Below are positions 1 through 37,736 of a stretch of DNA of 37,736 nt, piece by piece. The stretch's first letter is position 1; each line of letters begins with the position of its first letter. The position numbers and the translations under genes were made by a program. The notes beneath the pieces are model-generated. The model did no database searches. It was not told the DNA's origin and saw nothing but the letters and a program-made list of their open reading frames with translations. Source of the stretch: Sedimentisphaerales bacterium (GTDB lineage Bacteria; Planctomycetota; Phycisphaerae; Sedimentisphaerales; Anaerohalosphaeraceae); assembly GCA_016926155.1 (NCBI GenBank), contig JAFGPC010000012.1, positions 1 through 37,736 of the forward strand, given 5' to 3'.

Positions 1-144
1 GACTTGGATGAAATCCACAGTATAACAAAGAGACAACCAAGCCAATAATCCGGCTTGACACATGGCGTGCTTTCAGAGATGACGGTTTGATTTCCCTCTG
101 TGCCCTTGTGGCAAATAAGTATCTTCTGCATCCGGATCGGCCAC

Positions 145-159
145 GCCCACGAAGTGGGC
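145..159 (+). other. GC-rich hairpin, terminator-like
   Basis: GCCCAC (145-150) and GTGGGC (154-159) form a perfect 6-bp stem with a GAA loop, followed by only three T residues. It could be the remains of, or a weak, intrinsic terminator for a gene left of the window, or part of the repeat-rich spacer. No downstream U-tract of normal length is present. Confidence 0.35.
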
Positions 160-189
160 TTTGTCGAATGGGGCTGGCCTTCACAGAAA

Positions 190-218
190 GGCCCGCCCCG
201 AAAGACAACCGGCGGGCT
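190..218. other. Strong GC hairpin in the left intergenic spacer
   Basis: GCCCGCC (191-197) pairs perfectly with GGCGGGC (211-217), with a 13-nt loop. A flanking G-T pair (190/218) can extend it. It is not followed by a T-tract, so it is unlikely to be a classical intrinsic terminator on the plus strand. A third hairpin, CTCGGG (303-308) with CCCGAG (319-324), follows about 85 nt further on. Confidence 0.4.
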
Positions 219-514
219 TACCCCAATGGCCGATCCCTCCGTGGCCCTCTGTGCCCTCGGTGGTAGAAAAAAAACTCTGGATCCCGGGTTTCCTCGGCTT
301 CGCTCGGGACAGGCTACGCCCGAGATAACAGAAAGAGGTAGTAATCATCGAACCATAGGCGTTTTTGCCGCGTAGTAAGGGTACCTTGCCCTCCCGGCTG
401 CGGCAGGAAACCAAAAGAGGCGTATTGTGTACCGGACATCATCGATAAATCGTTTTCCCGTCAAAAGTTCCGTAACAAATTCCGCATTCATCCGTCTACA
501 TGATAAACAGGATC

Positions 515-568
515 TGTACAGTCGGTGTGCCGTATGGTATGATCCGGACAGGTGTGGATGGTTATAAT
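515..568 (+). promoter_or_regulatory. Putative sigma70-type promoter(s) of the large operon
   Basis: TGTACA (515-520) and TATGAT (538-543) are separated by 17 nt and match the -35/-10 consensus at 4/6 and 5/6. A second, perfect -10 hexamer TATAAT lies at 563-568 without a good -35. Either would start transcription 30-60 nt upstream of the first gene at 605. This rests on pattern matching only. Confidence 0.4.
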
Positions 569-604
569 CCGGCCCCGGCTTCTTATATAAGGAAAGACAT
601 TGCC

Positions 605-2281
605 ATGACAAAGGATTTTGAAACCAAACTATGGCACGCTCGCATCCGTTGTAACCTCAATCTATTGCTGGAGTTAACGGCATGGGTCCTGCTGGCCGCC
701 TCTTTGGCGGCTCTTGGTATCGTCCTGGCCGAGAAGCTCTTCGCCGTAGACGCCGTCAATCCTTACAGCGTCTACGGCCTCGCCGCCGCCACCCTGCTGG
801 GTCTGGCGGGCTTCTGGGCCTTCAAGCAGCCCAGCCGGATGCAGATCGCCGTCCTGGTCGACGACCGCCTCAGGCTGCACGAACGGTTCAGCACCGGCCT
901 GGCCCTGGCCGCCAGTAACGATCCCTTTGCCAGGGCCGCCTGCGAGGAGGCCCACGAAAAGGCTCATCACGTCCATATCCGCGATAAATTCCCCATCCAG
1001 CCCACCAAAAACTGGGCTTACCCCGTCGGAATGTGGGTCCTGGTCCTTGCCCTGGGGCTTTTTCTGCCCCAGCAGGATTTGCTTGGTTTTCTACAGAAAC
1101 AGGACCAGCAGCAAAAGCTGGTCAAGGATGTGGAACTGGCCAAGGCGACGATCAAGCAGGCCACCGATCCGCTGAAAGCCGCCGCTAAGCAGCTCGGCGA
1201 TGAGGATCTGGTCAAAGAGCTGGAAAAGCTCGATGAGGCCTCCGGCACGACCGATCCGGCGGAAATAAAACGCGAGGCTATCCGCAAGTTGGGCGACCTG
1301 ACCGAGCAGGTGAAAAAACTACAAGCGAGCAAACAGCTCGATTCTCTTGAGGGCCTTCAGCAGATGCTCAAGCAACTCCGCGGTTCGTCGGATGCGATAT
1401 CGCAGGAGCTTCTGCGGGCCCTGGGGCAGGGCAACTTCTCCCAGGCCTCCGAGCTGCTTACCCAACTCCAAAAGCAACTGATGGACGGCAAACTGACCGA
1501 CGAACAGAAGCAGGCCCTGGCCAAACAATTCCAGGAACTTGCGAAACAATTACAAGCCATGAGTCAGCAGCGCGGGGAGCTGGAAAAGGAGCTCGAAAAA
1601 CTTGGTCTGGATAAGAAGCTGGCCAATCTCAACCCGCAACAGCTCCAAAACCAGCTTCAGAAAATGGGATTGAATGCCCAGCAGATCGAGGATCTGATGA
1701 AAAAGGCCTCCGCGTGTCAGGGGGCCTGCAACCGGGCGGGGCAACTGGCCGGGGCGATGGCGGCGGCGGCAGGATCCGGCGGCGGAATGAGCCCCGATGA
1801 CCTTTCCCAAATGATTGGACAAATGGATATGCTCGATGATATGCGCCAGCAGGTACAGCTCAGCGAGGCGATGCTCAAGCAGATGTATGGCGCGTGTCAG
1901 GCGATGGGAGCGGGTATGTGCCAGGGACAGGGCGGATATGGGCCGTGGCAGGCGGGGATGTCGAACAGATACGGATCGGGGACAGGCGGACCGGGACAGG
2001 GATACGGGGCGCGTGCAACGGATCCGGACGGACAGACGGGGACGTTACGAACGCAGTTGAAAAACAAGGATCAGGAAGGCCCGATTGTGGCGAGCTGGTA
2101 CTTTAAGGATGACCAGATCAAGGGGGAGACGCAGCGGGATCTTTCGGAGGTGGTTCGTGCGGGGCGCGATGTGGCCGCCGAGGCGATTAACGAGAACGAA
2201 ATCCCGCGGAAATATGAAGACACGGTAAAGAAATATTTCGGCCAGCTCGAGGAAAATAGCAAGGAACAGCAGGAACAATAA
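605..2281 (+). CDS. Membrane-anchored Gln-rich coiled-coil protein
   Basis: The start chosen is ATG 605, with an AAGGA-like ribosome site about 12 nt upstream. An upstream in-frame ATG at 500 would precede the promoter elements. The 558-aa product has two hydrophobic segments near residues 18-45 and 55-75, a third near 135-160, then a long segment (about 165-400) dominated by Leu, Lys, Gln and Glu heptads that should form an extended coiled coil. A Gly/Gln-rich low-complexity stretch (about 440-480) follows, with a charged C-terminus. The architecture recalls DUF4175-type proteins (membrane anchor plus low-complexity coiled coil), but I do not recognise a specific family. It heads the run containing the MoxR/VWA and ABC genes. 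A scaffold role in the envelope is inference only. Confidence 0.85.
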   Translation: MTKDFETKLWHARIRCNLNLLLELTAWVLLAASLAALGIVLAEKLFAVDAVNPYSVYGLAAATLLGLAGFWAFKQPSRMQIAVLVDDRLRLHERFSTGLALAASNDPFARAACEEAHEKAHHVHIRDKFPIQPTKNWAYPVGMWVLVLALGLFLPQQDLLGFLQKQDQQQKLVKDVELAKATIKQATDPLKAAAKQLGDEDLVKELEKLDEASGTTDPAEIKREAIRKLGDLTEQVKKLQASKQLDSLEGLQQMLKQLRGSSDAISQELLRALGQGNFSQASELLTQLQKQLMDGKLTDEQKQALAKQFQELAKQLQAMSQQRGELEKELEKLGLDKKLANLNPQQLQNQLQKMGLNAQQIEDLMKKASACQGACNRAGQLAGAMAAAAGSGGGMSPDDLSQMIGQMDMLDDMRQQVQLSEAMLKQMYGACQAMGAGMCQGQGGYGPWQAGMSNRYGSGTGGPGQGYGARATDPDGQTGTLRTQLKNKDQEGPIVASWYFKDDQIKGETQRDLSEVVRAGRDVAAEAINENEIPRKYEDTVKKYFGQLEENSKEQQEQ

Positions 2282-2296
2282 GGAGGTAGTCCCAGC

Positions 2297-3361
2297 ATGA
2301 AGCTCGACGATAAACGATCCCCATGGACCAGAGGGACCAAGTATTGTATATCACTTCTTTGTATCCTTTTCATTTTTCCAGTAGTGCTGTTTTCCATCAA
2401 CGGCTGTGGAAAAGGGGATGAAACCAAGGCACACGAGGTAGTTTTGTATTGCTCTGTGGATCAGAACATTGCCGAGCCGATCATCGCAGTCTTTGAAAAA
2501 GAGACGGGCGTGAAGGTCCTGGCCCGATATGACACGGAAGCCAGTAAGACCGTGGGGCTTGTGCAAAAGATCCGGGCGGAAGCGGCCCGACCGGTGGCGG
2601 ATGTGTTCTGGTCGAGCGAGATTTTTTATACCATTCAACTGGCCGATGAGGGACTGCTTGCTTCCTACAAAAGCGATACGACGGAGAAATGGCCGGCGGT
2701 TTTTAAGGATGCCCAACAGCAATGGTTCGGGCTGGCCCTGCGGGGAAGGGTAATCGGGTATCATACCGAGCGAGTAAGCGATGAAGAGGCTCCGAAGAGC
2801 CTAGAGGATTTGCTGGATCCCAAGTGGAAAGACCGAATCGTGATCGCTAATCCGGACCGTGGAACCACGGGGGGAGATGTGGCGAGTTGGTTTGTGGAAT
2901 ACGGCCCGGAAAAAGCTACGACGCTTTTGAAGAATCTAGCATCCAACGGAATCCGCGTGGTGGAGGGCAACAGCACCGCTGTGCGGATGGTGGCCAACGG
3001 ACAGGCGGATTTGTGTTTGACGGATACAGACGACGTATATGCCATCCAACGCAACGGGGGCAAAGTGGCATTAATGCCGTTGGATCGAAACAGCAAGGGA
3101 ACTCTGGCGATTCCGAATACATGTGCGGTGCTCAAAGGCGCGCCCCATCCGGCAACAGCAAGCATGTTGGTGGAATTTTTACTCGTCGGCAGCGCGGAAC
3201 GAATGCTTTTGGAGAGCGATTCCCATAACTGGCCCGTGGGATTTGAGCCGGGGTCCGAATATTCCAAGTACGCAATCCCGGATCCGATTGAAGTGGATTA
3301 CAGCAAGGTCGCCGAGATGATGCCCCTGGCCAAACAAGCCGCACGGGAGATTCTTCGTTGA
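2297..3361 (+). CDS. Lipoprotein solute-binding protein of an Fe/thiamine/phosphonate-type ABC importer
   Basis: This 354-aa protein has a hydrophobic leader followed by a lipobox-like INGC at about residues 34-37, so it should be a lipid-anchored periplasmic binding protein. The mature part begins VVLYCSVDQNIAEPII and continues with the two-lobe fold typical of bacterial extracellular solute-binding protein family 1/6 (FbpA/FutA-like). ATG 2297 is preceded by a strong AGGAGG (2281-2286) directly after the stop of the previous gene. It overlaps the permease gene by 4 bp. In classical ferric-binding members a tyrosine pair sits in the C-terminal lobe. The corresponding region here appears to be LTDTDDVYAIQ, with a single tyrosine, so ferric iron is not assured as substrate. 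Thiamine, phosphonate or another ligand remains possible. Confidence 0.85.
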   Translation: MKLDDKRSPWTRGTKYCISLLCILFIFPVVLFSINGCGKGDETKAHEVVLYCSVDQNIAEPIIAVFEKETGVKVLARYDTEASKTVGLVQKIRAEAARPVADVFWSSEIFYTIQLADEGLLASYKSDTTEKWPAVFKDAQQQWFGLALRGRVIGYHTERVSDEEAPKSLEDLLDPKWKDRIVIANPDRGTTGGDVASWFVEYGPEKATTLLKNLASNGIRVVEGNSTAVRMVANGQADLCLTDTDDVYAIQRNGGKVALMPLDRNSKGTLAIPNTCAVLKGAPHPATASMLVEFLLVGSAERMLLESDSHNWPVGFEPGSEYSKYAIPDPIEVDYSKVAEMMPLAKQAAREILR

Positions 3362-5823
3362 AAACGAACCAATGGTCTCAGCGGCCGGCCGTATCAAGCT
3401 GGGCGGTTTTATGGATAGTTTTAATCATTATTCCGCTTTGTTCTCTTTTGTTGCAGATGCGCCCCAGCCCGGGAGAAATATTGCCTGCGTCCCGCATCGG
3501 CATCTTACTGTTTCATTCCCTGGTTTTGTCGGGGACAATCGCCCTGATTTCCGTTCTATTAGGATGTCTCCCCGGGCGTGTGCTAGGCGCCTGTCGGCAT
3601 GGGCGAGGTTTGTTATTACTGATGCTTGTGCTGTCCATGGTTCTGCCTCGCTATGTAATGTATTACGCATGGACTCTCCTGCTCAGTCCTACGACATTTC
3701 TAGGCGGAATAATTGCCACCCGGATGAGATGGGCACAAGCGGCAGGATGGATTACGGCGACCGGAACGCTAATATTATGGTACTGGCCTGTAGCAGCGCT
3801 GGTCATATCTCAGGGTTGGCGTCAAATGAATCAAGACTGGATCGATAGCGCCCGGCTGGAAACCGGACGATTGGGTGTGTGGAGGCGTATTATCCTGCCA
3901 CAACTTACGGGTCCGATGGGACTGGCTTTTGTGGTGTGTTTTGTGCTGGCGCTATCGGAATTCACTACATTTCATCTGGCAGGAGTGAACACCATCGGAA
4001 CGGAACTGGCCCTTTTGTATGACCTGACAGGCATGGAGAGCTGTCCGGTGGAGTTTGCAGCCCCGGTTGCATTGATTGCCCTGAGTGCGGCCTTTCTGGT
4101 TCGTCACGGATCGAAGTGGTGGAACAACATCGGCGGATCGTCAGGACGACTTATTTCTGTTCGTTCAATGGACTGGATAGCGTTTGTTCTCCTTGGAATG
4201 CTTTCGGTGATTTTGCCGGTGGGATTACTCCTCATGTGTGTGCGCAGCCGAAAGCCGTTCGTACAGTTCCTGACGTTGCACAGTGATGATATAACACATT
4301 CTCTGGCAGTAGGTGTTTTGACCGCGATATTGGCTTATATTGTGGCACAAGGTTCCATACAAGTGAATCGAACAGGTAAAGGCGGACGATGGACGGGGAT
4401 CATTGCACAAACCAGTCTTTTGTTCATGATGTTCCTACCGGCGTCACTCCCGGCTGTAGCCTTATTGAAGGTTCTGGGATCCCATCCTGTCCTTGCCGGT
4501 ATCCGAGAAAGCGAATGGGTAGTTTCCATGGGCCAGACCGGGCGTTATGCCGGATTCGCATTGATCCTGTTATTATTGTTACGCGGCTCATCGAGACGAT
4601 CTCTGGATGAGGCGGCATGTCTGGATGGAGCATCGTTCTGGCAGCGTTGGAAATGGATTCATTTTCCCCGCACCTGGCCGGTCGTGCTGGCGGTATTTGT
4701 CCTGATTACGATGTTCAGCATGACAGAAATTACCGCAACAATGGTGCTGCTGCCGGCCGGCGTGGCCAGTTTTTCGCAACGGTTGTTGAACCAGATGCAC
4801 TATGCACGAGATCAGCAGGTGATCGCTTCCTGCCTGATCCTGATCGGTTTGTTTGGTTTGCTGACTATTGGCGTTGTCGGATTGCTCCGAATGACAACCC
4901 TCCGCCGCATGGTTTTGAGCGTTTGTCTCGGAATGACTTTTCTCGGACTAACGGGCTGTGAGAAAACCGGAGGCAGCTATGCGGCCCGGATTGTGGGCAG
5001 CTTCGGCCGAACGGGACGAGGACCGCGGGAATTTGCGTATCCTCGAGTGATCGAAATTACCGATCGGCAAGAGCTTTACGTGTGCGACAAGACCGGCCGT
5101 ATCCAGCGGTTTTCCGGCGATGGAATTCTACTGGACTCTTTTACAATGCCACAGATCGAGACAGGCTTGCCGGTCGGAATGAGCATGGGCCCGGACGGAA
5201 ACCTGTATGTGGCCGATACGCATTATCATCGAGTCATGGTTTTTACGCCGGAAGGTCAAAGGCTGCGAGAGTTTGGATCGTTCGGAGAAACCGACGGATG
5301 CTTTATTTATCCGACCGATGTCGCCTTCGATAAAGAGAAACGTATTTTTGTCAGTGAGTACGGGGGTAACGACCGGGTCAGTGTATTTACTCAGGAAGGA
5401 GAGTTTCTTTTCCGTTTCGGGGAATTCGGGGACGGTCATGGACAGTTCAGCCGGCCTAATGCGCTATGCATGGATACCCGGAATGGGATCTTGTACATAG
5501 CCGATGCGTGTAATCATCGAATCGCAATGTATACTCCGGAAGGACAATTGATTCGTTATATCGGCAGAGCGGGTCGTGAACCGGGACAATTCCGGTATCC
5601 TTATGATCTGACCTTGATGAGAGACGGCACATTGGTGGTTTGCGAATATGGAAATAATCGCATACAATTGCTTGACCAGGACGGAGGATGTAAGAAGATC
5701 TATGGCGAACCGGGACGTGAGCTGGGTCAGTTGGCGTATCCGTGGGGTGTCGTGGTGGATCGCGAAGATCGGGCCTATATCGTAGATGCCGGCAATGACC
5801 GGATTCAAGTGTGGCAGTTATGA
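3358..5823 (+). CDS. ABC importer permease fused to a lipobox-containing NHL beta-propeller
   Basis: This 821-aa protein starts at TTG 3358, overlapping the preceding stop as TTGA. Residues 1-511 form a two-module FbpB-like permease with about 12 membrane segments. Both EAA loops are visible: DSARLETGRLGVWRRIILP (about 163) and DEAACLDGASFWQRWKWIHF (about 417). Residues 540-821 carry about six NHL-type blades (for example YVADTHYHRVMVFTPEG and YIVDAGNDRIQVWQL). Between them lies MTTLRR plus a hydrophobic stretch ending in LTGC (Cys534), which looks exactly like a lipoprotein signal. In-frame ATG codons at 4891 and 4909 could start a separate lipoprotein. No stop codon or frame change separates the two halves. 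It may be a true fusion or an internal-start two-product gene. No cognate ATPase gene is next to it. Confidence 0.85.
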   Translation: MKTNQWSQRPAVSSWAVLWIVLIIIPLCSLLLQMRPSPGEILPASRIGILLFHSLVLSGTIALISVLLGCLPGRVLGACRHGRGLLLLMLVLSMVLPRYVMYYAWTLLLSPTTFLGGIIATRMRWAQAAGWITATGTLILWYWPVAALVISQGWRQMNQDWIDSARLETGRLGVWRRIILPQLTGPMGLAFVVCFVLALSEFTTFHLAGVNTIGTELALLYDLTGMESCPVEFAAPVALIALSAAFLVRHGSKWWNNIGGSSGRLISVRSMDWIAFVLLGMLSVILPVGLLLMCVRSRKPFVQFLTLHSDDITHSLAVGVLTAILAYIVAQGSIQVNRTGKGGRWTGIIAQTSLLFMMFLPASLPAVALLKVLGSHPVLAGIRESEWVVSMGQTGRYAGFALILLLLLRGSSRRSLDEAACLDGASFWQRWKWIHFPRTWPVVLAVFVLITMFSMTEITATMVLLPAGVASFSQRLLNQMHYARDQQVIASCLILIGLFGLLTIGVVGLLRMTTLRRMVLSVCLGMTFLGLTGCEKTGGSYAARIVGSFGRTGRGPREFAYPRVIEITDRQELYVCDKTGRIQRFSGDGILLDSFTMPQIETGLPVGMSMGPDGNLYVADTHYHRVMVFTPEGQRLREFGSFGETDGCFIYPTDVAFDKEKRIFVSEYGGNDRVSVFTQEGEFLFRFGEFGDGHGQFSRPNALCMDTRNGILYIADACNHRIAMYTPEGQLIRYIGRAGREPGQFRYPYDLTLMRDGTLVVCEYGNNRIQLLDQDGGCKKIYGEPGRELGQLAYPWGVVVDREDRAYIVDAGNDRIQVWQL

Positions 5824-8789
5824 TCGCAAGTTCGTACACATTTTATTTCTCACAGCCGTGGTGGCTGGTCGCCCTGCTACTGATCGTTCCGGTTGTATGG
5901 ATGGGACGACGACATATGACGGCTCTGGGACCGGTGCGGCGCTGGACCGCGATCATTCTCCGATCGTCGGTGGTATTGCTCCTTGTGCTGCTTCTTGCCC
6001 GATTGTTGATAGCCCGAAAAAATGAACAGCTTACGTTAATCAGCGTGATTGATCGAAGCCAGTCTATCCCGCAGGCCCATGCCGACAGCGCCCTCACATT
6101 TTTAGAGGAACAACTGCAAGCCGAGAATCCCGGAGGGATCGAAAACCTCGATGCCCAGGATCGACTGGCCGTGGTGGATATTGCCGAGGCACCTAGCATC
6201 AGCGCTCTGAGTTCTTCAAAGATGGAAATCCGGGAACGGAATACGTCTTTGGTTGGTTCGCAGAGCCGGTTATCGGATGGGATTCAGATGGCGATGGCGA
6301 TTGCGCCACCGGATTCAGCGACGCGGATTCTATTACTCAGCGACGGTAACGAGACTTCAGGCGATTTAAAGGAGGCGGCTCGTATTGCAGCAACGAACGG
6401 AATCCCCATCGATGTGCTGCCTGTGGAATACGAATACGAGCAGGAGGTCGTGTTCAAGAGAATTGCAGCGCCTGCCAGAGCGAGGAGTGGACAAACCGTT
6501 CCCCTGCGTTTTATCCTCAACAGCACAAAAGACACTACAGGGCGGCTGACCCTCAGCTTGAACGGTACACCAATCGATTTGGATCCGGATTCGGATGCGA
6601 CCGGGGCGATGATTGACCTGCAGGAGGGAACCAATGTCAAGACGGTGTCGCTGCCGGTAGGGACACGGGGAATGCATGAGTTTGAAGCGGTATTTGCCCC
6701 GGACGATCCCGCGGAGGATGTGGTGGCAGCAAACAATCGGGCCACGGCGATGACGTATGTGGCCGGACCGGGACATGTGGTTGTGGTGGACACGGATGGA
6801 ACAACGGGGCCGCAGATGGCCGACGTGCTGCGCAGCGGGGATATCGATGTCCGTTATCTTCCGATCGATCAATTCCCGGATGACCTGGCCTATCTGATGG
6901 ACAGCGACGCGATCATTCTGAGTAATGTAGACGCGGGCAGTTTTACGTTTCAACAGCAGGAAATGCTGACGCGGTATGTAATGGACCTGGGGGGCGGACT
7001 GGTCATGATCGGTGGCCCCCAATCGTTCGGAGCGGGCGGCTGGATCGGCTCATCCGTAGCCGAAGTGCTGCCCGTGGATTGTGATCCGCCGCAGAAAAAA
7101 CAAATGCCCAAAGGGGCATTGGTTCTGATTATGCATGCCTGCGAGATGCCCAACGGAAATATGTGGGGCAAGAAGGTGGGTATCGCCGCGGTCAATACGC
7201 TCAGCTCGCAGGATCTGGCGGGAGTTTTGGACTACGGCTGGCAAGGCGGCTCGTTTAACTGGGTTTATCCGTTGTCGGAAGTCGGCAATAAAAGCAAGAT
7301 TACCTCGGCAATTCGCGCAATGACCATGGGGGACATGCCCGATTTCGGATCACACATGCAGGCAGCATACAATGCTTTGCTCAAAGTACAAGCGGCGGCC
7401 AAGCATGTCATCATTATCAGTGACGGGGATCCGGCACTTCCTCCAATGGCGCTGTTAAACCAGTACAAAACAGCGGGGATTACCGCCACGGGGGTGGCTG
7501 TGTTTCCGCATTCGCCCAAGGATGTGCAGAGTCTGGCATCCGTTGCGCAGGTTACAGGAGGACGATTTTACAATGTAAGTAATCCGGCCCAGCTTCCACA
7601 AATTTTCATTAAGGAAGCCCAGGTGGTGCGTCGAGCGTTGATTCTGGAGGAGACATTTACTCCGAAATTGCAGTATTCCTTAAGCGAAGTGGCTCGGGGT
7701 CTTACGGCGGTCCCGCCGCTGGATGGGTATGTGCTGACCGGACCCAAGGGTGGATTCAGCCAGATTGTGCTGGTCAGCGAACAGGGCGATCCGATCCTGG
7801 CGACAAGCCAGGCGGGTCTGGGACGCTGCGTCGCTTTTACCAGTTCGGTCGACAGCCGGTGGGCATCCAACTGGCTGGCCTGGGGCGGTTTTGAATCGTT
7901 CTGGGAGCAGGTGGTCCGCTGGGTGGGCAAGCCTTCGCAGGCATCGGACGCCGAAGTATTCGTCGATGCACAGGGCAGGGATATTTCGGTTACGGTGGAA
8001 GCCGTCGATCCGGAGGGCCGGCCGATTCGGTTTTCCCATATCGACGCCCAGATCATCGGTCCGAATATGGATTCCAAGACACTGCCTCTGTCACAGACCG
8101 GATCAGGGCAGTATCAGGGGCAATTTCAAGCGCAAGAGGCGGGAAGCTATATTGTGAATCTTCGGTATCGAAAGATCGGAGAAGATACCCAGACGAATCT
8201 GATGCAGACCCCGGTGACGGTTCCGTTCGCGCCGGAATTTCGTGATTTGCGCGATAATCGCCCTTTGTTAGAGCAGGTGGCGGCCTTAAGTGGCGGACGT
8301 GTGCTGGATTTTGATCCCGAGACCGATCTCTTTGACTATTCCGGGCTGAAGTTTCCCGAGACTCAATTGCCTATTACCCGCTGGTTGTTGGTGCTATGGG
8401 TGGCTCTGTTTTTACTGGATGTGGCGGTGCGTCGTGTAGCCGTGGATTTTGCGGCGACCGGACGGAAAGCGGTTGCCTGGATTCGACATGGACGCAAAAA
8501 AGTGGAATCGGACGCCACGCTGGATGCTCTCAAACAGAGACGAAAAAAGGTTCAGGAACAGTTTAAGCAGCGTGTGGGAGTCCGATTTGAAGCAGGCGAG
8601 ACGGCACCGACGGAAACGTTAAAGATGCCGGAGGCGGATGTGAACAAACCGATAGAGCCGAGAACGGCAGGACCGGATAAAGCAAAATCAAAAGACAAAA
8701 CGGGAGAGCAGGAATCCCACATTCAACATCTCTTGCGGGCCAAACGAGGAGCAACCCGACGAGATGAATCGAAACCAGACGACAAGTAA
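5820..8789 (+). CDS. Large VWA / GATase-like membrane protein
   Basis: Start ATG 5820 overlaps the previous stop (ATGA); a GTG at 5811 would add three residues. The 989-aa product has a BatA-like N-terminus with two membrane helices (about 10-60) and a VWA domain with an intact MIDAS start D78-R-S80-Q-S82 and a later LLLSDGNETSGD. A glutamine-amidotransferase-like segment follows (about 310-420; LGGGLVMIGGPQSFGAGG). A second VWA-like domain (about 430-570; HVIIISDGDPALPP) has HACE where DxSxS is expected. After more beta-rich periplasmic sequence there is a C-terminal helix (about 854-873) and a charged cytoplasmic tail of about 115 residues. This class accompanies MoxR/DUF58 genes in planctomycetes and is probably a metal-dependent adhesion/assembly factor worked on by the MoxR ATPase. 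Confidence 0.9.
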   Translation: MIASSYTFYFSQPWWLVALLLIVPVVWMGRRHMTALGPVRRWTAIILRSSVVLLLVLLLARLLIARKNEQLTLISVIDRSQSIPQAHADSALTFLEEQLQAENPGGIENLDAQDRLAVVDIAEAPSISALSSSKMEIRERNTSLVGSQSRLSDGIQMAMAIAPPDSATRILLLSDGNETSGDLKEAARIAATNGIPIDVLPVEYEYEQEVVFKRIAAPARARSGQTVPLRFILNSTKDTTGRLTLSLNGTPIDLDPDSDATGAMIDLQEGTNVKTVSLPVGTRGMHEFEAVFAPDDPAEDVVAANNRATAMTYVAGPGHVVVVDTDGTTGPQMADVLRSGDIDVRYLPIDQFPDDLAYLMDSDAIILSNVDAGSFTFQQQEMLTRYVMDLGGGLVMIGGPQSFGAGGWIGSSVAEVLPVDCDPPQKKQMPKGALVLIMHACEMPNGNMWGKKVGIAAVNTLSSQDLAGVLDYGWQGGSFNWVYPLSEVGNKSKITSAIRAMTMGDMPDFGSHMQAAYNALLKVQAAAKHVIIISDGDPALPPMALLNQYKTAGITATGVAVFPHSPKDVQSLASVAQVTGGRFYNVSNPAQLPQIFIKEAQVVRRALILEETFTPKLQYSLSEVARGLTAVPPLDGYVLTGPKGGFSQIVLVSEQGDPILATSQAGLGRCVAFTSSVDSRWASNWLAWGGFESFWEQVVRWVGKPSQASDAEVFVDAQGRDISVTVEAVDPEGRPIRFSHIDAQIIGPNMDSKTLPLSQTGSGQYQGQFQAQEAGSYIVNLRYRKIGEDTQTNLMQTPVTVPFAPEFRDLRDNRPLLEQVAALSGGRVLDFDPETDLFDYSGLKFPETQLPITRWLLVLWVALFLLDVAVRRVAVDFAATGRKAVAWIRHGRKKVESDATLDALKQRRKKVQEQFKQRVGVRFEAGETAPTETLKMPEADVNKPIEPRTAGPDKAKSKDKTGEQESHIQHLLRAKRGATRRDESKPDDK

Positions 8790-8810
8790 TGTTGTGTAGG
8801 AGATGTGCAG

Positions 8811-9836
8811 ATGGCGGCGGAAAACCAGGAAGTCGAAAAACTTTGCCATGAATTCCGATCGATGTTTGATTCGCTTCGGAAAGAAGTGGGCAAGGTGATT
8901 GTAGGGCATGAAGATATAGTCGATAATGTATTGATCTGTCTCTTTTGCGGCGGCCATGTGCTGCTGGAGGGCGTGCCGGGACTGGGTAAGACGTTGCTGG
9001 TACGGACATTGAGTTCGGCCCTGTCATTGACGTTTCGCCGGATTCAGTTTACTCCGGATCTTATGCCGGCCGACATCATCGGCACCAATGTGATTATGGA
9101 AGACCAGGGAACGGGCCGGCGACAGTTTCAATTTCAGCCAGGGCCGATCTTCGGACAGATTATCCTGGCCGATGAGATCAATCGGGCCACCCCCAAAACC
9201 CAGTCGGCCATGCTGGAAGCAATGCAGGAACATTCGGTGACCAGCGGCGGGACTCTGCATCGACTGCCCGAGCCGTTTATCGTACTGGCTACACAGAATC
9301 CAATCGAACAGGAGGGAACGTATCCGCTGCCCGAAGCGCAACTGGACCGTTTTTTCTTTAAGCTGCTGGTTCCCTACAGCAATCGAATGGAACTGAAGAC
9401 GATTCTGGATCGAACCACAACAGCCGTCATTCCCGAGGCCAGTCCTATCGTGAATACCGAACAGATACTCGAAGCCCAGAAACTGGTCAAGCGGGTGGCG
9501 GTTGCCGACCATGTTCAGGATTATGCGATCCGCCTGGTGCTGGCGTCGCATCCGGGCGGGGAATTTGCAGCGGATATAACCAATCGATATGTTCGCTATG
9601 GTTCGTCGCCACGCGGCGTACAGACTTTGGTTCTTTCCGGAAAGGTAAGAGCACTGCTGGATGAACGGTATCATGTGAGTTTTGCGGATATCGCGGCATC
9701 CTTCCTTCCGGGGATGCGACATCGTATTCTGTTAAACTTTGAGGGGCAGGCGGAGGGCATTGAGAACGATGACCTTCTGAATAAAATTCTGGAAGTAACG
9801 CCAAGAGCGGTAGAGCAGGATTTAAAGACAGTGTAA
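8811..9836 (+). CDS. MoxR-family AAA+ ATPase
   Basis: I chose ATG 8811, because AGGAG at 8798-8802 is correctly spaced (8 nt) from it and not from the in-frame GTG at 8805. The 341-aa product has Walker A GVPGLGKT (54-61), Walker B with D121-E122 (IILADEINR), and the MoxR hallmark ATQNPIEQEGTYPLPEAQLD. A C-terminal AAA lid follows. MoxR ATPases are chaperone-like and act on VWA-domain or DUF58 partners, often in maturation of envelope or metalloprotein complexes. The immediate neighbours (a VWA protein upstream, DUF58 and BatA-like VWA proteins downstream) fit the 'MoxR proper' operon type. The substrate is unknown. Confidence 0.95.
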   Translation: MAAENQEVEKLCHEFRSMFDSLRKEVGKVIVGHEDIVDNVLICLFCGGHVLLEGVPGLGKTLLVRTLSSALSLTFRRIQFTPDLMPADIIGTNVIMEDQGTGRRQFQFQPGPIFGQIILADEINRATPKTQSAMLEAMQEHSVTSGGTLHRLPEPFIVLATQNPIEQEGTYPLPEAQLDRFFFKLLVPYSNRMELKTILDRTTTAVIPEASPIVNTEQILEAQKLVKRVAVADHVQDYAIRLVLASHPGGEFAADITNRYVRYGSSPRGVQTLVLSGKVRALLDERYHVSFADIAASFLPGMRHRILLNFEGQAEGIENDDLLNKILEVTPRAVEQDLKTV

Positions 9837-9870
9837 AAAAAGGGCGTCTTTCACAGGTTCAAACGATGCC

Positions 9871-9909
9871 ATGGAACAAAGTAAAAGTGAACTGCGTATA
9901 ACGAAATGA
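9871..9909 (+). other. Possible 12-codon minicistron between moxR and the DUF58 gene
   Basis: ATG 9871 opens a frame MEQSKSELRITK ending at TGA 9907-9909, 6 nt before the DUF58 start at 9916. The DUF58 start has no clear Shine-Dalgarno sequence. On its own such a short frame is expected by chance. It is listed because similar frames end at other starts in this operon. Confidence 0.12.
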
Positions 9910-9915
9910 GAATGT

Positions 9916-10827
9916 ATGGCAGCGGTTCTTGGAACATCCCAGCGAAAATTAAGTGATCTTCTGGATCCGGGTTTTATGGCCCGTCTCGATGCGCTGGACG
10001 TGCTCAGTCATAGGATGCTCAAGGGGCGGCTCCAGGGAGAACGACGTTCGAAGCGGCGCGGGCAGAGCGTGGAATTTGCCGATCACAGGCCGTACGTCGT
10101 GGGGGATGACCTTCGCTTTGTCGACTGGAATATTTACGGCCGACTGGATCAATTATTCCTCAAGCTATTTCTGGAAGAGCAGGATTTGACGGTGCATTTA
10201 CTGGTGGATGCCAGTGCTTCGATCACCCAGCCGGACAAGGATAAGAATACATACATCCGTAAACTGACCGCTGCGCTGGGTTATGTAAGTCTGGTGGGAA
10301 ACAATCGTGTTACGATCACGTTGTTCGGCGACGGGATTGTCGGACAAGTCGCCAATATGCGGGGACGTGCCTATATTCCACGGATGGCGGAGTTGATTCT
10401 GAATACACCCTGCGAAGGGACCAGTGATTTTGACAAGGCGTGCCGTCAGGCCGCCAGCAGCCGCGTGGGAACCGGCGTGATCATCGTCGTGTCGGATTTC
10501 CTGTTCAAGGAGGGGTATGAAAGCGGACTTCGGCGTTTGATCGGAGAGCAATACGAAGTGTATGCCATCCAGACACTTTGCCCGCAGGAACTGGATCCGG
10601 AACTGGCGGGAGATTTGAAGCTGGTGGATGTAGAGGATGCGGATGATTCGGAGATCACCGTCAGTTCGGCCCTGTTGAAATACTACAAGCGGAATGTGAC
10701 GGCATATTGTAATGCATTGAAAGATTTTTGCCTGCGACGCGGCGGAACCTATGTACTTGCCAACACATCCACCTCTGTGGAATTAATGGTCTTGAATTAT
10801 CTGCGAAGGATACAGCTTCTCCGTTAA
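9916..10827 (+). CDS. DUF58 protein (VWA-like MoxR partner)
   Basis: This 303-aa protein carries the complete DUF58 signature RRGQSVEFADHRPYVVGDD followed by LRFVDWNIYGRLDQLFLK (about residues 47-82), then LLVDASASI with the MIDAS-like D98-A-S100-A-S102. No membrane helix is evident, so it is probably cytoplasmic. DUF58 proteins are encoded next to MoxR ATPases and are thought to be their adaptors or co-chaperones. It lies 79 nt downstream of moxR, with no strong ribosome site before ATG 9916. Length and motif order are normal for the family. Confidence 0.93.
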   Translation: MAAVLGTSQRKLSDLLDPGFMARLDALDVLSHRMLKGRLQGERRSKRRGQSVEFADHRPYVVGDDLRFVDWNIYGRLDQLFLKLFLEEQDLTVHLLVDASASITQPDKDKNTYIRKLTAALGYVSLVGNNRVTITLFGDGIVGQVANMRGRAYIPRMAELILNTPCEGTSDFDKACRQAASSRVGTGVIIVVSDFLFKEGYESGLRRLIGEQYEVYAIQTLCPQELDPELAGDLKLVDVEDADDSEITVSSALLKYYKRNVTAYCNALKDFCLRRGGTYVLANTSTSVELMVLNYLRRIQLLR

Positions 10828-10840
10828 AAGAAACCGTACA

Positions 10841-10966
10841 ATGACAATACAAACCGTAAAACCAGATCGGCTGGAAAAAAAGAGATGGTTCTCTGTCACA
10901 AGAAAGTCGACTTGTCGTCTTTGTGGAAAGAGAACGGTTTGTAGAATTTTTTCCGTGAGACCGTAG
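10841..10966 (+). CDS. Possible 41-aa basic protein with a CxxC motif
   Basis: ATG 10841 lies 13 nt after the DUF58 stop and the frame ends at TAG 10964-10966, 2 nt before the BatA-like start at 10969, so it fills the 141-nt gap almost exactly. The predicted product is very basic and contains STCRLCGKRTVC (CxxC plus a third Cys). There is no clear Shine-Dalgarno sequence and I recognise no family. It may be a real small protein, a translational-coupling leader or a chance frame; the last is quite possible. Confidence 0.25.
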   Translation: MTIQTVKPDRLEKKRWFSVTRKSTCRLCGKRTVCRIFSVRP

Positions 10967-10968
10967 AA

Positions 10969-12936
10969 ATGGAATGGATGACACCCATCCTTGGTTCGAT
11001 AGCAGCGGCCGTAAGCATTCCGCTGCTGTTGCTGCTGTATTTTCTCAAGCTCAAACGGACCGAACAGCTTGTCAGCAGTACATTGCTCTGGAAACGGGCA
11101 ATCCAGGACCTGCAGGTGAATGCCCCCTTCCAGCGGCTTCGCAGAAATATTCTTTTGTTGCTTCAGATGCTGACTTTGCTGGCTATTCTCTTAGCGCTGG
11201 CGGGTCCTGTGATATCGTTGTTTACAGGTAAAGGGCAGCGTTACGTGGTGCTGATTGACCGTTCGGCCAGCATGAACGCCACGGATGTTCAGCCCAGCCG
11301 GCTGGCCGCCGCCAAGGCGGGCGCCAGGGACTTTATTGAATCAATCAATACCCGGGCATTTTTCCAACTCCAGGAAAGCGGGGATAAGGTCATGGTCGTG
11401 GCCTTCGACGAACACAGCAAGGTAATGTGCAATTTCACATCGGATAAACGACAATTGCTGGCAGCGATTGACGCGATAGAGCCTGGAGACGGACGGAGTA
11501 AGCTGGGTGAAGCCTTGACGGTTGCCAATGCGTTCGCACAATCCCTGGGAGATGAGGCCAACAATCGCAGTCCCCTGACACCGGCGCAGGTGATTCTTTA
11601 CAGTGACGGGCGGATTGCGGACCTGAACCAGATCGCGATTGCCGCCGAAGACCTGGTATTTCACCGCGTCGGTACATCCTTGCAAAATGCCGGTATTGTT
11701 ACCCTGCAGGCACGCCGCTCTTATGAGAATCCGGATGAGGTGACGGTTTTCGCAACTGCGGCGAATTATGGTACGGAATCAGTGACTTGTGATGTCCGAC
11801 TGGGATTGAATGAAGATGTGCTTTCCGTACGGTCAATAACGGTCCCGGCCCGAACACCCGGCACAGGCGACAATCCGGATGAACCGGGCAAGACAGCAGT
11901 GGAATTTTCTTTCCTGCATCCCGGCTCCGGTGTCGTTGAAGTGCGGCTGTTGCATAACGACACTTTTGATCGTGACGATGCCGCATGGGCCATACTGACG
12001 CCGCCTCGACAATTGTCGGTTTTACTGGTAACGGAGGGAAATCCTGTTTTGGAGTCGGCCCTGAAGGCTTGTCCGATTTCCAAGCTCGATAGAGTTACGG
12101 GCAGTGAATTTGACGCCATGGATCATGGGATTCTGGCAACCGAACAACCGTATGATGTCATTGTATTGGATAACTATGTGCCTGTCGATGTTCCGAAGAG
12201 TCGTTATCTGGTATTCGGCCGTCCTCCGAAGGGCATTGATGTCGTTGTGCCGGGTCAACTGGAAAGCCAGGTGATCGTAGACTGGCGCAGCCGTCATGCC
12301 GTGATGAAATATGTGAATATGGCCACTCTTTTTGCTGCTAAAACATATCAAATGATTCTTCCTCGGGATGCAGAAATACTGGCCGAATTCAATGAAACGG
12401 CGGCGATCAGCCTGCTTCAACGCAAAGGAAGTGTATTTCTCCTGGCCGGATTTGATGTATTGGATACCAATTGGCCGTTCGAACCGAGTTTTATTCTTTT
12501 CTTTTACAATTCACTGGCGTATCTGGGTATGCAGGTCGGCGCCGTTGAAATCAATCAACTTGCCACCGGAGATCCGATTCTTCTGGAAGGATTGGACGCC
12601 TATAAGCAGGTAACCATTGACGGTCCCGACGTTTCCGGACAACGGATTGAGGTTGATCCGAGCGGAACGGCGCGATTTGCAAATACGGATAAGGTGGGCG
12701 TATATACAATTACACTGGACGAGCAGAATGTCCAGGCGTTTGCGGTTAATCTTTTGGACAGCCACGAAAGCAATATTGAGCCCGCACAGGAACTTGTGCT
12801 AACCGGGGAAATCATCCAGGCCGAAGCGGAAGGGTCCAGCCGGGCCAGCGTTCCTCTCTGGCCGTGGCTGGTCTTAACGGCGCTGTTTCTCGTATGTCTG
12901 GAATGGCTTGTGTATAACTCGAAAGTAAGGATATGA
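10969..12936 (+). CDS. BatA-like VWA membrane protein
   Basis: This 655-aa protein starts with a BatA-type N-terminus: a hydrophobic helix (about 5-25), the family's typical LLWKRAIQDLQVNAPFQRLR stretch and a second helix (about 60-85). A VWA domain with MIDAS D97-R-S99-A-S101 (VVLIDRSASM) and a LYSDGRIADL segment follows. The middle is a periplasmic beta-rich/GATase-like part (ILATEQPYDVIVLDNYVP, FGRPPKG), and a C-terminal helix (VPLWPWLVLTALFLVCLEWL) ends the protein. It would sit in the inner membrane with its VWA domain flanked by helices and be a partner of the MoxR/DUF58 pair. Its ATG has no good ribosome site and directly follows a mini-ORF stop, suggesting coupled translation. Confidence 0.9.
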   Translation: MEWMTPILGSIAAAVSIPLLLLLYFLKLKRTEQLVSSTLLWKRAIQDLQVNAPFQRLRRNILLLLQMLTLLAILLALAGPVISLFTGKGQRYVVLIDRSASMNATDVQPSRLAAAKAGARDFIESINTRAFFQLQESGDKVMVVAFDEHSKVMCNFTSDKRQLLAAIDAIEPGDGRSKLGEALTVANAFAQSLGDEANNRSPLTPAQVILYSDGRIADLNQIAIAAEDLVFHRVGTSLQNAGIVTLQARRSYENPDEVTVFATAANYGTESVTCDVRLGLNEDVLSVRSITVPARTPGTGDNPDEPGKTAVEFSFLHPGSGVVEVRLLHNDTFDRDDAAWAILTPPRQLSVLLVTEGNPVLESALKACPISKLDRVTGSEFDAMDHGILATEQPYDVIVLDNYVPVDVPKSRYLVFGRPPKGIDVVVPGQLESQVIVDWRSRHAVMKYVNMATLFAAKTYQMILPRDAEILAEFNETAAISLLQRKGSVFLLAGFDVLDTNWPFEPSFILFFYNSLAYLGMQVGAVEINQLATGDPILLEGLDAYKQVTIDGPDVSGQRIEVDPSGTARFANTDKVGVYTITLDEQNVQAFAVNLLDSHESNIEPAQELVLTGEIIQAEAEGSSRASVPLWPWLVLTALFLVCLEWLVYNSKVRI

Positions 12937-13021
12937 CACAAACGGCGCCACTGTCGCCAAACAATGGAAGTCGGATGCAAATATGAATCGGCAGCAGGTT
13001 TTACGTGAGGGATACTCATGA
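12933..13021 (+). other. Chain of two ATGA-overlapping minicistrons
   Basis: The stop of the BatA-like gene (TGA 12934-12936) overlaps ATG 12933, which opens a 17-codon frame ending at TGA 12984-12986. That stop overlaps ATG 12983, opening a 12-codon frame ending at TGA 13019-13021, which in turn overlaps ATG 13018 of the next gene. Three successive ATGA junctions therefore bridge the 81-nt gap. This could allow termination-reinitiation across the gap. A GAGGG at 13007-13011 may also serve the 13018 start independently. Confidence 0.25.
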
Positions 13022-15219
13022 AGAGAATGATTCGATTTACATGCACGATAGCACTGACAATCTTAATCGGCACAGCCTGGGCCAGGAAAGAAGAAGACTT
13101 TAATGTAGATGTTTTTGTCGGCTGGGGTGGGTGTTACCGGCCAATGGAATGGACTACCGTGGAGATTAATATCGATACGGAACTGACCGAGCCATTTGAA
13201 GGGATTTTACAGCTTTCCTCCAAACAGGATAGTTTGAATCGGATGCATGTCATACACCGGTTTGTTGTAACGCCGGATGTCCCGACGCATTTGCCGCTGG
13301 TGAGCAAGTTTGTGTTTGCCGCTGAAAAATGTGAAGTTCAGATTCGCGACTCGCGGAACCGTATCCAGTGGCAGAATACGTTTGATCTTTGGGATCCTTC
13401 GTTCCAACGGCAGATGCTTACGGCGGTCAATGAGAATGATCTTCTTGTGGGTTTGATCGGAGAACGGAAATTCGGACTTTTACAATTGCCAAGACAATCC
13501 ATGTGTATATCGGATCGAAATCGGGGTAAAGTATATGTCCAGGATAAAATGCCGCGAGCTGCGCCCTGGGACTGGACAGGCTATGCCTCGCTCGATGCTC
13601 TGGTATTATACAATCCGGAGTGGACTCGGTTTAATCCCTATCAGCTGCAGGCTATTTGTGATTTTGTTCATAATGGAGGTATGCTTCTATTGGTAACCGG
13701 AACGCATCCGCTGGATGCGAGCAATCCACTTACCCAACTTCTTCCGTTTGTACTTAATCCCGATCGTCAGGTCGAAATTGAACGGGGATTATTATCCGAC
13801 CTGGGGCTTCCTTCAGAGGCTACTGAAACAGTGGTCTGCCGGCCGATTGAACCAAAACCGAACGCCGGACTGTTTCAAATCAGCCGGACAAACAGCGGCT
13901 GCGGTATTTTCGGAGTAGGATACGTTGGATTCGGTCGAGTCGCAATATTAGGATTCGATCCAGACACACTGAGTGATCGCCAAAAGACCGCTTCTACCCT
14001 TTTCTGGACAAACAGGCTTCGAACCCTTCTGGAGGACTCCCGCTCACGAAGTTTTGAGCCTCCCCCCGAAAAGCCGGAAATGGTATGGGGTTCGGGACGG
14101 TTCGGAGTCGATTATGAACGGTCGGTTCAGCAGATTCCTTTACGCAGAAGCATTGAATATGTCAAGGATCCGGCCAAAGAGGAAAACCAGAATACCTCGA
14201 TGTGGCGTCATTTTGAGATCGGCTATGCGCAAACGGGAAGTAATGCGATCATCGAGCACCTTTACAATATCTCCGAAATGAAACCCCTGAGTATCTGGTG
14301 GGTGATTCTGCTTTTAACCCTGCTGGCCATTTTACTGGGTCCGGTGGATTACATTGTGCTTAAACGAAAAGAAATGCTTCCCTTGACATGGGTGACTTCC
14401 ACGGGATGGATTATTCTGTTTTCCGTAGGCGCTTATTACGGAGTACAAGCGCTCCGTGGCGGATCACTGCAGATTCGTATGGTTTCCACAACGGATGGAA
14501 TTCAAGGCGCCTCCCGCTGCTGGAAAACCGAATACTGTGGTATTTTCGCTCCTCGCAGCAGCGATTATATTTTTGACGATGCCAAGGATTTGTATGATCA
14601 AAAGCAATGGTGGTCGGGTGTATCTCCCTCTGAAACTCAGATCTATTCGTATCATCAACAGCCGGGGAGTCGAAATATTTTCTGTGCACAGGAAGACGGC
14701 GCCAACATCCCCTGGTCCTTACCGGTCAATATTTGGACGATTCAGACGCTCATGAATGAATACCCGACCAATGGCCTTCCCATAAATGCGACGATTAAAC
14801 GGCAAAACGGTGAATATGTCGTGACCGTCACCAATCTTTCCAACGCACCAATCCGGGAGGCTTATGTTCTCTTTTCCGGAGACCGGCGACTGATGCTTGG
14901 TCCCATCAATCCCCTTCAGACAAAAGAATTTTCAGGTCATCTGGAACGATTTGAGGGATGGGACGCTATCATGAGCAATCAGCTTCAGACGTATATGCAC
15001 GGACACGGCGCCAATTATCAATTGCGCAATGAAACGCCATTCGCAGCACTGGGAGTCCTCCAGCGAACCCAAGCGATCTTAAATTATCTTCAATACGGCG
15101 CCGCCGTTATATGTGCACAATTTGAAGAACAATCAATCCCCTATCCGATCAAAGGGGCTTCGGGCGAACAGCATCATATCCAGTTGGTTCGGCAAGTGAT
15201 ATTTCCAGAAGAGAGATAA
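13018..15219 (+). CDS. Large periplasmic/membrane protein of the MoxR-VWA operon
   Basis: This 733-aa protein has a signal peptide (MKRMIRFTCTIALTILIGTA, predicted cut near AWA-RK). A large periplasmic region follows, with a GATase-like/DUF4350-like stretch around residues 190-260 (QLQAICDFVHNGGMLLLVTG). Two membrane helices lie near 423-447 and 456-475 (SIWWVILLLTLLAILLGPVD is typical of this class), and a C-terminal beta-rich domain ends it. Proteins of this form recur next to BatA-like proteins and ABC-2 genes in planctomycetes, but no biochemical function is known to me. It ends 4 nt before the ABC ATPase start, so it may link the VWA part of the operon to the exporter. It has no catalytic motif that I can identify. 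Confidence 0.85.
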   Translation: MKRMIRFTCTIALTILIGTAWARKEEDFNVDVFVGWGGCYRPMEWTTVEINIDTELTEPFEGILQLSSKQDSLNRMHVIHRFVVTPDVPTHLPLVSKFVFAAEKCEVQIRDSRNRIQWQNTFDLWDPSFQRQMLTAVNENDLLVGLIGERKFGLLQLPRQSMCISDRNRGKVYVQDKMPRAAPWDWTGYASLDALVLYNPEWTRFNPYQLQAICDFVHNGGMLLLVTGTHPLDASNPLTQLLPFVLNPDRQVEIERGLLSDLGLPSEATETVVCRPIEPKPNAGLFQISRTNSGCGIFGVGYVGFGRVAILGFDPDTLSDRQKTASTLFWTNRLRTLLEDSRSRSFEPPPEKPEMVWGSGRFGVDYERSVQQIPLRRSIEYVKDPAKEENQNTSMWRHFEIGYAQTGSNAIIEHLYNISEMKPLSIWWVILLLTLLAILLGPVDYIVLKRKEMLPLTWVTSTGWIILFSVGAYYGVQALRGGSLQIRMVSTTDGIQGASRCWKTEYCGIFAPRSSDYIFDDAKDLYDQKQWWSGVSPSETQIYSYHQQPGSRNIFCAQEDGANIPWSLPVNIWTIQTLMNEYPTNGLPINATIKRQNGEYVVTVTNLSNAPIREAYVLFSGDRRLMLGPINPLQTKEFSGHLERFEGWDAIMSNQLQTYMHGHGANYQLRNETPFAALGVLQRTQAILNYLQYGAAVICAQFEEQSIPYPIKGASGEQHHIQLVRQVIFPEER

Positions 15220-15223
15220 AACC

Positions 15224-16150
15224 ATGATTGAAACGCAGAAATTATCCAAGTATTACGGAAACCTCGCCGCTCTTGTGGACCTGGACTTGAAAATTGAACA
15301 GGGTGATATCTTTGGATTCATCGGTCCCAACGGCGCCGGTAAAACAACAACCATGCGCATCCTGGCAACGCTTCTGGAACCGACGCGAGGCCGGGCGTTT
15401 ATCGACGGACTGGATGTCATGAGAACCGGAAAAGAGGTGCGTCGACGAGTGGGATATATGCCGGACTTTATGGGTGTGTACGACGACCTCAAGGTTTTCG
15501 AATACCTCGAGTTTTTTGCGGCGGCGTTTAACATCGAACGAAAGAAACGCAAGGCCATCGTCGAAGGGGTCCTGGAACTAACGGACTTGCAGGGTAAACG
15601 GACCGCCGCCGTGGATAGTCTTTCCCGCGGGATGCAACAGCGGCTGGGCCTGGCCCGGGTGCTGATTCACGATCCGAAGGTGCTGATTCTGGACGAGCCA
15701 GCCAGCGGACTCGATCCCAGGGCGAGGATCGAGATTCGCGAGCTTTTGCGGGAACTGAAGCGAATGGGCAAAACCATCATGATCTCCAGCCATATCCTGA
15801 GCGAACTGGAGGAAATCTGTGATCATGTAGGGATTATTGAGCACGGCAAAATGGTATTCAGCGGAACCATGGATGAGATTCGCCGACAGATGGGAATTCA
15901 GAGCAAGATGCGAGTCCGTGTGGCCGGGGACCGTGATCGGGCGTTCGAGGTGCTCAGTTCGCTGCCGCAGATCAAGGAAGTCCGGCCTGAGGACGGTTAT
16001 CTGGCGGTCACCTATGCCGAGGGGCATGAGATTGACGGAACGATCGCTCGAACGCTGGTGCAGGCGGGACTGGATGTGATCGCCCTGGAGCCGGAACAAC
16101 TGAAGCTGGACAATGCCTTTTTACAATTAACCAAGGGGATTGTACACTAA
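15224..16150 (+). CDS. ABC-2 type transporter ATPase
   Basis: This 308-aa nucleotide-binding protein has Walker A GPNGAGKTT (34-42), an LSRGMQQRLGLAR signature (about 133), Walker B plus D-loop VLILDEPASGLDP (about 153) and a switch histidine in TIMISSHILSEL. About 90 residues follow the core domain, as in CcmA/NatA-type ATPases of ABC-2 exporters. It is 4 nt from the preceding gene and is followed by four permease genes, and it is the only ATPase for them in the window. It should energise one or all of these permeases. It is not an FbpC/MalK-type importer ATPase, so it is a poor match for the importer permease at 3358. Confidence 0.95.
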   Translation: MIETQKLSKYYGNLAALVDLDLKIEQGDIFGFIGPNGAGKTTTMRILATLLEPTRGRAFIDGLDVMRTGKEVRRRVGYMPDFMGVYDDLKVFEYLEFFAAAFNIERKKRKAIVEGVLELTDLQGKRTAAVDSLSRGMQQRLGLARVLIHDPKVLILDEPASGLDPRARIEIRELLRELKRMGKTIMISSHILSELEEICDHVGIIEHGKMVFSGTMDEIRRQMGIQSKMRVRVAGDRDRAFEVLSSLPQIKEVRPEDGYLAVTYAEGHEIDGTIARTLVQAGLDVIALEPEQLKLDNAFLQLTKGIVH

Positions 16151-16177
16151 GATATTTATCCCCGGATTTACAATCGG

Positions 16178-17905
16178 ATGAGACAAAAAGCAACACAGAT
16201 ACTTACATGGATGAACAGATACAATCCTATCGATCTGGCCGGGCCGATCGTGGACAAGGAATTACGCGTTGCCGCCGGTCGCAAACGATATTATTTTCTT
16301 CGTACCTTGTATATTGCCATTCTGACTCTTTTCCTTGCCAGCGTCTGGTTTTCTCACGTTGGAGTGAGTCCCGTGCGGGCCGGAGCGCTCCGAGCGGCCG
16401 ACATGTCCAGTGCCGGAAGAATGACGATTATTACCATTGTGTCGTTCCAGTTTATCACCCTGCCAATCCTGGCCGTGGTGCTTCTGAGCAACAGTGTAAG
16501 CGATGAAATTCGCCAGGGCACATTAGCGGTCTTGATGACCACGCCTATTAATGCCCTGCAAATTGTCGTCGGGAAACTGTTCGGACGTCTGCTCGTTCTG
16601 GTGCTATTGCTGGCCATCAGCTTTCCACTGCTTTCGATTGTACGCGTATTTGGGGGAGTCCCATGGACTTTTGTTCTGGCCGGCGTCTTCCTGACGTTTA
16701 CAACATCCATGCTTGGCGGATCTCTGAGTCTGCTGGCGTCGATATCGATTCGTCAGGCGTATCGCTCGACCATTTTGGTGATATTAATACTGGTGTTTCT
16801 GTTCCTCGCGGCGATAGCCATTCATACCTGGAATACAGTCGGCGGTCCACCCAAGTGGCTCAAAGAAATGACCGGTTTTCTCAGATTTCTCAATCCGTAT
16901 GCGATTTTCTATGGAGTCAGCAGCACTTTACTTCCCGGCGGAGGCGGCCCGCAGATAATGAATGGATGGTTTGGACACTGTCTATTCATGGTATTCCTTT
17001 CCTCCGGGATCGCCCTGCTGGCAACGATTCGTTTGCGAAAGGTAATGCTGACGGAGGCCTTTGGAGGCGAAAAAAACAGTCTTCGTCGATGGTTTCGTCT
17101 GGATCGCAAGACCTTCATCGAACGTCGCGCTATTCGTCCCATACGGGGAGAATGTGTCATCTGGAAGGAATTACAGCGAATCCGGCCCCGAACGATTCAA
17201 CCGTTTTTATTTTATGGAGCCATGGCCCTCTTCATATACACCATCACAATCCTTGTACCGGGGCGCATTGTACTGTCAAAGACCTTTCACAGTTGGTTTG
17301 CAGGGATTCTGGTACTGACAGGTCTGATTCGGACCGCCTCGCTGGCCGCCGGCAGTGTCGCCAGTGAACGTGAAGGCCGATGCTGGCCCCTGTTACTAAC
17401 AACACTTCTGGATGAAAAGCAAATCATTCGAGGAAAAGTAGTGGCTATTCTGATTGACACCGCCCCCCTATGGATTTGGCTTTTTTTGCATACTGTTCTA
17501 TTTACCGCGATCGGCGTATTGGATCCTCTGGCGCCATTCGGTTTGCTATTAACAATCCCCCCGGGGATTTTATTTTTTATCGGATTGGGGATGTATTTCG
17601 GAACTCGCCTCAAAACTGTAACGGGGGCAGTGGCTGTCACATTCGCCGCACCCATTGGAATGAGTTTTCTTTTTCCCCTGCTGGGTTTTGCCAATCCCAT
17701 TTTCTGTGCGGCATGGAGTATGCAGCTTTCGACAGAAGATCTCCTAACGGAACCTTTCGGATTGGTCTTTCTTGGCAGTTTTGCGGCGGCGCCTATTATC
17801 GTCTATGCAACGTTGGGACTGGTATTTCTGTGGCAGGCGCGTTGCCGTGTGCGACGGGATGTCTTTGGTTTGGGACAAGTGGATGTGATAGGACCTCGTG
17901 GCTGA
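16178..17905 (+). CDS. ABC-2 permease paralog 1 (double ABC-2 unit)
   Basis: This 575-aa polytopic protein opens with the shared GPIVDKELRVAAGRKRYYFLR motif (residues 22-42, slightly different from its paralogs). It carries one ABC-2 motif near 107-140 (SDEIRQGTLAVLMTTPINAL) and a second, weaker copy near 395-430 (SEREGRCWPLLLTTLLDEKQ). A central WKELQRI element resembles the N-terminal KEL motif, suggesting that the two halves arose by duplication. About 12 membrane helices are apparent. It follows the ATPase by 27 nt and overlaps the next permease by 8 bp. The substrate is unknown. Confidence 0.9.
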   Translation: MRQKATQILTWMNRYNPIDLAGPIVDKELRVAAGRKRYYFLRTLYIAILTLFLASVWFSHVGVSPVRAGALRAADMSSAGRMTIITIVSFQFITLPILAVVLLSNSVSDEIRQGTLAVLMTTPINALQIVVGKLFGRLLVLVLLLAISFPLLSIVRVFGGVPWTFVLAGVFLTFTTSMLGGSLSLLASISIRQAYRSTILVILILVFLFLAAIAIHTWNTVGGPPKWLKEMTGFLRFLNPYAIFYGVSSTLLPGGGGPQIMNGWFGHCLFMVFLSSGIALLATIRLRKVMLTEAFGGEKNSLRRWFRLDRKTFIERRAIRPIRGECVIWKELQRIRPRTIQPFLFYGAMALFIYTITILVPGRIVLSKTFHSWFAGILVLTGLIRTASLAAGSVASEREGRCWPLLLTTLLDEKQIIRGKVVAILIDTAPLWIWLFLHTVLFTAIGVLDPLAPFGLLLTIPPGILFFIGLGMYFGTRLKTVTGAVAVTFAAPIGMSFLFPLLGFANPIFCAAWSMQLSTEDLLTEPFGLVFLGSFAAAPIIVYATLGLVFLWQARCRVRRDVFGLGQVDVIGPRG

Positions 17906-19709
17906 TTCAGTATTCCAGGCAATCGGACATATGTTTCGACTCAGTCGATGGGTCGGGCCGATCTTTGATAAAGAGTTGCGGGTGTCAAGCCGCCGAAAGA
18001 GGAACTATGCGCTGCGATTCGGATATCTTGCCTGTCTAACGGCGTTTATCGCCCTGGTCTGGTTTAGTTCCGTCAATTTGCAGATCCGGGGCACAGTGGC
18101 CTATCAACAAGCCAAAATGGCGGAAGCCGGTAAAATCATTGTTGTTACAATCGTGATTTTTCAATTTTTAGCGACACAGTTTATTGCCATAATCATGTTG
18201 AGTACGTCTATCAGCGACGAAATTTACCATCGCACTCTGGGTGTTCTAATGACCACGCCAATTAACAGCTTTCAAATCGTGATGGGAAAGTTGTTCAGCA
18301 AACTGCTTCAGTTGCTGCTTCTGCTGGCAATCAGTCTGCCCCTTCTGGCGATTGTCCGAGTATTGGGCGGTGTTCCATGGAATTATATCCTGTCCGGTCT
18401 TTGCATTACGCTGACATCCATTATTTTTGCCGGTTCGGTAAGCTTGTTTTTCTCCATTGGCGGACGACGATCCTATGCCGTAATCTTGACCACCATTCTG
18501 GCGTTGGGTGTGGTGTATGCATTTATCCCCGGCTTAACGGTCTGGCTGTTTTACTACAGCAAGCTCCAGAATTATCTGGTGCCTCTTCTGGCCATTTTTA
18601 ATCCTTTTATTGTTATTGCAATGGAGTCGCAAACGGTCCTGCAGGCCTGGGGGGCAGGTGTGCTGCCCCGTTATTTTTGGGCGGTTCATTGCGGTCTTAT
18701 GCTGTTTTTATCTTCGATTATGCTGGCTTGGGCGGTTCGGATCGTTCGGAAGGCTGCTCTCAGCCAGGCGGTGGGAGAAAATCCGGGCCCATGGAAGCCG
18801 ATTTTTCATCGAAAGGCTCCCAAGAAAGCCCGCACAAGGGATGTTAATAAGGAACAGGAAAACGGTGCGATTCGAGATGTCATTGGTTCTCCGGTGATCT
18901 GGAAGGAGTTGCGAGCACCGCTGATCCAGGGTGGGAAACATCATAGCCTTATCGGTTTGATACTGGCTGTTGGAGCCCTTGTATTTACCTACTGGATGGG
19001 CTGGAAAGATGACCTGTTGCGGGAAGACAACACGCACATGTCGTACGTGACAATTTTCATGTTTATGGGATTGGTATGTACTCTGGTGCTTGCAGCGACG
19101 ATGATCACATCGGAGAAAGAACTTCGTTCCTGGCCGTTGCTGCTGGCAACCACGCTGGAGGACAGAGAGATTCTTTTAGGGAAGGCTGCCGGCGTTTTCC
19201 GACGCTGCCTCCCCGTCTGGCTGTTCATGGCAGTTCATGTGCTGTTATTTATCCTGGCCGGGTATATTCATCCCATAGCCATTGTTCACCTATTGCTGAT
19301 TATACTATGGATTGTTGTTTTTCTTACCGGAAGTGGATTGTATTTCAGCTCTCTATTTCGTCGAACAACAACCGCCGTCGTGGCCAACATGGCATTGGCC
19401 ATCGTACTCTGGTTTGTGGTCCCCGTAGTGCTGGGATCTCTCATCGAGATGGCCGACAATCCAAAACCTTTTCTTCTTTATATGCGGGCTCACCCCCTGG
19501 TTCAGACCAGCATCACCATGCGGGGCAACGGTGGAGATGTCAATGCGGAAACCCCCATGAATCAACTGCAATATATCTGGCCGGATCGAAAACAAAGCAG
19601 GATAGGAAACACCAATCTGACCCTGATTAATTCCGTTTTTCTTTACGGCAGTGCAGGCATTTTGCTTGGCTGGAGGGCCAAGAAGAGATTGCGAAAAAAT
19701 GTTTTTTAA
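17898..19709 (+). CDS. ABC-2 permease paralog 2 (double ABC-2 unit)
   Basis: GTG 17898 overlaps the previous stop by 8 bp and gives an N-terminus of the same length as the paralogs; ATG 17931 is the alternative. The 603-aa product has GPIFDKELRVSSRRKRNYAL near the start, ABC-2 motif copy 1 near 105 (SDEIYHRTLGVLMTTPINSF), a mid-protein SPVIWKELRAP, and copy 2 near 404 (SEKELRSWPLLLATTLEDRE) followed by RRCLPVWLF. It has many membrane helices. It is closest in pattern to paralog 4 (the same RRCLPVWL/KRCLPAWLP and RTTTAVV elements). Confidence 0.9.
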   Translation: MADSVFQAIGHMFRLSRWVGPIFDKELRVSSRRKRNYALRFGYLACLTAFIALVWFSSVNLQIRGTVAYQQAKMAEAGKIIVVTIVIFQFLATQFIAIIMLSTSISDEIYHRTLGVLMTTPINSFQIVMGKLFSKLLQLLLLLAISLPLLAIVRVLGGVPWNYILSGLCITLTSIIFAGSVSLFFSIGGRRSYAVILTTILALGVVYAFIPGLTVWLFYYSKLQNYLVPLLAIFNPFIVIAMESQTVLQAWGAGVLPRYFWAVHCGLMLFLSSIMLAWAVRIVRKAALSQAVGENPGPWKPIFHRKAPKKARTRDVNKEQENGAIRDVIGSPVIWKELRAPLIQGGKHHSLIGLILAVGALVFTYWMGWKDDLLREDNTHMSYVTIFMFMGLVCTLVLAATMITSEKELRSWPLLLATTLEDREILLGKAAGVFRRCLPVWLFMAVHVLLFILAGYIHPIAIVHLLLIILWIVVFLTGSGLYFSSLFRRTTTAVVANMALAIVLWFVVPVVLGSLIEMADNPKPFLLYMRAHPLVQTSITMRGNGGDVNAETPMNQLQYIWPDRKQSRIGNTNLTLINSVFLYGSAGILLGWRAKKRLRKNVF

Positions 19710-19764
19710 ACATGGAAAAGAAAAAGTCAGACGACGAGTGAATAGTGGATCGCAGGTCATTCAA

Positions 19765-21441
19765 ATGACAATAGATACCCCATTGAATCTATTGTCTTTA
19801 TCCTGGCTGGCCGGACCCATCTTCGACAAGGAGCTTCGGGTCGCCAGTCGAAGACGCCGAACCTATGTTTTACGGGCCGGCTATATTCTCCTGTTGCTGT
19901 TTTTCATCTGCATAACATGGTTCAATGTGATGTCTCGATTCAGAGCAGCGGGCCAAACCGGGCAAGCCGCCGCCATGGGACAAATGGGACAACAAATCAT
20001 CCTGACTATGAGCTGGTTCCAGTTCATAACGCTCCAAGTGCTGGGAACCGTGCTGATGAGCAATTCCCTATGCCAGGAAAGAATCCGGGGAAGCCTCAGT
20101 ACATTGATGTCCACTCCCATCCGGAGTGCTGAGATCATTCTAGGCAAACTTTTCGGACGCTTGCTACAACCGTTTCTTCTCTTAGCGGCAGGACTCTCGG
20201 TGTTGTCCATCCTGCGTGCTTTCGGGGGTATGGATTGGGACTATGTCCTGGGCAGTTTTTGTATTACGGTGACGGCTACACTGTTGGCCGCTTCCATCAG
20301 CCTGTTCTTTTCGATGAGAACGCATCGGGCCTACACTGCAATCTTATTAACCGCGGTCGTTCTTGCTTTTTTCTATGGAATCCCCGTCTTTATTCCATTC
20401 CTCATTTCCGGCAAAGCAGGTTCAACGATGCTCCAGTTGGGATTGACCAGCCCGGTCGGAGCCATGATGGAGATCAGTTACAATGTTTTCAGCGCCAATG
20501 CAGCCCCTGGTTTCTCATGGCCAAGGCATTGTCTATGGATGTGTGCCCTCAGTATCGTTCCGATAACGCTATCGGCATCGGGCTTGCGCCACGTCGCCCT
20601 TTCCTCCAATCGAATGCCTTATAAAAGACCTTTTTGGAAACGAATTCTACCGGGCGCACGACCGGCACAAGACACCCTTGTCAAACCTGTTCACGGCTCC
20701 CCGGTTCTCTGGCGGGAAATGCGGCATGTTTCAGGTAAAGGCATTATTATAGGTACGATCCTTCTTGGCTTGGCTTCCGTAGTGCCTTTGGCAGTGTTCT
20801 TACTCTATGGCAATCCGGGATGGATGGTTTTTTATCGAATTCACAGTCTTATCGCCATGGCGCTGTGGCTTATCGTATCGTTACGTACTTGTTCCATGGC
20901 GGCTGTAAGCATTACACAAGAGCGGGAATCACGAACATGGACATCCCTTCTTGCAACGCCCTTAAGTGAAACCGATATCCTCTTCGGCAAGGCTCTGGCA
21001 ATCGTATATCGCAATATATTTTTGTGGATAGTGTTATTGGTTACCAATCTCTTGTTTTACTGGTGCGTGTTATTTATCCAACAAAAGCAATCCTCCAACA
21101 TGGAACCGGACCAGGCAATCCAATACATTGTATATTTTTTCCTGTCCCTGGGTTCTTCCATTGCTTTTCTTCTGTATTTGATTGGTGTGGGATTATTCTT
21201 CAGTTCCCGCCTCCGCAGCACGACGGCAGCCGTTGCGGTAACCGTATTATTTATTTTGGTGTTCTATTTTCTCTCCCGCCTTCTGATTCCAATACTTTAT
21301 ACATTCTTTTCCGGTTTTTTTCCCTATACGTCGATTTGGTTTATGCTGATTCCATCTGTCCTGTATATTGCAGGTCACGCAGGATTAGGATTACTACTGT
21401 TATTTCTGACAAAACGCAGGCTGCGAAAAAATATCGATTGA
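19765..21441 (+). CDS. ABC-2 permease paralog 3 (double ABC-2 unit)
   Basis: The frame is open upstream to 19651, but alignment with the paralogs favours ATG 19765 (558 aa), where GPIFDKELRVASRRRRTYVL starts after about 15 residues. An ATG at 19699 overlapping the previous gene is possible. ABC-2 motif copy 1 lies near 102 (CQERIRGSLSTLMSTPIRSA, differing from the SDEI form of the others) and copy 2 near 383 (TQERESRTWTSLLATPLSET). A central SPVLWREMRHV replaces the usual WKEL. It is the most divergent of the four and may transport or dock something different. Confidence 0.88.
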   Translation: MTIDTPLNLLSLSWLAGPIFDKELRVASRRRRTYVLRAGYILLLLFFICITWFNVMSRFRAAGQTGQAAAMGQMGQQIILTMSWFQFITLQVLGTVLMSNSLCQERIRGSLSTLMSTPIRSAEIILGKLFGRLLQPFLLLAAGLSVLSILRAFGGMDWDYVLGSFCITVTATLLAASISLFFSMRTHRAYTAILLTAVVLAFFYGIPVFIPFLISGKAGSTMLQLGLTSPVGAMMEISYNVFSANAAPGFSWPRHCLWMCALSIVPITLSASGLRHVALSSNRMPYKRPFWKRILPGARPAQDTLVKPVHGSPVLWREMRHVSGKGIIIGTILLGLASVVPLAVFLLYGNPGWMVFYRIHSLIAMALWLIVSLRTCSMAAVSITQERESRTWTSLLATPLSETDILFGKALAIVYRNIFLWIVLLVTNLLFYWCVLFIQQKQSSNMEPDQAIQYIVYFFLSLGSSIAFLLYLIGVGLFFSSRLRSTTAAVAVTVLFILVFYFLSRLLIPILYTFFSGFFPYTSIWFMLIPSVLYIAGHAGLGLLLLFLTKRRLRKNID

Positions 21442-21462
21442 ATTGCAATTAAAGTATAACAT

Positions 21463-21498
21463 ATGACATACAAGGATTTGAGGTCGTTGGTTGAATAA
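21463..21498 (+). other. Possible 11-codon minicistron abutting permease 4
   Basis: ATG 21463 opens MTYKDLRSLVE and stops at TAA 21496-21498. The ATG of permease 4 begins at the very next base (TAAATG). Permease 4 has no close Shine-Dalgarno sequence. This could be a coupling leader, or a chance frame. Confidence 0.18.
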
Positions 21499-23262
21499 AT
21501 GGCAACAATGGATAACATCTTGAATACCGTAACATTTTACTGGTTAACCGGACCAATTTTCGACAAGGAGCTTCGGGTCGCCAGCCGACGGCGGCGCAAT
21601 TATGTTTTCCGCTCCTTGTATCTCCTGATCCTCACATTGATTCTTATTCTATTTTGGGTAGAGGAAGTTCGCTTCAGCTACGGTTCGGCCTCCAGTCGGG
21701 CATCCCGGATGTATATGGTGGGTATGGGAATTACGGCCATCATCATCTGGGCCCAGTTCTGCACTTCCCAGATTATCGGCGTGATCATGCTCAGCACCAG
21801 CATCAGTGATGAAATTTACAGCAAAACCCTCGGCGCATTAATGACCACTCCAATCAACAGCATGCAGATCGTACTGGGCAAATTGCTCAGCGGATTATTA
21901 CAAATTCTGGTACTGATCGGAGTGTCCTTTCCCCTGTTGGCCATTGTCCGTGTGTTCGGCGGCGTGCCCTGGCAATTTCTTCTTTCCGGTTTCTGTATCA
22001 CCATGACGGCAGTGATATTTGTCGGATCGTTATGTATGTTCTTTTCGATTTTCTGCCGTCGGGCTTACGTAGTGATTATCCTGACGATCCTGACACTAGC
22101 GGCGCTGTTTTTGTTTTTCCCACTGCTTACTCTATTCGCTATCCATCGCGTCATTGATGAGAAGATTTTCGTCAGTCTATTGTATCATCTGAATCCTTAT
22201 TTCTGTATGGGTGTGCAGACGGAGATCCTGTTCGATCCCCGCTCTGCAGGATTCACTGGACCTATCTTCTGGCCTCTTCACTGTGGGATCCTATTGATAC
22301 TATCGAGCGGAATCCTTCTGCTTTGTGTGGTAATGGTGCGTCGGGCGGCACTGAGACAAATCGTAGGAGCTTCGCCGGGTGTCCAATCGAGGTATGTATC
22401 CGAACAGGTACAAGAGTATATGGACAAAGCCGGACGCATCCGGCGAGTATGGGGTCCGCCCGTGGTATGGAAGGAACTCCTTAGTCCACTGACTCGTCAT
22501 AAAACACTGGTCGTCGTTTTTGGGATCATCGGACTGGGATTGTTGATAATTTCTTACGGCCTGTTCGCCGAGCACAATGACCTAGATGAAGAATATTGCC
22601 ATATCCTGTACGGCGTCATTTTCTTTTCACTGGGATTATTGGTCACTCTCGTGTTCCCGGCAACGACCATTACGACAGAGAGAGAATCGAGGACCTGGCC
22701 GGCCCTGTTGGGTACAGCCGTTGATGATTGGAATATTTTGCTGGGAAAAGTAATCGGTACACTTAAGCGATGTCTGCCAGCCTGGCTGCCGCTTTTCGGA
22801 CATATCTGGCTGTTTACCCTAGTGGGTTATATTCACCCCGCAGCCATGTTTCAGATTTCTTTCCTGGTGTTCTGGACGATGATGTTTCTTATCGGTTCAG
22901 GACTGTATTTCAGCGGCCGGTTCAAGCGCACCACCACAGCGGTAGTTATGAATTTTATTCTTGGCTCGGTAATCTGGGCGCTGGTTCCGTTTTTATTGTT
23001 TATGATGCTGGCCATCTCCCATTCGAGTGATGATCTGGGGGAAGCGTACATGGATTTGAATCCCTATGTCCACCTGTGTTCCATACTGGATGCAACAGCA
23101 CGGCAAAACAGCTCTCTCCGTTACGACTGGCTTTCCGGCGGCCGGAGCAACTTTTGGGAATCCTCAATCTGGATGCTTCTTTGTGGATGGACCTACATAG
23201 CTATCGGTGTATTTTTCGCCTGGAGGGCCAAATGCAGATTTCGAAAAAACATTTTTCACTAA
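21499..23262 (+). CDS. ABC-2 permease paralog 4 (double ABC-2 unit)
   Basis: This 587-aa protein begins with GPIFDKELRVASRRRRNYVF about 17 residues in. ABC-2 motif copy 1 lies near 102 (SDEIYSKTLGALMTTPINSM), a central GPPVVWKELLSPL near 315, and copy 2 near 391 (TTERESRTWPALLGTAVDDW), followed by KRCLPAWLPLFGHIW. The nucleotide stretch coding for IFDKELRVAS is nearly identical to that in paralog 3 (gacaaggagcttcgggtcgc in both), pointing to recent duplication or gene conversion. It is the last gene of the 605-23262 run. Confidence 0.9.
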   Translation: MATMDNILNTVTFYWLTGPIFDKELRVASRRRRNYVFRSLYLLILTLILILFWVEEVRFSYGSASSRASRMYMVGMGITAIIIWAQFCTSQIIGVIMLSTSISDEIYSKTLGALMTTPINSMQIVLGKLLSGLLQILVLIGVSFPLLAIVRVFGGVPWQFLLSGFCITMTAVIFVGSLCMFFSIFCRRAYVVIILTILTLAALFLFFPLLTLFAIHRVIDEKIFVSLLYHLNPYFCMGVQTEILFDPRSAGFTGPIFWPLHCGILLILSSGILLLCVVMVRRAALRQIVGASPGVQSRYVSEQVQEYMDKAGRIRRVWGPPVVWKELLSPLTRHKTLVVVFGIIGLGLLIISYGLFAEHNDLDEEYCHILYGVIFFSLGLLVTLVFPATTITTERESRTWPALLGTAVDDWNILLGKVIGTLKRCLPAWLPLFGHIWLFTLVGYIHPAAMFQISFLVFWTMMFLIGSGLYFSGRFKRTTTAVVMNFILGSVIWALVPFLLFMMLAISHSSDDLGEAYMDLNPYVHLCSILDATARQNSSLRYDWLSGGRSNFWESSIWMLLCGWTYIAIGVFFAWRAKCRFRKNIFH

Positions 23263-23313
23263 TCTAAACACAGAACGATAGAAGGAACGGAAATATAACT
23301 ATCGTAAGACGGA

Positions 23314-23326
23314 AATGATTATCATT
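23314..23326. promoter_or_regulatory. Fur-box-like palindrome upstream of the DUF503 gene
   Basis: AATGAT-T-ATCATT is a perfect 6-1-6 inverted repeat matching the central 13 bp of the classical Fur box (AATGAT-A-ATCATT) except for the central base. The outer bases match poorly. A -10-like TATAAC lies at 23294-23299, so the site would sit near a transcription start, and the DUF503 start codon is at 23349. A 7-bp inverted repeat ACGATAG/CTATCGT (23275-23281 and 23299-23305) is just upstream. Iron regulation is inference. Confidence 0.35.
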
Positions 23327-23348
23327 CGTTCCATATTGAGGGAAGGTT

Positions 23349-23645
23349 ATGGTTGTCGGAACTTTGATTGTTCACATTCATCTGCATGGCCTGGGTTCGC
23401 TTAAGGACAAACGCCGGATCGTCAAGAGTCTGATCGGGCGTCTGCAGAGCCGTTTTAATTTTTCAATATCAGAGGTAAACGCCCTAGATAATAAAGCGGT
23501 GGGAATCATTGGGCTGGCAACGGCAAGCAATGACGGTGTTTTTGTTGAAAAACAACTTGATATTGTTATCCAATTCATCCAAGGAGATGGGCGATTCTAT
23601 GTCGGTCGGATCGACCGCGAAATTTTCTTTTGCGGCGAAGATTGA
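23349..23645 (+). CDS. DUF503 family protein (YlxP-like)
   Basis: This 98-aa protein matches the DUF503 pattern along its whole length: VVGTLIVHIHLHGLGSLKDK, RRIVKSLIGRLQSRFNFSIS, EVNALDNKAVGIIGLATAS. The biochemical role is not settled; many relatives are encoded beside nusA/infB/rbfA and the YlxP name comes from there. Here it stands apart from such genes. GGAAGG sits just before ATG 23349. It is transcribed towards the minus-strand DUF4432 gene, with 43 nt between the stops. Confidence 0.85.
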   Translation: MVVGTLIVHIHLHGLGSLKDKRRIVKSLIGRLQSRFNFSISEVNALDNKAVGIIGLATASNDGVFVEKQLDIVIQFIQGDGRFYVGRIDREIFFCGED

Positions 23646-23688
23646 TCAAAAGCAGCTTGTCCGACTTTCATTTCGAACTCGATTTCAC

Positions 23689-24771
23689 TCAACGACTTGC
23701 CCCTGTCAATCGGAGGAGTTTCTGAATCTCTTCCTTTTGCGTCAGGATTGTAAATTCCAGATCGTAGGTGCGGCTTTTTCCAGGCGCCAGATGAAGGAGT
23801 TTTTTCTGTTTACGGGCCGCCGCCTGGCCGATGGGGAAGTTGGTACCCGGCTCCAGAGCGCAAACATAGTCGCCGATCCCCCAGTGCTGCCAGTTCGCCA
23901 AACATGGCAGCTTCTTTCCGGTGTATCGCAACTGCAAAGCAAATTTGAGTTTGCGATTGTATAAGCCCGCCGTGACTATGCCTTTTTTATCGGCAACTGC
24001 ATCAATGAATCCGCAGCCTTCCCCCCCGTCGCGATGCGACTCGAGCGGACCGGAGCCCTTCCGATAGTTTCGCCGATCATTGAAAACGGCGTTGTCCATA
24101 TCCAGCCCTCGGGATCGACATACACCGTTGTAAAGTATATCAACGCCCTGGTCCACCAGCGGCCAGCCGAAATTACAGTGATACAACAGCATATGCGGAA
24201 TAGTCTGTGTGCCTCGATTGGAGACAACATCATGAATTCGAATCGTTGGCTCACCCAGCTTGCCCGATATGGTCCGCCGCAGTTCCAGACTGGGGCCAAA
24301 TACCCGTGATTGTTTGATGACTCCAGTGATGCTCATACCAAGGATTCCTGCGGCCGGGTCAGGCTGCTGGATGGATTCAATGCAAGCCGGCAGGTTGCTG
24401 ATCCGGCCATGCAGACCCCGCTGTCCATTCTCATCCGATTCCGGCCCACCGACATGGGTCAAACCGCAGGTGGTGACCAGTCCTCCCGAAAACGTATACA
24501 ACCATTCCAGGCCAGCGTTGGCATCCGGGCGAGGAGCAGTAATGCCTCCATGGCTGATCCAGGCCAGACTGGCCGCTCCATAAAAGGCATCTACGATGTC
24601 CATGGCGCGGTCAATCACAACCTTATAACGTAGTGGCGTACCGGTGTTAATCCAGGCAATCCGAGTGCCCCGGCCAGGACCATCATCCAGAACGCTGGTT
24701 TCGATTCCCCCGACCTGAGCCGGATTGCAGATTTTATTCTTCCATGGTTGTGATTGGGTCTTTTTGGCCAT
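23689..24771 (-). CDS. DUF4432 family, aldose-1-epimerase-like protein
   Basis: The 360-aa product has the galactose-mutarotase-like beta-sandwich pattern of DUF4432 proteins: DDGPGRGTRIAWINTGTPLR, VVIDRAMDIVDAFYGAASLA, GLEWLYTFSGGLVTTCGLTH and GLHGRISNLPA. A well-placed GGAGG (24779-24783 on the plus strand, read in reverse) precedes the ATG. Family members are presumed sugar-binding or epimerase-like enzymes with an unproven reaction. The conserved CGLTHVGGP and HGRISN motifs are where such proteins bind their ligand. No signal peptide is visible, so it is probably cytoplasmic. It is divergent from miaB across a 169-bp spacer. Confidence 0.85.
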   Translation of the reverse strand: MAKKTQSQPWKNKICNPAQVGGIETSVLDDGPGRGTRIAWINTGTPLRYKVVIDRAMDIVDAFYGAASLAWISHGGITAPRPDANAGLEWLYTFSGGLVTTCGLTHVGGPESDENGQRGLHGRISNLPACIESIQQPDPAAGILGMSITGVIKQSRVFGPSLELRRTISGKLGEPTIRIHDVVSNRGTQTIPHMLLYHCNFGWPLVDQGVDILYNGVCRSRGLDMDNAVFNDRRNYRKGSGPLESHRDGGEGCGFIDAVADKKGIVTAGLYNRKLKFALQLRYTGKKLPCLANWQHWGIGDYVCALEPGTNFPIGQAAARKQKKLLHLAPGKSRTYDLEFTILTQKEEIQKLLRLTGASR

Positions 24772-24940
24772 AGGTTACCTCCGTTTCTATCTTTCCTTTT
24801 CCGGGCTATGTTTATCATATTTTCCGCCGGAGGTCAATCAGGAACTCGATATGATCCGTTTCCATCTCATGTCTACAGTGGAATCAATATTTTTTCAATG
24901 GGTAGAATTTATCATCCGGCTCTGATATGATTTCGCATCT

Positions 24941-26329
24941 ATGAATAGGCGAAAATTCCATATAAAGAACTTTGGCTGCCAGATGAACAAGCTGGATGCG
25001 GCTTTGGTTGCTTCGGCCCTTCAGAAATCCGGTTTTATCCTGACCGAACACGCCAGGGAAGCCGACGTGGTGCTCATTAATACCTGCTCGGTTCGTCAGC
25101 ACGCCGAGGACCGGGTTTTGTCGCATCTTGGCCATCTCAAGCACATGAAAGAGAACCGGCCGGAACTGGTGGTTGCGGTGATGGGATGTATGGCCCAGCG
25201 GCTGGGGACAAATCTGCTCTCGCATGAAGCGGTTGATATAGTGGCCGGTCCCGCTCAACTCCCGGAAATCCCACGCTTGATCGAGCAAGTATTAACGCAG
25301 GGGACAAAGACACTGGCAGTAACGGACAAAATTCGGACTATTACTAATCCAGAGCAGTCTGAGGCCCTGGATACCTTTGAATACGCCTATGATTCGGACG
25401 TGAACCATATTCCGGGGCAGGCGTTTGTACGCGCCATGCGGGGCTGCAATCAATTTTGCTCCTATTGCGTGGTGCCCTATGTTCGCGGTCCGGAAGTATC
25501 CAGGCCGCCGCATGCCATTATAGAACAGATCAAAAAACTGGCCGATCAGGGAGTACGCCAGGTTACTTTACTGGGCCAGACCATCAATTCCTACTCATAC
25601 CGAGACGGGGACAGGCAATATGGCCTGGCGAATCTGCTGGAAATGACATCTCGGATTGAAGGAGTTGAGTGGATACGGTTCATCACCAGTCATCCGGGAC
25701 ATTTTGACGATGCGATCCTTCATGCCATGGCGGATCTTGAAAAGGTCTGTCCCTACTTGCATATTCCCGCCCAGAGCGGCTCGGATCGGATTCTTAAGGC
25801 GATGAATCGAGGATACACGGCAAGGCAGTATCTTGATTTGCTGATCCGTGCCCGGCAAATCGTACCGGAGATTGCGATTGCGGGAGATTTTATTGTCGGT
25901 TTTCCGGGCGAAACCGAAGCCGATTTTGAAGCTACGGTTTACCTTGTGAGAGAAGCACGCTATAAAAACTGCTTTGTGTTCAAGTATTCTCCCCGTCCGG
26001 GAACCCGGGCCGACAGCAAACTGGCCGATACGGTTCAGGAAACAGTGAAAAAGGAAAGAAACTTGCGACTGCTTGATGTACAGAACGAAATCAATGAAAT
26101 TGACAATCAGCAGTTCGTCGGGCAAGTTATAAAGGTACTGGTGGAAGGACTCAGTAAAAAGCCACACCTGAATCAGGCTAATGAGGGAGGAATGCCGCAA
26201 TTGATCGGACGCACAGCAACCGATTTTATTGTGGTTTTCAATGGCCCCGAATCGCTGGCCGGCCAGTTCGCCAATATCCACATTGAGAAGGCGGGCGCTT
26301 TGACCTTGTTTGGTATGTTGGTTGAATGA
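24941..26329 (+). CDS. miaB: tRNA-2-methylthio-N6-dimethylallyladenosine synthase
   Basis: This 462-aa radical-SAM methylthiotransferase adds the 2-methylthio group to i6A37 of tRNAs reading UNN codons. The N-terminal cluster cysteines are C13 (KNFGCQMN), C49 (INTCSVR) and C83 (VMGCMAQR). The radical-SAM CxxxCxxC is C169-C173-C176 (GCNQFCSYCVVPYVRGPE). A C-terminal TRAM domain is expected in the last 70 residues (VEGLSKK, GRTATDFIVVF). Length and motifs are those of MiaB rather than MtaB or RimO. No Shine-Dalgarno sequence is visible, and a TATGAT at 24926-24931 lies only 10 nt from the start, so the mRNA might be leaderless. Its stop is 6 bp from the stop of the convergent TPR gene. Confidence 0.95.
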   Translation: MNRRKFHIKNFGCQMNKLDAALVASALQKSGFILTEHAREADVVLINTCSVRQHAEDRVLSHLGHLKHMKENRPELVVAVMGCMAQRLGTNLLSHEAVDIVAGPAQLPEIPRLIEQVLTQGTKTLAVTDKIRTITNPEQSEALDTFEYAYDSDVNHIPGQAFVRAMRGCNQFCSYCVVPYVRGPEVSRPPHAIIEQIKKLADQGVRQVTLLGQTINSYSYRDGDRQYGLANLLEMTSRIEGVEWIRFITSHPGHFDDAILHAMADLEKVCPYLHIPAQSGSDRILKAMNRGYTARQYLDLLIRARQIVPEIAIAGDFIVGFPGETEADFEATVYLVREARYKNCFVFKYSPRPGTRADSKLADTVQETVKKERNLRLLDVQNEINEIDNQQFVGQVIKVLVEGLSKKPHLNQANEGGMPQLIGRTATDFIVVFNGPESLAGQFANIHIEKAGALTLFGMLVE

Positions 26330-26335
26330 GCAATG

Positions 26336-28276
26336 TTATAACAAGGGATACGAAGCGACTCTGTTATGCAGTGCACCCAGCACTTCCTGAAAGACCGAGT
26401 TCCAGTCTCCCCAGGCAGGCTGGCGGAATAACCGCATGGTTGGGTACCAAGGACTGTCGATTCGATGGAGCATCCATCGCCAGTCGGGAGCAAAGGGCAA
26501 CAGGGTCCACACCTCTTTTCCGAGGGCGCCGGCCAGGTGGGCAACGGCTGTATCTACGGAGATGACCAGATCCAAAGAAGCAATCACGGCTGCTGTATCA
26601 CTGAAATCATTCAGGATCGGCCCTAAATGGTGGATTGGATTCCTTCCCGAACCAGGAAACCGTTCGGTTTCCGGTGCCTCTTTCTGAAGGCTGATGAGTT
26701 GCACGCCGGGGATGCGAGAAAGCGGTAGAAACCATTCTTGCGGACAGGATCGATTCGTATCATTGCCATGATGAGGTGAGCCGGCCCAAACGATCCCCAC
26801 ACGAAACTCCCCTGCCGGTAAACAGGACCGCCAATGTGAGATCTTTTCCGGATCGGGCCAAAGATAGGGAACCTGGTTTGGAATGGTCTGCAGGGTGGTA
26901 TTAAAGACCTGCGGCAGATCGAGCAGGGAGATATGGATGTCGTAACTGTCCGGAGAGGGAGCATGGCTGCCGGCAGCCAGAAATTGATCGACATGAGGAT
27001 ACGCTTTCAGCAGAGGAAGCAACACAGGGCGCTCTTCAAGGAGTATCTGCCCACCACGAGCCTTTACCATGGGAAGATAGCGAAGGAACTGAATCGAATC
27101 GCCATATCCCTGCTCGTAATGCAATAGAAGCGTTTTGCCTGTAAATGGAGAGCCATCCCAACGGGATTTCTCGAGGGAATGCGGATATACCGCCACATCC
27201 AGATCCGCTTTATGCCGCCATTGATAATCCTGCCAGCCTTTTTCCAGTTGTCCGTTCAGGAGATGGACAGTGGAACGATTCCAAAAGGCATCGGCAAATT
27301 CCGGCAATCGGGCTATCGCCCGATCATACATCTCAATCGCATCATCACAATGACCAAGACTGCGAAACAGATTGGCCAGGTTGTAATAGGCATGTGCGAA
27401 ATCATGATCGAGCTCAAGAGCCCGACGAAAGGCCCGGATCGCCTCCTCAAAGCGAAGACATTTGACTAAGATCATCCCCAGACTGTTAAACGCATCCGCC
27501 AAAGTCGGAAGGAGACGAATGGCCGTCTGGTAATCCTGAATCGCTTCCTCCGGATGATCCTTCGCCGCCCAGGCCATACCGCGATGATAGTATGCCTCGG
27601 CAAACGTAGGTGCCAGTCGGATGGCGGTCGTATGACTTTGAAGAGCCTGATCAAACCGGCCCATACGATAGAGTGTGATTCCCATATTATTATGCAGACT
27701 GGGATCCTCAGGGTGCGTCTGAAGAGCGATTTGATAATGCTTTATTGCCGCGTCACATTGCCAGCGATGGTTGAGGACTACCCCCAGATTGTTATGTGCA
27801 TCAGCATAGTCGGGACGAATCTCAATGGCCCGGCAAAAAGCCTGTTCAGCCTGAACGGTTTTATCCTGTTGCTGATAAATCATCCCCAATGTGTTATATG
27901 CCTCTTCACACTGAGGATTCAACTGTAATAATTTTTGGCATGCTTTTTCGGCCAGGTCCAATTGACCGTCGGCATGGAGGGCCGCCGCCAGAGAATTGAG
28001 CAATCCCGGTCGACTCTCGTCTCCCTGTTGAGCTCGCCGGATCAGACTTACTGCGGCATGGTACTTGCCTCGACGATAAGCGGATAAACCGAGCAAGTGA
28101 AGTGCATCGGGATGTTCTGGATGATCCTGGAGAACCTGTGCACACAAGGATTCCACGGAATCATCCATCCCTCGCTGGAAACAGGTCAAGGCCTGGTGCA
28201 AAAGACCTGCTGTCGCGGCTGCTTTTTTCATACAATCATTCTTGTCCATGTCAATCATTGTACGGAAAGCAAACAT
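26336..28276 (-). CDS. TPR-repeat protein with GT9/GT41-like glycosyltransferase domain
   Basis: This protein has up to 646 aa; in-frame ATGs at 28276, 28258, 28249 and 28231 (reverse strand) are all possible starts and none has a clear ribosome site. Residues about 50-350 hold about nine tandem TPRs (for example AYNTLGMIYQQQDKTVQAEQ and AHNNLGVVLNHRWQCDAAIK). Residues about 375-640 form a glycosyltransferase-like domain with LLHYEQGYGDSIQFLRYLP, RVGIVWAGSPHHGNDTNRS and DLVISVDTAVAHLAGALGKE, as in TPR proteins annotated as glycosyltransferase family 9 / O-linked GlcNAc transferase-like. The acceptor is unknown; protein O-glycosylation is only one possibility. Confidence 0.88.
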   Translation of the reverse strand: MFAFRTMIDMDKNDCMKKAAATAGLLHQALTCFQRGMDDSVESLCAQVLQDHPEHPDALHLLGLSAYRRGKYHAAVSLIRRAQQGDESRPGLLNSLAAALHADGQLDLAEKACQKLLQLNPQCEEAYNTLGMIYQQQDKTVQAEQAFCRAIEIRPDYADAHNNLGVVLNHRWQCDAAIKHYQIALQTHPEDPSLHNNMGITLYRMGRFDQALQSHTTAIRLAPTFAEAYYHRGMAWAAKDHPEEAIQDYQTAIRLLPTLADAFNSLGMILVKCLRFEEAIRAFRRALELDHDFAHAYYNLANLFRSLGHCDDAIEMYDRAIARLPEFADAFWNRSTVHLLNGQLEKGWQDYQWRHKADLDVAVYPHSLEKSRWDGSPFTGKTLLLHYEQGYGDSIQFLRYLPMVKARGGQILLEERPVLLPLLKAYPHVDQFLAAGSHAPSPDSYDIHISLLDLPQVFNTTLQTIPNQVPYLWPDPEKISHWRSCLPAGEFRVGIVWAGSPHHGNDTNRSCPQEWFLPLSRIPGVQLISLQKEAPETERFPGSGRNPIHHLGPILNDFSDTAAVIASLDLVISVDTAVAHLAGALGKEVWTLLPFAPDWRWMLHRIDSPWYPTMRLFRQPAWGDWNSVFQEVLGALHNRVASYPLL

Positions 28277-28457
28277 ACAATCAAGAGGGTATTAACTTAC
28301 ATTTGTCGTTAATTCTCATATGTTACCGGACTCTTTGCAGCAATCCAAAACGTAGAAATAGACGCTAAATGCTTATTTTCAGCTTTATCTCTTTTCCAAA
28401 AGAATTTTCTCTACAGCTTCTGGTTAAAGGCTCCGGTATGAGGCCCGATAGAGGGAT

Positions 28458-29363
28458 ATGCTATTGTTTGAACGGGAACAAGTCTATCAAAACGCCGCGC
28501 CGGTGATCATGCTCTGCGATCGACAGGGCTTTGCAAGAAAAGTCTATCCGCATCGACGATTTATTCCTTTTACGTTGGATATCCTCGGAAGAAGTCTATC
28601 CTTGAGCATCTGTTATGACAATATAGATGTGCGTCTTGCCGAGATCGTCCCCATGGCTCGAATGTTATCGGACATGATAAATCGTCAGTTAGAGACCTCT
28701 CTGGAAGGCTTCAACAAGCATGTATCCTGTCGTAGAGGATGTTCTTACTGCTGCTATTATATGGTGCCGGTCTCTTGTGCCGAAGCATTTCATATCAGCC
28801 GGGAAGTGGTGAAGCTTCCACATAATCTACGAGAAAGAATTCTCGTGTCCATGCAAGAGGCCGGCCGCTGTTTAATAAACCACCGACCTCCCAATCCTGA
28901 AGATCGTCATGAGGATGACACTTCGTGCCTTTATGAATTGTCAAACTGGTATAGATCGTTACATCTGGCATGCCCCTTTTTAGTAAATCACATTTGCAGC
29001 ATCTATGACACCCGTCCTCTGGCGTGCCGCGAGTATTGGGTATTTAGTGATCCGGAGAATTGTCATGCCGCTAGTCAAGATTTTGTAACTGTGGCCCCTT
29101 TACCTGTCCGAATCGCAGAAGTGGTAAGCGAAGTATGCACCCATATGCTAGGGCTTGATCAAACCGTTTTTTTGCCTTTATCTCTCCCTTTTACCAGCAC
29201 GAACTCCGAACTAGACCATAAGACATGGCCGGCCGGTCTTCTTGTGGAGACATTTCTTGAAGTCCTGTTCAAACAATTACACCAAAGCAGCCTTTCGGCC
29301 AACAGCTCTACCAAAGCAGACCAAACAGACAAAGAACCTGTTCTTCATGAAATTATTCAATAA
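28458..29363 (+). CDS. YkgJ family cysteine cluster protein
   Basis: The 301-aa product has CRRGCSYCC at residues 91-99 and CPFLVNHICSIYDTRPLACR from Cys172 (with Cys180 and Cys191), the spaced cysteines of the YkgJ (UPF0153) family, thought to bind iron or zinc. About 90 residues before the cluster and about 70 after it (LPLSLPFTSTN onward) are extra relative to minimal members. GAGGG (28451-28455) precedes ATG 28458 closely. It is divergent from the TPR-glycosyltransferase gene, with 181 bp between starts. The function is unknown. Confidence 0.85.
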   Translation: MLLFEREQVYQNAAPVIMLCDRQGFARKVYPHRRFIPFTLDILGRSLSLSICYDNIDVRLAEIVPMARMLSDMINRQLETSLEGFNKHVSCRRGCSYCCYYMVPVSCAEAFHISREVVKLPHNLRERILVSMQEAGRCLINHRPPNPEDRHEDDTSCLYELSNWYRSLHLACPFLVNHICSIYDTRPLACREYWVFSDPENCHAASQDFVTVAPLPVRIAEVVSEVCTHMLGLDQTVFLPLSLPFTSTNSELDHKTWPAGLLVETFLEVLFKQLHQSSLSANSSTKADQTDKEPVLHEIIQ

Positions 29364-29399
29364 TCTTAATAACCAATAGCAATCCCCGCATTTAAAGCC

Positions 29400-29428
29400 T
29401 TGTCCCTTCGGAAACAGTCCAGTATACT
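29400..29428 (+). promoter_or_regulatory. Sigma70-type promoter of the GH123-like gene
   Basis: TTGTCC (29400-29405) and TATACT (29423-29428) are spaced by exactly 17 nt and match the consensus at 4/6 and 5/6. Transcription would begin near 29435, giving a short leader that contains the GGAGGA ribosome site (29451-29456) of the next gene. Confidence 0.55.
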
Positions 29429-29462
29429 ACAGGTTAAAATATTTGTTTTCGGAGGAATACGC

Positions 29463-32400
29463 ATGAAGCCTTTTCATCGTACAGGTTGTGTTATCGGAAC
29501 TTTTCTTATCGTTTTCTCTTTCACATTCTTAAAGGGAAATCCCTCCAGTCACTCTGTTATTGACATACCGAAAAACCTCAATGAACCAGACGAATCGAAG
29601 AATCTTCTAAAAAATCCCGGATTTGAAGAAGGAATAGATTCCCCGTCCGGCTGGACGCGGGCCGAAGCCAATGGGGTATGGGAAACGAAAGGGTATGATG
29701 GGAAACGTTGTATAAGTGTCAAGGGAAACGGACAAGATAATCCCTATTGGCGGCAGGATGCATCCTTTCTCCATCCAGGAAAGACGTATCGTCTCGATTT
29801 CTATGCCCGTACCACCGGAAACGGCGGCAACATGATCTCAGGGCCGGACTACATCAACCGGGATTTCAACCCGACAAATGAATGGGAGGAGTACTCATTC
29901 ATCTTTACACCACGAAACGATCCCACAGGTGGATATATACGGCTGGGACAATGGCATCGAAACGATACAACCATATTTGACAACGTGGTACTGACAGAAG
30001 TCGTACCGGTTCATATCACCAAGGCCAAAATCACGCTGGGCGCCGGTGAGAGCCTCCGCAACGGCCTGTATACCTTCAATCCTCAATTCAGCTACGAGGG
30101 CAGTAATTATTCCCGTCCTCTGGAGGAGTTCACCTGCGGTTTTAACAGCAATCGCTGGACATTCGGCCCCAATCAATATCTCATCTATAAACATAAGCTC
30201 GGAGATGTTTCATTCACTGAGGCAATGGTTAAGGTACACATCGGTTACTATACTTCCGGCGCTTGTATAGTCGAATGCAGCAAAGATAAACAAATTTGGG
30301 AACGGCTTGGCTTTATGGAAGGTTTGATCAGCAAAGAATTTGATGTTCCTGCCGCCCTTTTGCCGGCAAAAGAATTGTATGTTCGACTTCGCGCTTCCGG
30401 AAGCGGAGACAAAGTAGATGATGTAAAACCCGGTTCGTTTCAAATCTATGGTTATACATTCCGATCAAAAGTGAACACAACACTTGCTATACAGGGAGAA
30501 AGCCGTTTTCTGGAAGTGCTCAGAGACAACGATAGGATTGATGTGGAAGTCCTGTCTCTGGGTGATTTACGGCCCGGCGCCAATACAAACGCGGTTCTTC
30601 AAATCCGCAATAAGGACAATCAACCGATACAATTGAGCACATATTTGACAAATTACCCTTTGGACATATCTCCCGACAAATTAACAACTCCCATTTCTAC
30701 AGTGGATACGATCAAGCCGGGAATGTCATGCCGGCTTTCAATACCTTATTCTTTCCAAAAATCACATACCTATGAAATGACAATCTGCATACTGGATGAG
30801 AAACATAAAACGCTCCTTTATGAAGTTCGGACAAAATATCATATTCCTCCCTTGTATGACGCCTCCTACGGTTATTATGGCGGTCAGACCAACAATCTGT
30901 CCTGGTGGTGGTGCGAGGGAACATACAAGGTCAGCCGAGAAAGGCCGGTACCGTCACCTGTCGAAAAGAACAAACGACAATCCGTAACCATGTCGGCCTG
31001 TCGCGGTGAATATGAACCGGTTCAGGTCGTGCTCCGACCGGACAAGGCGATCAGCGGATTGACCGCAAACGTGACAGGAGATACTACCTCTCTTGCCAAT
31101 GCGACAAAGGTGTATCAGGTGGCCTACCATTATGTGCATCGCGCGACGGATTCGGCCGGCTGCGAAGGATGGTGGCCGGACGCCCTGCCGCCACTGGATA
31201 CTCCGATCCGTTTGGAAGCCAACCAGAACCAGCCTTTATGGATCCTGACAAAGATTCCCACAGACTGTCCTGCCGGAGATCATGCATTGGCGTTGACTGT
31301 TGAGGCGGAGGGGATGAATCCGATTCATGTCCCGATTACAGTTCATGTATATGATTTTACAATGCCATATCCGGGCCATGTTGAAACGGCATTCGGCTTA
31401 TCGGCGGGCAATATCAAACAGTACCACAATCTGGAAACCGAAGCGGAACAAAGACAGGTGTGGGATCTGTATATGCAGGACTTCCGCGAGCACCGGATCA
31501 GCCCGTATGACTTTGCACCGTTTGATCGGATACGACAGGAATGGAGAAAAACCGGTTCATCCGATCAGCCAAAGATTCGTTCCAACCTTGACTTTTCCGA
31601 ATGGGATCGACAGGCAAAGAAGTATCTGGATGAATACGGATTTAACGGGTTTCGGCTCGGACTGGCCGGCATGGGCGGCGGGACATTCCACAGTCGGTAT
31701 CCGGGCAAGATCGGTCCCTATGAGCAGGGAACGACGGAATATCGTGATGCCTTTAAAGATTATTGCATGCAACTCCAGAATCATCTCCAACAGAATGGCT
31801 GGCTGGACAAGGCATACATTTACTGGTTTGATGAGCCGGATCCGAAGGATTATCAGTTCGTAATTGATGGGATGAATGAAATCAAGCTGGCCGGACCCAA
31901 ACTGCGCCGGATGCTGACGGAAGAGCCGATAGAGGAATTATGCGGATCGGTCGATATCTGGTGCCCGGTTTTGCACAATTACAGCCCCGAGGCTTGTCAG
32001 GCCCGACAACAAGAAGGAGAAAAGATCTGGTGGTATGTCTGCACCGGCCCCAAAGCCCCCTACCCGGGATTGTTTATCGACCACAATGCCATCGATCTTC
32101 GCATCTGGCTCTGGATGACATGGAAATGGAACGTGCAGGGAATCCTGGTCTGGGAGAGCAACTACTGGACGAGTAATGCCGCATTTCCCCCGCCGGGCAT
32201 ACAGAATCCCTGGGATGATCCGATGGGTTACGTCAGCGGATACAGCCATCCGGCCGGCTTTGTGGGGTATTGGGGCAATGGCGATGGACGGTTTCTCTAC
32301 CCGCCCAATCGGGATGTCGAGAAGGATAAACAGAAATACCTAGCCGGACCTGTAAGTTCAATTCGATGGGAAATGCTTCGCGAAGGATTGGAGGATTTTG

Positions 32401-32600
32401 AATATTTCCAATTGCTGGTCGATGCTATTAAGAAAGCAAAAAAAACCGGCGTAGCGGCGCCAACGATAGCCCATGCCGAACAATTACTTTCTATTCCTGC
32501 CAATCTCATTGAAGACAAGACTCACTTTACTCAAAATCCACAATTGTTATATAAACATAGAATATCTCTTGCCAATGCTATTGAAGAACTGAACCGATAA
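29463..32600 (+). CDS. Secreted GH123/DUF4091-like glycoside hydrolase with CBM
   Basis: ATG 29463 has GGAGGA 6 nt upstream; an upstream in-frame TTG at 29400 lies inside the promoter and is rejected. The 1045-aa protein has a signal-like leader (residues 1-30), a CBM_4_9-like jelly-roll (about 47-180; NLLKNPGFEEG, HPGKTYRLDFYARTTGNGGN), a discoidin-like beta domain (about 190-335), and a large C-terminal region with the DUF4091/GH123 pattern (AYIYWFDEPDPKDYQF, VDIWCPVLHNYSPE, IWLWMTWKWNVQGILVWESN). Asp790-Glu791 correspond to the acidic pair used in substrate-assisted catalysis by GH123 N-acetyl-beta-hexosaminidases. Action on N-acetylated glycans is inferred, not shown. It probably works outside the cytoplasm. 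Confidence 0.88.
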   Translation: MKPFHRTGCVIGTFLIVFSFTFLKGNPSSHSVIDIPKNLNEPDESKNLLKNPGFEEGIDSPSGWTRAEANGVWETKGYDGKRCISVKGNGQDNPYWRQDASFLHPGKTYRLDFYARTTGNGGNMISGPDYINRDFNPTNEWEEYSFIFTPRNDPTGGYIRLGQWHRNDTTIFDNVVLTEVVPVHITKAKITLGAGESLRNGLYTFNPQFSYEGSNYSRPLEEFTCGFNSNRWTFGPNQYLIYKHKLGDVSFTEAMVKVHIGYYTSGACIVECSKDKQIWERLGFMEGLISKEFDVPAALLPAKELYVRLRASGSGDKVDDVKPGSFQIYGYTFRSKVNTTLAIQGESRFLEVLRDNDRIDVEVLSLGDLRPGANTNAVLQIRNKDNQPIQLSTYLTNYPLDISPDKLTTPISTVDTIKPGMSCRLSIPYSFQKSHTYEMTICILDEKHKTLLYEVRTKYHIPPLYDASYGYYGGQTNNLSWWWCEGTYKVSRERPVPSPVEKNKRQSVTMSACRGEYEPVQVVLRPDKAISGLTANVTGDTTSLANATKVYQVAYHYVHRATDSAGCEGWWPDALPPLDTPIRLEANQNQPLWILTKIPTDCPAGDHALALTVEAEGMNPIHVPITVHVYDFTMPYPGHVETAFGLSAGNIKQYHNLETEAEQRQVWDLYMQDFREHRISPYDFAPFDRIRQEWRKTGSSDQPKIRSNLDFSEWDRQAKKYLDEYGFNGFRLGLAGMGGGTFHSRYPGKIGPYEQGTTEYRDAFKDYCMQLQNHLQQNGWLDKAYIYWFDEPDPKDYQFVIDGMNEIKLAGPKLRRMLTEEPIEELCGSVDIWCPVLHNYSPEACQARQQEGEKIWWYVCTGPKAPYPGLFIDHNAIDLRIWLWMTWKWNVQGILVWESNYWTSNAAFPPPGIQNPWDDPMGYVSGYSHPAGFVGYWGNGDGRFLYPPNRDVEKDKQKYLAGPVSSIRWEMLREGLEDFEYFQLLVDAIKKAKKTGVAAPTIAHAEQLLSIPANLIEDKTHFTQNPQLLYKHRISLANAIEELNR

Positions 32601-32616
32601 ATCGTTGTTACGATTT
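32599..32616 (+). terminator. Weak hairpin after the GH123-like gene
   Basis: AAATCGT (32599-32605) pairs perfectly with ACGATTT (32610-32616) around a TGTT loop, starting inside the stop codon. The stem is AT-rich and no T-tract follows, so it is more likely a partial attenuator or chance than an efficient terminator. The next gene starts only 24 nt downstream. Confidence 0.25.
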
Positions 32617-32639
32617 TACGGACGGAAAGGGAACTGTTG

Positions 32640-33839
32640 ATGCATGCCTTTATCGCAGATGGAAGATTGTATTTTCGTCAGGAAACAGGTGAAATTCACG
32701 AGCACGAAAGTCCGTTCGTATCTAACAAACAGGAGCAATTCGAACACTATCAGACCCATAGTGGCTGGAAAAGGCAAGGCTTCCCGCAAGATCCGTTTAT
32801 TGGCCCCGGACTATGGGGAGGGCAAAGCAGACCTGTCTTGAACATTGCCTATCGATTTCAAAATGTTGTCACCATGGACCAACACAGGATTTGTTATACC
32901 CTGACAAACAATGTGGTTACCGGTTTGTTCGAATACGACCTTGTCGAACAAGAAGAAGTCAGGTTGTTTCATAAGAACGATTTCATGGAGTTTGGCCTGG
33001 ATTACTCGGAACTTCTCCGACAATTTGTAATCGCTACAGCAGAACCGGATGGACGGGCCAACCTGCAGTTGCTTGATGAAAGAGGCTCCCATGTCAAGGA
33101 GATTACGGGCGGGGACAGCAGAGATTCGCACCCAACGTTTTGCCGGTCCAATCCAAATCATATACTGTTTCAATCTGCCGGGTGTGCTCGACATGAGGAT
33201 GGACTTGTATATGCCTACGGCCCGGAAGCTATTTTCAACATGGATCTGGTCTCTGGCAAAATGAATGAAATCATTGCAGACGATCGGCATGATTATTTGC
33301 TGCCGCGTGCCGATCGCGATGGAAACATCTACTGCATCCGCCGTCCTTATCAAGGACCTTACTATCGATCCGCCCTGTTAAGCCTATTTCATATTGTTAC
33401 ATTTCCAATTCGTTTTCTTATTGCGATTGTGAACTTCCTGAATGCATTCACGAAATTGTTCAGCCAAAATCCGCTGCAACCCAATGGTCCGGCCGCTCTT
33501 AGTCCTCCACGCAATAAATATGTTCATGTTCTAGGTCAGACGATCGACCTTGCCAAGGTAAAACGCCCCGTCTTGAGCCCGGGAAATCCTTCTTTAGTGC
33601 CCGGTTCATGGGAGTTGCTTCGAATTGGTACCGATAAGGAAATCAAAACTATCGCAAAAAACGTGTGTTCTTATGACATAGATGAGAAAGGGTGTCTTTA
33701 TTATACCAATGGCTACCAAGTTTCTCAAACCGATGGTTCCCATCGAAAAACGAATTTCAAACATAATATTATTGAAGTGCTATCCGTTAAGAAAGTGGAA
33801 ATACAGCAGGAGGAAAGAGGACCTGCCAATCATAACTAA
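32640..33839 (+). CDS. Predicted beta-propeller protein with internal hydrophobic segment
   Basis: ATG 32640 is chosen (a TTG immediately before it adds one residue), with an AAAGGGA ribosome-like site. The 399-aa product has repeated short beta-strand units (HAFIADGRLYFRQETGEIHE, VVTGLFEYDLVEQEEVRLFH, LLPRADRDGNIYCIRRPYQG), suggesting a TolB- or YVTN-like propeller. No signal peptide is present. A strikingly hydrophobic/amphipathic stretch (about residues 241-275; LLSLFHIVTFPIRFLIAIVN) interrupts the propeller and could be a membrane-binding helix pair. I recognise no named family. It is 39 nt from the GH123-like gene and probably shares its transcript. Confidence 0.7.
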   Translation: MHAFIADGRLYFRQETGEIHEHESPFVSNKQEQFEHYQTHSGWKRQGFPQDPFIGPGLWGGQSRPVLNIAYRFQNVVTMDQHRICYTLTNNVVTGLFEYDLVEQEEVRLFHKNDFMEFGLDYSELLRQFVIATAEPDGRANLQLLDERGSHVKEITGGDSRDSHPTFCRSNPNHILFQSAGCARHEDGLVYAYGPEAIFNMDLVSGKMNEIIADDRHDYLLPRADRDGNIYCIRRPYQGPYYRSALLSLFHIVTFPIRFLIAIVNFLNAFTKLFSQNPLQPNGPAALSPPRNKYVHVLGQTIDLAKVKRPVLSPGNPSLVPGSWELLRIGTDKEIKTIAKNVCSYDIDEKGCLYYTNGYQVSQTDGSHRKTNFKHNIIEVLSVKKVEIQQEERGPANHN

Positions 33840-33906
33840 CATGCTTTGTAAGAGAAAAAGGATATTTTCCAAAATATTCCACCTGTACACAAAAGAATTC
33901 CTCACC

Positions 33907-33966
33907 AATAAAGACACAATAACCAATGAATTTCAACTGGGACAGGCTTGATTTTGCGTCTTTATT
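33907..33966. repeat. Inverted repeat overlapping the promoter
   Basis: AATAAAGAC at 33907-33915 is the exact inverse complement of GTCTTTATT at 33958-33966; the right arm lies in the spacer between the -35 and -10 elements. An overlapping pair, CACAATAA (33915-33922) and TTATTGTG (33962-33969), strengthens the symmetry. The arms are about 51 bp apart, which would suit two operator half-sites or a cruciform. No known operator was recognised. Confidence 0.45.
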
Positions 33967-33976
33967 GTGGTATAAT
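33948..33976 (+). promoter_or_regulatory. Near-consensus sigma70-type promoter
   Basis: TTGATT (33948-33953) and a perfect TATAAT (33971-33976) are separated by exactly 17 nt. Transcription is expected to begin near 33983, leaving an untranslated leader of about 167 nt before ATG 34150. This is the best promoter match in the window. Confidence 0.65.
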
Positions 33977-34048
33977 TCCTATTTATAATAAGTAGAGAGT
34001 AGGATTACTCCCTCTTCTGCATAAGGGGGTCATATATCTCCTTTTTCA

Positions 34049-34096
34049 GGCAGGAGGCGTGATGAAATGAAGTGATTCACTTCAACCTTGCCTGCC
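34049..34096 (+). promoter_or_regulatory. Structured 5' leader (long stem with inner hairpin)
   Basis: GGCAGG (34049-34054) pairs with CCTGCC (34091-34096), AGG (34055-34057) can continue with CCT (34086-34088) past a 2-nt bulge, and an inner TGAAGTG (34068-34074) pairs perfectly with CACTTCA (34078-34084). No T-tract follows, so it is not an intrinsic terminator. It lies in the middle of the predicted leader of the next gene. It does not match any riboswitch class I recognise (including c-di-GMP-I). A cis-acting RNA element is possible. Confidence 0.45.
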
Positions 34097-34149
34097 AATG
34101 TGAAAACTGCTTTTGTGTGCCATTGCATTGTTAGGGAAAGGAAAGGTGG

Positions 34150-37100
34150 ATGAAAACGAAAGTCCTTCCGGTCGTTATACTTCTGGTTCTTGGCCAAACT
34201 TCGATCTGTCCTGCTCGTGAGTTGTTCTATTTTCTCGCCGGTAATTCCGTGCGAGCCTATAGCTCCGACGGTGAATTACAGACCAGCTTCCCCCTTCCTT
34301 CTATAGGATCCGATTCCAAACTGATCGGCATGTCGACCGATGGAATCACGGCATGGTTCTCCAAAGGGAGTGATAGTGGTTATACGATCCTGGGGTACCC
34401 TTTACGGTCCGGAGGGATCAGTACGTCGTTTTCAGTGGATACTGTTCCACATTACTTCCTGGGCGGAATGGCGCAAGCAGGCGACACGTTATTTCTTGGT
34501 CGACATCGCCATCCAAACTACGTGACGGAACTATATAAGATTGAACGATACAGTGCAACATCCGGGGCATTCCTGGGCTCGTGCTTTGCTTCGTTCTGGC
34601 CGGATGATATGCAATGGATCAATGGAAGGTTGGTCGTCGCCGCGAGTGATCGTGTCTATATCTATGAAAATGGCTGCAACGTCGAGAGGCAGTTTGAAAC
34701 GGGTATCAGTCCCGGAGCCGGCATTACCGCCGTATGCGCCAATGGTAGCTTCATCTGGGTATACAAGCCCGTCGCAGATCTGATCAGTACGGGACTGGCA
34801 TTTGACTGGTATGGAAATCGCCGAGCCGATCAGGATATTGTTTTTGATGGCTTGCCGATGCCGACAGCAGCATATATCGCCTGGGGGCCGGATGAAGCGA
34901 ATATCCGCGTCGCGCCGTCCAGTCTGAACTTTGGAGACCTCGCTGAGGGTCTTTCCAAAACAATGAATATCACGATTGGCAACGTCGGAAACCTGAACCT
35001 GAATATTGCATCCATAATCCTGTCCGACACAGTAAACTATTCCCTGCCCGGCTCCAGTTTGGCCATTATAGGCCCCAGTGGCCAAATAGACATCCAGGTT
35101 GTGTTCCAGCCACAATCCGTGAGCGCATTCGACGCTACTCTAACCATCAATTCCAACGATCCCGATCAGCCCTCTATCATATGCAATCTCATTGGTCAGG
35201 GGCGAGCCACAGTGACCTATGTTGATGGAGATCTGCCTGAATCAGGCGACGGTCAGACATGGGAAACCGCGTTCAACTCCTTGGCGGCCGCTTTGAGCAG
35301 CGAGGCGGTTGTCGACAATACGGAAATCTGGATCAAAGGAACAACCTACAATATAAGCAGCGAGATTCTTGTCGATAAAGCCGTATCACTCTACGCAGGT
35401 TTTTCCGGAACAGAAACATTCCGGTCCGAGCGGGATGTCCAGGCAAATCCTACGATTATCGACGCAGGCGGAATATGTCGGAGTATGAAAGTCACGGCTA
35501 CCGGGACTATTGTTATTGACGGCTTTACATTTCGGAACGGTTATATCGAATACCCCGAATATTATGGTGCGGGTCTATGGCTAAATAATGCCTCACTGAA
35601 CGCTGACATCAGTTATTGTTCGTTTGAGAATTGTATTTCCGGCTATCAAGGAGGTGGATTACACTGTAGCACGGTAAGCTCGGTTCGTGTTTCTGATTGC
35701 ACATTTAATGCATGTCAGGCATCCAACACAGGAGGCGGGATTTATTGTAGAAATAACGCTATCATTCAACGTTCCGCAATTAAGAATTGCTCCGGTAACG
35801 GTGGCATCTATGCAGACGGCAATGCAGAGATATCCCGTTGTCTTATTCTGACCAACAGTAACGGCGGTATGATTATCAACGGCCCGACCATTCTGCGGGA
35901 TACAGTGATTGCCGGCAATACCGGGTGGGACGTCATGCGGTCGGGGATTGACACCGGATGGCAGAATAATTGTCAGATTATTAATTGCACCATAATCGAT
36001 AACGGAGTATGGCTGGAAGTTGGTTGTTCCATGACCAACTCGATTGTCTGGGAAATCGGCGAGGAATGGACGGATATCCAGAACTACGGAACGATCCGCT
36101 ACTGTGCAATCCTCAAGTCCAGCTACGGCACATCCACCGGACAGGATGCAAACGGTAACACACGGCAGTACCCGATGTTCGCCGATCCGGATGGCCCCGA
36201 CAACGATCCATCGACATATGAGGACAATAACTACGCCATTGCTCCCGACTCACCCTGTGTGGATTCCGCCAATGGATCGGTTGCATCCTCTGTAGACTAT
36301 TTGGGGAACACCCGTTTTGATGATCCTGCACGGACCGACACGGGAACAGGATCTCCTACATATGTCGACATCGGCGCTTATGAATGCCAGATCGGGACAC
36401 CGAGTGTTCTCTATGTGGATCCCGACGCAACCGGTACCGGCACGGGTCTCAGTTGGGCCGATGCGATGACGAATATTCAGTCGGCGCTGGAGATCGTCCC
36501 GGTAGATAAGAGCATCTACATCAAAGAGGGCATTTATACCTCGCTGCCACTGGTGCTGACTCGGAACTGCTCACTTTATGGCGGATTCGTAGGCAACGAA
36601 AGCAGCCCGGAGGAACGGGATATTACGGCCCATCTGACAATTCTGGATGGTGCAGGAGTCAATCAGGGCATATCCCTAAACAAACTGTATTTGACTGCCG
36701 ACGGGATCACATGCAAAGACTGCTTCAATGGTATTTTCGCCACCAATGGATGCAATGTAACAGCCCGTAACTGCACCTTTAATGGTGGTGCTTCAAACGC
36801 TGTCGGCAGCGGGATATTTATTTATGGAAACCTCACTGTTTCAGATTGCCAATTTTTCGAAAACCGAATAGCCGCCGTTTCCGTAAACAGCGGCTATCTG
36901 TCCATGACGAATACATTGATTGCCGGCAATTTCGGGCCGGGCGTAAGCATCAAATGGCCTACCAGCCCCAGTCTGGTGGAAAATTGCACGATCGTCGACA
37001 ATCTGGGCACTGGAGTGGAACACTTATTTGGCAGCACAGCGATCAATGTTCGTAACTCCATCATACGGGGTAACACCAATACCGTCAGCATCCAGGGCGG

Positions 37101-37736
37101 TACGGTTGCTGTGGAATATTGCATCCTTGACGCCGGTGATTTTGGCATCACCAATATCAACGTCGATCCGCTGTTTGCTCAAGCGGGTGTCTGGGATGAT
37201 AATGGCACCGCGGGTGATACGAGCGATGACAGCTATTCTATCGGCGATTATCACGCGCAGAGCGAATTCGGTCGGTGGGATCTAATTGCACAAGCGTGGA
37301 CAACAGACATGCAGACCAGCCCGTGTGTTGACGTCGGTGATCCTGTAAGCAATTGGAAAAACGAGCCCTGGCCCAGTGGAAGAAGGATCAATATAGGTTG
37401 TTACGGCGGTACGATTCAGGCCAGTATGTCCGGCCCAATCACGCCGGATCTGACTCTTGACGGCTGGATCGACAAGCGTGATGTCGAGGTTGTCAGCTTC
37501 AGTTGGCTCTCTGAGGATCAAACCTGCGACCTCTATCCACCCGGTGGGGACGGTATAATCGATCTACAAGACTTCGCCGTTATTTCCGAAAGCTATCACC
37601 CCGAACCGGAACCAATTATTATAAACTTCGAGACAGGTGATTTCGATCCGGATTACACCTGGTCTACAGGCGGAACTCCCGGTTGGAGTGTCGTAGCGGT
37701 AAACATGAGTCCGGAAAACCAATATCAGGCCACCTC
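34150..37736 (+). CDS. Long multidomain secreted beta-helix protein with dockerin-like repeats (3' end outside the window)
   Basis: The frame is open from ATG 34150 to the window edge (1195 codons, no stop), so the gene is partial. It has a signal peptide (MKTKVLPVVILLVLGQTSIC, cut near PA-RE), a propeller-like region (about 25-245), an ASH/choice-of-anchor-type immunoglobulin-like domain (about 250-354; SSLNFGDLAEGLSKTMNITI), and two right-handed beta-helix units, each starting with a YVD-type entry (about 356-747 and 753-1095). A pair of dockerin-like calcium loops (about 1100-1150; TLDGWIDKRDV and GGDGIIDLQDFAVISESY) follows, then the beginning of another domain (INFETGDFDPD). It is probably exported and either surface-bound or part of a carbohydrate-binding assembly. 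It is preceded by its own promoter and a long structured leader. Confidence 0.88.
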   Translation, partial: MKTKVLPVVILLVLGQTSICPARELFYFLAGNSVRAYSSDGELQTSFPLPSIGSDSKLIGMSTDGITAWFSKGSDSGYTILGYPLRSGGISTSFSVDTVPHYFLGGMAQAGDTLFLGRHRHPNYVTELYKIERYSATSGAFLGSCFASFWPDDMQWINGRLVVAASDRVYIYENGCNVERQFETGISPGAGITAVCANGSFIWVYKPVADLISTGLAFDWYGNRRADQDIVFDGLPMPTAAYIAWGPDEANIRVAPSSLNFGDLAEGLSKTMNITIGNVGNLNLNIASIILSDTVNYSLPGSSLAIIGPSGQIDIQVVFQPQSVSAFDATLTINSNDPDQPSIICNLIGQGRATVTYVDGDLPESGDGQTWETAFNSLAAALSSEAVVDNTEIWIKGTTYNISSEILVDKAVSLYAGFSGTETFRSERDVQANPTIIDAGGICRSMKVTATGTIVIDGFTFRNGYIEYPEYYGAGLWLNNASLNADISYCSFENCISGYQGGGLHCSTVSSVRVSDCTFNACQASNTGGGIYCRNNAIIQRSAIKNCSGNGGIYADGNAEISRCLILTNSNGGMIINGPTILRDTVIAGNTGWDVMRSGIDTGWQNNCQIINCTIIDNGVWLEVGCSMTNSIVWEIGEEWTDIQNYGTIRYCAILKSSYGTSTGQDANGNTRQYPMFADPDGPDNDPSTYEDNNYAIAPDSPCVDSANGSVASSVDYLGNTRFDDPARTDTGTGSPTYVDIGAYECQIGTPSVLYVDPDATGTGTGLSWADAMTNIQSALEIVPVDKSIYIKEGIYTSLPLVLTRNCSLYGGFVGNESSPEERDITAHLTILDGAGVNQGISLNKLYLTADGITCKDCFNGIFATNGCNVTARNCTFNGGASNAVGSGIFIYGNLTVSDCQFFENRIAAVSVNSGYLSMTNTLIAGNFGPGVSIKWPTSPSLVENCTIVDNLGTGVEHLFGSTAINVRNSIIRGNTNTVSIQGGTVAVEYCILDAGDFGITNINVDPLFAQAGVWDDNGTAGDTSDDSYSIGDYHAQSEFGRWDLIAQAWTTDMQTSPCVDVGDPVSNWKNEPWPSGRRINIGCYGGTIQASMSGPITPDLTLDGWIDKRDVEVVSFSWLSEDQTCDLYPPGGDGIIDLQDFAVISESYHPEPEPIIINFETGDFDPDYTWSTGGTPGWSVVAVNMSPENQYQAT

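Follow-up and report, generated by a model that had tools for sequence, protein, structure and literature searches.

Bacterial lipoproteins classically carry their signal at the N-terminus. An internal signal is known from FbcH of Bradyrhizobium, a cytochrome b/c1 polyprotein that is cut at that signal by type I signal peptidase. ABC importer permeases with fused substrate-binding domains are also known, as in OpuA and GlnPQ. The gene described here shares with OpuA and GlnPQ an importer permease joined to an extracytoplasmic domain; it differs in carrying an NHL propeller as that domain, with the substrate-binding protein (SBP) encoded by a separate gene and a full lipoprotein signal between the two parts. 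Also described are MoxR-vWA-beta-propeller ternary systems, in which the components occupy one neighbourhood, planctomycetes included (PMC7159879, subsystem 4). The locus resembles those systems (PMC7159879) in bringing together MoxR, VWA and a beta-propeller, and its MoxR matches bpMoxR above the cut-off, whereas its propeller carries a lipoprotein signal and is found in an importer/DUF58/BatA operon. As a possible parent, the bpMoxR ternary systems were considered and set aside. The MoxR of this locus fits AAA_3 much better.

The window, meaning the whole stretch of DNA that was analysed, is 37,736 nucleotides long and comes from a Sedimentisphaerales bacterium (contig JAFGPC010000012.1). 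The features at issue are as follows.

2297..3361, + strand: solute-binding protein of the importer (SBP_bac_6/8/11; Pfam E ~1e-18), lipoprotein-like (INGC)
3358..5823, + strand: permease-NHL fusion gene, 821 aa in one open frame with a TTG start
3358..4893, + strand: permease part, aa 1-512, with 12 helices and two EAA loops (AlphaFold2, fold match, MalG match)
4894..4959, + strand: predicted internal type II signal, with R516 and R517 as n-region, a hydrophobic core, LTGC and Cys534
4957..5820, + strand: NHL six-bladed beta-propeller, predicted mature lipoprotein from Cys534 (Pfam NHL, 24 strands)
5820..8789, + strand: downstream VWA/GATase1-like membrane protein, its ATG overlapping the NHL stop
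8805..9836, + strand: MoxR-type AAA ATPase (Pfam AAA_3 E 5.8e-63; synteny), same conserved operon
9916..12936, + strand: DUF58 and BatA-like VWA genes (Pfam; synteny), same conserved operon

The fusion gene overlaps its neighbours at both ends. At the 5' end its TTG shares TTGA (3358-3361) with the stop of the SBP gene, and at the 3' end its stop shares ATGA (5820-5823) with the ATG of the VWA gene, an overlap found in the same form in loci L004, L006, L008 and L009. The first-pass annotation, made from the sequence alone, had read 3358-5823 as one uninterrupted frame running from a 12-helix permease with two EAA loops, through a hydrophobic stretch ending in LTGC, to about six NHL blades. All of this stands: 821 codons are open on the + strand, the AlphaFold2 model has the twelve helices and the short EAA-loop helices, the codon of Cys534 is 4957-4959 at the junction, and the propeller has 24 strands in six blades of four. 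The ATGs it had marked at 4891 and 4909 are both in frame, as codons 512 and 518. The model was built from 24 related sequences, with a mean pLDDT of 81 and a pTM of 0.78.

The conserved gene order is a 593-aa protein, SBP, permease(-NHL), VWA, MoxR, DUF58 and BatA. The first of these (500-2281 in the window) is a coiled-coil, Gln-rich membrane protein that lies directly upstream of the SBP throughout the class, and Pfam and NCBIfam give no match to it. The SBP itself is matched weakly in NCBIfam by PhnS/ThiB-type binding proteins, each time below the cut-off, and its gene adjoins the permease gene in most relatives. An importer ATPase gene is absent from the operon as sequenced, the contig starting about 500 bases before the first gene. 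The sole MalK/FbpC-like ATPase elsewhere in the genome is encoded at G000:C178:35660-36751; no recognisable permease of this family is adjacent to it in the stretch examined, and this ATPase could serve the importer of the window. Farther downstream in the window there are four consecutive genes for ABC-2-type membrane proteins of 575-603 aa (16178-23262), which look like tandem paralogues and are preceded by an ABC-2 ATPase gene (15224-16150).

The permease half of the window protein is too divergent for a Pfam match above the cut-off. For BPD_transp_1, with a cut-off of 26.4 bits, the orthologue in L004 scores 21.3 and the remoter permease in L163 scores 30.7, while the window protein gives no match. 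The relationship appears in the structure. The AlphaFold2 helices of the first repeat span residues 6-32, 44-78, 83-109, 123-156, 171-204 and 228-256, and those of the second 270-293, 299-336, 341-374, 387-408, 427-455 and 485-512; a few of the twelve are interrupted inside their span. The EAA-loop helices fall at 159-168 and 412-422. The fold search places this part close to FbpB of the Thermus ferric importer FbpBC (9j4r; TM 0.75 by target), and residues 351-493 match MalG in a PDB sequence search (E 8.6e-6). As modelled, then, the permease part is an FbpB/ThiP-type type I ABC importer permease, with two six-helix repeats each bearing an EAA loop. It shares with that type the twelve helices in two repeats, the two EAA loops and an SBP gene directly upstream; unlike those systems, the window operon is, as far as the contig extends, without an ATPase gene, and a lipoprotein signal and a propeller follow C-terminally to the permease. 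Since the EAA loops would both be cytoplasmic, helix 12 should end in the cytoplasm, thus putting R511, R516 and R517 inside and Cys534 at the outer face. Judged from the model together with the positive-inside rule, the junction would have the orientation that a lipoprotein signal requires.

The C-terminal part is covered by Pfam NHL repeats (E 1.2e-29), and the propeller is modelled at a pLDDT of ~90. Its matches in the PDB, in both sequence and fold, are the NHL domains of TRIM71 and Thin at 29-31% identity, and the six-bladed NHL fold is shared with the propellers of TRIM71, Thin and PknD. In the TRIM proteins the NHL domain is cytoplasmic and binds RNA or protein, whereas the propeller of the window is predicted to be periplasmic. 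We infer that it probably serves the importer, the neighbouring VWA/MoxR machinery, or both.

The junction between these parts has a conserved pattern. A [G/A/S]-Cys behind a hydrophobic stretch is present in 84/84 distinct permease-NHL fusions, compiled from the fetched loci, and in 9/9 fusions of NHL to an importer ATPase (see below); the strict lipobox [LVI][ASTGVI][GAS]C is found in 53 of the 84. In the permease part Cys occurs at a frequency of 1.1%, and against that baseline the constant junction Cys is far above chance. An alignment of 24 fused relatives has G533 and C534 invariant and not one invariant column in the hydrophobic core. The n-region has a mean net charge of +2.8. The uncharged run before the Cys has a median of 16 residues in the fusions and 16 in the free lipoproteins, versus 25 in the preceding permease helix. 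Because this run is short, just as in the free lipoproteins, the stretch has not turned into an ordinary anchor. The genome of the window organism encodes LspA and Lgt (PF01252 and PF01790, each above the cut-off). Among 55 free NHL relatives, three of which were afterwards reclassed as fused, 51 have the [G/A/S]-Cys. Two divergent free relatives with an upstream ABC ATPase, L199 and L207, have lost the Cys, and L207 looks to be anchored by a membrane helix; lipidation is therefore dispensable in some members of the family.

The main rival to processing at this site is a permanent tether, in which the junction is an uncut 13th membrane helix and the propeller an accessory domain of the importer, with Cys534 perhaps carrying a lipid as a further anchor or having another use. 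In favour of the tether, the fusion is a single, widespread frame, and the known permeases with fused substrate-binding domains provide a parallel. A plain anchor needs no lipobox of the Gly-Cys type, yet 93/93 fusions keep one and the stretch stays short. Going by these sequences, a stretch that served solely as an anchor would not be kept to such a pattern. Nor does AlphaFold2 model a packed helix here: chain ends aside, confidence is lowest over residues 515-540, where pLDDT is <50 at 515-521 and 524-540.

The fusion is not confined to the window. Orthologues with an open fused frame, at 46-52% identity, are found elsewhere in the order, in different genera and families, and also in named Sedimentisphaerales and Phycisphaerae assemblies, and a profile search recovers many more permease-NHL fusions through the class at far lower identity. 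The 84 distinct fusions include three (L121, L083 and L153) in which NHL is joined to a divergent permease, and number 81 without them. There are also 17 adjacent split pairs, consisting of a permease gene and a free NHL lipoprotein gene, in families f9, f10, f13, f18 and f19 of the class; these counts of fused and split forms describe loci chosen for retrieval and are no census. In 7 of the 17 pairs a single in-frame stop is the only divider, and in most of those 7 the lipoprotein start lies about 10 codons or less past the stop. Family f18 has both states, fused in L070 and divided by one stop in L071, L072 and L103. Split homologues had been proposed as a check on the gene fusion, with consistently separate homologues, or a stop or frameshift at about 4890, as the outcomes that would speak against it. 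The search found relatives of both kinds, fused beside split, and the same open frame recurs in independent assemblies. The gene fusion is genuine, is conserved and has recurred. The existence of separate-gene relatives, several of them one stop codon apart, might by itself suggest that two genes had been joined by a missed stop or by an assembly or sequencing error. The frame is open in independent assemblies of dozens of genera with the junction pattern conserved, and we give an artefact practically no credence. Assembly error was accordingly rejected.

Fused and split states have interchanged repeatedly. On the NHL trees, fused versus adjacent split genes require 7 state changes with FastTree and 8 with IQ-TREE, of which at least 5 are forced by well-supported branches; the direction of change cannot be read from the count. 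Setting permease-fused genes against all others gives 9 changes. Such interchange is expected if both states yield the same two products, and its frequency does not suit one fixed architecture as the tether would have it. The fused form is common among the chosen loci, 84 versus 17 adjacent split pairs, which would fit a tether that is useful, and a 1:1 link to the transporter would account for the persistence of the fusion.

Internal starts of translation at 4891 or 4909 would also yield two products, an NHL lipoprotein made separately alongside the full-length fusion, as the first-pass annotation had offered among its options. The two ATGs are at signal-peptide distance from Cys534, and in split relatives the lipoprotein ATG is often 19-25 codons ahead of the Cys. 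In the fusions, those starts are not conserved. Any ATG, GTG or TTG at -36..-16 before the Cys is missing in 14/90 fused junctions, and start codons at the junction are neither conserved nor enriched relative to control stretches taken from those genes; in that interval an ATG is absent from all 9 ATPase fusions. A start codon accompanied by a Shine-Dalgarno match is seen in 1/81 permease fusions and in 0/31 of the clade of the window, versus 22% of free relatives. These organisms make modest use of Shine-Dalgarno sites, which leaves this last argument supportive and undecisive; the absent start codons weigh more. Internal initiation was rejected on the lack of conservation and enrichment of both kinds of site, and we consider it very improbable. 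The signal occupies residues 512-534 of 821, with no conserved internal start to make it the N-terminus of a primary product.

The same propeller has been joined to other proteins. In another lineage of the phylum (families f50 and f35), an ABC importer ATPase has independently been fused to NHL in frame, in 9 distinct cases that form one clade with full support.

L178:8414-10399: ATPase-NHL fusion locus, internal lipoprotein signal
L195-L197: ATPase-NHL fusion loci, internal lipoprotein signal
L200-L204: ATPase-NHL fusion loci, internal lipoprotein signal

All 9 carry the internal signal, for example SVRLLILYCCLWLCGGC, and none has a comparably hydrophobic stretch besides it. In locus L163, which is outside the class, an importer ATPase gene lies between permease and NHL, and it is this ATPase that is fused to NHL in f50 and f35. 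Since fusions occur with the permease and with the ATPase, NHL joins whichever gene is its upstream neighbour, and the lipoprotein signal is retained every time. Two further fusions were seen. In L086:1471-3333 (- strand), MiaA, a tRNA dimethylallyltransferase with the full IPPT domain, is in frame with an NHL lipoprotein across a hydrophobic stretch ending in LSC; this is one case. In L132:2-3703 (- strand), an NHL propeller is in frame with the downstream VWA protein to give 1234 aa, in genes that overlap in other genomes. Partners as different as a cytosolic ATPase, MiaA (L086) and VWA (L132) are unsuited to the one fixed architecture that a tether implies, and taken with the junction pattern they lead us to regard the tether as unlikely.

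We think it likely that the gene encodes a polyprotein, which Lgt and LspA would split into the permease and the NHL lipoprotein. The permease would insert through its twelve helices with the C-terminal end in the cytoplasm, as the modelled topology predicts. The basic residues and the hydrophobic stretch 512-533 would then serve as a lipoprotein signal within the chain and carry the propeller across the membrane. Lgt would lipidate Cys534, and LspA (signal peptidase II) would cut between Gly533 and Cys534. One product would be the permease, ending in a short tail helix at its C-terminus; the other would be an NHL lipoprotein of ~32 kDa, free of the permease and anchored to the membrane on the periplasmic side. 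The two would be made in a 1:1 ratio, as from the neighbouring separate genes of related families. Cleavage by signal peptidase II had been among the options first offered, and it has the best comparative support; the cut itself is predicted from sequence. In the open-access literature that was searched, outside which most subscription papers lie, no case of LspA cutting an internal signal was found, nor any precedent among papers on internal lipoboxes, bacterial polyproteins or permease-lipoprotein fusions.

The comparison suggests that in many Planctomycetota one long protein is made and then cut into two working parts. We lean toward the broader proposal that signal peptidase II acts in this phylum as a polyprotein processor, with lipoprotein signals in mid-chain releasing a lipoprotein from the product of its upstream neighbour. 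If so, the upstream domains can be polytopic or soluble and cytosolic (permease, ABC ATPase, perhaps MiaA), and operon neighbours can merge and part again with function kept. Cutting of internal signals hundreds of residues into a chain would broaden the definition of an Lgt/LspA substrate, add a second class of bacterial polyproteins made by a signal peptidase, and make the fusion of operon neighbours nearly neutral. Lipoprotein predictors scan the N-terminus, so annotation is expected to go wrong for such proteins and to overlook the lipoproteins in them.

Compared with the substrates of Lgt and LspA known from bacteria, the fusions share the basic n-region, the short hydrophobic core, the lipobox and the Cys, and differ in that the signal is internal, behind 512 permease residues or ~340 ATPase residues. 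As in bacterial polyproteins, one frame corresponds to separate genes in relatives, here in 17 pairs and with 7-8 changes on the trees. Internal type I signals in polyproteins are known; type II signals within a chain, following a polytopic or cytosolic protein, as these sequences appear to carry, would be new, no report of them having turned up in the open-access literature searched. FbcH likewise joins a membrane protein to an exported one in a single frame, with an internal signal between them, but that signal is cut by type I signal peptidase, whereas the site in the fusions has the features of a signal peptidase II site and a lipid anchor is expected.
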